NCBI GenBank assembly: GCA_027313705.1
Contig: DAHVDE010000027.1
Location: 62,001 to 126,000 of the forward strand
Length of the DNA: 64,000 nucleotides
From: Actinomycetota bacterium
GTDB lineage: Bacteria; Actinomycetota; Actinomycetes; Streptosporangiales; Streptosporangiaceae
Direction of reading: 5' to 3'
Below the pieces are notes generated by a model. That model saw nothing but the letters and a program-made list of their open reading frames with translations, had not been told where the DNA came from and did not search any database. The position numbers were made by a program, and so were the translations under genes. Shown one piece after another: positions 1 through 64,000 of this stretch; position 1 is the stretch's first letter; every line of letters starts with the position of its first letter.

Positions 1-192
1 GAAGGAATTATTATGTTGGTACTAAACCGCCGCCGAGTCTGTAGTATAGGTGATCCCGCTTAGCCGGGCACATTCGGACTTTTCGTCGCAACCGAAGTGT
101 CCGGGAAGCCAGGGGCAAGATAGTTGTTTGTATAGCGAAAAATTTGGTATGTGGTGCAGGAATGGCCCGCCCCGGATGTCGAGGAGGACCTC

Positions 193-1203
193 ATGCGAAC
201 ACATGATTGGTTTCGGTCGCACAGCTTTCATTATTCTGACTTCGGCGATGCCATCGAACTGGGTCAGATCAAGCGAGACAGGGGCGTGACCGTCTCACTG
301 ATCCTGCCGACCCGTAATGTGGCCGAGACCATAACCTCGGTGCTGGACGAGGTTAATAATCTCCGACTTCCAGATATCGAGCTTATCGATCAGGTCGTGG
401 TAGTCGACGCGGATTCACCTGACGGCACCGCTGAGATCGCCAGGGGCTATGACGCGGAGGTCTACTCAGAGAACGCGCTGATGCCTGAGTACGGTCCGGC
501 GCACGGTAAGGGCGACGCCATGTGGCGCGGCCTGTCCGTGGCCACCGGCGACATCATTGCCTTCGCGGACACCGACACGGGCAACTTCTGCAAGCAACTC
601 GTCACCTCGGTGGTGGGCTGCCTGGTAGCCAGGCCAGACATCAAGTTCGTCAAGGCTGCCTACCGGCGGCCGTACACCCAGGAGTCGCTTTCTGTGCCAG
701 ATGGCGGCGGCCGGGTGACAGAACTGACCGCCAAGCCGGCCCTCAACCTGCTGTTTCCTGAGCTTGCCGGTTTTGTCCAGCCGCTGGCCGGCGAGTTCGG
801 CGGCACCAGGGACGTGCTGTTCAAGATCCCGTTCTTCAGCGGCTATGCCGTCGAGGTCGGCATGCTGATCGACGTGCTCGATGCCTGCGGCCTGGCCGGC
901 ATGGCCCAGGTCGACGCGGGCATGCGCAAGAACAGGCATCAAGACCTCGGCAACCTGTCCAGAATGGGTTACGCGGTGCTGCGAGCGGTGCTCACCAGGG
1001 CCACCCAGCGCCGGCTTGTCGGCGCCAGTGTTGCCGCTGACGCCTGGACCGCCGCAGAGGCAGGCTCTTACCTGCATGCGGTGGCCACCGCACAGGGCGT
1101 CACGCTCGAGGAGTTCTCCGAACTGATGATCGAGCGACCGCCGATGGAGCTGGCGCTGCTCGACCGGGCGCGGCTGGCCAGCGTCACGGCTGCCGGGGCA
1201 TAG
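193..1203 (+). CDS. gpgS: Glucosyl-3-phosphoglycerate synthase
   Basis: Transfers glucose from an NDP-glucose donor to 3-phosphoglycerate, the first step towards glucosylglycerate and, in mycobacteria, methylglucose lipopolysaccharide; a soluble cytosolic GT81 enzyme. The 336-residue product starts with the family block HDWFRSHSF, has the nucleotide-fold strand LILPTRN at about residue 36, the metal-binding acidic motif ADTDT at about 125 and PLAGEFGG at about 197. I chose the ATG preceded by GAGGAGG with five bases of spacing; an upstream in-frame start lacks a ribosome site and adds non-homologous residues. Length matches the family (about 320-340). A histidine phosphatase that might act on the product lies 5.6 kb away, but the link is only a guess. 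Confidence 0.93.
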   Translation: MRTHDWFRSHSFHYSDFGDAIELGQIKRDRGVTVSLILPTRNVAETITSVLDEVNNLRLPDIELIDQVVVVDADSPDGTAEIARGYDAEVYSENALMPEYGPAHGKGDAMWRGLSVATGDIIAFADTDTGNFCKQLVTSVVGCLVARPDIKFVKAAYRRPYTQESLSVPDGGGRVTELTAKPALNLLFPELAGFVQPLAGEFGGTRDVLFKIPFFSGYAVEVGMLIDVLDACGLAGMAQVDAGMRKNRHQDLGNLSRMGYAVLRAVLTRATQRRLVGASVAADAWTAAEAGSYLHAVATAQGVTLEEFSELMIERPPMELALLDRARLASVTAAGA

Positions 1204-1222
1204 CCGCCGGGGCATAGCCGCC
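1195..1222. repeat. 14-bp perfect tandem duplication over the gpgS stop codon
   Basis: GGGGCATAGCCGCC occurs twice head to tail. The first copy holds the gpgS stop codon, so the second is untranslated. It looks like replication slippage and has no evident role. Confidence 0.85.
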
Positions 1223-1287
1223 GGCCGGGATCAGGCCGCTCAGGCCGTCGTAAGGCGCCAGCTCCTGGCTGGTCGCCTTGCGGCGGA

Positions 1288-3510
<2,223 letters not shown>

Positions 3511-3562
3511 GGCGTCACCGTACTCAAACGGACTGATCGCCGGCTAGCCCGCGCCGCTGCTG

Positions 3563-4510
3563 TCAGGTCTCGCGCAGGAGCAGCACCTGCAAAGCGGCCG
3601 GCAGCACCCTGACCGTCAGGGGCGTGCCCGCCGCGAGCGGGCTGGCGCAGGGCAGCGCCTCGCCGTCGGCGGCGGCCGGCAGATCGCGGCTCATCGTGAT
3701 CGTCACCTCGCTGCCGCGGTGCAAGGCGATCTGGGGCAGCCTGACGTGCGATCCGTCCTTGATTGCCATCAGCGCGGACACGAACGTCAGCTTGGACGCG
3801 TGCCGCATCAAGACCACGTCGAGCACCCCGTCGTTGACCTGAGCGGGCGGCGCGACCAGCATGCCGCCGCCGAAGTACGCGGAGTTGGCCACGACGACGG
3901 CGTAGCCGGGGAACTCATGCGGCGCTGCCTGCTCGGGTTCCCCTGGTGCTTGCTGGCCGCTTATCTGCACGGTGAAAGTCACCGGCCGCCAGCGCGCGAG
4001 GACCCGCAGCGCGGCGGCCGAGTAGACCAGGGAGCCGCGGAGCAGCCTGGTCGAGTTCGCCACCTGGCCGGCCAGGGCAGGCAGGCCGGCGTAGACACTG
4101 CCCGCCACGATCTGCTCTGGCCGGCCTGACGCGCTGACGCCGATCAGGTCGATCGCGCTCGCCCGGGCGCGGACAAGCGCCTGAGCGGCGGCCGCCGGAT
4201 CGTGCGGTATGCCGAGCACCGTGGCCAGGTCGTTGCCCCGCCCTGCCGGGATGAGCCCGTACCATGCTCCGGCGGCGGCCGCCGCCCCGGCCAGCGCGCC
4301 GGCCGTCCCGTCACCGCCGACCGCCACGACGACCTCGCCGCGCCCGGCGGCCAGGGCGGCGAGTTCCCTGGCGTGGTCCAGGCTGGCCGACTCGACCACG
4401 CGGTGACCGGCGCCCGCCGCCGCCAGTGCGGAAACGGCGCTCGACAATGCGGTGCGCGCCCGCCCATGTCCGGCTTGCGGGTTCACGATCAGGCACAGGG
4501 AACGCTCCAC
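3563..4510 (-). CDS. Diacylglycerol/sphingosine kinase-family lipid kinase
   Basis: A 315-residue DAGK-catalytic-domain protein (DgkB/LCB5/YegS type) that phosphorylates a lipid alcohol with ATP at the membrane face. It opens with [14 protein letters not shown], the family phosphate-binding strand, followed by the nucleotide loop [16 protein letters not shown] and [16 protein letters not shown], both diagnostic. The C-terminal beta-sandwich carries [16 protein letters not shown] and DGEALP. The GTG start is chosen because GGAGG sits five bases upstream; a longer reading has no ribosome site. It is divergent from the DUF2236 gene, leaving about 100 bases for both promoters. The exact lipid substrate cannot be read from sequence. 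Confidence 0.87.
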
Positions 4511-4607
4511 GCGAGCCTCCGTCAAAAGCGGCGAACGCAAAGAGTACCGTCGGCGGCCTACACTGGGAAGCGGAAGAATTCGCGCCTCGCCAGCAGGGGA
4601 GGACACC

Positions 4608-5414
4608 GTGGCTGACACCGCGCTGGCGAAGACCGGGCTCTACGGGCCAGGTTCTGTGACGTGGCGGCTCGCGGCCGAGCCGATCATGTGGGTGGCCGGT
4701 CTTCGCGCCATGTACCTGCAGGCGCTGCATCCCCGCACCATGCGCGCGACCTGGCAGAACACCGCGTTCGCCCGGCCCGGCGAAGCCTGGGGCAGGTTCA
4801 GCCGCACGCTCGATTTCGTGCGCGTCCGCACCTACGGCGACCTTGCCGAGGTCGAGCGCGCCGGCCACCGGGTGAGGAAGATCCACGCGTCGCTGACCGG
4901 CGTCGACGCCGACGGCTCGGTGATCAGGCTGGACGAGCCTGAGTTGCTGCTCTGGGTGCACTGCGGCGAGATCGCCTCCTACGCCAACATCGCGAGCCGG
5001 TGCGGCATGCGCATCTCGGCGGCGGAACTCGACCAGTTCGTTGCCGAGCAGCGCCGCGGCGCGGCGGTCGTCGGGCTCGACCCGGCGTGCGTGCCGGCCA
5101 GCATGGCCGAGCTTGACGCCTACTACGAGCGGATGCGGCCATCGGTCTACGCGTGCGCGGAGGCGCGCAAAGCACTGGCGCGATCCTTCGTCCCCGCCAT
5201 TCCCTGGCCGTTCACGGGCCTGAGGCTGGTCGTGCCGCCGATGAACGCGCTGGCGTTCGCGACCTTGCCAAGGTGGGCACGCCGCAGGTACGGGACTCCA
5301 GGCAGCCACCTGACTGACCTGAGCGCCACGGTCACCCTGTGCGCGATGCATCAGGCGGTGACCAGGGTTCCCAGGCAACTGCTCGGCATGCCGGCGCCTG
5401 ACCTCGCCGCCTGA
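4608..5414 (+). CDS. DUF2236 / MpaB-family oxygenase-like protein
   Basis: A 268-residue member of the DUF2236 family, which includes the latex-clearing haem oxygenase and fungal MpaB. Visible marks are YLQALHPRTMRATWQN near residue 36, whose histidine is a conserved haem or metal ligand candidate, and FSRTLDFVRVRTYGD, the family's arginine/threonine motif. The GTG start follows AGGGGAGGA at normal spacing; the reading frame extends upstream but that part is antisense to the neighbouring lipid kinase. Actinobacteria carry several uncharacterised copies of this family. The physiological substrate is unknown. Confidence 0.8.
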   Translation: MADTALAKTGLYGPGSVTWRLAAEPIMWVAGLRAMYLQALHPRTMRATWQNTAFARPGEAWGRFSRTLDFVRVRTYGDLAEVERAGHRVRKIHASLTGVDADGSVIRLDEPELLLWVHCGEIASYANIASRCGMRISAAELDQFVAEQRRGAAVVGLDPACVPASMAELDAYYERMRPSVYACAEARKALARSFVPAIPWPFTGLRLVVPPMNALAFATLPRWARRRYGTPGSHLTDLSATVTLCAMHQAVTRVPRQLLGMPAPDLAA

Positions 5415-5468
5415 ACGTCCTGATTCGCCGCGACCAGGCGGGAACCCGCAGGGTTCTAACGGCGTCCA

Positions 5469-6791
5469 ATGGCCATGAAAATGCGTCGCAGGAACAACGC
5501 GCTCTCTGCGGGCACCGCTGCCTGGCTCTTCGCCTGCCTGACCGCCGGCCTGGTCGCGGGCTGTGGTACCGCGGCATCGGCGCACCGGGGCCAGCCCAGA
5601 CGGCCCGCCATCCTCACCTCAAGCCAGGTGAGCACGTTGCGGACGCTGAGTGCTGGCGACACGGAATTCGGTCTCCGGCTGCTCGCCTCGGTCTGCCATG
5701 CGGACCCTGGACGCAATGTGGTGCTTTCGCCGCTGAGCGTAACCAGCGGCCTCGGCCTTGCCTACCTGGGCGCCCGCGGTCAAACGGCGCGGGATATGGC
5801 GGCCGTCATGCGGCTTCCGCTGGTCAGCGAGGCCACGCTGACCAGCATGCTCAGGGACCGCAACGACCTGCTCGGCACGCTTGACCGGCCGGGAGTTACC
5901 TTCACGCAGAGCAGCAGGATCTGGGCCGACCCGACGTTGATCACCAGGCCGTCCTACGTCGCCGAACTGCGGCGCGCCTACCAGTCGAGGCTGACCCACG
6001 TGCCGCTGCTCAAGGATCCCGCGCAGGCCACGAGCACCATCAACGCGGCCATCTCAAGAGCCACCCAGGGTCACATACCCCACCTGCTGCCGGACGGAGC
6101 GCTCGACGGCGCCACCGGCTGGGTACTCACCAACGCCTTGTACCTGAAGGCGGCCTGGGCTGCGCCGTTCGACCCTGCGCAGACCGCGCCAGCACAGTTC
6201 AGCACCAGCGGCGGCCAGGTGACCGCGAACTACCTCAACGGTGACGGCTACGCGATCGCGTCGGACGGCGGCTGGACCGCCGCGGCGCTGCCCTACCGAG
6301 GCGGCAGGCTGAGGATGATCGCGCTGCTGCCGCCGCTGGTGCACGGCCGTCAGGCGGGCGCCGGGCAACTGGCGGGCGAGCGCTGCCCGCTGCCAGGCGG
6401 CTCCCAGGTCGCGACGGTCGAGAACGAGCTCAGTGACAGCAAGCAAACAGCGGCGATCGCACTGCCCAAGGTCAACCTGTCCTGGAGCGGGTCGCTGAAG
6501 CAGGAGCTGATCGCCCTTGGCATGGGTCCCGCCTTCGCCGCGCATGCGGACTTCTCGGGAATCTCGCCGCAAGCCTGCTGCATAGGCTTCGTGCAGCACG
6601 CGGCGACACTCGACGTCGCGGAGAAGGGCACCGTCGCCAGCGCGGCCACCGCGGTCGGATTCCCGGCGAGCGCCGTCCTGGTCCGCCATGGCAAGGTCGA
6701 GTTTAACCGGCCTTACCTGATGCTGATCGAGGATTCGACGACAGGCGAACCGCTGATGCTTGCCTGGGTGGCGAATCCGGAGGCTAGCTGA
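5469..6791 (+). CDS. Lipoprotein serpin (serine protease inhibitor family)
   Basis: A 440-residue serpin. The N-terminus is a lipoprotein signal: RRR, a hydrophobic stretch and the lipobox LVAGC, so the protein should be anchored outside the membrane. Serpin core motifs are present: TQGHIPHLL, WVLTNALYLKAAW, and the C-terminal FNRPYLMLIED followed by a WVANP end. The reactive-loop hinge reads EKGTVASAATAV, matching the small-residue hinge needed for the inhibitory conformational change; counting from the hinge glutamate as P17 puts the scissile region at about PASA. Inhibitory rather than storage function is inferred from this hinge. Serpins are patchy in bacteria. Its target protease is unknown. 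Confidence 0.9.
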   Translation: MAMKMRRRNNALSAGTAAWLFACLTAGLVAGCGTAASAHRGQPRRPAILTSSQVSTLRTLSAGDTEFGLRLLASVCHADPGRNVVLSPLSVTSGLGLAYLGARGQTARDMAAVMRLPLVSEATLTSMLRDRNDLLGTLDRPGVTFTQSSRIWADPTLITRPSYVAELRRAYQSRLTHVPLLKDPAQATSTINAAISRATQGHIPHLLPDGALDGATGWVLTNALYLKAAWAAPFDPAQTAPAQFSTSGGQVTANYLNGDGYAIASDGGWTAAALPYRGGRLRMIALLPPLVHGRQAGAGQLAGERCPLPGGSQVATVENELSDSKQTAAIALPKVNLSWSGSLKQELIALGMGPAFAAHADFSGISPQACCIGFVQHAATLDVAEKGTVASAATAVGFPASAVLVRHGKVEFNRPYLMLIEDSTTGEPLMLAWVANPEAS

Positions 6792-7389
6792 CCGCCTGCG
6801 GGCGGGCCGGCAGGTTCCAGGTGCTGATGACAGCTTCCTCGTGCTCGGTGCCAAGCGTGGACAAGGTGCCGGTGTCGAGCCTGAACAGCCGGCCATCGCC
6901 GGCGGCCAGGCCGAGCCACCTCGCGGTCAGAACGCGCAGCAGGTGACCGTGCGCGACCAGGGCGACATCTCCCCGGCACAGCAGCGGCCTGGCCCGGTCA
7001 AGTACCAGGTCCGCTCGTGCGCCCACCTGGCTTACCGTCTCGCCGGGGTGGCCGGCGTCGCCAGGGATCACCCCGTCCCGCCACAGGTACCAGCCAGGGC
7101 GCTGCGTCCTTATCTCGGCGCCGGTCTTGCCCTCGTAACCACCGTAGTCCCATTCCCACAGGTCAGGGTCGATTGTGAGGTCCTTAAGACCGGCTAGCTC
7201 GGCCGTGCGCAATGCCCGCTGTGCCGGACTGGCGAACGTCGCGACGATCGGCAGGCGAGCAAGGTCGCCGGCCAGGCTCGCGGCGGACGCCTCGCCGGCG
7301 GGCGTCAACGGCAGGTCAGTTCGGCCGGTGTGCCTGAGCTCGCGGCTCCACGCTGTCTCGCCGTGCCTGATCACGATCACTTCTCCCAT
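6784..7389 (-). CDS. Histidine phosphatase (phosphoglycerate-mutase-like)
   Basis: A 201-residue histidine-phosphatase-fold enzyme. The phosphoaccepting motif IRHGETAW is at the N-terminus, the second core histidine is in VAHGHLLRVL, and LWEWDYGGYEG is the usual substrate-pocket loop. The ATG follows GGGAGAAG; ten upstream in-frame codons are probably untranslated. It ends in an eight-base overlap with the 3' end of the serpin gene. Actinobacteria use such enzymes for phosphosugars and for glucosyl-3-phosphoglycerate; with gpgS in the same window a GpgP-like role is possible but unproven. Confidence 0.85.
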   Translation of the reverse strand: MGEVIVIRHGETAWSRELRHTGRTDLPLTPAGEASAASLAGDLARLPIVATFASPAQRALRTAELAGLKDLTIDPDLWEWDYGGYEGKTGAEIRTQRPGWYLWRDGVIPGDAGHPGETVSQVGARADLVLDRARPLLCRGDVALVAHGHLLRVLTARWLGLAAGDGRLFRLDTGTLSTLGTEHEEAVISTWNLPARPQAVS

Positions 7390-7616
7390 TGGGACATCTT
7401 CTCCCACTCCGGTCACTCTTCTTGCGACGGTCCTCCATCCGAGTGGTAAGGCCCGCGTTCCGGATCAGTCAGGGTTCGCCCATCTTGACCAGCGAACCCG
7501 GAGCCACGGGTATCCTCCGTAGCTGTCTGAAGTACGGCCCACGGCTACGACCTGGGAACTTTGCGTGCTTCCTCTTCGCTAAGGGAAATAAGCCCGAATC
7601 GCGGAAGGTCTCGTTC

Positions 7617-9926
7617 ATGCAGCTGAGCAATACTCCGGCACCGCCGCCCTCCCCGGCCGACGATACCGAAGCAGCCGCAGAACAGGAATCAGGAAAACCC
7701 CATAGATCGCGCCGGGCGCAGGCACATCGGTACCGGCCGCACCGGCCGGCTGTCGAGCAGATCGCATGCTGGAGCGCCAGGCACCGGGCCATCGCGCTGT
7801 TCGGCTGGCTGGTGATGGTTGGCGGTGCACTGCTGGCCGGGCATCTGTACGGCACCGCCAGCCTGCCGCAGTACGACCCTGGCCAGTCGGGCGTGGCCGA
7901 GCGGATGCTGTCCAGCCTGCACGTGGTCACGCCGCCATCGGAAAGCGTGCTGATCCAGTCCCGCACCCCAGGTCCAGAGCGGACGTTCTCCGCGTACCCG
8001 CCGATGCGGCTGGCCGCTCGCCAGGTCGTCACCGCGCTGAAGGACCTGCCGGATGCCGCCGCCAACATCCAGTCACCGTTCGGGCGCAACGCGAAGGAGT
8101 TCATCGCGCCGCACGGCGGCGGCGTCCTGATCACCTTCGAGGTCGCCGGTCCCAACGCCAGGGCCGACGCCACCGTGGTCCGTGCCCTGCGCGCGGTCGC
8201 CCAAGTGCAGGCCAGGCATCCGGGGCTGATCGTCGCCGAGGCGGGCGGCGCGAGCCTGGACCGTGCCGCCAACGCCACCCTCGGCCAGGACTTCCACCAG
8301 GCCGAGCTGACCTCTGTGCCGCTCACTTTGCTGCTCCTGCTGATCGTGTTCGGCGCGCTGATCGCGGCGGCGATCCCGGTGATCCTGGCGGGCACGGCGG
8401 TGATGACCGCTGTGTCGCTGCTCGCCATCCCGAGCAGGTGGTTCCCGATCGGGCAGGGCACTTCCGAGGTCGTGCTGATCATCGGCATGGCGGTCGGCAT
8501 CGACTACACGCTTTTCTACCTGCGCAGGGAACGCGAGGAACGGGCAGCGGGCGCGACCTTCCATGATGCGCTGCGGACCGCCGCGGCCACGTCAGGCCGT
8601 GCGATCGTAGTCTCCGGGCTCACCGTCATGATTTCAATGGCCGGCCTGCTGTTCACCGGGATCGAGATGTTCACTGGGTTCGCGATCGGCACCATCACGG
8701 TGGTCGGCGTGGCCGTGGCCGGCTCGGTCACCGCGCTTCCCGCGCTGCTTTCCTGGCTCGGCCCGTGGGCCGACAGGGGCCGGATACCTTTTCTCGGCAA
8801 GGCGAGGACAAGCGGCCAGCGGTCCAGATTGTGGAGCGCGCTGGTGACCAGGGTCGTGAAGCGGCCGCTTATCTGGGGCGGGCTAGCCATCGTCGCGCTC
8901 GGTGCGCTCGCCGTCCCCGCGCTCAGCATGCGGCTAGGCACCCCGAACATCGACCTGCCGTCCAGCCTTCCGATCGTGCGGACGCTGTCCCTGATCCAGC
9001 GTGACTTCCCAGGCGGACCTGACCCGGCGCAGGTCGTGGTCAGCGGGTCAGGCGTGCAGAGCCAGGCCATGGCGAAGGCCCTGGCCGCGCTGAAGGCGGC
9101 GGAGAAGCCCGGCGGCGCGATCGCCGGCCCGATCAGCGTCCTGCCGGTCGACGCGGGCAGAGGCGACTTGATTACCGTGCCGCTCAGGGGCGCGAGCCAG
9201 GCCTCCAACGCCAACGCGACCGCCACAAGTTCGCTTCTCACCCTGCGGGACAAGCTGCTGCCTGGCACGCTCGGCAAGGTGCCCAACATCAGCTACGGGA
9301 CCTCGGGCGACACGGCGAACAGCTATGACTACAGCGCGACCTTGCGCTCGGCCGCGCCGCTCGTGTTCGGCCTCGTCGCGGCCCTGGCGTTCTTGCTACT
9401 GCTATTCGCCTTCAGGTCGCTCACCATCCCGCTGGTCTCGATCGGCCTGAACCTGTTCTCTGTCGGCGCGGCCTACGGCCTGATCACGATCATCTTCCAG
9501 CAAGGCCACCTGCAGGGCCTGCTCGGCTTCACCGCGTTCGGCGGGATCATGGACTGGGTGCCGCTGTTCATGTTCGTCTTCCTCTTCGGGCTGAGCATGG
9601 ACTATCACGTGTTCATCCTCAGCCGGATCAAGGAACTGCGAGATCGCGGCGAGCCGACACCCCAGGCGGTGGTGGGCGGCATCTCGACCGGCGCCGGCGT
9701 CGTCACCAGCGCTGCCGTGATCATGGTCGCCGTTTTCTCGATCTTCGCCTCGCTGTCCACGATCGACCTGAAGATGATCGGGATCGGGCTCGCGTTCGCG
9801 GTGTTCATCGACGCCACCGTGGTCAGGGGCATCTGCGTGCCTGCCGCGCTTGCCCTGCTCGGCGAGCGCAGCTGGTATCTGCCCAAGTGGCTGCGCTGGC
9901 TGCCAGAGCCCAGGTCGGCTAGATAG
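7617..9926 (+). CDS. MMPL/RND-family membrane transporter
   Basis: A 769-residue MMPL-type transporter, proton-driven, exporting lipids or other hydrophobic molecules across the cytoplasmic membrane. It has a proline-rich cytosolic N-terminus, a first transmembrane helix at about residue 60, a periplasmic-type loop, five further helices, then a repeat of the same layout. The two family signatures are visible: GMAVGIDYTLFYLRRE in the first half and GLSMDYHVFILSRIKE in the second. The ATG has GGAAGG eight bases upstream; a longer reading to the phosphatase start is not supported. Cargo cannot be inferred, as no lipid synthase gene is adjacent. Confidence 0.92.
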   Translation: MQLSNTPAPPPSPADDTEAAAEQESGKPHRSRRAQAHRYRPHRPAVEQIACWSARHRAIALFGWLVMVGGALLAGHLYGTASLPQYDPGQSGVAERMLSSLHVVTPPSESVLIQSRTPGPERTFSAYPPMRLAARQVVTALKDLPDAAANIQSPFGRNAKEFIAPHGGGVLITFEVAGPNARADATVVRALRAVAQVQARHPGLIVAEAGGASLDRAANATLGQDFHQAELTSVPLTLLLLLIVFGALIAAAIPVILAGTAVMTAVSLLAIPSRWFPIGQGTSEVVLIIGMAVGIDYTLFYLRREREERAAGATFHDALRTAAATSGRAIVVSGLTVMISMAGLLFTGIEMFTGFAIGTITVVGVAVAGSVTALPALLSWLGPWADRGRIPFLGKARTSGQRSRLWSALVTRVVKRPLIWGGLAIVALGALAVPALSMRLGTPNIDLPSSLPIVRTLSLIQRDFPGGPDPAQVVVSGSGVQSQAMAKALAALKAAEKPGGAIAGPISVLPVDAGRGDLITVPLRGASQASNANATATSSLLTLRDKLLPGTLGKVPNISYGTSGDTANSYDYSATLRSAAPLVFGLVAALAFLLLLFAFRSLTIPLVSIGLNLFSVGAAYGLITIIFQQGHLQGLLGFTAFGGIMDWVPLFMFVFLFGLSMDYHVFILSRIKELRDRGEPTPQAVVGGISTGAGVVTSAAVIMVAVFSIFASLSTIDLKMIGIGLAFAVFIDATVVRGICVPAALALLGERSWYLPKWLRWLPEPRSAR

Positions 9927-9998
9927 CTGACCTGCTGGCCAGCCGAGCGAGTCGCTGGCCAGGAGCGGTCCGGCGGTTGCGGTCGGCCACTGCACCGG

Positions 9999-10226
9999 TC
10001 AGCCCGCCGCGGTAGAAACTTCCCTGACTGCCGTCGCGGCCGCCTGCCTGAGTTCAGCCGGGGGCAGGCCCTGGCAGGCTCGAGGCAATCTCGTGAGCGT
10101 AACGCCGGCCCGGATCGCCTGCACGGAGGCCGCCGCGCATCCAGCCGGGCTTGGCGAGACGACGGTCGCGGTCGCGGCGGCGAGCATGACGCCGGAGATG
10201 ACGGCGACGACGAATCCGCTGGCCAC
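9999..10226 (-). CDS. Small exported protein of unknown function
   Basis: A 75-residue product with a hydrophobic N-terminal signal sequence (VVAVISGVMLAAATATVV) followed by a short mature region holding two cysteines and the block CQGLPPAELRQAA. Short secreted actinobacterial proteins with a similar CxGL motif are familiar, but I cannot assign a function. The GTG start lies seven bases after the map stop codon on the same strand, so it is probably read from the map transcript. No clear ribosome site is visible; confidence is moderate. Confidence 0.5.
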   Translation of the reverse strand: MASGFVVAVISGVMLAAATATVVSPSPAGCAAASVQAIRAGVTLTRLPRACQGLPPAELRQAAATAVREVSTAAG

Positions 10227-10232
10227 CTGGCG

Positions 10233-11081
10233 CTACGGAAGCGTGAGGATCTCGTGCCCGGCCGGGGTCACGAGCAGGGTGTGCTCGAACTGCGCAGTGC
10301 GCTTGCGGTCCCTGGTGACGGCGGTCCAGTTGTCAGGCCACAGGTCGTAGTCGATCGTCCCGAGAGTCAGCATCGGCTCGATCGTGAAGGTCATCCCCGG
10401 CTCCATCACCAGGTCGGCGGCCGGATCGTCGAAGTGAGGCACGATCAGGCCCGAGTGGAAGGTAGTGCCGATGCCGTGCCCGGTGAAGTCCTTGACCACG
10501 CCGTAGCCGAATCGCTTCGCGTAGGACTCGATCACCCGGCCGATCACGTTGAGCGGGCGACCTGGCATGACCGCCTTGATGGCCCGCATGGTTGCCTCGC
10601 GGGTCCGCTCGACCAGGAGCCTGGATTCCTCGCTGACGTCGCCGGCCAGGAAGGTGGCATTGGTGTCACCGTGCACGCCGCCGATGAAGGCGGTGATGTC
10701 TATGTTGACGATGTCGCCGTCGTTGACCACGGTGTCGTCGGGAATGCCGTGGCAAATCACCTCATTGATCGAGGAGCACAGCGACTTCGGGTAGCCGCGG
10801 TACCCGAGGGTGCTCGGGTAGGCGCCGGCGCCGACCAGGAACTCATGCCCGATCTGATCGAGCTCGTCGGTGGTGATGCCGGGCTGGACGTGCTTGCCCA
10901 CCTCGACTAGTGCCTGCGCCGCGATACGGCCTGCCACCCGCATGCGCTCGATAGTCTCGGCGTCCTTGACGTTCGGCTCGCCGATCTTCGGGTATTTCTT
11001 TCCTACATACTCCGGGCGCTCGATGTGCGCGGGAACCTGACGCTTCGGAGAAATCCGCCCGGGACGCAAAGTCGCCACCAT
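10233..11081 (-). CDS. map: Methionine aminopeptidase, type I
   Basis: Removes the N-terminal methionine from nascent proteins; cytosolic, dinuclear metal enzyme of 282 residues. All five metal ligands are visible: the two aspartates of [15 protein letters not shown], the histidine of [11 protein letters not shown], the glutamate of TIEPM and the glutamate of QFEHT. An N-terminal extension ([12 protein letters not shown]) resembles the actinobacterial MetAP1c class. The chosen ATG begins the conserved region; a longer reading through upstream sequence is antisense to the small SPOR-like gene. It is divergent from that gene with only 20 bases between starts. Confidence 0.95.
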
Positions 11082-11101
11082 GATCTGAGAGTCTAGTTCC
11101 C

Positions 11102-11272
11102 ATGGACACTGAGCAGCACTGGTGGTACTGCCTGAAGCACCATACGGTCGAGTCAGATACTGTCTGCCCTGCCAAGGACCGGCTCGGCCCCTACCCGACC
11201 AGGGAAGCTGCCGAAAGAGCGCTGGAGACGGTGCGGAAGCGCAACGAGGACTGGGATGCGCAGGAAAGCTAG
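11102..11272 (+). CDS. Small SPOR-like conserved protein
   Basis: A 56-residue protein with [11 protein letters not shown] near the start, a second cysteine in TVCPAK, then [16 protein letters not shown], the pattern of the short SPOR-like proteins often encoded beside map in actinobacteria. The aromatic N-terminus and helical, charged C-terminus are typical. It starts 20 bases from the divergent map start, so the two share a promoter region. The role is unknown; peptidoglycan binding is known for longer SPOR proteins but has not been shown for these. Confidence 0.72.
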
Positions 11273-11313
11273 CCTGAAACTGGCGGCACTCGCTGAGTGA
11301 GGGGACAGGTGCG

Positions 11314-12255
11314 GTGGCTTCACAATGGTCAGGCCAGGGTCTTCCGCCGGTAGCGCGGGCCAGGCTCGCCGAAATCAAGCAGAGCGGCACCTGGAGCTCG
11401 GCGCTGAGCACGGGCGAGTTCGCCGCGATCAGGTCCGCAGGCTTCGAACCGGTTGGCCAGGTGCTCGGCGCTGCCGTCTACAACCTCGGCTACACCGGTT
11501 ACGGATACGGCTATAGCTGCCCTAGCGCCCTGGGTTTCAGCAGTTACAGCAGGACGACGGCCTGGCAGCCTGGTTTCACGGCGATCTCAAGTTCCCGGCG
11601 ATCCCCGTACGCGGGCCTTGCCCAGGGCATGTATGCCGCCAGGCGCAAGGCGATCGACCGGATGGTAGCCGAGTGCGCCGGCCTTGGCGGGCACGGCGTT
11701 GTCGGGGTGCGCCTCACCATCGGCCAGTTCCCCGCTGGCGGCCTTGAGTTCCACGCGATCGGCACTGCGGTCAGGGCGCCAGGTGCCGTCAGGCTGCGCC
11801 AGCCTTTCACCTCAGACCTCAGCGGCCAGGACTTCGCCAAGCTGATTTCCGACGGCGTCGTGCCTGTCGGCCTGGCGCTCGGGATCTCCATCGGCAGCAG
11901 GCACGACGACTGGATGACCAGGAGTCAGACGCGATGGGCGGCCGGGAATGTAGAGGTCAGCGGTTACACCGAACTGGTCGCCATGACAAGGCACGACGCA
12001 AGAAACGAGATCAGCAAGGACGTCAGGAGGCTCGGCGCGGAAGGCGTAGTTCTCCAGAGCATGGACCTTAGGATCGGCGAACGCGAATGCCCGGCCGCCG
12101 AAGGCGCCCGCGATCATATTGCCGAGGCGACTATTATTGGCACTGCGATCACTCATTTCGGACGTTCGAGCCGAAAGGCAGAGGGTCCGAGCCTTGCGAT
12201 GCTGTCACTTGACCCCGAGCGGCGGCGGGCTGTCCGCCGTGGCATCAGTAACTGA
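11314..12255 (+). CDS. YbjQ-like tandem-domain protein, copy 1
   Basis: A 313-residue protein with two related halves. Each half has an entry block ([18 protein letters not shown], then [19 protein letters not shown]) and a G-rich strand before the exit block: first [12 protein letters not shown] and [11 protein letters not shown], then [10 protein letters not shown] and IIGTAITHF. This is the YbjQ / heavy-metal-binding-domain pattern (a pentameric small beta fold) duplicated within one chain. The GTG start follows GAGGGGACAG. It is the first of three consecutive paralogues on the strand, separated by 11 bases and then a 4-base overlap, so surely an operon. Function is unknown; the metal-binding name of the family is not experimentally secure. 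Confidence 0.78.
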
Positions 12256-12266
12256 CTAATTGCGAG

Positions 12267-13298
12267 GTGGCGGTGCCTGCCAGGCAGCCTGATCAGAACC
12301 TCCCCGCCGCGGCGCGGGCCAGGATGGGCAAGATCAATGCCTCAGGCACCTGGTCGTCGGCACTGACCACGGACGAGTTCGCGGCCGTCAGATCGGTCGG
12401 CTTCGAGCCGGTCGGCCAGGTGCTCGGCGCGGCCGTCTACTACATCGGCTGGCCGGGCGACGAGGACTGCCCGAGCTACGGCGGCCGGTCAGACCTTTAC
12501 GGTCAGCGCATGAACCGCGCGGTCTACACCGTGGTATCAGGATCGGGTTCAGCTTCGGCGCACGGACCGCTGGTGAACGCGCTGTACGCCGCCCGCAGGC
12601 GGGCGATAGACCGGATGTCCGCCGAGTGCGAGGCGCTCGGCGGCCACGGCGTCGTCGGCGTCAGGCTGGTGATGGGGGACTTTCCCGAGCAGGGCTACGA
12701 ATTCCGCGCCATCGGCACCGCGGTCAGGGCACCGGGAGCGATCCGGCTGCCCGCTCCGTTCACCTCCGATATTTCCGGGCAGGAATTCGCCAAGCTGATC
12801 ACGGCAGGATGGGTGCCGGTTTCCATGGCGCTCGGCATCTCCATCGGGGTCAGGCATGACGACTGGTTCACCAGGGGCCAGGCGTCGGCGGCGACCTGGA
12901 ACACTGAGGTCAGCGGCTACACCGAGCTGGTGAACCGGACCAGGACCGATGCCAGGAACGAGTTGATGCTCGACGTCAGCCGGGTCAGCGGCGTTGGTGT
13001 CGTGATCAGCGAGAGCACGTTGACTATCGGGGAACAAGAATGCCGGGGCTTCGGCCAGGAGGGCCGTCGCGACCACTGGGCGCAGGCGACCATGGTCGGG
13101 ACGGCGATCACGCCCTTCGCCAGCCCTGGCCGGCTTCGCAGGCCCCGTGTCGTGCCCGTGCTCTCGCTGGACCCTGAACGCAGGCGCGAGGCACGAAGTA
13201 CCTTCGGATCGGACGAGCAGGACGGCGGTCAGCGTCTGCTCGCACCGGACGAGCAGGATAATGACCAAGACGGTGACGTGACCAAGGAGCAGCAATGA
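12267..13298 (+). CDS. YbjQ-like tandem-domain protein, copy 2
   Basis: A 343-residue paralogue of the preceding gene with the same two-half architecture: WSSALTTDEFAAVRSVGF and [12 protein letters not shown] in the first half, TSDISGQEFAKLITAGWVP and MVGTAITPF in the second. It differs by a charged, low-complexity tail rich in Asp, Glu and Gln that the other two copies lack. Its stop codon overlaps the start of the third copy by four bases, indicating translational coupling. GTG is taken as the start; a second GTG six bases downstream is possible. Confidence 0.78.
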   Translation: MAVPARQPDQNLPAAARARMGKINASGTWSSALTTDEFAAVRSVGFEPVGQVLGAAVYYIGWPGDEDCPSYGGRSDLYGQRMNRAVYTVVSGSGSASAHGPLVNALYAARRRAIDRMSAECEALGGHGVVGVRLVMGDFPEQGYEFRAIGTAVRAPGAIRLPAPFTSDISGQEFAKLITAGWVPVSMALGISIGVRHDDWFTRGQASAATWNTEVSGYTELVNRTRTDARNELMLDVSRVSGVGVVISESTLTIGEQECRGFGQEGRRDHWAQATMVGTAITPFASPGRLRRPRVVPVLSLDPERRREARSTFGSDEQDGGQRLLAPDEQDNDQDGDVTKEQQ

Positions 13299-14137
13299 CG
13301 CAGCAGTCGACCGATCCGGGCGCAAGCGGCATTCCACAGGATGCCATGAAGCGACTGGCAGAACTGCAGCCAGGAAAAGCCGGGTCCATCTTCACCTCCG
13401 ACCTGACCGTCAACGAGTTCCTGCTGGTCAGGGAAGCAGGATTCCGCCCGCTAGGACTGGTGCTCGGCAGTTCCATTTACCATGTCGGCATCCAGATCGG
13501 CCGCTGGAACAAGAACCAGGAACTCGATGTCCTTTCCCAGGCGATGTACCACGCCAGGGAACTGGCGATGAGCCGGATGGAGGTCGAGGCCAAGACGCTC
13601 GGCGCGGACGGCGTCGTCGGCGTCAGGCTCGATGTGGAGCTGAAGGAGTTCGGCTCGGACATTGCCGAATTCATCGCGGTAGGTACGGCGGTCAAGGCCG
13701 AGCCGAACGCCGGCGGCGGCGGTGTCACCAACTGGCGCAATAACAAGGACCTTCCATTCACTTCCGACCTGTCAGGCCAGGACTTCTGGACCCTGATCAG
13801 GGCCGGCTATGCGCCGCTCGGCATGGTGATGGGTACCTGCGTATACCACATCGCACACCAGCGACTTGGCAATGTCCTCGGCAATATAGGGCGGAATGTC
13901 GAGATAGAGCAGTTCACCCAGGCTCTCTACGACGCTCGTGAACTGGCAATGAGCCGGATGCAGGCCGAGGCAGAGGCCCTGCACGCCGAGGGCATCGTCG
14001 GCGTGCAGCTCAGGCAGCACTCGCACACCTGGGGCGGCCACACCACCGAGTTCTTCGCGATCGGCACCGCCGTCCGGCCGTTGCGCGCCGACCACATCAT
14101 CGAACGCCCGACCATGGTGCTCAGCCTGGACGCGTAG
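13295..14137 (+). CDS. YbjQ-like tandem-domain protein, copy 3
   Basis: A 280-residue protein with the clearest tandem duplication of the trio. The first half reads FTSDLTVNEFLLVREAGF then ARELAMSRMEVEAKTLGA and EFIAVGTAVKAE; the second reads [18 protein letters not shown] then ARELAMSRMQAEAEAL and EFFAIGTAVRPL. No signal peptide or membrane helix is evident, so it is cytosolic. It is coupled to the second copy by an ATGA overlap. The three genes probably arose by domain duplication followed by two gene duplications. It is convergent with a small minus-strand gene one base away. Confidence 0.8.
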   Translation: MTQQSTDPGASGIPQDAMKRLAELQPGKAGSIFTSDLTVNEFLLVREAGFRPLGLVLGSSIYHVGIQIGRWNKNQELDVLSQAMYHARELAMSRMEVEAKTLGADGVVGVRLDVELKEFGSDIAEFIAVGTAVKAEPNAGGGGVTNWRNNKDLPFTSDLSGQDFWTLIRAGYAPLGMVMGTCVYHIAHQRLGNVLGNIGRNVEIEQFTQALYDARELAMSRMQAEAEALHAEGIVGVQLRQHSHTWGGHTTEFFAIGTAVRPLRADHIIERPTMVLSLDA

Positions 14138-14138
14138 G

Positions 14139-14300
14139 TCACAGCATGGCGCGTAGGGCGATCATCTTGATCTGCTTCCTGAGGCTGGCTAGGTCGTCAC
14201 CGGTCACGGTCAGGGGTGGATTAGTGCCGACGAGCACGGCCGTCAGGCGACCGTCAGGCTCCACGCGAAGATCCCAGCGCGGTGGTTCTGGCGTACTCAT
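14139..14300 (-). CDS. Small conserved protein, probably leaderless
   Basis: A 53-residue product starting MSTPEPPRWDLRVEPDG and ending in a basic, aliphatic helix (LRKQIKMIALRAML). I recall similar short proteins divergent from small GntR regulators in actinobacteria, but no function. No ribosome site precedes the ATG; instead TATACT lies seven bases upstream, the position of a -10 box for a leaderless transcript. It shares the intergenic region and the operator with gntR. Confidence 0.6.
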   Translation of the reverse strand: MSTPEPPRWDLRVEPDGRLTAVLVGTNPPLTVTGDDLASLRKQIKMIALRAML

Positions 14301-14307
14301 GCACAGC

Positions 14308-14313
14308 AGTATA
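14308..14313 (-). promoter_or_regulatory. -10 box of a leaderless promoter
   Basis: Read on the minus strand this is TATACT, seven bases before an ATG with no ribosome-binding site. That spacing predicts transcription starting on the ATG itself. Confidence 0.55.
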
Positions 14314-14327
14314 GAGCACCCATAGCA

Positions 14328-14348
14328 GTGCTAGCACTTGGTGCTAGC
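14328..14348. promoter_or_regulatory. Probable GntR operator
   Basis: The perfect palindrome GTGCTAGCAC is followed three bases later by a second GTGCTAGC. Both lie between the divergent small gene and gntR, where an autorepressor would block both promoters. Binding by this GntR protein is inferred from position only. Confidence 0.6.
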
Positions 14349-14387
14349 TGAGGTTTACGAAAAGGATCATCTGCCTACGTTGAGCAG

Positions 14388-14642
14388 GTGTCCTTGATAG
14401 ATCCGCTAGGTGGCCCGGAGGTCACCTATATTCGCGTCGCCAACCATCTCGCGGCACGAATCGAGGTTGGCGAGTTCACGCATAAGCTGCCCGCGGAACG
14501 GGCGCTGGCCGAGGAATATGGCGTCGCTTACCAGACCCTACGGCACGCGATGAAGGTTTTGCGTGAACGCGGCCTCATCATCACGCGGCAAGGTCGCGGC
14601 ACGTTCGTCGTCAGGGCCGCCGGCCAGCCGGGCACCCAGTAG
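14388..14642 (+). CDS. GntR-family regulator, single-domain
   Basis: An 84-residue protein consisting of just a GntR winged-helix DNA-binding domain: the recognition region KLPAERALAEEYGVAYQTLRH and the wing RGLIITRQGRGTFVV are plain. It lacks the usual ligand-binding C-terminal domain (FadR, HutC or YtrA types), so it may respond through dimerisation or partner proteins. GTG start. It is transcribed divergently from a small gene, with a palindromic element between them, suggesting autoregulation. Confidence 0.85.
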   Translation: MSLIDPLGGPEVTYIRVANHLAARIEVGEFTHKLPAERALAEEYGVAYQTLRHAMKVLRERGLIITRQGRGTFVVRAAGQPGTQ

Positions 14643-14651
14643 TGCCGCAGG

Positions 14652-15287
14652 CTAGTCAGCGGCAGGCCCGCTGATCGCGGCGAGCAGCCGGTTCAGCCTT
14701 CCGCGCAGCCCGGCATGACCAGGCGCCGCTGCCAGGCCAAGATCGCCGACGGCGAAGCTCACCAGGTGCGTGGCCGCATCGAACGAGATCGGCGCCACCT
14801 CTGGCGTGAGCACCAGCGACTCATGCGCCAGGTCGTCAAGCTCGGGATCACCCTGGTCAAGGGCGAAGAGCGCAGCCCCGGCCCGGCGAGCGTCGGCGAT
14901 CCGCTCGAGCAGCGGCTCAGGTGCGGGGTCTGGGCTGACCACGAGCACCGTCTCTGCCCTGCCCGCTTGCTCGAGGCGCTCGATTCCGACCGAAAGGTGC
15001 GGGCGCGCGCCGTCCGGCGGCGACCATCTGATCAGCGTCGGCATCAGGCAGGGCAGGTCGGCGAGCCGGCTCTCGTCGGCGAGGTGCGCGGCCATGTGCC
15101 AGGGCTCGGCAGTGGGCGTGCCCACGATCAGCAGCCCTTGCGGCGTACGTGACTGCCGTCGGAGCGCGCCAGCGAAATGCCTCGTGCGCTCCAGCCACCC
15201 GGTCGGCGCGAGCACCGCGCGCAAAGCTTCTACCTGAGCTGATTGCACCCGTCTATGCTCGCAGAAACCTGGCCGCGGCCGCATCAT
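14652..15287 (-). CDS. SIS-like hypothetical protein
   Basis: A protein of about 211 residues conserved by memory in actinobacteria. The sequence has GWLERTRHFAGALRR, then GLLIVGTPTAEPWHMAAHL, which resembles sugar-isomerase (SIS) binding strands, and ETVLVVSPDPAPEPLLERI with a C-terminal DAATHLVSFAVGDL. The start is uncertain: paired ATG codons open the region, but a GTG twelve codons in would also fit. A longer reading further upstream is antisense to the F420 oxidoreductase. Function unknown; carbohydrate phosphate binding is possible. Confidence 0.62.
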   Translation of the reverse strand: MMRPRPGFCEHRRVQSAQVEALRAVLAPTGWLERTRHFAGALRRQSRTPQGLLIVGTPTAEPWHMAAHLADESRLADLPCLMPTLIRWSPPDGARPHLSVGIERLEQAGRAETVLVVSPDPAPEPLLERIADARRAGAALFALDQGDPELDDLAHESLVLTPEVAPISFDAATHLVSFAVGDLGLAAAPGHAGLRGRLNRLLAAISGPAAD

Positions 15288-15405
15288 GACCTCGCAAGCT
15301 CCCGCTTTTGCTGGCTTGGTGGCCGGGCGGGGAGGCGGGAGCGGAGCGGACCGTAAGGTGTGCGAGTCTAGCGATGTCAATTCCGCCAGTTCCGGAGGCA
15401 GCGAA

Positions 15406-16395
15406 ATGAGCCGCGCGCATGTCGGGTACGCAGCGATGCTTGAGCAGTTCAGGCCGATCGAGGTTACCGAGTACACGGTCGCCGCCGAGGCGGCCGGCTT
15501 CACCGGGGTCATGGCGGCCGACCACTTCCAGCCGTGGGTGCCGAGCCAGGGCCAGGCACCGTTTGTCTGGAATGTGCTTACGGCGATGGGGGAGCGCACC
15601 ACCGGTGATCTCGGTCCCGGAGTGACCTGCCCTTCCTTCCGGTTCCACCCGGCGATCGTGGCCCAGGCCTCGGCCACCTTGGCGGCGATGTACCCGGGCA
15701 GGCACTGGCTCGGGCTTGGCTCAGGCGAAGCGCTGAACGAGCACGTGGTCGGCGGGTACTGGCCAGAGGCACCGGAGCGGCTCGAGCGGATGTGGGAAGC
15801 CGTCGAGCTGATACAGAAGCTGTTCAGCGGCAAGGACGTGAAGCACCGCGGCGAGCACTTCCGGATGGAGACCTGCAGGCTCTGGACCCTGCCTGACTCC
15901 CCGCCGCCGATCTACATCGCGACCGCCGGCCCGGTCACCGCGCGGCGGGCCGGACGGCTCACCGATGGCATCATCACCCCGGGAGCCCCGGCCGAGAAGA
16001 TCTCTAGTCTGCTTCAAAGGTTCGACACCGGGGCAAAAGAGGCTGGCAGGGACACGGCCGGCCAGGTCAAGATCGTGCAGCTGCACCTATCCTGGGCGCC
16101 AACGGACGAGCAGGCGCTGGCCAATGCTGTCAGCGAATGGCCGAACGGCGGCATGAAGTTCGCCAAGCAAGACATCAAGTCGCCGTTCGACTTCGAGCAG
16201 ATGGCCAAGCTGGTCCGGCCCGAGGACTTCGAGGGCAGGATGCTGATTTCTGCCGACCTCGAGGCGCACCGAGCCGACATCCAGCGCTACCTTGACCTCG
16301 GCATCGACCGGATCTACCTGCACAATGTGGGCCGTAACCAGCTTGAGTGGATCGGGGCCTTCGGCCGCGAGGTGCTGCCGAAGCTGACCGCGTAG
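15406..16395 (+). CDS. F420-dependent LLM-class oxidoreductase
   Basis: A 329-residue luciferase-like TIM-barrel enzyme of the F420-dependent glucose-6-phosphate dehydrogenase-like class. Diagnostic pieces are GFTGVMAADHFQPW, the cofactor-region PSFRFHPAIVAQASATL, GRHWLGLGSGEALNEHV and YIATAGPVTARRAGRLTDG. The ATG follows GGAGGC. The name rests on family resemblance to the TIGR03557 group; its hydride donor should be F420H2, but the substrate is unknown. It is divergent from the SIS-like gene and convergent with panB. Confidence 0.88.
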   Translation: MSRAHVGYAAMLEQFRPIEVTEYTVAAEAAGFTGVMAADHFQPWVPSQGQAPFVWNVLTAMGERTTGDLGPGVTCPSFRFHPAIVAQASATLAAMYPGRHWLGLGSGEALNEHVVGGYWPEAPERLERMWEAVELIQKLFSGKDVKHRGEHFRMETCRLWTLPDSPPPIYIATAGPVTARRAGRLTDGIITPGAPAEKISSLLQRFDTGAKEAGRDTAGQVKIVQLHLSWAPTDEQALANAVSEWPNGGMKFAKQDIKSPFDFEQMAKLVRPEDFEGRMLISADLEAHRADIQRYLDLGIDRIYLHNVGRNQLEWIGAFGREVLPKLTA

Positions 16396-16408
16396 CGCCT
16401 GGGCCAGG

Positions 16409-17266
16409 TCAGCGGTAGCTGTACTCAGGCGACGGGTAAGTGCCGGCCGTCACCTCGCTGGCGAAGTCCTGAGCCGCGCGCTTGAGCAGGCCGGCCGCGT
16501 CCGCGTAGCGCTTGGCGAACTTGGGCACGGTCGGCGTCAGCCCTGCCATGTCTTGCCACACGAGCACCTGAGCGTCGCAGCCGGGTCCGGCGCCGATGCC
16601 TATCGTCGGGATCGCGATGGCGGCAGTCACCTGTGCGGCCAGTTCGGCAGGCACGCACTCGAGCACGCAGGCGAAGGCTCCCGCCTCCTGAAGCGACTTG
16701 GCGTCCTGAAGCAGCCGCTGGCCGTCCTCGCCGCGCCCCTGTACCCGGTAGCCGCCGAACGCGTGCACCGACTGCGGTGTGAGACCGAGATGTGCCATGA
16801 CCGGCACGCCGGCGGTGACGAGTTCCTCGACCGTGCGCACGACGCGATGCCCGCCCTCGAGCTTGACCGCATGGGCGCCGGTCTCCTTGAGGAACCTGGC
16901 CGCGGTCTCCACGGCGGCCTGCACACTGGCCTGGTAAGAGCCGAACGGCAGATCAGCGACGACCAGGGCGCGGCGCGATCCGCGCACCACCGCCGCCGTC
17001 AGCGGGATTAGCTCATCCACCGTGACCGGAATGGTGGTTTCGTGCCCGTAGACCACCATCGCGGCGGAGTCACCGACGAGGAGGACGGGTATCCCCGCTT
17101 CGTCGAACACCTGCGCGGTGAGCGCGTCATACGCGGTGAGCATCGGCCACTTCTCGCCCCGCGCCTTAGCCGCCGCCAGGTCCCTGATCGTGACCCTGCG
17201 GTGAGCAGTCCCGCCGTAAAGTGCTTCTGGCTGTGCCGGTGCTGGCTGGCCCTGTGCTGGCAGCAT
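16409..17266 (-). CDS. panB: 3-methyl-2-oxobutanoate hydroxymethyltransferase
   Basis: First committed enzyme of pantothenate synthesis: transfers a hydroxymethyl group from methylene-tetrahydrofolate to 2-oxoisovalerate; cytosolic (beta/alpha)8 enzyme. The 285-residue product has [28 protein letters not shown] (metal aspartate), the active-site LEGG and [16 protein letters not shown], all characteristic. The ATG is preceded by GGAGG. Length is normal, with a proline/alanine-rich N-terminal tail as in other actinobacteria. Confidence 0.96.
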
Positions 17267-17387
17267 TGTTCCTCCGTGCCTCGTGGCGCCACTGTGGCGT
17301 CCCCGGACGCATCGATCATGACACGAACAACGGCCAGGGGATAGATGTCCTTTCCCCGTGGTTGGGCCGCCTGCCCTGACCAGGGCG

Positions 17388-18308
17388 TCAGCCATCAGCA
17401 TGAACTGGCCGCCGGAGCGGGCGATGAGGCCGCAGTCTCGGCTGTCCCCGAGTTCGTAGCAAGTCATGGCAGGAGAATCGTTCCGGCAGGCGTTCGATGA
17501 GCATATGAGCGCTGGTCAGCTCGGCCAGCACTTGACGGGCACTGGCGCCAGGCAACTCGGCTAGGTCGGCTGCGGCCTGAATAGAGATGTCAGGACCTGG
17601 ATGGACGCAAAGCAGCCTGAACATCAGTGCTGCGGCCGGGCTCAGGCCCCGATAGGACCACCAGAACAGGTTTCGCAGCGCAGTGCGCAGGTCGGCACCG
17701 GTTTCCAGCACATCGAGCCGGTGCCGCGGGTTGGCGGTCTGGGCGGCTAGATCCGCGAGCGTAAGTCCGCGCATCTCCGCGAGTTGGGCGGCCACCCGGA
17801 GCGCGAACGGCAGCCGGCCGCAATGGTCGGCAAGTTCCGCCCCGGCGGCCAGGTCGCCGTCCTGGCTGCGGCTCATCAGGTCAAAGGGCAGCTCGGCTCC
17901 GTCATTCCGAGCGAGCGCAAGAGCGAGGCCAGCGCGCCAGCCCCCGCGTCCGATGAACTGCCGAACCTGCCCGGGCAACTGATTCGGAACGCCCGTTCGG
18001 GCAACTGGCTGAGTTCGCCGGTCGCCAGGTCGAGCAGGCGGCAGGCCCGCCTCGCCGCCGACCAGCCGCCGGCCCGCCGACGAGACGAAATCCGCGTGTT
18101 CATCGCCCGTCAGGCCGGGCGCTTCGGCCAGACGGCGCACCGTCTGCGGATGCGGCCACAATGCCCGGCCGCTTTCCAGGTTGCTGATGGCACGGATGCT
18201 GAGCCCTGCACGCTCGGCCAGTTCGTGCTGAGAGAGGCTGGCCGACCGGCGGAGGTACTGGAGTTGCCGGGCGAACAGAAGACCATCTCCAGCCGCGCCG
18301 CTGCCCAT
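17388..18308 (-). pseudogene. XRE/NB-ARC-type regulator remnant lacking the P-loop
   Basis: The N-terminus is a good XRE helix-turn-helix (SLSQHELAERAGLSIRAISN, then LESGRALWPHPQTVRRL). Actinobacterial proteins with this start continue into an NB-ARC ATPase of roughly 250 residues. Here the linker FIGRGG runs almost directly into the late NB-ARC block CGRLPFALRVAAQLA; the Walker A glycine-lysine loop and the Walker B strand are absent. After FSCHDLLR, where family members continue with a further helical domain, the frame runs into unrelated arginine/proline-rich sequence. I read this as an internal deletion plus 3' truncation. A shortened but functional protein cannot be excluded, since the frame is open. 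Confidence 0.62.
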
Positions 18309-18444
18309 CAATTTCTCATTGGTCGCTCAGTCACCAGTAGCCACGAACCAAGTTGACGGATACCAGTATCGGTGCCCGGTGTGCCATTGGCGTGCAATTT
18401 CGGTGCACCAGCGGTGTGGCAGCCGCATGACCAAGCGGAACACG

Positions 18445-19197
18445 CTAAAAGCGCGGATAGCCGAGCTTGACGTGTAGTTCGTTGATCGCCGCGCGCAGCG
18501 GAGACGGCAGCCGGTCGAGCGGGTAGCGCGGCGGCGGCTGGCGAGGGCCGGGCTCATGATCGCTTTCCGATGGCGGTGCGGCGCTTGGAGCGGTGAGGCC
18601 GAGAAACGACCACACAGCCGTCATCTGCGCCTGCGCGTCTGAGTCCAGGTCTTCCCGCCGCAAGCGCAGCGAAGACCGAGGATTGGCGAGCTGGAAGTCC
18701 AGAAGTGCCTGGGTGGATTCCGCCCACTGAGTACAGACGAAGGTGAAGGCGCTGTCCTGCGCGGCAGGGGAGTCCGGCCAGGGACTTTCATCCGCGAATG
18801 CCCGAGGAAAAGCCCGCATGGCCGCCGTGAGCACCGCATCGCAGCGGCGGTGCAGGCAAATAATACTCGTCTCGGGGAACACCTTAAGGAATGTGCCGGC
18901 CGCACCGATGCCGCTGATGGCGGTTTCGCACCAGCGGGAGGCGCCAGAGGTCGCGGTGCGGGCAGCGGCCATCGATGTCACCAGTGCCCGTATCGACGAC
19001 GTGGCAAGTGCGGTGAGCTCGGCTCGTCTCTCGATCTGCCGCCAGGTCGATGCCACTGACTCGCACATCGGCAGCAGTCCGGTGCGTGCCGTGCAGGAAA
19101 TCGCGGCCGAACTGGCGAGATTGTCCCTCAAGACCTCAGCGCCCGAGTGCGGGAGTGTCAGCACGATGATCGGTGCTCTGCTTGCTGCGGTCGTCAT
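18445..19197 (-). CDS. Sulfotransferase-family protein
   Basis: A 250-residue PAPS-type sulfotransferase-like protein. The N-terminal strand-loop PIIVLTLPHSGAEVLRDNL occupies the place of the 5'-phosphosulfate loop, SIICLHRRCDAVL the 3'-phosphate-binding block, and SLRLRREDL the late RYEDL-type motif. The phosphosulfate loop is atypical (TLPHSGAEV instead of RTGSTLL), so catalytic competence is uncertain. It ends NELHVKLGYPRF, like its broken neighbour. The start lies eight bases after that neighbour's last stop, so both were once cotranscribed. Confidence 0.68.
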   Translation of the reverse strand: MTTAASRAPIIVLTLPHSGAEVLRDNLASSAAISCTARTGLLPMCESVASTWRQIERRAELTALATSSIRALVTSMAAARTATSGASRWCETAISGIGAAGTFLKVFPETSIICLHRRCDAVLTAAMRAFPRAFADESPWPDSPAAQDSAFTFVCTQWAESTQALLDFQLANPRSSLRLRREDLDSDAQAQMTAVWSFLGLTAPSAAPPSESDHEPGPRQPPPRYPLDRLPSPLRAAINELHVKLGYPRF

Positions 19198-19204
19198 GAC
19201 TCGA

Positions 19205-20501
19205 TCAGCCCGGTTGCCAGCAAGTCGCGCCAAGCAGCTGCGACACCATCGTCATCCGTCGGTGAACCTCCGTCCGCATAATCGGCAGGCCCGCTTCGAT
19301 GGGTTCGGACCCGGTCGCCCCTGACTCATCGCGAGCCTCGCCTGCCGCAGCCTCTGGCCGGTAGCGCAGCTCGTTCCGACGGAGCGCCACGCCGAGATTG
19401 ACCTCGCCGTCCAGTACTCGCCGCCAGGTGCCGGCCGAGCCGAGAAGCTCCCAGGACTGGCTCAGCGGCCGCCCGGCGTCGGTCGCGAAAGGATCGATGA
19501 TCTCGGCGGCGCCTTCGGACGGGTCCACCGCGATCAGCGCCGGGCGTTCGATCCGCGACTGTGACTCGTCAGGAAAGACAGCCAGGCGGAAGGCATCGGC
19601 GGTCCTCGCGCGCTGGCCCGCCGCGATCAGCGACCGATCGCCGAGCGCAGCGCCGATCCGCTCCCGCAGCGCTCCTGCCACCAGCGCGGTCTCGCCGCCG
19701 CCTGTCCCAGGCCCGACGGGCCGCTGAATCCGGCCGGGCGCGCCACCCGCCATCGGCAGACGGACGTCCGGTGGCGGCGCGCCAACGCCCCAGGCTTCGG
19801 GAAACACAGGAAGATAGCCGAGCCGCGACGACAGCTCGTTAATGGCCTCGACGATCGGCTGGCTGATCAGGTTCGCCGGGACCGTCCACCCCCGGCCGAC
19901 CGAGTCGCTGCTTATTTCGCTCGTGTACCAGATCTTGTAATCACCGGCACCCAGGTTCTCAGGCTCGGACCGGAAGCATCGCGCCACGATGAGCCAGGGC
20001 GAGGACGCTGTTGCCCGGGCTCGCGGCGATATAGGAGTCGAAGCCGTAACCGATCAGCCCCCACGGGCACGCCTCAAGGCCGGAGGCGATGACATCCATC
20101 GGGTGCCGGTACAAGCAGATGAACTTTGCCTGCGGATAAAGCTGGAGCAATAGTTTCGCGTACGGGGCGCTGCCTAGGCTCTTGTCGCAGAACCAGGTCT
20201 TGCCAAGGCGCCCCAGGTGCGCCGACGTAATGAGACTGACCGACGCCCGCAGTCCGTCTAAGACCTCACCTGGCAGCAGCGGAAGCTCGGCCGGCGGCCG
20301 GCGATCGGGACTGGGATGGCCGGTCGCCAGCGACCAGGTGTTCACCAGTTCATGGCAGAGGACCGGAATGTTCGTCTCGCCTGGGCAGGCGACGTCCTGG
20401 TGAGCGTCGAGGAGGAACCGCAGCAGCGTGGAGCCGGTCCGCGCCTCGCACAGGACGAAGAGCGGATCCGGCTTGTCTAGCGCTGCCTCACTGAGCGACA
20501 C
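19205..20501 (-). pseudogene. Second sulfotransferase, broken by an internal deletion and frame change
   Basis: The 5' part encodes a textbook sulfotransferase N-terminus: LFVLCEARTGSTLLRFLLDA (5'-phosphosulfate loop), KTWFCDKS, and CLYRHPMDVIASGLEACPW. It breaks off after GNSVLALAH and ends twelve codons later. In an overlapping frame the C-terminus resumes at RCFRSEPENLGAGDYKIWYT and reaches AINELSSRLGYLPV, then a further domain ending LDGEVNLGVALRRNELRY. Relative to the family about 60-80 residues, including the RYEDL block, are missing at the junction. The GTG start at the 5' end is inferred. The downstream frame could still be translated alone. Confidence 0.7.
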
Positions 20502-20538
20502 TAGAGTCCCGGTTCCCAGGGATGTAAGTGGTGGCGTA

Positions 20539-20557
20539 GTACTGGCACCAGCAGTAC
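20539..20557. repeat. Inverted repeat upstream of the broken sulfotransferase
   Basis: GTACTG, seven-base spacer, CAGTAC. It lies about 40 bases before the sulfotransferase start on the minus strand and could be an operator or a leader hairpin. Confidence 0.4.
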
Positions 20558-20568
20558 CTTTCAAGCAC

Positions 20569-20585
20569 AAAAAACCCGGACGGGT
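20569..20585 (-). terminator. Intrinsic terminator of the accessory operon
   Basis: On the minus strand a short hairpin (ACCC, loop GTCC, GGGT) is followed by TTTTTT. It lies about 90 bases past the kinase-like gene and separates that operon from the sulfotransferases. The stem is short, but a T run of this length is rare in this GC-rich DNA. Confidence 0.6.
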
Positions 20586-20676
20586 ATTGCGGGCTTGGAG
20601 GTACGGGCGTGACTTGCCCTGTGGGCTTGGCGAAGACCGACTGAACTGGGACAACAGCCGTCCGGACCCCGAGGGG

Positions 20677-21564
20677 CTAGCAGGGTTGGCCTGGGTTGGC
20701 GGCAGCAATGTCCGCTTCGGAACCAGTCCCGATCCGAAGCAAGCAGCGGGCGCGTTCCCGTAGTTCGTCCGCCGCATCGAGATTGTCACCTCGAGTGGTC
20801 GTCTGGATGAGTTCGGCGAGGACAGTCAGCTCCGCAAAGCGGCCTTCCGGCGTGTCCAGAGTCGCCGCGAACTCGATCCGCACTCGTGCCTCCGTCTCGG
20901 GCGCGAACATAGTGTGCGTGGCCAGCAGCGCCGCGTCATAGCCGAACGGCGCTCGGCCCCAGCCTTCCCAGTCGAGCACGACAGGTCCGTCTGTTGTGAG
21001 ATTGGCCCAGTGGCAATCGCCGTGCGCGGTTGCCCAACGGGCGGGCACGGTCGGCACGTTCGGCGCCTCAAGGTAGGTGGGAAGAGCGCGATCGAGATAG
21101 CTCTGTGAGAGCGTGACACGGTCGGTGTCAACGTCGCCGATCGCGGCGAGGGTCACGCGCAGAGACCGCCACCACTCGTCGGGAAGGTCCAGCTCTCGGC
21201 GGAGGAACGGGTCAGTGGAGCACACCGGGCCGTCCGCGAACTCGGTCAGCTCGGCGCGGTAGTCGAAGGTCCCTTGAGTCCAGTCATGCCACGCGAGCAG
21301 CTTGGGCCGACGCACTGAGGCGGGAATGAACTGTGACGCAGTGAGCGTGCCGTCCCAGATCCGACCGTTGCCCTTGGCAATTGGCGCCGCCTGCACGCGC
21401 AGCCAGGCGCGCCCCTGCTCGGTGGCGACTTCACACCCGACCGTGCGGCCACGCCAGCCCCAGATGAAGCGGTCGCCTGTCGGGTGCACGGCGAACCCAA
21501 ACGCGGCGAAGTCGCAGGCTTCGAGCATGCGTGCTTCGGTGCGGAATTCAGGCGGCGAGAACAT
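20677..21564 (-). CDS. Aminoglycoside-phosphotransferase-like small-molecule kinase
   Basis: A protein of about 295 residues with the choline/aminoglycoside kinase fold. The catalytic loop AHGDCHWANL contains the Brenner HGD and the trailing asparagine, and the metal-binding strand is VVLDWEGWG followed by APFGYDAALL. The N-lobe has WLRVQAAP in the place of the ATP-lysine strand, although a lysine there is not obvious. The ATG overlaps the end of the aldo/keto reductase gene by 17 bases, so this is the last gene of a four-gene minus-strand operon. Substrate unknown; it could phosphorylate the cluster product for activation or self-protection. Confidence 0.78.
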   Translation of the reverse strand: MFSPPEFRTEARMLEACDFAAFGFAVHPTGDRFIWGWRGRTVGCEVATEQGRAWLRVQAAPIAKGNGRIWDGTLTASQFIPASVRRPKLLAWHDWTQGTFDYRAELTEFADGPVCSTDPFLRRELDLPDEWWRSLRVTLAAIGDVDTDRVTLSQSYLDRALPTYLEAPNVPTVPARWATAHGDCHWANLTTDGPVVLDWEGWGRAPFGYDAALLATHTMFAPETEARVRIEFAATLDTPEGRFAELTVLAELIQTTTRGDNLDAADELRERARCLLRIGTGSEADIAAANPGQPC

Positions 21565-22450
21565 CGATGAACTTTCGAGCGGCGGAACGGCTGACCTTGG
21601 TCGCAAGAGCACGATGGGCGTCCTTCCAGTGTGCCGTGTTGCTGGTGGAGATCAGTACGCGATCGATACCCGGCGCGCCGGTGAGGACGGCGAGCGCCGC
21701 TTGCGCCGGACTCAGTCCGGGGGCGATGAGCTCGGCGAGTTCCTGATCGATGAGGGACGGCAATTCCCCGCCGTGTAACGGTGCTGAGACGAACGTGCGC
21801 AACCCTGCGGCCGCTGCGTCGGCCAAGGGTCCACGGCCGTCGAGAGCAGCAGCAAGGGGGTCGCTGTTGACGAGGCTGACCGGCAGTTGCACCGCGTTGA
21901 GATGGTGAGTGTGTCCGCCTGCCGCACGGGTGGCGCAGTCGAACAGGTCGGCCACGGTGAACGCACCTTCGGCGAAACCGGTCCATGTGGCGACGCCGTA
22001 GCCGCCGATGATGCGATCACAGGCGGCTGCCTCTAAGGCGGCGAATGCCGTGATCAGGGCGGCCCTTAGGTCGGAGCGATCCGTGTGGCACTGGTCCGGG
22101 TTGTGCAGGAACATCACATCGAGATAGGTCCGGCCGAGATCGCGGCGTGAGCGATCGGTCTGCCAGCGAACGTAGTCCGCCTTGATGCTGTGGCCGCTGG
22201 CGGCAGCTTCGGAGTCGATGACCCCAGCCGCCAAGGCGTCGGCTGCCAGCGCGCGAGGAAGACAGCCAACCTTTGTTGAGATCGCGATTTCAGGGTGCGC
22301 GGTCAGGATGGGGGCAAGTTCGGTGTGGGCAGCGCCGTGGGCATAGTTCGGGGCGGTGTCGATCCACACACATCCGGCTTCTGCGATTGCCGGGGCGGCG
22401 ATGGGAATGTGGGGCACGCGGTGCGTACCCCACCCGAGGCCTGCGTTCAT
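21548..22450 (-). CDS. Aldo/keto reductase
   Basis: A 300-residue NADPH-dependent TIM-barrel reductase. The catalytic tetrad is visible: Asp in WIDTAPNY, Tyr in NYAHG, Lys in ISTKVG and His in VMFLHNPDQ. The C-terminal ISTSNTAHWKDA matches the cofactor adenine-phosphate loop. Its ATG overlaps the stop of the preceding small protein by ATGA, showing tight coupling. Within the cluster it would reduce a carbonyl intermediate, but the substrate cannot be read from the sequence. Confidence 0.87.
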   Translation of the reverse strand: MNAGLGWGTHRVPHIPIAAPAIAEAGCVWIDTAPNYAHGAAHTELAPILTAHPEIAISTKVGCLPRALAADALAAGVIDSEAAASGHSIKADYVRWQTDRSRRDLGRTYLDVMFLHNPDQCHTDRSDLRAALITAFAALEAAACDRIIGGYGVATWTGFAEGAFTVADLFDCATRAAGGHTHHLNAVQLPVSLVNSDPLAAALDGRGPLADAAAAGLRTFVSAPLHGGELPSLIDQELAELIAPGLSPAQAALAVLTGAPGIDRVLISTSNTAHWKDAHRALATKVSRSAARKFIDVLAA

Positions 22451-22851
22451 GCGGCGTGGCCAATCGTGGCTACCTGATGGCGAACCAGCTCAGTTGCCAG
22501 ATTGGCGATGTCGGGAACGGGCAGTCCGGAGATGTCGGCGAGGTCGGACAGGCTCCTCGGCCTACCGTCGATCAGCGTCGTAAGGGCGTGGTACGTCGCC
22601 GGGTCGAGTTCCCACCTCTCCCCGCCAGCCCTCAGAATCACCGTGTCCTCGGTACGTTCCAGGTGGGCGCGTGGTGTAGTCAGACGCAGGGTCGCTGCGG
22701 GGTCGTTTGGAACCTCGGTGACGTGCGGCAGACTGGAGACGGACCTGCCGGGATCGGTCACGTCGCGGTGGTCGAAGAACCGACGGAGCACGTCCTCATC
22801 GTCCATTGCGGCCGCGATGTCGTCGGCAAGCCGGATATCGGAATGTGACAT
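22447..22851 (-). CDS. PqqD-like / winged-helix small protein
   Basis: A 134-residue protein. The C-terminal 75 residues (HLERTEDTVILRAGGERWEL, then ATYHALTTLIDGRPRSLSDL and a final helix) fit a winged-helix/PqqD-like fold, as in peptide-chaperone domains of RiPP pathways and at the C-terminus of JmjC-like cupins. The N-terminal 55 residues are acidic and unassigned. No cupin metal motif is present. It starts 20 bases after the ATP-grasp stop and is coupled to the aldo/keto reductase. A carrier or substrate-recognition role is plausible, but the assignment is weak. Confidence 0.55.
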   Translation of the reverse strand: MSHSDIRLADDIAAAMDDEDVLRRFFDHRDVTDPGRSVSSLPHVTEVPNDPAATLRLTTPRAHLERTEDTVILRAGGERWELDPATYHALTTLIDGRPRSLSDLADISGLPVPDIANLATELVRHQVATIGHAA

Positions 22852-22871
22852 TAGTGTGCGCGGGCTGTTAA

Positions 22872-23852
22872 CTACCTGGGATCACCCGCTTTTAGCGTCC
22901 GGTACAAGGCCATGATGTCGCGGGCGATGCCCTCATGGGTTCGCTGGATGTTGGTCAATCCGGGGCTGCTGTTGCCCTCGATCACCACTGGGCCGCGATC
23001 CGACAAGCCTATGTCCCAGCCGATGTACACGGTTCTTGGCAGCAGCGGGGCCGCTGCCTCGGCGAGCCTTACCGCGGCTGGCAGTTGAGGTACTCGCATG
23101 TGGGCGAAGGGCGTGCCGGTCACAGGGTCGCTCTCGCGGACCCGCATCGTCTCATCGTAGGCGTAGCGGCCCATCTGGCCAGTAGCTTCGTCTACGCCCA
23201 CGTACAGGCCACCGGAGTGCGCGTTGTCGGTCACCTGGGTGGATTCCGCTTGCAGTTTCTGCACGACATACCTGGCTTCCGGGCCGCCCGTTCCCCGTGC
23301 CATGGTGATAACCCGTAGGGTCCTCAGCGGCATGCCGCCTGCCCCCTCGATGAGCTCCTCCAGTATCCAGTCGCCCCACCGATGGCGGTAGCCGACAAGA
23401 TCGAAGGGCTGGCCGTCGCCGCCCATGACCGTGCCCCCTGAGAGCCGAAGCCTCATGACCCCAGCACCGCCGCTGGAGTACCTCGCTGGCTTGATGATCA
23501 CATCGCAGTCGGGCGCGGAGTCGTCGATGGCATCCACGCCATGCGCCCGCCAGCCCAGCAGTGCTGGCTTCGCTATGCCGCCCCCGGCCAGAGCGTGGCT
23601 GAGCGTCACGGCCACGTCGTAGAGGCGGTACCTGAAGTAGTGGAACGGCAGGCATCGCCACCGGGCCGTCAGGACCAGCAGTTCCCACCCGACCATCGGC
23701 CAGGGTTTCCTCGGCGAGTGGCGGCGGAACGCGGGCCAGTACGCGACGCGCATCCGTCCTACCTGATACGCGAGCCAGCGCGGAAGCAGCAGCCTGGACG
23801 CCAGCCGATGAAGACGCCGATCGGCCAGGGCCGACGCCAGGTTGAAATTCAC
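22872..23852 (-). CDS. Sugar-transfer-associated ATP-grasp enzyme
   Basis: An ATP-grasp ligase resembling the 'sugar-transfer-associated' ATP-grasp group. The ATP-binding lysine strand VIIKPARYSSGGAGVMRL, the ILEELIEG clamp and the metal-binding segment GWDIGLSDRGPVVIEGNSSPG are all intact. The N-terminal 100 residues are basic and aromatic (LLLPRWLAYQVGRMRV), as in this group. The GTG used here begins MNFNLASALADRR; a TTG 27 codons upstream extends the frame with unconvincing sequence. It is first in a run of four genes. It would join a carboxylate to an amine or similar nucleophile; the substrate is unknown. Confidence 0.75.
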   Translation of the reverse strand: MNFNLASALADRRLHRLASRLLLPRWLAYQVGRMRVAYWPAFRRHSPRKPWPMVGWELLVLTARWRCLPFHYFRYRLYDVAVTLSHALAGGGIAKPALLGWRAHGVDAIDDSAPDCDVIIKPARYSSGGAGVMRLRLSGGTVMGGDGQPFDLVGYRHRWGDWILEELIEGAGGMPLRTLRVITMARGTGGPEARYVVQKLQAESTQVTDNAHSGGLYVGVDEATGQMGRYAYDETMRVRESDPVTGTPFAHMRVPQLPAAVRLAEAAAPLLPRTVYIGWDIGLSDRGPVVIEGNSSPGLTNIQRTHEGIARDIMALYRTLKAGDPR

Positions 23853-24121
23853 CAGGACAGCGTCATCATGATGTCGGATGGGTGAATCGCCAATCCGCCC
23901 TCCGTCCGCATGCCCGGCAGCACAGCGTGACAAGCGGCGGCTGAGTCACACCGCACCCGCCGACGCCGGATAGCAGCAATCTAGGCCGACTGCCTGCTCA
24001 GGTGAAGACCTGGCGAGCAGTCCGCGATGCTCGCCCCCGCCGCTGGCGCTGTCGGCGCTGACCCGGCGCAAGCGACTACCCTGGGACGCGTCGCGTTTCT
24101 TCGAACATGGAAAGGACGGTC

Positions 24122-25594
24122 GTGACGGCCGCTGGTATCGAATCCGCCGCGCATAGCGCGAAGATTCGGCTCTTCAACTCCCTGGGGCGCCAGGTAACAG
24201 ACTTCCGTCCCGCGACGCCCGGCCAGGTGAGGATGTACTCGTGCGGCCCGACGGTCTACTCCGACCCGCACCTGGGGAACATGCGGGCATACGTTTTCAG
24301 CGACACGCTGCGCCGGATGCTGGAGTGGAAGGGATTCGCCGTCACCCAGGTCGTGAACATCACCGATGTCGGCCACGCGGTCGGCGATGGCGACGAGGGC
24401 GAGGACAAGGTCGAGGTCGCCGCACGCGCCGAGCGGCGGTCGGTGCGGGAGGTCACCGACCATTACACGGCGATGTTCATGGCGGACATGGAAGCCCTCA
24501 ACGTGCTCAGGGCGCATCACTACCCGCGGGCATCGGACTACGTGCCGAAGATGATCGACTTCGCGGTCAAGCTGGACGCCGGCGGCCACACTTACCAGAT
24601 CGCCTCCGGGCTGTACTTCGACACCACCACCTCACCCGGCTACGGTCGGCTGGCGCTGATCCCGCAAGTCGGCCAGCAGGCGGGGAAGCGGGTCAGCGCC
24701 GATGAGAAGCGATCGCCGGCGGACTTCGCGATCTGGCGTGCCGATCCGGCCGGCCAGCGCCGGATCATGCGCTGGGATTCACCGTGGGGGCCGGGGGTGC
24801 CCGGCTGGCACCTGGAGTGCTCGGTGATGAGCATCGACTTGCTCGGGCCGCATTTCGACATCCATACCGGCGGGGTTGATCACCGGGAGTTGCATCACGT
24901 CAACGAGATCGCCCAGTCCGAGGCGTTCCTTGATGACGGGCAGGACTGGGTCCCGCTGTGGATGCACAACGAGTTCCTGCTCTCCGGAGGCGCGAAGCTC
25001 TCGAAGTCGGCAGGCCGGATGCCCACCATCCGGGACCTGGCGGCGGCCGGGGTGCCGCCGCTGGCGTTCCGGTACTTCTTGCTGACCGCGCATTACGCGA
25101 GCCAGCTCGAACTGACCGATGACGGGCTTGAAGCGGCCGCCTCCGCGCTGCGGCGCCTACGCGGGCGCGCCGAAGCGCTGGGGCCGATTCCTGCCGCCGC
25201 GACGCTCGCCGGGGCTCGCGGCCTGGTCTCCAGGGCCGGGGCGGTGAGGCTGGAGCAGATCGACGCGGCGGCGAGCGAGGACCTGAACACGCCGCGGGTG
25301 CTGGCCGAAGTGCAGGCCGCCCTGCGTGACCCGGAACTGTCAGATGATGACAAGGCAGTCCTTGTCGCGGTCGCCGACCAGCTCCTGGGGCTGCGGCTTG
25401 CCGATCCGCCGGAAGAGCCGGCCCGCGCTGGCCGTGCCGTTGACGAGGTGGCGGTCGAGTCGCTGGTCCAGGCCCGCGAGCAGGCCCGGAAAACACGTGA
25501 CTGGGGGGAAGCGGACAGGCTGCGCGATGAGCTTGCTGCAATGGGCGTCACTGTCGCCGATACCCTGGAAGGGCCGAGATGGAGCCTCGCCTGA
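24122..25594 (+). CDS. cysS: Cysteinyl-tRNA synthetase (cluster-embedded, possibly a paralogue)
   Basis: A class I synthetase of about 490 residues that charges tRNA-Cys with cysteine. CGPTVYSDPHLGNMR holds the zinc cysteine and the HIGH motif (HLGN); GWHLECSVM gives the second zinc cysteine; FDIHTGGVD then HHVNEIAQSEAF supplies the His and Glu zinc ligands; KLSKSAGR is the KMSKS loop. The C-terminal helical region with ARKTRDWGEADRLRDELAAMG is a true CysRS trait that MshC ligases lack. The GTG start follows GGAAAGGA. It sits between two accessory operons, divergent from one and only four bases from the convergent end of the other, unlike the usual isp-linked cysS. Confidence 0.88.
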   Translation: MTAAGIESAAHSAKIRLFNSLGRQVTDFRPATPGQVRMYSCGPTVYSDPHLGNMRAYVFSDTLRRMLEWKGFAVTQVVNITDVGHAVGDGDEGEDKVEVAARAERRSVREVTDHYTAMFMADMEALNVLRAHHYPRASDYVPKMIDFAVKLDAGGHTYQIASGLYFDTTTSPGYGRLALIPQVGQQAGKRVSADEKRSPADFAIWRADPAGQRRIMRWDSPWGPGVPGWHLECSVMSIDLLGPHFDIHTGGVDHRELHHVNEIAQSEAFLDDGQDWVPLWMHNEFLLSGGAKLSKSAGRMPTIRDLAAAGVPPLAFRYFLLTAHYASQLELTDDGLEAAASALRRLRGRAEALGPIPAAATLAGARGLVSRAGAVRLEQIDAAASEDLNTPRVLAEVQAALRDPELSDDDKAVLVAVADQLLGLRLADPPEEPARAGRAVDEVAVESLVQAREQARKTRDWGEADRLRDELAAMGVTVADTLEGPRWSLA

Positions 25595-25598
25595 CGGC

Positions 25599-27023
25599 TC
25601 ACGCGGTAGCCGCGGCAACCCCGATCATCGAGGCGAAGATCTGCCTGAGTTCGGCGAACGGCCGTCCCTCGGCCTCGGCGGCGAGCATCGCGCGCTCGAT
25701 CTCGCCGATTGCCGGGTCGGCGAACTCCCAGCGCGGCATGGGCCAGTCGACGGTGAGCAGGCCCCGCTGCCGGTAGTGGTGGTACAGGGGCGTGCCGGGA
25801 TAGGCGATCAGGCGGTTGAGGAAGAAGAACGCGCTCTCGATGTCGCAGGAGTCGATCAGCTCCAGCGCGTCGGTCAGCTCGGGCTTGGTGGTCTCAGCGT
25901 GGTAGGTGATGATGCCGGGTACGACGTCAATACCCAGTTCGCGCGTCATCGCGAGCTGGCTGTGGATGTAATCGCGGCGGTCGGCGGTCCGGGTGTAGCG
26001 CTTGTTGTAGGCGGCCAGTTGGTCAGGGCTGGAGGTCTCCACCCCGACGAATACCCGCCGCAGGCCGGCCGTGCGCAAGAGGGCGAGCACTTCGCGGTCT
26101 AGCGAGTCGACCCGCAGGTCGATCATGAAGGTCAGGTCCAGCCTCGCGGCGATCAGCCGGCGGGCGAAGTCAGCCGCCCGTTCCCGCGATTCCGGGTTCT
26201 TGCTGAGGAACAGGTCATCTGTGACCGTGAGGTGCCGGATACGGTGCCGGCCAGTCAGATCCTGGATCTCGGCGAGCACGTTGTCCAGTGACTTCTGCCG
26301 GTGCCGCTGCGCGCCTGCCAGCAGCGACGCGGTCGCCCCGGTGGTGCAGTAGGTGCAGCGGTAGGGGCAGCCGCGTGAGGTGAAGACTGCCGGGCTCAGG
26401 CCGGCCGCCATCACCAGCGGCAGGTCGGCGCGGATCGGCCAGGGAAGCTGGTCGAAATCAAGCACCTGAGCCGGCTGAAACGGCTCGCCTCTGCGCGCCA
26501 TTCCGGGAATTGGCTGAGGCCAGCGGTCATCGAGCACGGCCAGGCAAAGCTCCGCGAAGGAGTTCTCGGCCTCGCCGCACGCGAGGACATCGAACTCAGT
26601 GTGCTCGTCTAGCACCCGCTCGTGGTTGAGGGTCGCGAAGTCGTGGCCCAGCACAGTGACACAGCCGGGCCAGCGGCGCTTGACCAGGCCCGCGAGGTGG
26701 AGGTTCTCGGTGAACACCTGGGCCGGGCCGGTGAATCCGATCACTTCCGGCGATCCGTGGCGGGCCGCTGCGTGAGTAATGGCCTGCCACGTCTGCTCGA
26801 CGCTGCGGTGGAAGAGGACCTGCCCGTTGACAATGTGGACCGCGATGCCGCGATCGGCGCAGGATGCGGCGAGCGAGCCGAGGCCCAGGTGCTCACCGGG
26901 CAGCGACCAGAAGCCGTTCTCTCCTACCTGGCGGCGGCTGAGTTCGAAGTAGGCGAGCTTGCCCTGGGCGCGGAACTTCGGCATGTGATAGAGCGATGGC
27001 GGGTTGACCAGGAATATCGACAT
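25599..27023 (-). CDS. B12-binding-type radical SAM enzyme
   Basis: A 474-residue class B radical SAM protein. The N-terminal Rossmann-like domain (IFLVNPPSLY, VIGFTGPAQVF, VTVLGHDFATL, VLACGEAENSFAEL) is the usual cobalamin-binding type, although a DxHxxG loop is not obvious. The radical SAM core follows with SRGCPYRCTYCTTGA (three cluster cysteines), TVTDDLFL and RVFVGVETSSPDQL. No SPASM domain or extra cysteine-rich tail is visible. It starts 14 bases after the nucleotidyltransferase stop, as the last gene of a three-gene operon. Methyl transfer or another radical reaction on the cluster product is inferred. Confidence 0.87.
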   Translation of the reverse strand: MSIFLVNPPSLYHMPKFRAQGKLAYFELSRRQVGENGFWSLPGEHLGLGSLAASCADRGIAVHIVNGQVLFHRSVEQTWQAITHAAARHGSPEVIGFTGPAQVFTENLHLAGLVKRRWPGCVTVLGHDFATLNHERVLDEHTEFDVLACGEAENSFAELCLAVLDDRWPQPIPGMARRGEPFQPAQVLDFDQLPWPIRADLPLVMAAGLSPAVFTSRGCPYRCTYCTTGATASLLAGAQRHRQKSLDNVLAEIQDLTGRHRIRHLTVTDDLFLSKNPESRERAADFARRLIAARLDLTFMIDLRVDSLDREVLALLRTAGLRRVFVGVETSSPDQLAAYNKRYTRTADRRDYIHSQLAMTRELGIDVVPGIITYHAETTKPELTDALELIDSCDIESAFFFLNRLIAYPGTPLYHHYRQRGLLTVDWPMPRWEFADPAIGEIERAMLAAEAEGRPFAELRQIFASMIGVAAATA

Positions 27024-27037
27024 GGGCTGCTCCGGTT

Positions 27038-28084
27038 CTAGGTGCTGTCCTCAAGGGCGTGATTGGCGCGGTTCCACGCGGGGTCCATGAGCCGGGCGTC
27101 GTATTCGACGCCGGCGCCTACAGCCCTGTCTGCCGCTGTCGTGCTGAGCAGTTGCTTGTCGGTGAAAACCCGCGTCATCGCGTAGGCGTAGACATCGGCG
27201 GGCCAGTCGGGAAACCTGTGCGCCGCGATCTCTTTGACTTCGCGGAGCAAGATGGCAAGCTCGCCTTGCAGCAGCGCGCATCCCGCCTCGTCCGTGGCCG
27301 GTGAGTGCAGCAGCGCGAGGACCCTGTTGTAGGTCCAGCCTGGCAGCCACAGCTCGCGGTCCAGCAGCGCCTCGACGGCCAGCAGCCGCCATTTCGGGCC
27401 AGGCGGCCAGATCCCCGACAGGAACAGCAAGACATCCAGTGCTTCGGAGCAGACGCGCGCGATCATGTCCCGTGCGACGTCCGCGCGTCCGCGTGCCAGG
27501 CACACGCGGACGCCGTCGCTGGCCATGACCCGGCCACGCGAGAGCAGCCGCACGGCCGCGTCGAACGCTCGTCCCTCCCTTCCGGCGGTCTTGGCCCGCA
27601 CCAGGGACGCCAGCAGCCCGGACGGGTCGTGGACGATCTCCAGCGTGTCGCCGTAAGCGCTGCACTTCTCGTTGTCCCACACGATGTGCGGCTGCGACTC
27701 GTACTCGTAAATGTGCTGGTGGATGTTGAACTCGACTCGGGAATCCGGTTCGACGAACTTGAAGTTCGGAAGCCATCCGGGCAGCAGCCGCTGCGCTGCG
27801 GCGAGGGCGTCAGCAGCCGGGAGCCGGAGCGACTCCGGCGGAATCTCGCAGCTAAGCAGAACTGTTATGTCAATGTCGGAGTATCCGTCGGCGAAGGTAC
27901 GGATGCCCGGCTCAGCCAGGCCGCCGAGCAGGCCCAGCCCGATAACCGCTGACTTTCCGCGCAGCCGGTCCAGCAGTGGCTGAGCGGTAGCGCGAAGTAA
28001 CGGGGCCTGGTCATGCGTGGCCAGAAGCAGGCCGACCGGTATGCGCCAGACAGGCTCCGACGGCGCGAGCATCATCGATCTCAC
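27038..28084 (-). CDS. Nucleotidyltransferase-fold protein
   Basis: A 348-residue protein with a polymerase-beta-like nucleotidyltransferase N-domain: LGLLGGLAEPG is the helix-capping glycine motif and DGYSDIDITVLL the metal-binding DxD. The rest is helical, with LARGRADVARDMIARVCSEA and a C-terminal region rich in Trp and Arg. This arrangement resembles antibiotic adenylyltransferases and DUF4037-type proteins. The start overlaps the stop of the PLP enzyme gene (GTGA), so the two are coupled. It may transfer a nucleotide to a small molecule or peptide; substrate unknown. Confidence 0.72.
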   Translation of the reverse strand: MRSMMLAPSEPVWRIPVGLLLATHDQAPLLRATAQPLLDRLRGKSAVIGLGLLGGLAEPGIRTFADGYSDIDITVLLSCEIPPESLRLPAADALAAAQRLLPGWLPNFKFVEPDSRVEFNIHQHIYEYESQPHIVWDNEKCSAYGDTLEIVHDPSGLLASLVRAKTAGREGRAFDAAVRLLSRGRVMASDGVRVCLARGRADVARDMIARVCSEALDVLLFLSGIWPPGPKWRLLAVEALLDRELWLPGWTYNRVLALLHSPATDEAGCALLQGELAILLREVKEIAAHRFPDWPADVYAYAMTRVFTDKQLLSTTAADRAVGAGVEYDARLMDPAWNRANHALEDST

Positions 28085-29166
28085 TCCGAAGACAGGTAGG
28101 CATCGCGGACAGCCAGTGCGGCGGTCCGGGCATCATCGGTGGAGACTCCGCGGTGAAAGACCGCTCGGACGCGGGTCGGGGTAAACCGGAAGACCAGGAC
28201 CCTGTCTGCGCGGCACTTTTCAAAGAACAGCGCCGAGTCCGGCACGTCGAACATGACGATGTTGGTCTCCTGTAGCACATGCAGGCCCGGCAGTTCGGCC
28301 CGCAGCGATTGCGCGAACAGCGCGGCGTTCGCGCAATCCCGCGCCGGATCGGCGGCGTTGACATCCAGCGCCCGAAGCGCGGCGGACGCGAGTGGCCCAG
28401 GCCGCACCCACGCGCCGCCGAGCATGCGTCGCATATCGCGCATCTCCTCGCGGCGGCCATCGCGCATCAAGAGCATCGCGCCGCAGGGCGCGCCGATCCC
28501 CTTAACCAGGGACACGGCCAGGCCGTCATACAAATCGCCGTAGGCGCGCCAGGGAACGGCCTGCACGACGTTGGCGTACCAGATCCGCGCCCCGTCGCAA
28601 TAGAGCCCCACGCCTCGCCGCGCCAGCCGATCGGTGAGCTGCCGGAGCGCATCGAACTCCTGGGGGGCGCCGCCGCAGGCGGCGTGCGTGTCCTCGACGC
28701 AGACGAGCCGGGTCGGCATGGTGGTGTTCTCCAGCACGCTCAGCAGTGGCTCGACTCCCAGCAGATTGAGGCGACCATCGGCTGAGGTGAATGTGCGGGT
28801 CTGGGTCGACCACAGCCTGGCCGAGAGCCCGTACTCGGAGCGCACGATATGCGCGTCGGCGTCGGCGAGGATTTCGGTTCCCGGCCCGGCCAGCAGCCCG
28901 ATCGCCATCGCGTTGGCCATCCGCCCGGTTGGGACGAACAACGCCGATGCCATCCCGAACATCTCCGACATGCGTGCTTCCAGTTCGTGGCCGGCCGCGT
29001 CGTCATCGTAGGAATCGCTGCCCTCAGGAGCCTGGCAGAGCGCGGCGCGCACCTCCGGGTGCAACGGTGCCACCGCCTCAGACCTCAAGTCGATGAGCCC
29101 GCTGCCTGGCGTGGCCGGGAAGGCGACAGAACTCGATGGCCTGGCAAGCCCGGTCGCAGTGCTCAC
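28081..29166 (-). CDS. Threonine-aldolase / beta-eliminating lyase-like PLP enzyme
   Basis: A 361-residue fold-type I PLP enzyme of the low-specificity threonine aldolase group. FVPTGRMANAMAIGLL is the cofactor phosphate-binding block, CVEDTHAACGGAP the substrate loop, GLYCDGARIWYANV the PLP-aspartate strand, and SLVKGIGAPCGAMLL carries the Schiff-base lysine. The GTG start has GGGGAG upstream. First gene of the lyase, nucleotidyltransferase, radical SAM operon. It may make or cleave a beta-hydroxy amino acid for the pathway. A pair of direct repeats lies in its promoter region. Confidence 0.86.
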   Translation of the reverse strand: MSTATGLARPSSSVAFPATPGSGLIDLRSEAVAPLHPEVRAALCQAPEGSDSYDDDAAGHELEARMSEMFGMASALFVPTGRMANAMAIGLLAGPGTEILADADAHIVRSEYGLSARLWSTQTRTFTSADGRLNLLGVEPLLSVLENTTMPTRLVCVEDTHAACGGAPQEFDALRQLTDRLARRGVGLYCDGARIWYANVVQAVPWRAYGDLYDGLAVSLVKGIGAPCGAMLLMRDGRREEMRDMRRMLGGAWVRPGPLASAALRALDVNAADPARDCANAALFAQSLRAELPGLHVLQETNIVMFDVPDSALFFEKCRADRVLVFRFTPTRVRAVFHRGVSTDDARTAALAVRDAYLSSE

Positions 29167-29239
29167 ACTGGCTCCCCTTCTTGGGTATGGCAGCCGCAGC
29201 GGCTGTCTACGATCCTAGATTCGGCGGCCTGCTAGTCAC

Positions 29240-29276
29240 TCCCAGCGCCAGGAGCATGTGGTTCCCAGCGCCAGGA
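29240..29276. repeat. Direct repeat pair upstream of the PLP enzyme operon
   Basis: TCCCAGCGCCAGGA occurs twice with a 23-base period, 74 to 110 bases before the operon start. The arms TTCC and GGAA around GCGC make each copy a weak palindrome. It could be a regulator site or a relic of the adjacent IS element. Confidence 0.5.
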
Positions 29277-29343
29277 ACTATCTGACCTGCGGCGATGCCT
29301 GACAGGAGCCTGACATTGTCCTACTCGGAAGCCATGTGCCGGG

Positions 29344-29931
29344 GACGCGAACCCCGCCCAGTTGAAGTACTGGACCGCCGCGTGGCTGGAGCGGATCAAG
29401 GACCTGTACGCCGCCCGCGAGGAACTCACGGCCGCAGGGAACGGCGCCGCCGCCCCCGCGCCGCGGGACAAGACGGCCGCCGCCGCGCGGCCGGACGCCG
29501 CGCTCACCGCGATCGACCAGGCGCGGAAGGAGCAGATGACCGCCCCCGGCCTGCAAGAACCCGCGAAGAAAGCCCTTGCCGCCCTGGACCGCGAATGGGG
29601 CGGCCTGACCGCGCACCGCGACTACCCGATGATCGGCCTCGATAACAACGCCGCCGAGAGAATGATCCGCGGCCCCGTTGTGACCAGGAAGAACGCCGGC
29701 GGCTCCCGCAACGGGGACACCGCCCGGAACGCCACCGTGATCTGGACCGCCACCGCCACCGCCCAGATGGCCGGCCTGAACTTCCTGACCTGGCTCACCG
29801 CCTACCTCGACGAATACGGCCGCAACGACGGGAAACCCCTCGCCGGCCCGGACCTGGAACGCTTCCTGCCCTGGAACGCCAGCCCCGGCGACCTCCGCAC
29901 CTGGGCACAGCCACCGCCATCACCCGGATAA
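29344..29931 (+). mobile_element. IS66-family transposase remnant, 5'-truncated
   Basis: The frame encodes only the C-terminal part of an IS66 transposase. IGLDNNAAERMIRGPVVTRK holds the DNNxxE catalytic block, followed by NFLTWLTAYLDEY and a C-terminal block beginning LERFLPWN, both typical of IS66 ends. The remaining segment begins near YWTAAWLERIKDLYAAREEL and all upstream catalytic residues are absent, so it cannot transpose. Companion genes of IS66 (tnpA, tnpB) are not visible. It marks the edge of the accessory cluster and suggests how the region was assembled. Confidence 0.85.
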
Positions 29932-30574
29932 ACCAGCGGCGAACACACCCGCACCAGCATGGCCACCGAACCGGCCACGCCGGCTATCAGCATGCCAATT
30001 CCCAGGACTTCCGAGTACTTACCCCGGATCTTCAGGCGAAGACCAAGCGTGACCGATGCTTCCGAAAGAAGGAGATTCAATACCCATTGATGCGACTACG
30101 GATCATGACCCTACTGTGATGTGACGGAGGTCACATCCGGCCGGAATTTCGAACCTTCCCGAACGTGCGCGAACCAGCGCGGCCCTCGCTCGGGAGGAAT
30201 GACGAGAAACGACGAGACATCGCGGAGGGTGATCTTCCGAATTGCATCTTGTGTGCCCCGAACTCGGGGTTTACCGTGATGTATCCGGGCTTCCCGCCCG
30301 TTCTTCCTTTCCGCCTATACCCGACATGAGAGGAGATAGCGCCAATCCGTGAGATCGGCTATCGATCCGGTAAGGTCAGCGCACTCAAACGACCCGGTCG
30401 CGCCGGTCGGCCCTGAGGCAGGCCTGGCCGGTGAGCCAGGCCGGGCCGATGAGCGCGACACCGGGCCAGGTCATGCCTGACGCTGAAATCAAGGACCGCC
30501 GCGCTGCGACTCCCGCCAGCCTGATCAGCCCGTGCGTTCTACCCGATAACCTATGACCAGAATGTCGTAGCCGT
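29932..30574. other. Gene-poor stretch between IS66 remnant and tetR
   Basis: About 640 bases with no convincing gene. A minus-strand frame at the left encodes a hydrophobic segment (VLGIGMLIAGVAGSVAML) that may be a fragment cut by the IS element. A perfect CRP-type box lies in the middle, followed by a small hairpin (CCCCG AACT CGGGG) about 120 bases further. A small RNA could start after the box, but nothing proves it. Confidence 0.5.
30118..30137. promoter_or_regulatory. CRP-type binding box
   Basis: GATGTGAC, four bases, GTCACATC: a perfect 20-base palindrome containing the exact TGTGA-N6-TCACA consensus used by CRP proteins, including mycobacterial Crp. It lies 440 bases before tetR, too far for ordinary control of that gene. 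Confidence 0.68.
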
Positions 30575-31213
30575 ATGGCAACTCGCACAGGGGCTAACCG
30601 CCGGATGACCACCCTCCACGCACCGCAGGAACGCCGCAGCCGGGCGGGACGTCCAAGGAGCATGCAGGCTGAGCGGGCGATCATCGACGCGGCTCTGGAC
30701 GAGTTCGCCGCGGCTGGGCCGCAAGGGCTGGCCATCGAGAAGGTCGCGGCCAAGGCAGGGGTCGGCAAGGCCACTATCTACCGGCGCTGGCCAGGTAAGG
30801 AAGATCTCCTGCTCGACGCGATCTCGGCGATGCGCACCGAGTTGCCTGAGCCCAAGGGCGAGTCGGTCAGGGAGGACCTGGCCGCCTTGCTTGACGCGAT
30901 GAGCCGCGAGTCAGGGGAGCCGCGCTTGGCCAGGCAGTTCGCGTTGCTCCTCGGTGACGGCGGCGCCTATCCGCGACTGCTTGAACGCTACCTGGAAACA
31001 GTGGTCGAACCCCGTCGCCAGAGCGTGCGCAACGTGCTCAGGCGCGGCGTGGCCACCGGGGAACTGCGCGAGGAGACCAATATCGAGGTCACCATCGACA
31101 TGCTGACCGGCGCCGTGCTCGCCAGGCCAAGGCACGGCGGACGGGATCGTACCGACCGCGGTTACGCCCGCCACGTTGTCGATGAACTGCTGATCGGGCT
31201 GGCTTCACGGTAG
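30575..31213 (+). CDS. TetR-family transcriptional regulator
   Basis: A protein of about 212 residues. The helix-turn-helix reads GLAIEKVAAKAGVGKATIYRRW with the lead-in AIIDAALDEFAAAG, as in TetR repressors. The C-terminal domain (RLARQFALLLGDGGAYPRL, then EVTIDMLTGAVLARP) is the ligand/dimerisation part of the TetR_C_11 type. The ATG at the 5' end and another twelve residues in are both possible starts. A metallo-hydrolase gene follows after nine bases on the same strand, probably in one operon. Confidence 0.88.
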   Translation: MATRTGANRRMTTLHAPQERRSRAGRPRSMQAERAIIDAALDEFAAAGPQGLAIEKVAAKAGVGKATIYRRWPGKEDLLLDAISAMRTELPEPKGESVREDLAALLDAMSRESGEPRLARQFALLLGDGGAYPRLLERYLETVVEPRRQSVRNVLRRGVATGELREETNIEVTIDMLTGAVLARPRHGGRDRTDRGYARHVVDELLIGLASR

Positions 31214-31222
31214 GTTCGGTTC

Positions 31223-31858
31223 ATGCGACTGACGAAACTGGGCCATTCCTGCGTCCGCCTGGAAAAGGACGGAGCGCACCTTGTCATCGACCCTGGTATC
31301 TGGAGTGGCACCGCGCCGCTCGCCGACGCCGATGCCGTACTGATCACTCACGTGCACGCTGACCACCTCGACACCGACATCGTGCGATCCGCGCTCGACA
31401 GCCATGGCGGGCTGGAGTTGTGGACAACGCCCGACGTCGCCGAGCAGCTTTCCGGCTATGGTCACCGGGTGCATGCCGTGCATCACGGCGACGCGTTCAC
31501 CGCGGCAGGCTTCGACGTCCATGTCTATGGTGCTGAGCACGCCAGGATCCATCAGGAGATGCCCACCGTGCCGAACGTCGGCTTCATGATCGACGGTAAC
31601 GTCTTCCACCCCGGCGACGCTTTCACCGTTCCTGACGAGCAGGTCAGGACGCTGCTGCTCCCGATCAGCGCGCCCTGGCTGAAGACCGCGGAAATGATCG
31701 ACTACGCTCGCGCGGTACGCCCGCAGGTCAGTCACGGCATCCATGACGAGCTGCTGAACGCCAACGGCGTGGCGCTCATCGAGCGGCTGGCGGGCGCGCT
31801 GATGGGTGAAGCGGGACCCTATGTGCGGCTTGAGCCAGGGGCGAGCGCGGAGGTCTAA
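31223..31858 (+). CDS. Metallo-beta-lactamase-fold hydrolase (UlaG/L-ascorbate type)
   Basis: A 211-residue MBL-fold protein. LTKLGHSCVRLE at the N-terminus, the metal motif THVHADHLD, the second histidine in GAEHARIHQ and GDAFTVP make up the dinuclear site. The compact form without long loops is that of the UlaG-like subgroup of phosphodiesterases and lactonases. It is cytosolic and follows tetR closely; the substrate is unknown. Its 3' end overlaps the convergent kinase gene by four bases. Confidence 0.85.
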   Translation: MRLTKLGHSCVRLEKDGAHLVIDPGIWSGTAPLADADAVLITHVHADHLDTDIVRSALDSHGGLELWTTPDVAEQLSGYGHRVHAVHHGDAFTAAGFDVHVYGAEHARIHQEMPTVPNVGFMIDGNVFHPGDAFTVPDEQVRTLLLPISAPWLKTAEMIDYARAVRPQVSHGIHDELLNANGVALIERLAGALMGEAGPYVRLEPGASAEV

Positions 31859-33579
31859 TTGGTCTGGCTAATGGAAGCGCCGACTATCTGCCCGTTGTTC
31901 ACGACATAATTACCGGAAAAGTCTTTCTGCGTACCATTCGTCTGATAGGCGACGAAACTGACGGTCACGGTATCGCCCGTAACATAGTCAATGGTGAGAA
32001 CTACGTCTTTAGTGCCGGAAAAGCCCTGTTTGTAGCTCGCATAGTCGCTGAGTCTGTGCGCATAGGTATTGATAGCCCAGGCCCTGGCGTAGTCCCCGTT
32101 GTTGATTGCCTGGTAATACGCCCGCACCGTGGTTTGCGGCGTTCCGTTGGCGCTGGTAGTCCGCGTGGTGGGAGTGCTCGACGCGGTCGGACTCGCGGTG
32201 GCTGACCGCCCGGTGGCCGTAGTGCCGCCGCCGGACTGAGTCGGCGTGGCCGTGATCGCCCCGGTCGGCCGCGGGTTGGCCTGCGGATTGCCTGACTCGC
32301 TCAGGTGCAGCACGGTGATGCCCGCCCCGACGAGAATCACCGCGACAAGCACGCCGATCAAGATCGGTATCGCCTTGTTGCGCCGCGGCGGCGGCTGGGG
32401 CGGGTAGCCAGGCAGGTAACCTTGCCCGCTCGACCCTGGCGGGTAACCGTAGCCAGGAACAGGCTGCTGGGGGTAACCGGCGTACCCCTGGTAGCCCTGC
32501 GGCGGTGACTGCGGCGGTGAGTTGCCGCCCGCATGCGGCACGGGCCCGGTCGCGGCCATGCCGAGATGATGGGCGGGTGGCACCTGGCCGCCGGACGGCA
32601 GCCGGCTGACGGTCGCCTCCCCGACGCCGGAGCTGGCGAGCCCGCCGACGAGTCCGCCGGTCACCGCCCCGCCGGTCACCGCCATGCCCGCCCGAGTGCC
32701 GACCGAGCCTTCCGCGAGCGCCGCAGTGAGCGCCCGCGCGAACTCGGCGCAACTCGCCTGACGGTCGTCAGGGGATTTAGCCAGCGCCTTGCCGATGACG
32801 ACATCAACCGCCGGTGACAGCTCAGGGCGCCGCTCACGGACGGACGGCGGCTCGGCGGAGACCTGCGCCCACATGACGGCAAGGTTCGCCTCGCGCTTGA
32901 ATGGCGGCTCGCCGGCCAGCATCTCGAACGTAGCGCAACCGAGAGCGTACAAGTCGGTACGCCCGTCCAGGGGCCGGCCGCCAATCTGCTCAGGCGACAT
33001 GTAGTCGAGGGTGCCGAGGAACTGGCCGGTTCCGGTGAGGCTGGCCGAGGAAAGCGACTGCTTGGACAGGCCGAAGTCGGACAGGTACACGTAGTCTGCC
33101 GAGCTTCCGTCGCTGACTTCTGAAAGCAGCATGTTCGCCGGCTTGACGTCGCGGTGCACCAAACCAGCGCCGTGGGCCGCGTCAAGCGCGGAGGCGACCT
33201 GGCTGACGATCTCAACTGTCCGCCCGGCAGGGAGCCTGCCGTTCCGCTCGATCAGCGCGCGCACATCCTGGCCGGCCACGTACCGCATCGCGATGAACAG
33301 CACGCCGTCCGCCTCGCCGGCCTCGAACACGGGAATGACGTGCGGGTGATCGAGCGAAGCGCCCGCGCGCGACTCGAGGATGAACCGCTGCCTGAACGAG
33401 TCGCTCCGAGCCAGTTCGGGAGTGAGTACCTTGAGCGCGACGACCCGGTCAAGACGCGTATCGATCGCACGGTACACGGTCGCCATTCCGCCCCGGCCGA
33501 CCAGTCGCTCGATCCGGTAACTGGCGACCTCGGCTCCGGGTGCAAAATCACCAATCGCCGGAGGTACGTCGCTTTCCAC
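31855..33579 (-). CDS. PknB-like membrane serine/threonine kinase
   Basis: A 574-residue Hanks-type kinase. Kinase domain in about the first 270 residues: GRGGMATVYRAID (P-loop), VVALKVL (ATP lysine), LVHRDVKPANMLL (catalytic loop), YLSDFGLSK (DFG) and GTLDYMSPEQI (APE-type). A proline/glycine/tyrosine-rich juxtamembrane part (GYPQQPVPGYGYP) follows, then one membrane helix (IPILIGVLVAVILVGAGI) and a Thr/Ser-rich linker. The extracellular C-terminus (AYYQAINNGDYARAWAINTY) resembles a DUF4878/NTF2-like sensor, not PASTA repeats. A start a few codons into the frame is possible. Sensor input unknown. Confidence 0.92.
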   Translation of the reverse strand: MESDVPPAIGDFAPGAEVASYRIERLVGRGGMATVYRAIDTRLDRVVALKVLTPELARSDSFRQRFILESRAGASLDHPHVIPVFEAGEADGVLFIAMRYVAGQDVRALIERNGRLPAGRTVEIVSQVASALDAAHGAGLVHRDVKPANMLLSEVSDGSSADYVYLSDFGLSKQSLSSASLTGTGQFLGTLDYMSPEQIGGRPLDGRTDLYALGCATFEMLAGEPPFKREANLAVMWAQVSAEPPSVRERRPELSPAVDVVIGKALAKSPDDRQASCAEFARALTAALAEGSVGTRAGMAVTGGAVTGGLVGGLASSGVGEATVSRLPSGGQVPPAHHLGMAATGPVPHAGGNSPPQSPPQGYQGYAGYPQQPVPGYGYPPGSSGQGYLPGYPPQPPPRRNKAIPILIGVLVAVILVGAGITVLHLSESGNPQANPRPTGAITATPTQSGGGTTATGRSATASPTASSTPTTRTTSANGTPQTTVRAYYQAINNGDYARAWAINTYAHRLSDYASYKQGFSGTKDVVLTIDYVTGDTVTVSFVAYQTNGTQKDFSGNYVVNNGQIVGASISQTN

Positions 33580-33705
33580 ACCCGCCTCCGAAGCACGTCC
33601 CTGACCGGCGGCCCCGGTGCCGGACGCTCCAAGTATCCGACCTGGTTACGGCCAGCTGTCAACTCACTCCTGCTGGTCAGTCCCTAATGCCGCCAAGACG
33701 TAACC

Positions 33706-35505
33706 TTATCCCGCGAATGGCTCGTGCCATCTGCTGGTGATCGGCAGCCGCCGATCTCTGCCAAAATTCTTGACCGTGATCTTCGGGCCAGGCGGGTACT
33801 GCCGCCGCTTGTATTCGGCCCGGTCGACCAGCGTGATTACCCGCTCGACCAGTGCCGGGTCGTGCCCGGACGCTATGAGCTCGGCGGCGCCCATGTCTTT
33901 TTCCACGTAGTCGTCGAGCATGGCGTCTAGTACCGCGTAGTCGGGCAGCGAGTCGCTGTCAAGCTGGCCGGGGCGCAGTTCCGCGCTCGGCGGCTTGGTG
34001 ATCGAATTCTCAGGAATCGGCTCGTCAGAGCCCGCCGCGGCGGCTTGCGCGTTACGCCACCTGGCCAGATCCCATACCAGCGTTTTCAGCACATCCTTGA
34101 TCGGCGCGTAGCCGCCGGCTGAGTCGCCGTACAAGGTGGAGTAGCCGGTGGCCAGTTCGCTCTTGTTGCCTGTGGTGAGCACGAGGTGCCCTTCGGCATT
34201 GGACAGCGCCATCAAGGTCATGCCGCGCACCCGTGCCTGAAGGTTCTCCTCGGCCATGCCTGACAGGTGCAACTCGTCCTCGAACGCGGTCACGATGGCG
34301 TTGATCGGGATCATCCGCGCCTGAAGTCCCTGCCGCTTGACCAGTTCCTCCGCGTCGGTCACGGAGTGCCCCGAGGAGTACCTGCTCGGCATCAGCACCA
34401 CGTGTACCCGGTCGGGGCCGATTGCGTCGGCCGCGATCGTCGCGGTGAGCGCCGAGTCGATGCCGCCAGACAAGGCCAGGATCACCGACCTGAAACCGTT
34501 CTTGGCCACGTAATCGCGCACCCCGAGCACGAGCGCGCCGTAGACCTCCGCAAGGTCATCGAGCCGCGGCCAGAGCGCCCGTACCCCGGCGCCTTGCCGC
34601 ATCGCACCGCCGGCTGCCGCCGGCGGCAGCGTCAGCCTGCGTATCGTCATGGTGGTGCCGTCGTGTGCGTCGGCGGCGCAGTCGCCGTCAGTGACCTGCG
34701 AGTTGGCGGCAGGCAGTTGCAGGTCGGCGACGATCAGTGCTTCTTCGAACTGCGGCCCGCGCGCGACGAGGGCACCGGCCGAGTCGACCACGATCGAGTC
34801 GCCATCGAACACGAGCTCGTCCTGACCGCCGACGAGGTTCACGTAGGCGAGTGCCGCCCCCGCCTCTGACCCGCGCCGCAGGCAAAGCTCGACCCGTTCT
34901 GTCCCTTTGCCGTGCTCGTAAGGTGATGCGTTAGGCACCACGAGCAACCCGGCACCCGCTTGCCTGGTGAGGGACACGGGCCCGCCGTCTTGCCAGAGGT
35001 CTTCGCAGACCGCCACGGCCACGTCGACCGGCTCGCCTGAGTCTGCGGCGATGCGGAATACCGGGAGCACGTCGCCAGGGACAAAGTGCCGGTATTCATC
35101 GAAGACACCATAGTTCGGCAGGTGATGCTTGGCCGACCTGAGTACCACCTGCCCGCCGAAAAGAACGGCGGCCGCGTCGAGCGGCGCGCCAGCCGGCAGC
35201 CCTACCCGCGGCCGCAGGCCGGTCTTGCGGTCCAGGTAACCGACGACCACCGCGATGCCGCCGAGGCCTGCCTCGCCCAGGCTGGCCGCGGTCCGGTCGA
35301 GCGCGGCGATCGAAGCGTCGACGAACGACGTGCGCAGCGCGAGGTCCTCGACCGGATAGCCGGTCAGCATCATTTCGGGAAAGACCACCACCTTCGCCCC
35401 GGCCGCGATCGCCTTGGCGGTCCAGGCAAGTACCGCGTCGCAGTTGCGGTCAAGGTCGCCGACGGTGGAATTTACTTGGGCTAGGGCAATCCGCATCTCG
35501 GGCAC
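33706..35505 (-). CDS. nadE: Glutamine-dependent NAD+ synthetase
   Basis: Converts nicotinate adenine dinucleotide to NAD+ with glutamine and ATP; cytosolic. The 599-residue chain has an N-terminal nitrilase-type glutaminase (VVVFPEMMLTGYP glutamate, KHHLPNYGVFDEYR lysine, VAVCEDLWQDGG cysteine) and a C-terminal synthetase with LALSGGIDSALTATIA (ATP pyrophosphatase loop) and TTGNKSELATGYSTLYGD. Two-domain architecture and length match the glutamine-type NadE of actinobacteria. GTG start; an ATG three codons in is equally likely. Confidence 0.95.
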   Translation of the reverse strand: MPEMRIALAQVNSTVGDLDRNCDAVLAWTAKAIAAGAKVVVFPEMMLTGYPVEDLALRTSFVDASIAALDRTAASLGEAGLGGIAVVVGYLDRKTGLRPRVGLPAGAPLDAAAVLFGGQVVLRSAKHHLPNYGVFDEYRHFVPGDVLPVFRIAADSGEPVDVAVAVCEDLWQDGGPVSLTRQAGAGLLVVPNASPYEHGKGTERVELCLRRGSEAGAALAYVNLVGGQDELVFDGDSIVVDSAGALVARGPQFEEALIVADLQLPAANSQVTDGDCAADAHDGTTMTIRRLTLPPAAAGGAMRQGAGVRALWPRLDDLAEVYGALVLGVRDYVAKNGFRSVILALSGGIDSALTATIAADAIGPDRVHVVLMPSRYSSGHSVTDAEELVKRQGLQARMIPINAIVTAFEDELHLSGMAEENLQARVRGMTLMALSNAEGHLVLTTGNKSELATGYSTLYGDSAGGYAPIKDVLKTLVWDLARWRNAQAAAAGSDEPIPENSITKPPSAELRPGQLDSDSLPDYAVLDAMLDDYVEKDMGAAELIASGHDPALVERVITLVDRAEYKRRQYPPGPKITVKNFGRDRRLPITSRWHEPFAG

Positions 35506-35621
35506 CCCAACAGCTTAAAAGCCGGGTACGCCAGCGATCCGCTGGGGCACAGCCGGCTGGCTGGAGCGCTATCGGCGGGTCGCGTTACCACGAAGAAACC
35601 TGGACCAGGCAGACTGGCGCC

Positions 35622-36983
35622 GTGGACAGGCAGGAAGAGTTCGTGCTCCATACGCTTGAGGAGCGCAACATCAAGTTCGTGCGGCTCTGGTTTACCGACA
35701 TCCTCGGCCAGCTCAAGTCGGTCGCCGTCGCGCCGGCTGAGCTAGAGGCCGCGTTCGCGGAGGGTATCGGCTTTGACGGCTCGGCCGTCGAAGGCTTCTC
35801 CAGGGTCTACGAGGCAGACATGATCGCCAAGCCCGACCCGTCGACGTTCCAGCTCATGCCGCTGCCCGACGGGTCCACCGGGGTCGGCCGGATGTTCTGT
35901 GACATCCTGCTGCCTGACGGGACGCCCTCGCATGCCGATCCCAGGTTCGTGCTCAAACGGGCGCTGGCCAAGGCAAGCGGGCTCGGGTTTACCTTCTACA
36001 CGCACCCGGAGATCGAGTTCTTCCTGCTGCGGGAGCGGCCAGAGCCTGGCGCCAAGCCCCGCCCGATCGACCAGGGCGGGTACTTCGATCACACCCCGCA
36101 CAGCATCGCCAGGGACTACCGCAAGTCGGCCATCACGATGCTGGAGACCATGGGCATCTCGGTCGAGTTCAGCCATCACGAGGGCGCACCCGGCCAGCAG
36201 GAGATCGACCTGCGCTATGCCGACGCGCTGAGCACGGCCGACAACATCATGGCGTTCCGGCTCGCCATGAAGGAGGTCGCCCTCGACCAGGGCGTCTACG
36301 CGACCTTCATGCCGAAGCCGTTCACCGAGTATCCGGGCTCAGGCATGCACACGCACATGTCGCTGTTCGAAGGTGACAGGAACGTCTTCTATGACCCCGG
36401 CGGCGAGTTCCAGCTTTCGAAGGTCGGCCGGGCCTTCATCGCGGGCCTGCTCACTCACGCGGCCGAGATCACCGCGGTATGTAACCAGTGGGTGAACTCA
36501 TACAAGCGGCTCTGGGGCGGCACCGAGCGGATCGCCGGAGCAGGCGGCGAGGCGCCCGCCTACGTCTGCTGGGGCCACAACAACAGGTCGGCCCTGATCA
36601 GGGTGCCCATGTACAAGCCGAAGAAGAGCAATGCGACCAGGATCGAATTCCGCTCGCTCGACTCGGCGTGCAACCCCTACCTCGCCTTCGCCGTGATCCT
36701 CGCGGCCGGCCTGAAAGGGGTGGAACAGGACTACGAGCTGCCGCCAGGTGCCGAGGACGACGTCTGGGCGCTCACGCCGGCCGAGCGCCGTGCGCTCGGC
36801 ATCGCACCGCTGCCGCAGAGCCTGTCGGATGCCTGCAACGTGATGCAGTCGAGCGAACTCGTCGCCGAGACGCTTGGTGAACACGTGTTCGATTATTTCC
36901 TGCGTAATAAGCGCGAGGAATGGCAGGACTACCGGCGTCAGGTGACGGAGTTCGAACTCGACAGGTATCTGTCGATTCTTTAG
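35622..36983 (+). CDS. glnA2: Glutamine synthetase type I, unadenylylated class (glnA2-like)
   Basis: Joins ammonia to glutamate using ATP, or a related gamma-glutamyl amidation; cytosolic dodecamer. The 453-residue enzyme has GFDGSAVEGFSRVYEADM, FYTHPEIEFFLL, PGQQEIDLRYA, and GSGMHTHMSLF, the metal/ATP and glutamate-binding blocks. Where adenylylated GSI enzymes have a tyrosine in a NLYDLPPEE-type loop, this one reads EDDVWALTPAER, so GlnE cannot modify it there. This is the GSI-alpha-like class found next to glnE in Mycobacterium (glnA2). The true substrate of such paralogues is debated. Confidence 0.93.
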   Translation: MDRQEEFVLHTLEERNIKFVRLWFTDILGQLKSVAVAPAELEAAFAEGIGFDGSAVEGFSRVYEADMIAKPDPSTFQLMPLPDGSTGVGRMFCDILLPDGTPSHADPRFVLKRALAKASGLGFTFYTHPEIEFFLLRERPEPGAKPRPIDQGGYFDHTPHSIARDYRKSAITMLETMGISVEFSHHEGAPGQQEIDLRYADALSTADNIMAFRLAMKEVALDQGVYATFMPKPFTEYPGSGMHTHMSLFEGDRNVFYDPGGEFQLSKVGRAFIAGLLTHAAEITAVCNQWVNSYKRLWGGTERIAGAGGEAPAYVCWGHNNRSALIRVPMYKPKKSNATRIEFRSLDSACNPYLAFAVILAAGLKGVEQDYELPPGAEDDVWALTPAERRALGIAPLPQSLSDACNVMQSSELVAETLGEHVFDYFLRNKREEWQDYRRQVTEFELDRYLSIL

Positions 36984-37055
36984 GAACCTCCGGGCAGTAA
37001 AGAGCGTCCAAGCCAGCGAAAGCAACCGCATGGATGCCACGAGGCGAGGCAGCAG

Positions 37056-38003
37056 ATGAGCAAGGACCAGGGTCATCAAGCGCGCGGGCTGGCAATCGCG
37101 GCTTGCGGTGGTCTCGCGGTCGTCGGACTGGCGGTAACCGCCGCTCTTGTCGGCGCTAGCGGACCGGTCGCCGCCCAGGTGCGAGAAAACGAGAGCGCCC
37201 GCCAGGCATCGGCATCCGCCAGGCACGCCGAACCACCCTTCGCGACCCGCGCGGAGGCACGTCGCGTCGGCCGGCGACTGCTTGGCCTCGTCGTGACACC
37301 GCCGGGAACTCGCCAGGTGAGCAGCGGGCAAGTACCTGGCGCATTGCGGCACCCCGCGCAGACCATGAACGCCACCGCGTACCTGGACGTGTCCGAGTTC
37401 TCGGCCGCGCCCCGGCCGATGCATCAGGTGCTCGCGTTCCTCTCTCATCACCGCCCGGAAGGAACGACGCTGACCGGCAGCGGCACCACCGGCGGCGGAG
37501 CCTACCTCGTGCACGAGGTTGACTATTCGCCAAGGCACCTGCCGGCCGCGTTTACCGAGATAGACATTCTCGTCCAGGTATTCCCGTGCCCGCATGGCCA
37601 GACCTGGGTGCGAACCGACGTCCAGCTAGTCTGGTATCCCCGCCGTTCAGCGGCCGAGTACCTGACCGGCGATCACTTCACGAGCGTGACCATTAACGCC
37701 TCCATCTACGGCCGGCGTTACCGCGATGAACGGCGCACTTTCCGGCAGCAGGCGATCATCGACAAGCTGACCAGAGCACTTAACTCGGCCCCAGCCTCAC
37801 CTGGCGGCATGGTGTTCTGCCCGGCGTTCATGGAGATTTACACCCTCACCTTCACGCCAGTGCAGGGCCAGGCAGGGGTGTCCGTCAGCGCGCCTGGCTG
37901 CGCCCAGTACGTCGTCAAGATCGGCGGCCGCGACCAGGGCGCTCTGGCCGACACCGGCCAGGTCGAGGAGATCGCTCATGCGCTGACGAAGCCGAACGGC
38001 TAA
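37056..38003 (+). CDS. Exported or membrane-anchored hypothetical protein
   Basis: A 315-residue protein with a basic N-terminus and one hydrophobic helix (AIAACGGLAVVGLAVTAALVG), so it is exported or anchored. The mature part holds VFPCPHGQTWVRTDVQLVWYP and ends with FTPVQGQAGVSVSAPGC; cysteines are few. I do not recognise a domain. It lies 72 bases after glnA2 and nine before the next gene, so may be cotranscribed with a DUF2891 gene. Signal peptidase type cannot be decided: there is no lipobox. Confidence 0.55.
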   Translation: MSKDQGHQARGLAIAACGGLAVVGLAVTAALVGASGPVAAQVRENESARQASASARHAEPPFATRAEARRVGRRLLGLVVTPPGTRQVSSGQVPGALRHPAQTMNATAYLDVSEFSAAPRPMHQVLAFLSHHRPEGTTLTGSGTTGGGAYLVHEVDYSPRHLPAAFTEIDILVQVFPCPHGQTWVRTDVQLVWYPRRSAAEYLTGDHFTSVTINASIYGRRYRDERRTFRQQAIIDKLTRALNSAPASPGGMVFCPAFMEIYTLTFTPVQGQAGVSVSAPGCAQYVVKIGGRDQGALADTGQVEEIAHALTKPNG

Positions 38004-38012
38004 CGTCAGAAC

Positions 38013-39062
38013 ATGGCTGACTGGAGCGAACTGCTTGCCAAGAACGCCGCCGCCTACGCGCGGGTCGCCATCAGCAACATCGCCAGGGAGTTTCCTTCCG
38101 GCATCCATCACACGATGACCGGACCAGGGGACTTTCCCGCCCGCCCAAGGGACCGCACCCCGGTCTTCTACGGCAGTTACGACTGGCACTCCTGCGTGGA
38201 GATGCACTGGCTGCTGATCAGGCTGCTGCGGACGGCGCCAGGCCACGTGCCGGCCGGCGAGATCATCGAGACACTTGACCGGCAGTTCGACCCGGCCGCG
38301 CTCGTCGCGGAGGCCGACCACATGGCCGGCCCTCGCGGCGGGGCGCAGCGGCCATACGGCTGGGGCTGGGCGCTGGCGCTGGCGCACGAGACGGCGGCCC
38401 TGGCCGGCACAGGGGAGAGCCAGACCGCAACGGCGGCAGCCAGGTGGTCGAACGCCCTGGTGCCGCTGGCGGATGCGGTCGCCACCCGGTTCGTCGACTG
38501 GCTGCCCAAAGCGAGTTACCCGGTACGCCACGGCACGCACCAGAACAGCGCCTTCGGCCTGGCCAGGGCGCTGCCGCACGCGCTCGACCGCTCGGCGGCT
38601 GGCGACAGCGCCCTGGCGACCGCGATCACGCGCACCGCGAGCCACTGGTTCAGCGCGGACGTCGACTACCCGGCAGCCTGGGAGCCGTCTGGCTCTGACT
38701 TCCTTTCTCCTGCCCTTACCGAAGCGGAGCTCATGACGCGGCTGCTGCCCGCGGACCGGTTCGCCGAGTGGCTGAGCGGCTTCCTGCCCGGCCTCGCCTC
38801 GGGTCGGCCGGCCGCGATATTCCGAGCCGCGATCGTCTCGGATTCCTCCGACGGCCAGATCGCGCACCTGCACGGCCTGAACGCGAGCCGTGCCTGGTGC
38901 TGGCGGCGGATCGCCGAATGCCTGCCGGCCGGCGACGTCAGGATTCCGGTCGCGCTGCACGCGGCGAGCGTGCACGCGGGCGCGTCCCTGCCGCACGTGA
39001 TCGGCGATGACTACATGGTGGAGCACTGGCTGGCCGCGTACGCGGTGCTGCTGCTCACCTGA
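38013..39062 (+). CDS. DUF2891-family protein
   Basis: A 349-residue protein of the DUF2891 family. Family blocks visible are YGSYDWHSCVEMHWLLIRLL, PYGWGWALALAHET, HGTHQNSAFGLARAL, PSGSDFLSPALTEAELM and a late LHGLNASRAWCWRRIA. The many conserved Trp/His residues suggest an alpha/alpha toroid such as a glycoside-processing fold, but no catalytic chemistry is established. No signal peptide. It starts ten bases after the exported protein gene and precedes glnE by 39 bases. Confidence 0.88.
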   Translation: MADWSELLAKNAAAYARVAISNIAREFPSGIHHTMTGPGDFPARPRDRTPVFYGSYDWHSCVEMHWLLIRLLRTAPGHVPAGEIIETLDRQFDPAALVAEADHMAGPRGGAQRPYGWGWALALAHETAALAGTGESQTATAAARWSNALVPLADAVATRFVDWLPKASYPVRHGTHQNSAFGLARALPHALDRSAAGDSALATAITRTASHWFSADVDYPAAWEPSGSDFLSPALTEAELMTRLLPADRFAEWLSGFLPGLASGRPAAIFRAAIVSDSSDGQIAHLHGLNASRAWCWRRIAECLPAGDVRIPVALHAASVHAGASLPHVIGDDYMVEHWLAAYAVLLLT

Positions 39063-39100
39063 GGGCAGCGACCAGCCGACCCGCGCGCTAACGTGCTTGG

Positions 39101-42058
39101 GTGACGATGCCGCGGGGATCGACGCTGACAGGTCGGCTTGCCGCTCTCGGGTTCGCCGACACGGCGACCGCCGAGCGCCTGCTGACCAGCGAACTCGGGC
39201 TTGACCTCGGTGGCGCGGACGCGGGCATCGTAGCTGCCGTCACCGAAGCGGCCGATCCTGACCTGGCGCTGGCCGGCCTGGCGGCACTTCAGCCTGATCC
39301 TGAGCTGCTCGGCGAGCTCAGGTGCGACGCAGGCTTGCTGGCCAGGCTGATCACGATACTCGGGGTCAGTTCGGCGCTCGCCGAGCACTTGCGGCGGGAA
39401 CGCGCTGACTGGCGACTGCTGAGTTCAGGCGCCATGGACCTGACGCCACCGGCGGGCTGTGACATCCGCGCGGGCTCGCCTGAGACGCTGCGGGTGGAGT
39501 ACAGGCGGAGGCTGCTGACGCTGGCGGGCCGTGATCTCACGGGTACCGCGACGATCGAGGAAGTCATGGCCGACCTGGCCGACCTGGCGGCGGCTGCCAT
39601 CCGTGCCGCGCTTGACCTTGCCAGGTCCGGGCTGCCTGCCGATGCCGAGCCATGCCGGCTGGCGATCATCGCGATGGGCAAGTGCGGTGCCGGTGAACTC
39701 AACTACGCCAGTGACGTCGACGTGATCTTCGTGGCCGAGCGGGTAGCTGACGGGGACGAGACTGCGGCATTGCGCACGGCCACGCAGCTTGCCAGTGCCG
39801 TCATCAGGGTTTGCGCAGAGCGCGGAATCGCCGATGCCCTGTTCCCGGTAGACGCGGGGCTGCGGCCTGAAGGCAGGATCGGGCCGCTGGTCAGGACGCT
39901 CGCCAGCCATCTCGCCTACTATCGGCGCTGGGCCAAGACCTGGGAGTTCCAGGCGCTGCTCAAGGCCAGGCCGGTAGCGGGCGATGCCGAACTCGGCCAG
40001 CAGTACCTGGACGCCCTGACGCCGATGGTCTGGCAGGCGGCGCAGCGTGATGACTTCGTAGCCGACGTCCAGGCGATGCGGCGACGGGTGGTCAAGAGCC
40101 TGCCTGCCGGGCAAGCCGACCGTGAAATCAAGCTCGGCCCCGGCGGACTGCGCGATGTCGAGTTCGCCGTGCAACTTCTGCAGCTGGTACATGGCCGGGC
40201 CGACGAGGCGCTGCGAGACCGCGCGACCTTGCCTGCGCTGGCGGCGCTGGCGGCCGGCGGTTATGTCGGCAGGCAGGACGCGGCAAGCTTGGCGGACTCG
40301 TATCGCTTCCTGCGGGCGGTCGAGCATCTGCTCCAGTTGCGCCAGCTCCGCAGGACCCACTCGCTGCCGGTCGAGCCTGCGGCCCTGCGCCAGCTCGGGC
40401 GGGCAATGCGATCGCTCGGTTACCTTCCTGACCGCCCCGGCGACCCGGCCGCCGACCTGACCGCGCAGTGGCGCAGTCATGCGGCCGTCGCCAGGCAGTT
40501 GCACGAGAAGCTCTTTTACCGGCCGCTGCTCGACGCGGTCGCCCGGCTGCCAGGCGACGTCATCAGGCTGACCTCGCAGGCCGCGAAGGAACGGCTTGAG
40601 GCACTCGGCTATGTCCACCCGGCGGGAGCGCTGCGCCACATCGAGGCGCTGACTACGGGCGTCTCGCGCAAGGCGGTGATCCAGCGTGCGCTGCTTCCTG
40701 CCATGCTCGAATGGTTCGCTGACGCGCCAGGACCTGATGCCGGGCTGCTGGCCTTCCGTCAGGTAAGCGAGGCCCTCGGCAACTCGCCTTGGTACTTGCG
40801 GCTGCTGCGCGACGACACCAACGTGGCGTGGCGGATGGCCAGGCTACTTGCCTCGGGCAGGTATCCCGTTGACCTGCTGCTGCGGGCACCGGGCGCGGTG
40901 GCCATGCTGGCAGAAGAAAGCTTGCTCAGGCCGAGGACGCCGCAAAGCCTGGCCGCCGAGGCACAGGCGGTACTGAGGCGGCATGACCGCGGTGACCCGG
41001 GCGAGACCCTGGCCGGCCTGCTGGCCCTTCGCCGCGGTGAACTGCTCCGCACGGCTGCCGCTGACATACTCGGGCTCGCCGATCTCGACCAGGTATCAGC
41101 TGCGCTTAGCGCGGTCACCGCGGTCACCATTGACGCCGCGCTGACACTCGCTGGCCGGATCGTCGCTCGTGCAGCCGCAGCCGGCCCGCCTATTCGGATG
41201 TGCGTGGTCGGGATGGGCAGATTCGGCGGGCGCGAGCTTGGCTACGGCAGCGATGCCGATGTCCTGTTCGTGTACGAGCCGTTGCCTGGCGTGGCACAGG
41301 AAACGGCCACCCGGGCGGCTCATGCGGTCGCCGACGGGCTCAGGACGATGCTCGAGCGGCCAGGACCTGATCCGTCGCTGCGGCTCGACGCCGATCTGCG
41401 GCCAGAAGGCAAGCAGGGACCGCTGGTGCGGACGCTGCCCGCCTACCGCGCGTACTACGATCGCTGGGCCGCGCCGTGGGAGTTGCAGGCATTGCTGCGT
41501 GCTGACCCGGTTGCCGGCGATGCCGGGCTCGGCCTGGCGTTCACCGAACTGGCCGACGAGTACAGGTACCCGCACGAGGGCATCGGCGACCTGGCCGTCA
41601 GGGAGATCAAGCGGATCAAGGCCAGAATGGAGGCCGAGAGGATTCCCCGCGGCGTCGACCGGGCGCTCCACGTCAAGCTCGGCCGCGGCGGGCTGACCGA
41701 CACCGAGTGGGTGGTGCAGCTACTTCAGCTTCGCCATGGCGGCAAGGTGCCTGGGCTGCGGACCACGCGGACGCTCGCCGCACTCACCGCTGCCAGCGAC
41801 GCGGGGCTGCTCGCGGCGCAGGACGCGGCCGCACTCGGCGCGTCCTGGCAGCTAGCGGCCAGGATCAGGAACGCCGTGATGCTGGTGACCGGACGGCCAT
41901 CTGACGTGCTGCCGACCGCCCAGCCTGACCTTGCCGCCGCCGCAAGGCTGCTCGGATATCCCGCCGAGGCGTCGCAGGACCTTGTGCAAGACTGGCGGAA
42001 GGCAGCGAGGCGGGCGCGGGCAGTGATGGAGCGAGTGTTCTACGGCGGCGCTATCTAG
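39101..42058 (+). CDS. glnE: Bifunctional glutamine synthetase adenylyltransferase/deadenylylase
   Basis: Adds and removes AMP on the regulatory tyrosine of glutamine synthetase I in response to nitrogen status. The 985-residue protein has two nucleotidyltransferase halves. The first (deadenylylating) has MGKCGAGELNYASDVDVIFV and later KLGPGGLRDVEFAVQLLQL; the second (adenylylating) has MGRFGGRELGYGSDADVLFVYE and KLGRGGLTDTEWVVQLLQL. The GTG start fits the conserved N-terminus. Its target, the tyrosine-bearing glnA, lies 17 kb downstream; in Mycobacterium these genes are adjacent, so accessory DNA has been inserted between them here. Confidence 0.96.
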   Translation: MTMPRGSTLTGRLAALGFADTATAERLLTSELGLDLGGADAGIVAAVTEAADPDLALAGLAALQPDPELLGELRCDAGLLARLITILGVSSALAEHLRRERADWRLLSSGAMDLTPPAGCDIRAGSPETLRVEYRRRLLTLAGRDLTGTATIEEVMADLADLAAAAIRAALDLARSGLPADAEPCRLAIIAMGKCGAGELNYASDVDVIFVAERVADGDETAALRTATQLASAVIRVCAERGIADALFPVDAGLRPEGRIGPLVRTLASHLAYYRRWAKTWEFQALLKARPVAGDAELGQQYLDALTPMVWQAAQRDDFVADVQAMRRRVVKSLPAGQADREIKLGPGGLRDVEFAVQLLQLVHGRADEALRDRATLPALAALAAGGYVGRQDAASLADSYRFLRAVEHLLQLRQLRRTHSLPVEPAALRQLGRAMRSLGYLPDRPGDPAADLTAQWRSHAAVARQLHEKLFYRPLLDAVARLPGDVIRLTSQAAKERLEALGYVHPAGALRHIEALTTGVSRKAVIQRALLPAMLEWFADAPGPDAGLLAFRQVSEALGNSPWYLRLLRDDTNVAWRMARLLASGRYPVDLLLRAPGAVAMLAEESLLRPRTPQSLAAEAQAVLRRHDRGDPGETLAGLLALRRGELLRTAAADILGLADLDQVSAALSAVTAVTIDAALTLAGRIVARAAAAGPPIRMCVVGMGRFGGRELGYGSDADVLFVYEPLPGVAQETATRAAHAVADGLRTMLERPGPDPSLRLDADLRPEGKQGPLVRTLPAYRAYYDRWAAPWELQALLRADPVAGDAGLGLAFTELADEYRYPHEGIGDLAVREIKRIKARMEAERIPRGVDRALHVKLGRGGLTDTEWVVQLLQLRHGGKVPGLRTTRTLAALTAASDAGLLAAQDAAALGASWQLAARIRNAVMLVTGRPSDVLPTAQPDLAAAARLLGYPAEASQDLVQDWRKAARRARAVMERVFYGGAI

Positions 42059-42068
42059 CTCGGCCCGT

Positions 42069-42091
42069 GCGTTCTTGCCCCGCGAGAACGC
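42069..42091. terminator. Bidirectional hairpin between glnE and the peptide gene
   Basis: GCGTTCT, nine-base loop, AGAACGC: a perfect seven-pair stem 11 bases after the glnE stop and four before the peptide stop. It serves convergent genes; there is no T run. Confidence 0.6.
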
Positions 42092-42094
42092 CGG

Positions 42095-42280
42095 CTAGAG
42101 CAGCTTGATGTCGTGGCCTGAGACTTCGGCTTCTTCCAGGCTGTCGAGGCGCATCTTGATTGAGTTGAGGACCTCTACCTCGGCTTCGGTAAGTGAGGCG
42201 AATACCTCTTGCTGTTCCCTGGTCAGCAGGTCTACCGGATTGCCTGCGGCGCGCAGAGCGGCGAGTGCATCGAAGGTCAT
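42095..42280 (-). CDS. 61-residue cysteine-free peptide, putative modified-peptide precursor
   Basis: A short acidic peptide: PVDLLTREQQEVFASLTEAE in the middle and EVSGHDIKLL at the end, with Asp/Glu at about a quarter of positions and several Thr/Ser/Lys. The ATG follows GGGGAGGAG, one of the strongest ribosome sites in the window, indicating high expression. By memory it resembles the short 'aroma-sacti cluster domain' family. It has no cysteine, so thioether (sactipeptide) chemistry on it is unlikely; side-chain ester or amide links by the nearby ATP-grasp enzyme are chemically possible. It shares a transcription unit with the HTH gene. The upstream-extended frame is not used. Confidence 0.75.
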   Translation of the reverse strand: MTFDALAALRAAGNPVDLLTREQQEVFASLTEAEVEVLNSIKMRLDSLEEAEVSGHDIKLL

Positions 42281-42341
42281 GAGACTTCTCCTCCCCGTGA
42301 GCAGGCCCCATGATGAGTCTGGCTCGTGGCCGTCGGCCGGT

Positions 42342-42740
42342 CTATGAGACCTTAGGGCCACCAAGCAAGGACGTCGTGAGCAAGGCGGCAAGGCCTGCTT
42401 GCAGCCTTGACTCAAGACCCAGCTTGGTCAAGATGGCGGTGACGTGGCGTTTGGCCGTGCGCTCGCTGACCTGGAGCGTGCGGGCTAGCGTGCGGTTGTC
42501 ATAGCCGAGGCCGAGCAACTCGAAGACGGCTAGCTCACGCGGCGACAGGGTGGGGGTGCGCATCAGGGCGGCGGCGATGTGTTCTGGCAGGACAGCACGC
42601 AGCGCGAGCTGGGTGCCTGAGGACCGGCTCTCGTCGAGATGGCTGCCGCAGAACGGGCAGAACTCGGCTTCGGCTGACTGATGGGCGGTGACATCGGCCA
42701 GAGCCGCGACAAGGCGGTCGCCCGCGACGTGATGTGACAC
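42342..42740 (-). CDS. LuxR-type helix-turn-helix regulator with a Cys-pair N-terminus
   Basis: A 132-residue protein. The C-terminal half is a LuxR/GerE DNA-binding domain: LSPRELAVFELLGLGYDNRT, then ARTLQVSERTAKRHVTAILT. The N-terminal half lacks a receiver or autoinducer domain and has CPFCGSHLDE, a single zinc-knuckle-like pair. GTG start. It is the gene directly before the peptide on the same transcript and has its own promoter, so it probably controls itself and the peptide. The signal is unknown. Confidence 0.8.
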   Translation of the reverse strand: MSHHVAGDRLVAALADVTAHQSAEAEFCPFCGSHLDESRSSGTQLALRAVLPEHIAAALMRTPTLSPRELAVFELLGLGYDNRTLARTLQVSERTAKRHVTAILTKLGLESRLQAGLAALLTTSLLGGPKVS

Positions 42741-42779
42741 CTGCGCCTCTGGGATAGTCGCGACAGTCTGCCATTAAAT

Positions 42780-42808
42780 GTCCTATAACGAGCAAACCGC
42801 CTTGTCAA
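42780..42808 (-). promoter_or_regulatory. Promoter of the regulator and peptide unit
   Basis: On the minus strand TTGACA is separated by 17 bases from TAGGAC, a good housekeeping-type actinobacterial pair. The -35 box overlaps the ATP-grasp gene's 3' end, and a start about 30 bases before the HTH gene is expected. It separates regulator and peptide from the upstream operon. Confidence 0.6.
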
Positions 42809-43857
42809 CCGGGCTCCGCCGGTCGCCGGCCGGCGAGGAAGCTCACCGGGTCTACCTGGCCGGCTGATTCGCGGGTACGGTAATGCAGCTCCGCAAGCAT
42901 CGAGCAGACAGCCCCGGTGACCGGTGCATTACCCGTCTTCGCCTCCAGCCAGCACCAGTCGCCGCCGACGTTTACCTCGAGAAAGACAGGAACGCCCCCC
43001 GCGCTGACGAAGTCAAAGGCGCCGTATTCGAGCGACATACTGGCAGCGAGCGCGCGAACCGCTGCGGCGACAGCGGCCGGCGGCTCGATCTCCCTGGCCG
43101 ATACCTCTTCCGGGTGCAGCCAGAGCTGGGCGGGATACGCCTTGCCTACGGCGAAGGCAATGATCTGACCGCCTACGTAGTAGGCACGGATCTCCAGGTC
43201 GTGCTCCACGTAGTCCTGCACGAGCACCGGCGGCTCGCCGCTGCCGTAGACCCTGGCAGCCAGCTCGTCTGCGCCGATGATCTCTGGAAAGACGCCGGTG
43301 AGCAGACCGGGGGTGGCTTCGACGAAGTGCTGGTGCACTGCCTTGATAACCAGGCGAGTGCCGGTGAGCAGACCGCTGGCCGCCGCCGGGTCGGTGGTGA
43401 CTACCGTTCGCGGTACCGCGACCCCGCAGCGACGAGCCGCTGCCAGCTGTTCGAGCGTTCCTGGCCCGCGCGAAGCCAGGTGCACTCCGGCTACCGTGCC
43501 CAGTTGCTCGGCCAGCGCCTGCCACGACTGGCCAGCGAAGATCTGCGCGGCTGCGCCCCGCCAGTCCGGCGGTATCGTACGCGCGGAGAAGTGCCTGACC
43601 CAGGTCACAGAGGGCGTGATCCATCGACCACGCACTTGCACGGCTGATCGGTCGACGTCGATGACCACTCTGGCCGCTCCGACGGTCTCTGCGTCAAGTC
43701 GCTCGACTGGCAGGCCGGCGGCGCTGAGCTGACGCGCGACCAGGTCGAGCTCACGGTCGGCCGCCCGGCTCACGAGGAGCACGGCCGGCACCTGATCAGA
43801 CCCGGTGCCGGCGGTCAGCGGCCTGGCTGCCGGCGCCGGCAGCCTGACGTCGAGCAC
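42805..43857 (-). CDS. ATP-grasp ligase resembling graspetide maturases (MvdC/MvdD type)
   Basis: A 350-residue ATP-grasp enzyme. VTWVRHFSARTIPPDW resembles the N-terminal domain of microviridin-type ligases; RLVIKAVHQHFVE carries the ATP lysine; VLVQDYVEHDLEIRAYYVGG is the nucleotide clamp; EYGAFDFVSAGGVPVFLEVN the metal-binding end. Such enzymes form ester or amide links between Asp/Glu and Thr/Ser/Lys side chains of a precursor peptide. The GTG start leaves 53 bases after the GAF stop; the open frame continues upstream to that stop without a standard start. Fourth gene of the run that starts with the cyclase. Peptide as substrate is inferred from context. Confidence 0.76.
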   Translation of the reverse strand: MLDVRLPAPAARPLTAGTGSDQVPAVLLVSRAADRELDLVARQLSAAGLPVERLDAETVGAARVVIDVDRSAVQVRGRWITPSVTWVRHFSARTIPPDWRGAAAQIFAGQSWQALAEQLGTVAGVHLASRGPGTLEQLAAARRCGVAVPRTVVTTDPAAASGLLTGTRLVIKAVHQHFVEATPGLLTGVFPEIIGADELAARVYGSGEPPVLVQDYVEHDLEIRAYYVGGQIIAFAVGKAYPAQLWLHPEEVSAREIEPPAAVAAAVRALAASMSLEYGAFDFVSAGGVPVFLEVNVGGDWCWLEAKTGNAPVTGAVCSMLAELHYRTRESAGQVDPVSFLAGRRPAEPG

Positions 43858-43910
43858 ATAGTCCGCCGCGGCCAGTTGGGCGGCGAACGGCTGTGCCGCA
43901 GGTGACTCGG

Positions 43911-44573
43911 TCAGCGGGATACGCCAGGCGGATCGGAGTCTTCTGCCGCCAGCAGGTCGGCAGCGGTGGCCAGCAGCTTGCTTACGGTCGAGGCGACCGG
44001 ACCAGTGGCGCGGGGCAGTCGCCGCGCGATCCGTCTGAGCACCTCGAAGTCGTCTTCCCTTGCGCTGGCCTCGTCATTACCCGCTTGCCAGCGCAGCCGC
44101 CTCAGCAGATCCAGCCCGAGCGCCACCTCGGTGGCCAGCAAGCCGATCAGGTCGACGTCGGAAAGATCGCCACGCGGCTTACTGCCCCTGTCGAGTACCT
44201 CAAGTACGCCGATGCACTCGCCGTTCCTGATCAAAGGTGCTGCCATGATGCTGTCAGGCACATAGCCGGTCGACTCGGCGGCATCCCTCGCGAACTGAGG
44301 ACTCTGCCTGACATCGTCGACAAGCACCGCCTGCCCTGACATCACTACCCAGCCGGCTAGACCGGTTCCGCTGGGAAAGCGGGTGCCGACAAGGTGATCC
44401 TCGCCCTCGCCTGCTACGGCTTCGAAGACCAGTTCGTCGGTCTCCTCGTCAAGCAGGAACACGGAGGCCGCCGCTGCGCTGAACACGCTTCGCGCCACCT
44501 CGACTACCGATTGCAGCAGGCTGCGTTCGGTGATATCAGCACCGGTGATATCAGCACCGTTAGTGCTCGGCAT
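43911..44573 (-). CDS. GAF-domain sensor protein
   Basis: A protein of about 220 residues made of one GAF domain: SVFLLDEETDELVFEAVAGE, GTGLAGWVVMSGQAVLVDDV, and APLIRNGECIGVLEVLDRG. The domain is followed by a helical tail (ADLLAAEDSD) without an output domain, so it must act through partners. GGGAGGCGACC precedes the ATG, which overlaps the peptidase gene by 14 bases. GAF domains bind cyclic nucleotides or small ligands; beside a nucleotide cyclase, a cyclic nucleotide ligand is an attractive but unproven idea. Confidence 0.82.
   Translation of the reverse strand: MPSTNGADITGADITERSLLQSVVEVARSVFSAAAASVFLLDEETDELVFEAVAGEGEDHLVGTRFPSGTGLAGWVVMSGQAVLVDDVRQSPQFARDAAESTGYVPDSIMAAPLIRNGECIGVLEVLDRGSKPRGDLSDVDLIGLLATEVALGLDLLRRLRWQAGNDEASAREDDFEVLRRIARRLPRATGPVASTVSKLLATAADLLAAEDSDPPGVSR
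44529..44558. repeat. 15-bp tandem duplication in the GAF gene
   Basis: GGTGATATCAGCACC appears twice head to tail. Being a multiple of three it keeps the frame and inserts a repeat of GADIT near the GAF N-terminus. Confidence 0.85.
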
Positions 44574-45498
44574 GGTCGCCTCCCGTGCGCCGTGACACAT
44601 TGCTGGCCGTCAGGTACAGCACAGACTTCAGCTGAAAGGGAGTCAAATTAGGGTGCTTTCCGAGAATACGCGCGCACAGGCCGGTGATGTGCGGTGTCGC
44701 GAAACTATTTCCGGTGCTGCGGATCCGCTTTCCTCCTGGCCAGGCGACCTCCACCCGAATCCCGCGGGCAAAAAAGTCGACTGGCGGCGACGGATTGTAG
44801 TAAAAGACCGATGAGTCGGGTTCATCATGGCTCGCCACGGAGATCACCGACGCGAAGGGCCAGGGATAGCTGCGCACCGGCAAATTGTGCGCGGAGGCGA
44901 CGAGCACGCACCGGCGGAAGTAGGCGTCGTCAGCTAGCTCGCGCAAGGCAAGGATGAACTGGGACTTACCGGTGGACAAACTCATGTTGATGACGTCATA
45001 GCCCTCGTCAATTGCCCAGCGCAGGCCGGCGATGAGCCCGGCGCCGGTGCCGTGCTTCCCGTTGGTGAGCACTCGCACCGACGTGAGGGATGCCGCCGGC
45101 GCAATCGAAGCGATGATTCCGGCACAGGCCGTGCCATGGCCCGCGGTGTCGGCAGGTTCGCAATCGACCACGATGAAGTCGCTATTACCCTGGCCGGCAC
45201 CGCCGTCAGGCAGGTTGCCTGCTGGCTCGACGCCGACCGACCGGTCGAGTCTGCCGATCATGGGATGCGAACGGTCAACGCCGCTGTCAAGCACCGCGAC
45301 ACGCACGCCGTCACCATCTGAGCCGCCCCAGGCCCACTCGGGCGTTATCTGCTCGAAGTCGCTGATGCCGAACTTCTCGTCCTGCAAGGTAACGGTCGAT
45401 GCGCCCCAGGCCGGGATACCCGGAAAGTGATGCCTGGGCGGCCGGCGCCACGGCGGACTGGCCGTAAGGTCGGACTCACCGGCTGGTTCCGGCGTCAC
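44560..45498 (-). CDS. Cytosolic subtilisin-like serine peptidase (S8)
   Basis: A 312-residue S8 protease. The catalytic triad is complete: Asp in VAVLDSGVDRSHP, His in TAGHGTACAGIIA, Ser in STGNSFATPHITG; the oxyanion region is in LVASAHNL. There is no signal peptide and only about 50 residues precede the catalytic domain, so the enzyme is intracellular with no long propeptide. The GTG start overlaps the cyclase stop by GTGA, a sign of coupling; a longer frame is antisense-like arginine-rich sequence. Context suggests a leader-cleaving or signal-release protease for the peptide encoded downstream. Confidence 0.87.
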   Translation of the reverse strand: MTPEPAGESDLTASPPWRRPPRHHFPGIPAWGASTVTLQDEKFGISDFEQITPEWAWGGSDGDGVRVAVLDSGVDRSHPMIGRLDRSVGVEPAGNLPDGGAGQGNSDFIVVDCEPADTAGHGTACAGIIASIAPAASLTSVRVLTNGKHGTGAGLIAGLRWAIDEGYDVINMSLSTGKSQFILALRELADDAYFRRCVLVASAHNLPVRSYPWPFASVISVASHDEPDSSVFYYNPSPPVDFFARGIRVEVAWPGGKRIRSTGNSFATPHITGLCARILGKHPNLTPFQLKSVLYLTASNVSRRTGGDHAEH

Positions 45499-48400
45499 AT
45501 CGGCCCTCCCGCGATCAGCCGCCGCGCCCTGGCCGCCAGGAGGCCGGCGCCCTTGGCCTGATATCTGTCTAGCGCGGCCGTGGCCGCCTCGGCAGCCGTC
45601 ACCCGGTGCCCGGCCGCCGCGGCAACGATTGCCAGGTCCAGGTAACTGTCGCCTTGCAAGCATAGGTCGTCGGTCTGATCGCTCAGTCTGGTGCATTCCT
45701 CGGCCAGTGGCATGGCTTCGCCCGCCCGGCCCATGGTGCAGGCGATCCGCGCCTTGAGAGCGGTCACGATAACGCTGGTGCGCAGGTCCATCGTCGCGGT
45801 GCTGGCGAGGCGGTCGGCGGCTTGGCGGGCGCCTGGCAGGTTGCCTTGCTCGAAGACTTCCCTGGCCGCGTAAGCCTCGTAGGCCATGGCGTCACCTGCC
45901 CGGCCCATCTGGATCAGCAGAGCCTGGCTGTGCCGGTAGCTCGTCTCCGCGCTGCGATGGTCACCCGCCAGCGAATCCACCAGGCCGCCGACTGCGGTGA
46001 TCACCGCTTCGGCTACGTCGACATGCAGGTCCGCCGTGTACTGGCTGGCTGCGCGCAGGGCCTCCTTCGCGGCGGTCAGATCACCAGATATAGCTTCTAG
46101 CCTCGCCCTGGTCAGCAGGACAGGCAGGAGCAGTATTCGATTGGCGCCGAACCGCTCGGACATCTCCGCGCACAGCTTGAGGCTCGCGCCGACCGGGGTA
46201 GGCGTCCACTGGGCGAGCTCGCAGATAGCTACGAGCAGCCGGTCGGTCTCGTAGCTATCTTCAAGCGACCTTGCGCGCTCGAGCGCCAGCTGGAACTCCT
46301 GCTCGGCCTTCGCGCTGGCCTCGGCGGCCTGATGCAGATAGGCGCGCAGTTGATGCAAGCGGCACCAGACACGGTCGGGCGTGATCACGCCAGAACCGCC
46401 AGCCACGCCGTCATCGAGCATTTCCATAATTTCTGAACTGCCCTGCAGCTCATCGGCTAGCTGTCTGGCGAGTGCCGCTGTCTCCTCGGTGCCGCCGAGT
46501 TTCAGCCTGCGGCCGATGATGCCGCACTGGATCTGGATGATGAGATGCTGGTCAGCGAAGCCAGTCAGCGCCTTGACCGCACCGATCGCCCGAGGTGCGT
46601 CGGACATCTCGACCCAGCAATCTGAGATGTAGAGCATGAGCGGAATCTGGCGCTCGTCGCGGGCCGCGAGCAACTGGCGCCCGCGCTCAAGCAGTGCCGC
46701 CGCGCTCGGCAGGTCCCTGCGGTTCAGCGCCGCGGTGCCTTCGGTGATCAAGATCTCCGCCGCCTGGGAAGCGAGTTCGGGCAGGTGGCTGTCGCCAGGA
46801 CGCAGTTCACTTTGCAGCTGGTGCGCGGCCTCCACGTGGTAGACAAGGTCGAGCCCGCCGCCATGTGCCGCTAGCTGGCCGGCCAGCAGCAGGTGCCAGC
46901 GCTCCCGCTTGGTTTTCGGGGAAAGCTGATAGGCCATGTCCCGCATGAGCACCTGGACAAAGCGATAGTCGCCTGCCTTTGCCCTGGTAATAATGCGGCG
47001 CTTGACCAGGCGGTCGAGCACGTCGGCAAGATTCGCGCGGCTCAGGCGTCCGGTGTCGTCACCGGCCGTGAAAAACGCGCTCAGGGCCTGCCACGAGAAG
47101 TCCCTGCCGATAGCCGAGGCAACCTCAAGCAGCCCTCTTTCGTCATCGGGCAATTGATCGAGCCTGGCGGTCAGCAAGGCGGTGATCGTCGGCGGCAGCT
47201 TCGCTTTCGCCGTGGCTTCCGCCTCTCTTGCCAATTCCGCCTGCCTGGCCAGCTCGGCGTGCCGCGCGGGCCCCGCGCCCCGTGCGGTTTCCGCGAACAC
47301 GTCAAGCATCAGCTCAGCGAACAGCGGATTGCCCTCGCATTCCGCGGCCACTCGCTCGCAGAGCGCCTCGGCTTGATGAGCGCTGACCTCCTCACGCAGC
47401 GCGATCTCGGCGACCAGCTGTACGCTCTCCGGCTGGCTGAGCGGACCGACTTCCAAGGTCACCACGCTCGGCTTACCACCCGCCCAAGATGGCCTGGCGT
47501 CGAGCAGTTCCATCCGCGACACGCAGATGATCAGCACGGGCACATCGGTGAGCCAGCTTACGAGGTCGTCGATCATGTCAAGCAGGGTGGACTCGGCCCA
47601 GTGCAGGTCCTCCCAGATCATGATCACGGGCTTTTTCTTGCCGAGATGCGCGAGCAGGTACCTGACCGACCAGGAGATCTCCTCGATGCCTGCCGACTCG
47701 GCCTCGATCGGTGCACCGGCTGACATGATGCTGGCCAGGCTCTTGGCCGCCCGCGCCTCGTCTCCTCCGGCAGCCGCCATGCTCATGGCCAGTTTCGCCC
47801 AGCCGCTCGTTTCGAGCATTTCCGCCAGCGGACGATAGGTGATGCCCTGGCCATAAGCGGAGCACCTGCCAGTCAGCACGGTGACTTCGGCCTGGCCGAA
47901 GCTCGCCGCGAAGTCACGCACCAGCCTTGACTTGCCGATTCCTGGCACGCCAAGCAAGGTGACCAGGCAAAGCTGATTGCGCTTGGTGACGCGCTTGAAG
48001 GCCGAATTCAGCTCGGTGAGTTCGTCTTCCCTGCCGATCAGCGGCGCGGAAGCCTGGGCGCCGGCCGGATCGGTTACCGGCTCAGGGCCGGTAACCCGCC
48101 AGGCGGGGACGGGCTGGGCTTTGCCCTTGAGCCGCAAGGGCGGCACCGGCTCGATGCCGGCCGAGGTCCTGATCATGCTAGCGGTGGCCGCGTCCACCAG
48201 GACCTGGCCGGGCTCGGCCGAGGTTTGCAACCGGGCAGCGGTGTTCACCGGATCGCCGATCACGCGGAAAGCGCCGCCGGGGTTCGTGATCGCGATGACC
48301 TCGCCTGAGCAGACGCCGCACCGGACTTCAAGCGTCACCTTGTGGCTGGTGATCAGGCCCGCACTGAGTTCCTTGACCTGCTCGACGGCTTCCATGGCGG

Positions 48401-48725
48401 CCCTGACCGCGCGAAGGGCGTCGTCTTCATGACTCACTGTGGCGCCGAATACGGCCATGACGGCGTCGCCGATGAACTTCTCTACGGCACCGCCATGGGC
48501 GGCGATGGCCGTGGCGGCAACCGAGAAGTAGCGGTCCATTATCTGGCTGAGCGGCTCTGGGTCAAGCGACTCGGCGAGCGTCGTAGAGCCGACCAGGTCC
48601 ATGAACAAGATCGCGACATTCTTCCTGGCCTCACGCGCGGTGCCTGGCGCACTTACCGGCGTCCCGCACATGGGACAGAACCGTATGTCGCCGACAACCG
48701 GAGAGTGACATGCCGGGCATGTCAT
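45495..48725 (-). CDS. Class III nucleotide cyclase with AAA/STAND ATPase and TPR-like C-terminus
   Basis: A protein of about 1076 residues. It starts with a zinc ribbon (MTCPACHSPVVGDIRFCPMC), then a class III cyclase with both metal aspartates (ILFMDLVGSTTLAESLDPE and EKFIGDAVMAVFGATV) and the transition-state Asn/Arg in GDPVNTAARLQ. An ATPase domain follows: LLGVPGIGKSRLVRD (Walker A) and MIWEDLHWAES (Walker B-like). The last 500 residues are helical and TPR-like. It is cytosolic. Starts: the ATG used here, or a GTG six codons upstream with GGGAGG at longer spacing. First gene of the peptide system. Such proteins turn ligand or partner sensing into cAMP/cGMP, and may act as a signalling hub. 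Confidence 0.88.
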   Translation of the reverse strand: MTCPACHSPVVGDIRFCPMCGTPVSAPGTAREARKNVAILFMDLVGSTTLAESLDPEPLSQIMDRYFSVAATAIAAHGGAVEKFIGDAVMAVFGATVSHEDDALRAVRAAMEAVEQVKELSAGLITSHKVTLEVRCGVCSGEVIAITNPGGAFRVIGDPVNTAARLQTSAEPGQVLVDAATASMIRTSAGIEPVPPLRLKGKAQPVPAWRVTGPEPVTDPAGAQASAPLIGREDELTELNSAFKRVTKRNQLCLVTLLGVPGIGKSRLVRDFAASFGQAEVTVLTGRCSAYGQGITYRPLAEMLETSGWAKLAMSMAAAGGDEARAAKSLASIMSAGAPIEAESAGIEEISWSVRYLLAHLGKKKPVIMIWEDLHWAESTLLDMIDDLVSWLTDVPVLIICVSRMELLDARPSWAGGKPSVVTLEVGPLSQPESVQLVAEIALREEVSAHQAEALCERVAAECEGNPLFAELMLDVFAETARGAGPARHAELARQAELAREAEATAKAKLPPTITALLTARLDQLPDDERGLLEVASAIGRDFSWQALSAFFTAGDDTGRLSRANLADVLDRLVKRRIITRAKAGDYRFVQVLMRDMAYQLSPKTKRERWHLLLAGQLAAHGGGLDLVYHVEAAHQLQSELRPGDSHLPELASQAAEILITEGTAALNRRDLPSAAALLERGRQLLAARDERQIPLMLYISDCWVEMSDAPRAIGAVKALTGFADQHLIIQIQCGIIGRRLKLGGTEETAALARQLADELQGSSEIMEMLDDGVAGGSGVITPDRVWCRLHQLRAYLHQAAEASAKAEQEFQLALERARSLEDSYETDRLLVAICELAQWTPTPVGASLKLCAEMSERFGANRILLLPVLLTRARLEAISGDLTAAKEALRAASQYTADLHVDVAEAVITAVGGLVDSLAGDHRSAETSYRHSQALLIQMGRAGDAMAYEAYAAREVFEQGNLPGARQAADRLASTATMDLRTSVIVTALKARIACTMGRAGEAMPLAEECTRLSDQTDDLCLQGDSYLDLAIVAAAAGHRVTAAEAATAALDRYQAKGAGLLAARARRLIAGGPM

Positions 48726-48850
48726 CGGCAGGAATCCCACAGCACGCGTAAGCCTCCCGAGGCGGCCGGAACCCGTTCCGGCGCAGCATCGCGGCATACC
48801 GCAAGCGCGCGCAGCGGCCATACCTTGCGGACAGTGTCACGCCACCTGAC

Positions 48851-50095
48851 TTGCTAGTCTATGCGACTTTCGGGCCAGGCGCAGGGGTTATATGCCCGCA
48901 TGCGCAACTCGCTTGCCTGGTCGGGGCAGGCCTGATTGGCTTGCCCGCTGTGACCGAGATTCTGACGGCCGCCTCGGCCGTTCTTGGAGTGCCGCTCACC
49001 GACGCGGTGCCGCTGGCGGGCAGTGACCGGTCAAGCGTGGTGCGCTGCCGCGTCCCGGCGGGCACTTGCCCTGCTAACAGCGTAGTCGTCAAGTCATATC
49101 CGGCTGGCGAGGAGGGGGCAGCGGGTTTCGCGGCCGAAGCGGCTGGCCTGAGTTTCACCGCGGGAAGCGGGACAGGGCCGGAACTGCTCGCGGCCGATCC
49201 GGCGGCTCGGCTGATCGTAATGAGCGATCTCGGTGATGCCCCCAGTCTGGCCACCTTGCTGCTCGGCTCCTCGGCGGCGGAAGCCAGGGCCGGCCTGCTC
49301 GACTGGTCGGTGGCCTGCGGACGGCTTGCGGCGGGAACGGCGGCTCGCGCGGGGGAGTTCGCTGCCCTGCTGGCCGGCTTTCAGGACGGCCTGCGCCATA
49401 TCGACTCGCGAGTGTCGCCGCCGGAACGGCACTGGATGCTGCGACGGATCTGGCTGGTACCCAGGCTGCTCGGTGACCTGGCCATTGACATCCCTGCCGG
49501 ACTCCAGAGCGACCTGGCGGCCGTCGCCACGCTGCTCGGCGCAGCAGGGCGGCACGTGACAGCGGGGGAGTGCCAGGTCTTCTCCCCTGGCGACATTTGC
49601 CCGGACAACAACCTCGTCACCACGCAGGGCATCAGGTTCATCGACTTCGAAAGCGCCGAGTTCCATTCCGTGTTCCTCGACGCAGCCTACCTGCGGATGC
49701 CGTTCAGTTCTTGCTGGTGCGTGTTCCGGCTCCCTGCCGACCTGGCCAGGCAGGCCGAGCATGCCTACCGGGGGCTGGTGCGCGAGGTCTATCAGGAACT
49801 GGCCGACGATCATGCCTGGCAGCGGGGAATGCGCCTCGCGATGACCGCCTGGACCTTGCACGCGACGACGCACCTGCTTGACAGCTCTATCATCGCCGAC
49901 GGCTCCATGCACAGCAGGGAGAGCCGGGCGCCGATGGCCAGGCAGTTGCTGAGGTACCGCTGGCTGTCGCTGCTTGCGGAACTCGAGCCGTCAGGGGACC
50001 TGCCAGCGATCTCGGCGCTGATGAGGCAACTGCTCACCAGCACCGAGTCGTGGCAGGCAGCGGAGCTGCCTTATTATCCGGCGTTCAGGTCATGA
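48851..50095 (+). CDS. Kinase-like phosphotransferase with altered catalytic motif
   Basis: A protein of up to 414 residues with the APH/choline-kinase fold. The catalytic loop reads SPGDICPDNNLVT where the family has HGDxxxxN: the histidine is a proline but the aspartate and the asparagine five residues on remain. The metal strand is IRFIDFESAEFHS. The N-lobe has SVVVKSYPAGEEGAAGFAAE with a lysine in the right place. A GTG 33 codons in may be the true start, since the first residues look unrelated. Divergent from the cyclase gene by about 125 bases. Kinase activity is uncertain. Confidence 0.65.
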   Translation: MLVYATFGPGAGVICPHAQLACLVGAGLIGLPAVTEILTAASAVLGVPLTDAVPLAGSDRSSVVRCRVPAGTCPANSVVVKSYPAGEEGAAGFAAEAAGLSFTAGSGTGPELLAADPAARLIVMSDLGDAPSLATLLLGSSAAEARAGLLDWSVACGRLAAGTAARAGEFAALLAGFQDGLRHIDSRVSPPERHWMLRRIWLVPRLLGDLAIDIPAGLQSDLAAVATLLGAAGRHVTAGECQVFSPGDICPDNNLVTTQGIRFIDFESAEFHSVFLDAAYLRMPFSSCWCVFRLPADLARQAEHAYRGLVREVYQELADDHAWQRGMRLAMTAWTLHATTHLLDSSIIADGSMHSRESRAPMARQLLRYRWLSLLAELEPSGDLPAISALMRQLLTSTESWQAAELPYYPAFRS

Positions 50096-50316
50096 CTCAG
50101 AAGGCACCTATGCCCGAACCAGACCTCGTTACCGACCCGGAAGGCTGACGGTATCTGGGCGCTGGCTGAGCTGACCGTGAAGTGCTGCGCGGGCACGGTC
50201 CGGTTGGCCAGGGTGCGGCCGAGAGGCATGCGGTTCATGCCGGGTTTTCATTGACTACAGACGCGCTGCGGATGCCCGCCGTTGCAGCCTTTTCCGGCTT
50301 AAAGTCTCGCGAGCGG

Positions 50317-52689
50317 CTATTGCCGCGACATCGACTCCCTGGCCTGCGCGGTCAGCGCGTCGTCCCGGCCCGGCGTGCGGATCTGCACATCGACCCGCTC
50401 AAGCTGGCCAGTGAACGCGAACGGGCTCGCGTACCTGGTGCTGACCGGGGAGCCGTGGTCGAAACCCACGCTAGGCCCGATGCTCGAGATGATGAGCATG
50501 ACGAAGGGAAAGCCGACCTGCCCGCATTCGGCCCCGTTGATGACCAGCGTGGCTTCGCCGCCTGCGGCGGTGCGCCTGAACCTGACTCCGACCACGGACC
50601 TTCCGGCGGGGACGGCCAGCTCTGACTCGGCGAGGTAGTGGTCGCCGAAGCAGTTGTAGTCGAATATCAGCCGGTCGTCCTGAATAAAGAGGCTCAGGCC
50701 GGAATTTTGATTACCTGTCGCGTAGAGAACGCCTTCCGCTCGGGCCGGCCGGTCGATGGTGGCATCGAGGTCCCATGGGCGGCCGTTGATCCTTGGCCCG
50801 GCCTGTACCGGGATCGGTGACATAGGCGGCCGGTAGACATAGTGCCGGTCCGCTGGATGGGGCGAGTGGTAGGTGCCCGACCTGGTCAAGGCTCCGGCGC
50901 CGGCCAGCCCGGCGAGCCCGCGGCTGACCTGAGTGGCGAGGGCCAGGTCAGCACCGCCGAACAGCTCGATGCTCCGGTCATCGAGCGGCAGGACGCCGTG
51001 CTCCCTTGCCTCGCTCCACCAGAGTTCCACCAGCGCCGCGAGCCGGCCAGGCTCAACCTCGGCCAGGTTCACGCATTCGGACCTGTCGGTCTCGACGTGG
51101 TAAAGCTCCCAGGCGTCGTCCTCGTAGGCCGCGCCAGGCACGTGCCTGGTGACAGCCTTCCAGCCGTCGGCATAGATGCCGCGATGGCCCATCATCTCGA
51201 AATACTGGACAAGCTTGCGAGTCGGTGCCTGACCGCCATCGGGTGCGGTGCCGCCCGGCAGCGTGTAGGTCATGGCCGTGCCGGTTACCGGTAGCTGCTC
51301 GTAGCCGCGGTAAACCGGGGGAGTGGTCACCCCGAGCAGGTCATAAATGGTCGGAGCCAGGTCGTTGACGTGGTGGAACTGATCACGCAGTCCGCCGCGA
51401 TCGCCGGCCGGAATGCGAGCGGGCCAGTGCACTATGAGCGGCACGTGCACGCCGCCTTCGTGAGTGTTCTGCTTGTACCACTTGAACGGCGTATTGCCGG
51501 CCTGCGCCCAGCCCCACGGGTAGTTGGCGTGGCTGTTAGGCCCGCCGATGTCGTCCAGCCTGGCCATCGCCGCCTCAGGCGATTCGGTGAGGAAGTTGAA
51601 GTACTTCCACTCGTGCAGGACGCCGAGCTGGCCGCCTTCCTGACTGGCGCCATTGTCAGAAAGCAGGAAGATCAGCGTGTTGTCCAGCTCGCCTAGCCGG
51701 GTGATAGCCTCGACCAGGCGTCCGATCTGAGCGTCGGTGTGGTCGAGGAATGCGGCGAAGGCTTCCTGCAGCCTTGAGGCAAGCCGCCGGTGGGTTTCCG
51801 GCATTCCTGTCCATTCCTGCACCCCTGGGTTCCTTGGCGGGAGCTGCGTCTGCGGCGGGACCAGGCCCATTTCCCGCTGCCTGGCAAACCAGGCGTCTCT
51901 GGCCACGTCCCACCCTTCGTCGAAGACGCCGCGGTACTTCGCGAGGTATTCAGGCGGTGCCTGGTGCGGCGCGTGCGTCGCACCGGTCGCCAGGTACAAG
52001 AAGAACGGCCGGTCCGGGCGAATCGACTTCGAGTCGTGCATGAACCCGATGGCGTGGTCAACGAGATCTTCCGTGAGGTGATAGCCGGGCGTATCCGGCG
52101 GGTCGATCCGGTGATTGTCATAGGTCAGTTCCGGATGGAACTGGTCGGTCTCGCCGTCAAGGAAACCGTAGAACCGGTCGAAACCGCGTTGTGTCGGCCA
52201 CTGCTCGTAAGGACCTGCGGCCGACGCGTCCTCCATTTGCACCAGGTGCCATTTTCCGACCGCGAAGGTCGCGTAACCCTCGTCCCTCAGAAGCTCGGCG
52301 ATCGTGGCGGCATGGTTGGAGATGTGGCCGCGCATGTTCGGGTAGCCGGTGTTGAAGTTGGCCAGCGACCGCATGCCTACCGAGTGGTGGTTGCGTCCGG
52401 TGAGCAGGGCAGCGCGGGTCGGCGAGCATAGCGCGGTGACGTGAAAGTTGGTGTAGCGCAGGCCATCGGCCGCCAGCCTGTCGATGTTTGGCGTGCTGAT
52501 CGTCGACCCGTAGCAGCCGAGATGCGCGAAGCCTGTGTCGTCAAGCAGGATGACCACGACGTTGGGCGCGTCCGCACCAGGATGCGGGCGGATTGGCCAG
52601 GAAGGCACGGACTCGGCGATGGTCGGGCCTATTACCCCGTCAAAGCTGTTTACCCTGTCAAAGCTGTCCATCCTGTCGGAAGTCGTCAC
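50317..52689 (-). CDS. Type I arylsulfatase
   Basis: Hydrolyses sulfate esters. The 790-residue protein carries the formylglycine signature CSPTRAALLTGRN, in which the cysteine is oxidised to the catalytic residue, the metal-binding ILLDDTGFAHLG and the substrate loop FAVGKWHL. The C-terminal 200 residues form a beta-rich domain. No signal peptide is obvious, so it is likely cytosolic and needs a formylglycine-generating enzyme encoded elsewhere. The N-terminal tail repeats DSFDRVNSFDGV. The gene stands alone, divergent from a nitronate monooxygenase remnant. Confidence 0.93.
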   Translation of the reverse strand: MTTSDRMDSFDRVNSFDGVIGPTIAESVPSWPIRPHPGADAPNVVVILLDDTGFAHLGCYGSTISTPNIDRLAADGLRYTNFHVTALCSPTRAALLTGRNHHSVGMRSLANFNTGYPNMRGHISNHAATIAELLRDEGYATFAVGKWHLVQMEDASAAGPYEQWPTQRGFDRFYGFLDGETDQFHPELTYDNHRIDPPDTPGYHLTEDLVDHAIGFMHDSKSIRPDRPFFLYLATGATHAPHQAPPEYLAKYRGVFDEGWDVARDAWFARQREMGLVPPQTQLPPRNPGVQEWTGMPETHRRLASRLQEAFAAFLDHTDAQIGRLVEAITRLGELDNTLIFLLSDNGASQEGGQLGVLHEWKYFNFLTESPEAAMARLDDIGGPNSHANYPWGWAQAGNTPFKWYKQNTHEGGVHVPLIVHWPARIPAGDRGGLRDQFHHVNDLAPTIYDLLGVTTPPVYRGYEQLPVTGTAMTYTLPGGTAPDGGQAPTRKLVQYFEMMGHRGIYADGWKAVTRHVPGAAYEDDAWELYHVETDRSECVNLAEVEPGRLAALVELWWSEAREHGVLPLDDRSIELFGGADLALATQVSRGLAGLAGAGALTRSGTYHSPHPADRHYVYRPPMSPIPVQAGPRINGRPWDLDATIDRPARAEGVLYATGNQNSGLSLFIQDDRLIFDYNCFGDHYLAESELAVPAGRSVVGVRFRRTAAGGEATLVINGAECGQVGFPFVMLIISSIGPSVGFDHGSPVSTRYASPFAFTGQLERVDVQIRTPGRDDALTAQARESMSRQ

Positions 52690-52807
52690 CGTTGCAGCCC
52701 GCCCTTCAGCCCGCTGGTAGAGGCGAGATTAGCACCGTTAACATTGAATCGGGCGTTTCTCCCGGTAGGCGGCCAGCAACTCGGCGCGCACCGGCACGGA
52801 CAGTGGC

Positions 52808-53146
52808 TTGACCGAGCCGATCAGGCGTCAGGTGATCGTGGCCCCGATGGCGGGTGGCGTGTCTACGCCTGCGCTGGTGGCCGCGGCAGGAGCGGCCGGC
52901 GCCCTGGGTTTCCTGCCCGCCGGGTACAAGTCGGCGGCCGGATTGCGAGCAGAGATCGGCGCGGTCATGGCCAGGACGAAGGCGCTGGCGCCGAAGCCGG
53001 ATCGCATCGAGGCACGGCACCGCCCCTTGCGGGCGGCGGTGGCGAAGGCCGGGGACGTGCAGCGGATGAGCTTGTGGGCCGGCACCGGGTACCGGCTCGC
53101 CGCCGACCGGGATGCGGCCGTGGTGATTGATTCACTCTGCGCCTAG
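52808..53146 (+). pseudogene. Nitronate monooxygenase remnant with its middle deleted
   Basis: Nitronate monooxygenases are about 350-residue flavin TIM-barrels. This 112-residue frame begins with their N-terminus ([20 protein letters not shown], then [14 protein letters not shown]) and then, in frame, shows their extreme C-terminus ([20 protein letters not shown]). Roughly 240 central residues, with the FMN phosphate site and catalytic histidine, are missing. No good ribosome site is present; a TTG is the only near start. An in-frame deletion is the simplest reading. Confidence 0.72.
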
Positions 53147-53210
53147 ACGGGCCAGATCGGCACCATACTTAGGCGGTAATGGATCTCGGCAACAGGAAAG
53201 GTATCGGCTC

Positions 53211-54449
53211 ATGGCGCAGGATGAGACTTTCGTAATTGTCGGCGCGAGCCTCGCCGGGGCTAATGCGGCGCAGGCGCTGCGGGACGAGGGCTTTGGCGGG
53301 CGGGTGATCCTGATCGGCGACGAGACCGAACTGCCTTATGAGCGGCCACCGCTTTCCAAGGACTACCTGATGGGCAAGTCCGGCCAGGAAAAGCTCTTGG
53401 CGCTGCCACGGGACTGGTACGCCGAGCACGACGTGGAGTTGCGGCTTGGCGAAACCGCGACTGGCATCGACCGCGGTGCCCAGGAGGTCATCTTGGCCGG
53501 CGGGTCTTCCGTGCCTTACCGCAAGCTGCTGCTGGCCACCGGGTCGTCCCCGCGCCGGCTTGCGGTGCCTGGCGGCGACGCCGAAGGGGTGCACTACCTG
53601 CGCCGGATTGCTGACAGCGACCAGATCAAGGCGGCTATTGCCGAGTCATCGCGGATCGCGGTCATCGGCGGTGGCTGGATCGGCCTCGAGGTAGCGGCGG
53701 CGGCCAGGACGGCCGGCGTGGAGGTGACCGTTGTGGAAATGGCCGAACTTCCGTTGCTCGGCGTGCTCGGGCGTCAGGTCGCGCAGGTCTTCGCCGGGCT
53801 GCACGCCGATAATGGCACCGAACTGGTGCTCGGCTCGCAGGTCAGTGAGATCACGGTAAGCGAGGGGCGAGCCGCCGGGGTGCGGCTAGCCGACGGTAGT
53901 CACCTCCTGGCCGATGCCGTCGTGGTCGGGGTCGGCATCACCCCGAATACCGGACTGGGGGCCGAGGCTGGCCTGACGGTCGAGAACGGCATCGTCGTCG
54001 ACGCCAGGCTCCAGACCTCGGATCCGGCGATCTTCGCCGCCGGCGACGTGGCGAACGCGTTCCATCCGTTCTACGGCAGGCACCTGCGGGTCGAGCACTG
54101 GTCCAACGCCAGGCACCAGCCGCGCGCGGCGGCAAGGGCGATGCTCGGGCAGGACGTGAGCTATGACCGGCTGCCTTACTTCTTCACCGACCAGTACGAC
54201 CTGGGGATGGAGTACACCGGGTACGCGACTCCCGGCGGATACGAGCAGGTCGTGTTCCGCGGCGACGTGCCTGGCCGGGAGTTCATTGCGTTCTGGCTGG
54301 CGCCAGGTAACCGGCTGCTTGCGGCCATGAACGTCAATATCTGGGACGTCAACGAGACGCTGGGCGCGATCGTGCGGTCCGGCGTTCCCGTGGACCCGGC
54401 GGCGCTGGCGGATCAGGGCGTGCCGCTAGAATCGCTGGCCGCTTCCTGA
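53211..54449 (+). CDS. FAD-dependent ferredoxin reductase (rhodocoxin-reductase type)
   Basis: Passes electrons from NAD(P)H to a ferredoxin, often for a P450. The 412-residue protein has an FAD-binding GASLAGANAAQALRDEGF, the NAD site VIGGGWIGLEVAAAAR, the second FAD motif PAIFAAGDVAN and the C-terminal block APGNRLLAAMNVNIWD, typical of this class. The ATG has AGGAAAGG upstream. No ferredoxin or P450 gene is in the window, so the partner is encoded elsewhere. The 3' end overlaps the convergent next gene by 24 bases. Confidence 0.9.
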   Translation: MAQDETFVIVGASLAGANAAQALRDEGFGGRVILIGDETELPYERPPLSKDYLMGKSGQEKLLALPRDWYAEHDVELRLGETATGIDRGAQEVILAGGSSVPYRKLLLATGSSPRRLAVPGGDAEGVHYLRRIADSDQIKAAIAESSRIAVIGGGWIGLEVAAAARTAGVEVTVVEMAELPLLGVLGRQVAQVFAGLHADNGTELVLGSQVSEITVSEGRAAGVRLADGSHLLADAVVVGVGITPNTGLGAEAGLTVENGIVVDARLQTSDPAIFAAGDVANAFHPFYGRHLRVEHWSNARHQPRAAARAMLGQDVSYDRLPYFFTDQYDLGMEYTGYATPGGYEQVVFRGDVPGREFIAFWLAPGNRLLAAMNVNIWDVNETLGAIVRSGVPVDPAALADQGVPLESLAAS

Positions 54450-54851
54450 TTCCTGGCTGGTGGCGCCGACACCAGTCGGCTCCATGGCTGTCGGCTGCAC
54501 GCGGTCTGGCCAAGCAGGCTTGCTCTCCTGAACGCCCGCCGTCGGCACCGGCACCGGTGTCGGCACCTGTACCGGTGACTGCGCAGGCACCGCCTCGCCG
54601 CGGTGCCTGCGCAGCGCGGCTTGACCCTCCGACTCGCTCGCATAAGGGCCGCGAATTCGCTGCAAGAATGGACTGATCGTGACATAGTCCAGGTTAATGT
54701 CGTCGCCGCAAGCGGGACAGATGATCTCCCATTGGCCGGTCCAGCCGCCTTGGGTAATCCCGTTGACAATCCGAACCGGCCGCCGCCGCAGGCACGCACT
54801 CCTGCCGCCATGGCCGGGCTCACCAGGCCTGATCCTCGTCATGCCCGTCAT
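54426..54851 (-). CDS. Small zinc-ribbon-like hypothetical protein
   Basis: A protein of about 141 residues with QWEIICPACGDDINLDYVT, a single Cys pair like half a zinc ribbon, followed by ISPFLQRIRGPYASESEGQ and a long Pro/Val-rich disordered tail (VPTPVPVPTAG). The start is uncertain: two ATG codons three residues apart precede the conserved part. An upstream frame is basic and low in confidence. No function is known; it may bind RNA or a partner protein. Confidence 0.5.
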   Translation of the reverse strand: MTGMTRIRPGEPGHGGRSACLRRRPVRIVNGITQGGWTGQWEIICPACGDDINLDYVTISPFLQRIRGPYASESEGQAALRRHRGEAVPAQSPVQVPTPVPVPTAGVQESKPAWPDRVQPTAMEPTGVGATSQESGSGQRF

Positions 54852-55177
54852 TGTGCGGCACGATCCGATGAACAACACGGATAGTTGCCAAAAAATTACA
54901 GCCCGCGTTCGAGATCCGCCGAATCGTCCATCCCGCTCGGCGCGCGGATGGCACCGCTGTCGGGTCGCAGGCACACGGTCACGCCGACTGGGCGCCATAA
55001 CCCGACATTCTGCCGCTGCGGGTCGTGCCGGACTGGCACTCGGCGGCGGCCCCTACTTCGAGGCTCGAGGAGCGGGAGCGCCGGAAGACCTCTCACGCCA
55101 GACTGGGCCATTCCTCACAACCGACTGCTTGAACGGATCGGCGGCAACTAGACCGGCCATGAAATATGCTTGCACGG
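54852..55177. other. Non-coding stretch between two minus-strand genes
   Basis: About 325 bases with no credible gene. Near the left end, read on the minus strand, an A/T-rich run is followed by TTGGCA, a possible -35 box for the zinc-ribbon gene. Nothing else stands out. Confidence 0.4.
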
Positions 55178-56257
55178 CTACCTTGCGAGGGTTGTTGAAT
55201 GCGGGCGTCTGCGGAGTTCGGCTAGCGCCTGCATCCGGTCAACTCCGGTCGGAAGCTCGTCAAGATGCTGACGCCACCTGACTCTGTCCCTAATCCAGGC
55301 TTGAACGTACTGTTCGCATAGCTCTGGGGTAATTTCCCGGAGACGGTCGTCGGCAGCTTTCAGCGCGACACGACGTCGTTTCTTCTCGTTCTGATCGATA
55401 ACGCTAGCTTCAGTGCGGGTAGCCACCATTTCAATAAACAGTTTGCGCTTATGCAAGAAGTCTGCCCAATGTCGCAGGTCAGCATCGCCGATTGACTGGT
55501 CCTGATCGAGCAGCCAGTAGATTCCTTCCGCGAGTACATCGCCGAACTCCTGATTGCGCGCGCGGTCCGGGCTATCGAAAGGATCGTAGTCAACCTGGTT
55601 GACGTGTCCGATCGACACGGTCGGCAGCAGTCGCTTCTCCGTGCCGAGCAGGAAGAACCAGTCCTCGTTGTAGATGTCGGGAAAGAAGGTGCTGTGTATT
55701 CTCGCGACGCGAGCGTCCAACACCAGTGCCCCGGCGCCGACGAACGACTCCTGGCTGCCTCCGGCTAGGCGATAAGCATGGCAGACGACGGAATTGTCAG
55801 GGAACCGAACCAGGCCCAGGCCCACTGCGCAGTAGAGCCCGAGCAAGCCGCTCGCCTGATAGACATCCTGCGGATTCACGTCGATGATGTCGTCGTCAAG
55901 AAATAGAATTCGCGACCAGCCGAGCATATGGCTAAGCATCAGGGCGACATTCCGTTTCGGACTGATATCGAAATGCGAGGCTAGAGCTGTGCCGGCTAGC
56001 AGCTGAGAGGTTTCCCATCGAGGCAGATTGAGGAGGATTACTTTCGGTATGTCGATGGGGAACAGATCGACGTTCGGCGAGACTGTCGCGTGGACTTCGC
56101 CGGCCGCCGACTTGCCGCTGTGCAGTGTTACCAGAGTGCATCCCATTTCTTGCGCGAGTCTAACGGCTGTTTTCAGAAATGGGATAGGACGATTGGTGGG
56201 GACGAAGATGGCATCGACTCCGGGGCCGGCGGGTGCAGGCTCGGACGGTGTCTGCAT
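55178..56257 (-). CDS. GT-A-like glycosyltransferase-related protein
   Basis: A protein of about 359 residues. DAIFVPTNRPIPFLKTAV opens a nucleotide-sugar-like Rossmann fold and RILFLDDDIIDVN contains an Asp-rich DDD motif like the DxD of GT-A glycosyltransferases. Further features are SFVGAGALVLDARVAR, YNEDWFFLLGTEKRLL and a basic C-terminus. The ATG 30 codons into the frame starts the conserved part. The donor and acceptor are unknown; DDD could instead be a hydrolase metal site. It lies immediately downstream of a damaged HTH gene on the same strand. Confidence 0.62.
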   Translation of the reverse strand: MQTPSEPAPAGPGVDAIFVPTNRPIPFLKTAVRLAQEMGCTLVTLHSGKSAAGEVHATVSPNVDLFPIDIPKVILLNLPRWETSQLLAGTALASHFDISPKRNVALMLSHMLGWSRILFLDDDIIDVNPQDVYQASGLLGLYCAVGLGLVRFPDNSVVCHAYRLAGGSQESFVGAGALVLDARVARIHSTFFPDIYNEDWFFLLGTEKRLLPTVSIGHVNQVDYDPFDSPDRARNQEFGDVLAEGIYWLLDQDQSIGDADLRHWADFLHKRKLFIEMVATRTEASVIDQNEKKRRRVALKAADDRLREITPELCEQYVQAWIRDRVRWRQHLDELPTGVDRMQALAELRRRPHSTTLAR

Positions 56258-56312
56258 GAGCAGGCTCCGATGCGAGCCGTGGTGAAGACGTAGCTGGTTA
56301 TCTAGCACTGAG

Positions 56313-57397
56313 TTACCTAGACCACGTGAAGAGCACGTCTTCGCCAAGCTCCCAGTCCGGGGTCAAGGTACTGCCGTGGAGCATCTGGATCCGGGTGAGC
56401 ACGCAATAGGAGGTGACGTTGCCGAAGGCGGCCTGGAGCCATTCGGCGTTCCGATCCCTGATGCTCTCGTCGGTAAGAGCACGAACTACACCATGAGTGC
56501 CACGGGCGTACATGCCATTGCACATGGTGATAGTACGCCTTCGGTCAAAGGGGCTGGCCGCGCGGGCGAACAAGCCCACGTCTTCGAGCAGCGTCTTCTG
56601 GCTTCCGCTCACTTCGACCTCCGGCCGGTACCTGGTAGCGGTGCCGTTCTCGTCCACCTCAAAATACTGGCCATCAGTGACATCCCACTCGGCTACCTGG
56701 CGTACGGGCAGGTGAAGCCGGGCAAACGAGGTCCTGGTGATCGCGTTCCAGTCAACTCCGCCGAGAACAACGAAATGTGAGTGATGGTCCTCCGGCGAAA
56801 GTTCGCGCGGAAGCTTCGGCCTGACTTGGGTTGCCGGATTCGAGGCTCGGAGATGACCGAAGAGTTCCACGAGTGCGTCAAGATCCGAGAAGCGGCACAG
56901 CCGGGTGTAATCTGGGTCGTCAGGGTTCGTATACGGGATCTGATCGAGCATTTCCTGCGGCAACTCGGCGCATACGATGGTCACCGGGCTTCCATCAGGG
57001 AAGTACCAGGGGCTTGGCCTGATGGTACCTTCGGCGGACCGGACTTCTCGCGGGTTGCTCGCCCGGGCGCGCAAGGCGTCGTTGCGCAGTCTGCGCAGTT
57101 CTTCCCTGATGCCGTCCGCTGCCTGGCGCTCCTCGGCGGTCAGGTCGGGTTAGGCGACTCGAATACCCCTGACTGAAAAGATCGTGATGACGCGAACAAC
57201 AGGGCGTAGGCGTCTAGACGCGGACCTGGCGGGATCCGCGGATTGGTGCTGGATTCCCATGATGAGATGAGCGGGACGCTTACGTTTCCGAGTGCCCGAG
57301 CAAGCTGGAGTTGGGTGACTCGATGATCGGGCCAGCGTTCCTCCCGGAGTGCGCGCAGGCGCCTCGCAAGAGTCATCGGAACATCCGGACTGCTCAC
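56313..57397 (-). pseudogene. Frameshifted helix-turn-helix protein
   Basis: Two adjacent frames together make one known protein layout. The first (GTG start) encodes an XRE-like N-terminus: RLRALREERWPDHRVTQLQL, then ALGNVSVPLISSWESSTNPR and DAYALLFASSRSF, and stops after FESPNPT. The second resumes in another frame with LTAEERQAADGIREELRRLR, then PWYFPDGSPVTIVCAELPQ, LGGVDWNAITR, and ends ELGEDVLFTWSR. A single small deletion or insertion near the PNPT/LTAEER junction explains it. Intact relatives (recalled) are about 360-residue HTH proteins. A sequencing error cannot be excluded. Confidence 0.72.
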
Positions 57398-57781
57398 GTG
57401 TTGCCTCTGTTCGTATGGCGCACAGGCAGCTTGGCGACTATCTCGGGTGGAGTAGACCTTTCATACCACGCGCAGCACGCTGGTTAAACTAGTGAAACTT
57501 TGTGAATTATAGGCGAGGTGCTGAAGTTCAGCCAATCTGCCCACCGCAGGGCAAGCCGTTCGCGATCTCTACCCAAAGAAAGCATCCGGAGCTATGAAAG
57601 CTCTACGGCCTATTGACTAATGCAATCGATTGCCGAGTTAGTCCGTGAACTTTGAACTGAAGCCCGCTAGCTCAACAGAGCACGTGTGGTTCTCAACTGA
57701 ACCGCCTTGATCAGATTGCATCCAACTCGGCCACTGCTCTATCTAGCCTGCCCGTCGAGGGCAGTCAGGCGCTCTTCAGTG

Positions 57782-57809
57782 TCTGGCATTAATGTTTAGC
57801 GATGCCAGA
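57782..57809. repeat. Inverted repeat in the AT-rich island
   Basis: TCTGGCAT, twelve-base loop, ATGCCAGA: a perfect eight-pair stem. It could be a hairpin, an operator or a mobile-element end; context does not decide. Confidence 0.5.
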
Positions 57810-57990
57810 TTCAAGCTAGGCCAGGCAAAGGTTAATCTCGCTATCTTCGCGCTTCATTTCGGCACTGATACTTAAAAAATTCCCGCCCATCGACACCGGG
57901 CAACCGCTATCGCATCATGAATTAAAAAGAAAAGACATCGGGGTGGGAGGGGCCCGAGCATTAGGGACCTGATGACCTTGATGGCAGGAG

Positions 57991-58022
57991 CGGGCACCCC
58001 TGCGCCAGCAAGGATGCCCGCC
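57991..58022 (+). promoter_or_regulatory. Leader hairpin before the small membrane-protein gene
   Basis: GCGGGCA and TGCCCGC form a seven-pair stem with an 18-base loop, ending about 34 bases before the start codon. It may stabilise the message or control its translation. Confidence 0.4.
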
Positions 58023-58056
58023 AGGAACCTCGAACGCTCGCGACGAAGGAGTCCCT

Positions 58057-58356
58057 ATGTACAGCGTAACGACACACTCGGTGACCGCAACCATCCTGGC
58101 CGGAGGCAGCACGGTCCTAGGGCACCACCTGGTTGCCGCAGGACCTGCGGCAGGCGCGGCGGCGCTGGCCGCAGGCACGGCGGCGATGATCGTCGTGATC
58201 GTGGTCATCGCCTTCATAGCGGTGCTGACCAGAGCCGCGAAGGCGCTCGCTGAGATCCTTGGCCAGTTCCTTCGGATCGCGTCTATCATGACCGGAACGC
58301 TCTGTACGATGCTGATATCGGCAGTGTTCATCGTGGCCCTGCTGGTCCGCCATTAG
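58057..58356 (+). CDS. Small two-helix membrane protein
   Basis: A 99-residue protein with two membrane helices: ALAAGTAAMIVVIVVIAFIA and MTGTLCTMLISAVFIVALLV, joined by a basic loop (RAAKALAEILGQFLRI). The N-terminus is Ser/Thr-rich. AAGGAG five bases before ATGTACAGC is a textbook ribosome site, and a hairpin follows the stop. Such short hydrophobic proteins can be bacteriocin-like, holin-like or toxin-like; nothing decides. The gene sits alone in an AT-rich island. Confidence 0.7.
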   Translation: MYSVTTHSVTATILAGGSTVLGHHLVAAGPAAGAAALAAGTAAMIVVIVVIAFIAVLTRAAKALAEILGQFLRIASIMTGTLCTMLISAVFIVALLVRH

Positions 58357-58362
58357 GAAGAT

Positions 58363-58389
58363 GCTCAGGCTGTCATCGGCAGCCTGAGC
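58363..58389 (+). terminator. Hairpin after the small membrane-protein gene
   Basis: GCTCAGGCTG, seven-base loop, CAGCCTGAGC: a perfect ten-pair stem six bases after the stop codon. There is no T run, as is common in actinobacterial terminators. Confidence 0.65.
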
Positions 58390-58478
58390 AGGCAGAAGGA
58401 ACTCTGTTGAAGCCAATTTTGCCCTCGCCGCGAGGATGGCTTGCCTAGATGCGCGACGACGTGGGAAGATCATGCTCC

Positions 58479-59027
58479 ATGGTGGATTTTCGGGAACTCA
58501 GATCCGACGAGTCTGGCGAGTTGCGCGATATAAGACTACGCGCATTGCGCGATTCGCCTGAAACATTTCTTGCCAGCTATCAACGAGAAGTTGACTTCGA
58601 CGGTGACAGATGGCGCGCTGAACTTGACCGTGGCCGCTGGATCATTGGCTCGGCCGACGGAGCGCCGGTGAGCCTGCTTGGCCTCATTCCCTATGCGAAG
58701 CAGTCTGGGACAGAGCATTTTATAGAGTACATGTGGGTTGCTCCAGAGCGCCGCAAAGCCGGCGTGGCCAAGAAGATGCTTGACTATGTGTTTGACCATC
58801 TCGACGACGGAATTGAGCGGATTTATCTGTACGTCCTGACCGGCAACAACCCGGCGATCTGCCTGTATAAGAGGGTGGGCTTCGTCGACGACGAGTTGCC
58901 GCAGCCATTGCTTGAGGCTAAGCCCGGCTTCTACGAGCAGAAGATGCTACTTGACCTGAAGCAACTCAGGGTTCGCCGGTACGAGCATCTCGATCTTGAA
59001 GGGAACTTTCCCGTCGCGGTCCGCTAA
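58479..59027 (+). CDS. GNAT-family N-acetyltransferase
   Basis: Transfers an acetyl group from acetyl-CoA to an amine. The product of about 182 residues has EYMWVAPERRKAGVAKKML, the acetyl-CoA-binding motif A with its basic RRKAGVA loop, and NNPAICLYKRVGFVDDE, the usual GNAT C-terminal beta-bulge motif. The ATG that begins MVDFRELRSDE is preferred over an earlier in-frame ATG because it starts the family N-terminus. Substrate unknown. Confidence 0.85.
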   Translation: MVDFRELRSDESGELRDIRLRALRDSPETFLASYQREVDFDGDRWRAELDRGRWIIGSADGAPVSLLGLIPYAKQSGTEHFIEYMWVAPERRKAGVAKKMLDYVFDHLDDGIERIYLYVLTGNNPAICLYKRVGFVDDELPQPLLEAKPGFYEQKMLLDLKQLRVRRYEHLDLEGNFPVAVR

Positions 59028-59046
59028 CGGACACGGCAGGAAACGA

Positions 59047-59081
59047 TTACCCGGAGCAGAGCATAGAACTGTCCCGGGTAA
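59047..59081. terminator. Bidirectional terminator between GNAT gene and glnA
   Basis: TTACCCGG and CCGGGTAA form a perfect eight-pair stem around a 19-base loop, between two convergent genes. No T run follows on either strand. Confidence 0.6.
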
Positions 59082-59102
59082 CCGTCAGCCTTAGTGGTTC
59101 GG

Positions 59103-60527
59103 TCAGCAGTCGAAGTACATCTCGAACTCGTGCGGAGTCGGGCGGAGCCTGACCGGGTCGATCTCGTGTGACCGCTTGTAGCTGATCCAGGTTTCGATCA
59201 GGTCAGGGGTGAAGACGCCGCCTTCGACGAGGAAGCCGTGGTCCGCTTCGAGGTTGTCGAGTACCTTGTCGAGTGAGCCTGGGACCTGCGGGATCGCCAG
59301 CGCCTCGTCCGGCGGGAGTTCGTACAGGTCCTTGTCGACCGGCTCTGGCGGCTCGATCTTGTTCCTGATTCCGTCGATGCCCGCCATCAGCATTGCCGCG
59401 AACGCGATGTAGGGGTTGCTCGACGGGTCAGGTACCCGGAACTCGATCCGCTTGGCCTTCGGGCTCGGGCCGGTGATCGGGATCCTGACGCAGGCGGAGC
59501 GGTTCCGCTGGCTGTATACGAGGTTGACAGGGGCCTCGAAGCCTGGCACCAGGCGGTGGTAGGAGTTGACCGTCGGGTTGGTGAAGGCTAGCAGCGAAGG
59601 CGCGTGCTTCAGCAGGCCACCGATGTAGTAGCGGCCGATGTCAGACAGGCCTGCGTAGCCAACCTCGTCGTAGAAGAGCGGCTCGCCGTCCTTCCACAGG
59701 CTCTGGTGGCAGTGCATGCCTGAGCCGTTGTCGCCGAAGAGTGGTTTCGGCATGAACGTAACGGTTTTGCCTGCGGCCCTGGCCACGCTCTTGATCACGT
59801 ACTTGTAGAGCATCAGCTTGTCGGCCATGCGCAGCAGGCGGTCAAACCTGACGTCGATCTCGGCCTGGCCTGCGGTGCCGACTTCGTGGTGCTGCATCTC
59901 CGTCTCGATACCGCACTCGATCAGCGTGGCGACCATCTCCGAGCGCAGGTCGGTGTAGTGGTCGGTCGGCGGGACAGGGAAGTAGCCGCCTTTGTAAGGC
60001 GGCTTGTAGGCGAGGTTGCCGCCTGCTTCTTCCCTGCCGGTGTTCCAGGCGCCCTCAATAGAGTCGAGGTGGTAGTAGCCCTCGTTCGGGCTGGTCGAGA
60101 AGCGCGCCGAGTCGAAGATATAGAACTCGGCCTCCGGTCCGAAGAACGCCGTGTCGGCGATGCCGCTGCCGCGCAGGTATTCCTCCGCCTTCTTCGCGAT
60201 GTTGCGCGGGTCGCGGCTGTAGGGCTCGCCGGTCAGCGGGTCGTGCACGAAGAACGTGAGATTCAGCGTCTTGCGGGCGCGGAACGGGTCCATGACGGCA
60301 GTAGTCGGGTCGGGCAGGAGCAGCATGTCCGACTCGTGGATCTCCTGGAAACCCCGGATCGACGACCCGTCGAACATCAGCCCGTCGGTGAACACCTTCC
60401 CGCCGAAGTTTCCGACAGGCACGGTGAAGTGCTGCATCATTCCCGGCAGGTCACAGAACCTGACGTCAACGAACTCCACCTCGTTATCTGTCAGGTACCG
60501 CAGAACTTCATCGCCGGATGTGAACAT
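59103..60527 (-). CDS. glnA: Glutamine synthetase type I, GlnE-regulated
   Basis: Main ammonia-assimilating enzyme, condensing glutamate and ammonia with ATP; a cytosolic dodecamer. The 474-residue product has the N-terminal [24 protein letters not shown] (latch), [11 protein letters not shown] and [14 protein letters not shown], and the loop [12 protein letters not shown], in which the tyrosine is the adenylylation site of GlnE. The ATG is preceded by AAGGGGAG, better than the TTG directly upstream. It sits beside RDD, DUF4191 and lipA as in Mycobacterium. A possible GlnR half-site upstream is too weak to annotate. Confidence 0.96.
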
Positions 60528-60695
60528 CAATTCTCCCCTTACTCGCTCACGTAACTGCCAGCGCCAAAGCGCATTGACCCACGGACCGCCCGGCGTGCCA
60601 TGGTCTGAACTACGCTAGCGGCAGGCGGTTTCCTGTCCGTGTCCCCGATGTTTCGGCCGCGTTACGCCTCCGGTGCCGCACTGCCGCGCGGACTC

Positions 60696-60710
60696 GGTAC
60701 TGTGAGTACC
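60696..60710 (+). promoter_or_regulatory. Inverted repeat at the RDD gene start
   Basis: GGTACT, GTG, AGTACC immediately precedes a GTG start, and TACTGT within it stands at -10 distance from that GTG, so a leaderless promoter with an overlapping operator is possible. Confidence 0.4.
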
Positions 60711-61160
60711 GTGACTGAGCAGTCCGGCACCGCCGCCAACCTCGAGACCGAGGACCCCCTCGATAGTCAACGTTACCCAGGAGAGACCCTTGGCTTGCCG
60801 GAAAGCGGGCGGGGATCTCTGGCGAGCATGGTGCGCCGGGTCGGCGCGATCTTCATCGACTGGTTCGTCTGCATGTTCATCGTCGTGGCGCTGATCAGGC
60901 CGGCCAGCACCGATGTCGGGCTTTGGACACTGCTCATCTTCGGCATCCAGGACTTCTTGCTGACCTCGATGATCGGCATCACCATCGGCAAGCGCCTCGT
61001 GGGCATCAGGGTGGCCAGGCTCGACGGCCGCTGGATCGGCCCGCTGTGGGGATTGCTGCGGACCGTCCTGCTCTTGCTCATAATCCCCGCGCTGTTCATG
61101 AACGCCGACCAGCGCGGCCTGAACGACCGCGCCGCCAACACGGCGGTAGTCCGGATCTAG
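60711..61160 (+). CDS. RDD-family membrane protein
   Basis: A protein of about 149 residues. MVRRVGAIFIDWFVCMFIVV contains the R and D of the RDD family and the first membrane helix; GLWTLLIFGIQDFLLTSMIG and LRTVLLLLIIPALFMN supply further helices, and QRGLNDRAANTAVV is the usual end. RDD proteins of this size are typical in the glnA/lipA neighbourhood. Start choice is unsure: this GTG or one nine bases upstream. Function unknown; some RDD proteins are sodium/proton antiporters. Confidence 0.85.
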   Translation: MTEQSGTAANLETEDPLDSQRYPGETLGLPESGRGSLASMVRRVGAIFIDWFVCMFIVVALIRPASTDVGLWTLLIFGIQDFLLTSMIGITIGKRLVGIRVARLDGRWIGPLWGLLRTVLLLLIIPALFMNADQRGLNDRAANTAVVRI

Positions 61161-61280
61161 CGCACGCTAGCTAATCAGGAAATGGCTCCTCCTGGCGCGG
61201 CAGCATCGGCCGGAGCCCGACTCCTCTGCCAGGCCGGCCGCAGGCGCAGCTCGGCAGCTCCGCCCGCGAGAGAGAGGACT

Positions 61281-61320
61281 AAAGCCTGCGAGCTCGCCGC
61301 GCTAGGGGACAGCGGGCTTT
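61281..61320. terminator. Bidirectional terminator between RDD and DUF4191 genes
   Basis: AAAGCCTGC pairs with GCGGGCTTT (one T-G wobble) across a 22-base loop, with A and T ends on either side. The two genes are convergent, so it can serve both. Confidence 0.6.
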
Positions 61321-62057
61321 CAACGCACCTTCGGGCGGGGGGGCTTTGGCATGCGGCCCTGGCGTGGCATCGGGCCGCGCGGGGCTTGCAGTGAGGACGG
61401 CAGGGCCTTCAGGCGGTTGTTCAGGTCGGTGACGGCGCCTGGCTTCAGGTCGCGTGGCAGGCGCATCAGCTTGCGCTGCAACTTACTGATGGGGATCTGG
61501 CCGTTGCTCTCGCCGATCTGCAGCTCGATGATCGGGACGCCGTAGGCGATGCGGGAGATCCGCTTCTTCTCCGCCGACATCAGGCTGGCCAGCCCGTTGG
61601 GCGCGCCTTCGCCGATCAGGATCACGCCTGGCCGACCTACCACCCGGTGGATGATGTCCATGTTCCTGTTACCGGCGATTGCCGGGGTCACAGTCCAGTT
61701 GCCGCGCATGGATTGCACGATGGCTGCAGCGGCGCCAGGCTGCCCGGCAAACGCCGCATACTGGGCAGACTGCGCGTAGCGGCCGAACAGGATCATCATC
61801 GCGGCAATGCCGCTGAGCACGCCTAGTGGTATCAGGAATCCGGCCAGGCCAACGATCAGGCCGACCACGATGAACACCGCGAGCACGCCTGCCCCGGCGC
61901 CGATCACGATGGGCAGGGCCTTTCGATCGTGCTTGCGCACGACGCCGGCGACCATGATGATCTGCTTGAACCGGTTCGGCGTCGGCTGCTCGGCCGGGGC
62001 GGCGCTCGTCGGGGTAGCCTGTGGCGTCTTCGAGCCGCGGCCAGGGATCTTTACCAT
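61320..62057 (-). CDS. DUF4191-family membrane protein
   Basis: A 245-residue protein with two closely spaced helices (LPIVIGAGAGVLAVFIVVGL and GFLIPLGVLSGIAAMMILFG) and a cytosolic C-terminus: GNRNMDIIHRVVGRPGVILI, then QIGESNGQIPISKLQRKLMR. This matches DUF4191, conserved next to lipA in actinobacteria. The proline/lysine-rich tail is basic. No function is known. It starts 42 bases after the lipA stop on the same strand, so they likely form one transcript. Confidence 0.9.
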   Translation of the reverse strand: MVKIPGRGSKTPQATPTSAAPAEQPTPNRFKQIIMVAGVVRKHDRKALPIVIGAGAGVLAVFIVVGLIVGLAGFLIPLGVLSGIAAMMILFGRYAQSAQYAAFAGQPGAAAAIVQSMRGNWTVTPAIAGNRNMDIIHRVVGRPGVILIGEGAPNGLASLMSAEKKRISRIAYGVPIIELQIGESNGQIPISKLQRKLMRLPRDLKPGAVTDLNNRLKALPSSLQAPRGPMPRQGRMPKPPRPKVR

Positions 62058-62099
62058 GGCCCTGAGGATACGAGTCCGCGCTCGCGCGCGCGAACCGGG

Positions 62100-63047
62100 T
62101 CAGGTTGTGGCGGTGCCCGGTGCCGTCCCCTGGGCGAGCACAGCTTGCCGGTACAGGCGGCCGGCCCGGTATGAGGACCTGACCAGCGGGCCTGACATCA
62201 CCCCGGCGAACCCCAGCGCCTCGGCTTGCTGGCCGAACTCGGCGAATTCCGGCGGAGTCACCCACCGCTCGACTGGGTGGTGCAACGGTGAAGGGCGCAG
62301 GTACTGGGTGATCGTGAGCAGGTCGCAGCCGGCTGCCCGCAGGTCGGCCATCGCCTCGCTGACTTCTGAGCGTTCCTCGCCGAGCCCGAGTATCAGGTTG
62401 GACTTGGTGATCAGGCCGGCGGTCTTGGCGGCGGTGAGCACGGACAGCGACCGCTCGTACCTGAATCCCGGCCGGATCTGGCGGAAGATCCTCGGCACGG
62501 TCTCGATGTTGTGCGCCAGCACCTGCGGCCGCGCCGCGAACACCTCGCGCAGGAGACCAGGTGAAGCATTGAAATCAGGAATCAGCAACTCGACGCCGCA
62601 CCCTGGCACGGCCTCGTGGATCGCCACGCACGTCTGCGCGTACAGCCACGCCCCGCCATCTGGCAGGTCGTCCCGTGCCACCCCGGTCACGGTCGCGTAC
62701 CGCAGGCCCATCGCGGCTACGGACTCGGCCACCCGGCGAGGCTCGTCGGTGTCGAGCGGGCCTGGCTTGCCGGTCGCGATCTGGCAGAAATCACAGCGCC
62801 TGGTGCACTGATCGCCGCCGATCAGGAAGGTGGCCTCGCGGTCTTCCCAGCATTCGAAGATGTTGGGACAGCCAGCCTCCTCGCACACGGTGTGCAGTCC
62901 CTCGCGCCTGACGAGGTCCTTGAGCTTGGTGTATTCGGGACCCGTACGTAGCCTGGTCTTGATCCACTCGGGTTTGCGTTCGATCGGAACAGCGCTGTTG
63001 CGGGCTTCGACCCGCAGCAGCCGCCTTCCTTCTGGGGCGAGTACCAC
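62100..63047 (-). CDS. lipA: Lipoyl synthase
   Basis: Radical SAM enzyme that inserts two sulfur atoms into protein-bound octanoyl groups to make lipoate; cytosolic. The 315-residue product has both iron-sulfur clusters: the auxiliary [12 protein letters not shown] and the radical [27 protein letters not shown] and [14 protein letters not shown] are family blocks. GTG start. DUF4191 follows; lipB, usually adjacent, is not on the downstream side and would have to lie elsewhere. The fused E1 enzyme in this window may belong to a complex that uses lipoate. Confidence 0.96.
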
Positions 63048-63102
63048 GCCCTTAGGCTAAACCAAGGTGCCGACTGGTACTCGGTTCGGGGATCATGGAT
63101 AC

Positions 63103-64000
63103 ATGCCAACCCAATTCGATCCGCCGTCGGGAACGCGTGACTTCCTGGCGGCCGAGTATGAGAAACGTGAGTGGGCGTTCGGCGAGCTCCGCTCGGTTTT
63201 CCGCAGTTACGGCTTCGAACCGCTCCAGACTCCGGCGTTCGAGCGCATCGACGTGCTGCTCGGCAAGTACGGCGACGAGGCGGACAAGCTGGTCTTCAAG
63301 ATCCTGCGGCGGGGAGAGCATGAGGCGTCAGGCGAGGCCGACCTTGCGCTGCGCTACGACATGACCGTGCCGCTCGCGCGGGTCGCGGCCGCTTACGGCA
63401 GCCAGTTGCCGATGCCCTACAAGCGGTACGCGATCGGGCCAGTGTGGCGGGCGGACCGGCCGGGCAAGGGCAGGTACCGCGAGTTCACCCAGTGCGACGT
63501 CGATACGCTCGGCAGCAGTTCGCCACTGGCCGACGCCGAGGTGCTCTGCGCGCACCACGATGCTATGGCGCGGCTCGGCCTCACCGGCTTCACCATCTTG
63601 CTGAACGCCAGGCAGGTCCTTTTCGGGCTGCTCGAGGTGTTTGGCGTCCCCGAGGAGCTGGGGGAGAACGTCCTCATCTCACTGGACAAGCTGGACAAGC
63701 TCAGCCCGGCTGAGGTGATCAGCGAGCTGACCGGGCGCGGCCTGGCGGCGGTCAGGGGAGCAGAACTTGTTGGTGCGATGACGGCACCAGATGCCACCGA
63801 CCGGATCAGGACCGCGCTCAAGGGCAGCGATCTCGGCCTGGCCGGCCTGGACCAGGTCGACGAGGTGCTGAACCTGGTGAGCGGCCAGATCCCGGCCGAG
63901 CGGATCGCGTTCACGCCGAGGATGGTACGCGGGCTCAGCTACTATACCGGGCCGATCTGGGAACTTGCCGCAGCCGGGGTGCCTGGCTCGATCGGCTCGG
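63103..64000 (+). CDS. hisS: Histidyl-tRNA synthetase, 3' end outside the window
   Basis: The frame encodes about 299 residues of a class II synthetase that charges tRNA-His. FDPPSGTRDFLAAEYEKRE is the family start, ERIDVLLGKYGDEADKLVF a family block, LALRYDMTVPLARV the TP motif, and GPVWRADRPGKGRYREFTQC motif 2. It is still open at the window end. The ATG is the first that gives this N-terminus; an ATG eight bases upstream is in another frame. It is divergent from lipA by 55 bases. Confidence 0.93.
   Translation, partial: MPTQFDPPSGTRDFLAAEYEKREWAFGELRSVFRSYGFEPLQTPAFERIDVLLGKYGDEADKLVFKILRRGEHEASGEADLALRYDMTVPLARVAAAYGSQLPMPYKRYAIGPVWRADRPGKGRYREFTQCDVDTLGSSSPLADAEVLCAHHDAMARLGLTGFTILLNARQVLFGLLEVFGVPEELGENVLISLDKLDKLSPAEVISELTGRGLAAVRGAELVGAMTAPDATDRIRTALKGSDLGLAGLDQVDEVLNLVSGQIPAERIAFTPRMVRGLSYYTGPIWELAAAGVPGSIGS

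Follow-up and report, generated by a model that had tools for sequence, protein, structure and literature searches.

Why should a complete gene for a cysteinyl-tRNA synthetase (CysRS) stand in what looks like a biosynthetic gene cluster? The question is raised by the window analyzed here, a stretch of 64,000 nucleotides from an actinobacterium of the family Streptosporangiaceae, where two minus-strand operons flank such a gene, as an earlier note on the sequence had reported. The interpretation given in the note is supported in part. Its view that the locus is biosynthetic, was not described before, and includes a genuine CysRS paralog holds, and a housekeeping CysRS is encoded elsewhere in the genome. 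Its further suggestions, that aminoacyl-tRNA may be a substrate and that the product may contain cysteine or a beta-hydroxy amino acid, are hypothetical. The locus is apparently a small, acquired, mobile biosynthetic gene cluster, and the CysRS is very probably a working part of it.

Gene Content of the Locus

The eight open reading frames (ORFs) at 20677–29166 lie where the note had placed them (Table 1), and profile searches identify an APH kinase, an aldo/keto reductase, an ATPgrasp_ST protein, a CysRS with catalytic and anticodon domains, a B12-binding radical SAM (rSAM) enzyme, and a PLP enzyme of the Beta_elim_lyase/threonine-aldolase type. The gene overlaps that it described, ATGA (22447–22450) and GTGA (28081–28084), are present. 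Its T-run terminator is weak: CCCGTCCGGGTTTTTT, 3′ of the kinase gene, has a stem of only 4–5 bp and is absent from the terminator scan. The CysRS and rSAM genes converge tail to tail, with 4 bp between their stop codons. None of the eight genes matched a transporter, and ARAGORN found no tRNA in the window. In the search for an upstream regulatory RNA, which covered 15–33 kb, a single Rfam model had an E value of 1 or less: sR32, presumably an archaeal small nucleolar RNA, which scored under the gathering cut-off and was taken as a chance match. The sulfotransferase-like ORFs at 18445–20789 have no tie to the core and were left out of the cluster.

Table 1. Features of the locus, in window coordinates
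Feature	Position	Strand	Basis or remark
Insertion of ~13 kb holding the cluster	17400..30570		Comparison with five relatives; boundaries approximate
Kinase-like protein (APH family), last gene of left operon	20677..21612	-	PF01636, 28 bits (cut-off 23.2)
Aldo/keto reductase	21548..22450	-	PF00248, 47.7 bits (cut-off 24); ATGA overlap with PqqD-like gene
PqqD/RRE-like winged-helix protein (tentative)	22447..22851	-	Predicted structure, Foldseek
ATP-grasp ligase, ATPgrasp_ST type	22872..23933	-	PF14397, 89.1 bits (cut-off 31.4)
Secondary CysRS, complete	24107..25594	+	TIGR00435, 371 bits (cut-off 340); PF01406, PF23493
B12-binding rSAM enzyme	25599..27023	-	PF02310 and PF04055
Nucleotidyltransferase, unnamed family, recurrent partner of CysRS	27038..28084	-	Homologs, motifs
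PLP aldolase, threonine-aldolase type, first gene of right operon	28081..29166	-	PF01212, 169.1 bits
Conserved region upstream of right operon, direct repeat of TCCTGGCGCTGGGA	29167..29338	-	DNA match to G420, which extends as far as 29338

The nucleotidyltransferase has no match in Pfam, NCBIfam, or PHROG. Its assignment is based on the motif GG..SDxD, which we take to indicate this activity, and on weak DUF4037 matches of its homologs in two other genomes, G592 and G1023 (21.1 and 17.6 bits, respectively; cut-off 22.1), to which it is 36% identical over 328 aa and 38% identical over 202 aa. The elements SDxD, N-x-HQ, and EYE are invariant in four sequences of the family, and the predicted structure is uninformative (mean pLDDT 37.5). 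The PLP aldolase is 41% identical over 320 aa to a homolog in the G592 region and scores 183.5 bits against the GntG family, below the cut-off of 230.

Five of the cluster genes recur in the same order in a genome of another genus, G420; they have no stop codons, and gaps are confined to the ATP-grasp gene. Their dN/dS of 0.11–0.26 (for the ATP-grasp gene over 113 residues only) indicates purifying selection on all five, which are thus genuine genes. No counterpart was available for the PqqD-like, reductase, and kinase genes, and the kinase has none in the related clusters either. Conservation of the ATP-grasp ligase in G420 covers residues 3–115, beyond which the contig diverges.

An Extra Cysteinyl-tRNA Synthetase

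The housekeeping CysRS lies on another contig (C101), which rules out the cluster CysRS as the sole essential copy, a possibility that the note had named as one that would count against its reading if the context were ordinary. The two proteins are 36% identical over aligned positions (33.5% by BLAST). The zinc-ligand positions, HLGN, and KLSKS are kept in the cluster CysRS, and its catalytic and anticodon parts (PF23493) are intact. MshC, the cysteine ligase of mycothiol synthesis, has the CysRS fold and activates cysteine. The cluster protein is not an MshC, as it scores 177.3 bits against a cut-off of 485.1 (TIGR03447) and keeps the anticodon domain; MshC-like genes are present in the same genome on two contigs, C27 and C29.

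In the CysRS tree (n = 32), the four copies linked to the nucleotidyltransferase form a clade (support 96/95); seven copies from elsewhere in the family are its sisters (100/100). This tree is the second of two; relative to the first, four rows were dropped (three MshC-like, one degenerate CysRS) and G1023 was added. The nucleotidyltransferase was not found in the genomes of the seven sister copies, some of which are 67–86% complete. The active-site motif differs within the clade (KLSKS in the window, KISKS in G592, KMAKS in G1023), and no shared resistance-marking change was found across these three motifs.

An Apparent Recurrent Core in Different Gene Settings

The earlier note had proposed to compare the neighborhoods of the nucleotidyltransferase and ATP-grasp homologs, with unlinked genes elsewhere counting against its reading; for the nucleotidyltransferase, the outcome is in favor of that reading. 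A profile of the nucleotidyltransferase found it in 3/297 genomes of the family and 2/54 of genus g7, with G592 in both samples, hence in four genomes. All four also have a housekeeping-type CysRS, and in all four a CysRS of the same clade lies 1–14 kb from the nucleotidyltransferase: ~1.4 kb in the window, 13.7 kb in G592, 7.1 kb in G1023, and ~1.4 kb in G420, the last measured from two contigs that overlap inside the rSAM gene. The ATP-grasp gene is matched in 2/297 family genomes, its own and G420; G420, in which this gene is cut, was the only genome available for a comparison of its neighborhood. Single-sequence searches with the nucleotidyltransferase found only the window's own genome, among 5 of the genus and among 394 of the class. 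Absences in these searches are not strict: up to seven candidates per genome were scored in the family-profile search for the nucleotidyltransferase, and five in the class search for it and the family search for CysRS. The family samples for ATP-grasp, CysRS, and nucleotidyltransferase, 297 genomes each from a larger group, were taken as the same set; the g7 count covers the nucleotidyltransferase, and CysRS was looked up in a subset.

Viral contigs gave no relative of the nucleotidyltransferase, rSAM, or ATP-grasp proteins, and plasmids none of the nucleotidyltransferase. A contig scan with a two-sequence nucleotidyltransferase alignment and two peptide patterns, which reaches close relatives only, gave 43 pattern matches and one relative, the G420 contig. 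The rSAM is not specific to such clusters and is unsuitable as a marker, because 17/395 other genomes of the phylum have matches at E 1e-25 or better (25–32% identity).

The CysRS clade thus accompanies the nucleotidyltransferase in three different gene settings, and the pair looks like a recurrent core. The setting of G592 has genes for PEP-mutase-like, homocitrate-synthase-like, aconitase, isopropylmalate-dehydrogenase-like, PRPP synthase, and APRT proteins, and that of G1023 has adenylation and condensation domains, a B12-rSAM, a DAHP synthase, and a P450. The label phosphonate for the G592 setting is tentative, because the PEP mutase and homocitrate synthase of G592 score below the NCBIfam equivalog cut-offs. 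In both G592 and G1023, an MshC-like ligase directly adjoins the nucleotidyltransferase, which points to cysteine. This ligase, lacking in the window cluster, is common to two of the three settings, as is the aldolase. The rSAM of G1023 is only 24% identical to that of the window and hence no evidence of a shared step. At E 1e-3, nothing in the stretches of G592 and G1023 matches the reductase, PqqD-like, ATP-grasp, and kinase proteins. Only in the window is the left operon joined to the core, the G420 match ending inside the ATP-grasp gene. Some other candidates were not counted as relatives of window genes: in L107, a second nucleotidyltransferase-HEPN gene (11958–12848) and a PqqD gene (15467–15748), neither a detectable homolog, and in L115, an ATP-grasp gene with its adjoining gene.

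Acquisition of the Cluster

The locus was gained by insertion. In G002, the genes that flank it in the window (16409–17467 and the TetR gene at 30575–31213) are ~0.3 kb apart, and in G004 and G420 a single ORF, an MFS transporter as judged by eye from its translation, lies between them. In G003, the TetR gene is present without the cluster, but the 16409–17467 gene is also missing; G001 is uninformative, as its contig ends too early. The window's genome also carries a decayed copy of part of the cluster. The cluster DNA is 92–94% identical to that of G420, against 71–72% for two other regions. The cluster contigs of G420 are short (3.2 and 3.35 kb) and may thus be mis-binned, coming from a close relative of the window's genome. 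Stronger arguments for transfer than these contigs are the insertion and the decayed copy.

Possible Roles of the Extra Synthetase

The reading that we tentatively favor, from gene families and their linkage, is one that the note did not raise: the product would be nucleotidylated and cysteine-like, its target would be CysRS, and the cluster CysRS would be a copy that confers self-resistance. The aldolase and the B12-rSAM, probably together with the reductase, the ATP-grasp ligase, and the kinase, would build and couple an amino-acid-like small molecule, to which the nucleotidyltransferase would attach a nucleotide. The resulting compound would mimic cysteinyl-adenylate and block the ordinary CysRS, while the divergent cluster CysRS, being less sensitive, would maintain tRNA-Cys charging in the producer, a self-resistance by target duplication. 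Consistent with this are an extra full-length synthetase beside the housekeeping copy, the strong divergence between the two with catalytic and anticodon parts intact, and the recurrent linkage with biosynthetic genes in four genomes and three settings, with sister copies elsewhere. Against it count the lack of a common resistance-marking change in the three motifs, the occurrence of related CysRS outside clusters, the link of the left operon to the core in the window only, and the absence of a matched transporter. Resistance may also be a function of the nucleotidyltransferase.

The main rival to self-resistance is that the CysRS makes Cys-tRNA for a cluster enzyme that uses it as an activated cysteine donor. 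This has precedents in AcmD/AcmF, SbzA, and TglB (described in excerpts of PMC12945691), the MshC-like neighbors of the nucleotidyltransferase would fit it, and a transferase could hide behind the two window proteins without an assigned family. It is rated less probable than self-resistance. Among the eight genes, Pfam and NCBIfam match no known transferase that uses aminoacyl-tRNA, whether LanB-like, cyclodipeptide-synthase, or Fem/GNAT-type, and no second synthetase-like protein; moreover, the housekeeping CysRS already makes Cys-tRNA.

Less probable still is a backup or stress synthetase, placed by chance in a biosynthetic island and functionally unrelated to its product. In 15/297 family genomes, a CysRS gene matches that of the cluster at E 1e-95 or better, and the neighbors of eight secondary CysRS genes (52–58% identical), judged by eye from translations, are not clearly biosynthetic; hence, this group of CysRS also lives outside clusters. 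Chance placement is nevertheless difficult to reconcile with one CysRS clade lying near the same rare nucleotidyltransferase in three settings, and with the tail-to-tail order of CysRS and rSAM genes that the window shares with G420 and with the decayed copy.

A RiPP pathway, with the PqqD-like protein binding a precursor peptide modified by the ATP-grasp ligase, the rSAM, and others, is the least probable of the rivals. For the model of this protein, which has no family match above cut-off (three strands, then helices; pLDDT block means 68–83 over residues 61–130, overall mean 61.3), RiPP recognition elements are frequent among the Foldseek hits, but no hit reaches significance (best E 0.096), and none of these elements was recognized in a second aligner's 50 rows; the NCBIfam model nearest to the rSAM is the RiPP enzyme ApyD, but at 131.5 bits, far below the cut-off of 750; and no precursor-like ORF stood out among those of 60 aa or more.

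Beyond self-resistance in the window, the presence of related CysRS near the same unusual partner in different clusters suggests a natural-product family acting on CysRS. More speculatively than for the window cluster, one may envisage an actinobacterial family of CysRS inhibitors that shares the new nucleotidyltransferase, which would install the nucleotide part of a cysteinyl-adenylate mimic, and a dedicated resistant CysRS, with a remainder that would be phosphonate-like, peptide-like, or ATP-grasp-coupled. Several tRNA synthetases have known natural inhibitors; none for CysRS was found in the literature searched. The synthetase clade and its linked marker enzyme provide a search handle for such clusters and a testable target prediction, and a nucleotidyltransferase family of unassigned role has so far a constant partner.

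Comparison with Known Systems

MshC and the window CysRS share a fold, but the window protein keeps the anticodon domain, and MshC-like genes occur in the two related settings. The PEP-mutase-, homocitrate-synthase-, and isopropylmalate-dehydrogenase-like genes and the aconitase gene of G592 presumably resemble the FR-900098-type phosphonate pathway; the window cluster has none of these genes.

Clusters with extra tRNA synthetases are already known; for an extra CysRS, no published case was found in the literature searched. In the 3-thiaglutamate/PEARL pathway (TglB), cysteine from Cys-tRNA enters a natural product, according to excerpts of PMC12945691; this pathway depends on a scaffold peptide and a LanB-like ligase, to which the window cluster has no match. 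The same excerpts describe AcmD of ascamycin synthesis, which feeds AcmF with aminoacyl-tRNA and is also a more resistant copy. The acm cluster has a complete extra synthetase, as does that of the window, but uses alanine instead of cysteine, and the window cluster has no match to a second, AcmF-like synthetase.

An extra synthetase in a cluster may represent a resistant version of the target, and such copies of SerRS (albomycin), IleRS (mupirocin), and TrpRS (indolmycin) have an identity of ~30%, according to excerpts of PMC9437257, among whose cases CysRS does not figure. The 36% identity of the cluster CysRS to the housekeeping copy is near this value and was hence counted for self-resistance. 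As in these cases, the window has an extra, full-length, strongly diverged copy next to biosynthetic genes, with the housekeeping copy elsewhere. Unlike them, the window CysRS, a putative resistance copy, accompanies one nucleotidyltransferase in gene settings that differ from each other.

Gene Content and Origin of the Cluster

All eight genes that the earlier note had assigned to a locus around a cysteinyl-tRNA synthetase (CysRS) paralogue are present, with the ATGA and GTGA overlaps it described (see table). Of the signs it had taken to mark tight units, the overlaps stand and the T-run terminator is weak. The stop codons of CysRS and of the B12-binding radical SAM gene are only 4 bp apart. 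A direct repeat, TCCTGGCGCTGGGA, lies upstream of the aldolase operon and is mostly retained in G420, a genome from another genus of the family; it is a possible regulator site. Among the nearby sulfotransferase-like ORFs, the one at 19959-20789 starts a sulfotransferase whose C-terminal part seems, by eye, to continue in another frame within 19205-19987; a single broken gene or a sequencing error may explain this.

Features of the window and of other stretches (L)
Feature	Stretch	Position	Strand	Remark
Sulfotransferase-like ORFs	window	18445-20789
CysRS	window	24107-25594	plus
ATP-grasp, PqqD-like protein, aldo/keto reductase, kinase-like protein	window		minus	divergent from CysRS
B12-binding radical SAM enzyme	window	after nucleotidyltransferase	minus	tail to tail with CysRS
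Nucleotidyltransferase	window	after aldolase	minus
PLP aldolase, threonine-aldolase type	window	from 29166	minus	first of the right-hand genes
Direct repeat	window	29180-29290
IS66-like transposase piece	window	29362-29931
Decayed radical SAM-CysRS copy	L016	6080-7254		G000, contig C115
MshC-like ligase	L115	10695-11918
MshC-like ligase	L152	1942-3069
CysRS tandem pair	L111	7126-8526, 8602-10083		G452, contig C43
CysRS, Vibrio coralliilyticus plasmid pOCN014	L089	9010-10380
CysRS, Streptomyces xanthii plasmid	L090	8995-10392

The cluster was gained by insertion. Its flanking genes are separated by about 13 kb in the window and by about 0.3 kb in G002, one of five relatives compared at this site; in G004 and G420 a single ORF (MFS by eye) lies between them, G003 has no cluster there but also lacks one flanking gene, and the contig of G001 ends too early to judge. 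The window's own genome (G000) carries a decayed second copy of the radical SAM-CysRS part in the same convergent arrangement, with 83-90% DNA identity, frame changes, and large deletions; the other cluster genes have no match in the 14 kb stretch around it. An IS66-like remnant (by eye) lies about 4 kb from this copy.

In G420, two short contigs overlapping inside the radical SAM gene carry five cluster genes in the order of the window: ATP-grasp (N-terminal part only), CysRS, radical SAM, nucleotidyltransferase, and aldolase. No counterpart of the reductase, PqqD-like, and kinase genes was found in that genome. DNA identity with the window is 92-94% in the locus, whereas it is 71-72% in two other regions, and these contigs may be mis-binned. 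The five shared genes are under selection (dN/dS 0.11-0.26).

An Extra CysRS with a Recurrent Partner

The window CysRS is an additional copy with intact motifs. It scores 371 bits against the CysRS profile (cut-off 340), has both the catalytic and the anticodon domains, and retains HLGN, KLSKS, and the zinc-ligand positions. Like 3sp1, from Borrelia, it belongs to the long-insert type. The 118-contig draft of G000 holds a housekeeping CysRS as well (C101), 36% identical to the window copy over aligned positions, and two genes (C27 and C29) resembling MshC, the cysteine ligase of mycothiol synthesis.

CysRS of this kind and a nucleotidyltransferase that is rarely found occur together in three gene settings that differ from one another. 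A profile built from three nucleotidyltransferases matches 3 of 297 family genomes (G000, G420, and G592) and, within the genus of G592, 2 of 54 (G592 and G1023); single-sequence searches of 5 genus and 394 class genomes retrieved G000 alone. With a threshold of E 1e-95, 15 of the 297 family genomes have a matching CysRS gene. The closest CysRS outside the locus is that of G592, with 60% identity; its gene overlaps one resembling acyl-CoA dehydrogenase. The surrounding region holds PEP-mutase-like, homocitrate-synthase-like, PhyH, PRPP synthase, and APRT genes, and further along come genes for aconitase, an isopropylmalate-dehydrogenase-like protein, an MshC-like ligase, ATP-grasp, an aldolase, and a nucleotidyltransferase. 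The PEP mutase and homocitrate synthase score above Pfam cut-offs and below the NCBIfam equivalog ones. The aldolase of G592 is 41% identical to that of the window, and its nucleotidyltransferase 36% over 328 residues. In G1023, a distance of 7.1 kb separates the nucleotidyltransferase gene from that of a CysRS with 60% identity to the window CysRS, and the genes around them encode adenylation and condensation domains, a B12-radical SAM enzyme, DAHP synthase, PhyH, and P450. With tblastn at E 1e-3, the window aldolase, nucleotidyltransferase, and CysRS match the G592 stretches, the nucleotidyltransferase, CysRS, and (at 24%) radical SAM enzyme match G1023, and the left-operon proteins match neither. 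Each of G592, G420, and G1023 carries a CysRS of the housekeeping type as well.

The MshC-like ligases of L115 and L152, from G592 and G1023, directly adjoin the nucleotidyltransferase, share 40% identity, and are additional to the other MshC-like genes of those genomes; they are possibly cysteine-amide-forming biosynthetic enzymes. Their presence beside the nucleotidyltransferase in two of the three settings points to cysteine. The window cluster has no MshC-like gene.

Phylogeny and Other Secondary CysRS

In a tree of 32 CysRS, the copies of the window, G420, G592, and G1023 form a single clade (support 96/95), far from housekeeping CysRS; an earlier 35-row tree without G1023 gave the same clade at 94/91. 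Six positions carry residues that are fixed in this clade and found in no other row. Its sister comprises seven CysRS copies (100/100), whose source genomes have no nucleotidyltransferase match. Eight secondary CysRS genes lie in contexts that are not clearly biosynthetic-looking; hence, this group of CysRS is not confined to clusters.

The tandem pair of L111 stands amid P450, acyltransferase, AMP-ligase, and aminotransferase genes, and its second member has lost KMSKS and further active-site residues; the two genes might represent a cysteine counterpart of the AcmD/AcmF pair, with a charging enzyme and a degenerate transferase. On pOCN014, CysRS adjoins an NRPS cluster that includes a serine O-acetyltransferase and a class V aminotransferase-fold enzyme. 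The S. xanthii gene has a rifampin ADP-ribosyltransferase and a further class I tRNA ligase within 8 kb, so that this stretch may be a resistance island. In genus g177, an acyl-CoA-ligase-like gene (by eye) adjoins the secondary CysRS in four of the five genomes having one (L109, L110, L112, and L085), a different partnership from that of the window.

Role of the CysRS and Comparison with Known Systems

The cluster enzymes would carry out biosynthetic steps, among them nucleotidylation of a product that may be cysteinyl-adenylate-like, and the CysRS copy would provide target-based self-resistance. No change marking resistance appeared among the CysRS motifs compared. The main alternative is that Cys-tRNA is a substrate for a cluster enzyme, for which PMC12945691 offers precedents in AcmD/AcmF, SbzA, and TglB. 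Self-resistance and substrate supply are compatible: AcmD combines the two roles.

The literature searched, mostly non-subscription and including PMC9437257, PMC7916415, and PMC12945691, yielded no paper that by title or abstract opening reports a cluster with a CysRS resistance copy or a natural CysRS inhibitor; this absence is weak evidence. The CysRS entries in the duplication table of PMC9437257 are a UGA-decoding form and MshC. The earlier note's finding holds, on firmer support than it had at the time. Clusters with extra tRNA synthetases are of a known kind, among which one with a CysRS that recurs beside a nucleotidyltransferase appears to be a new form.
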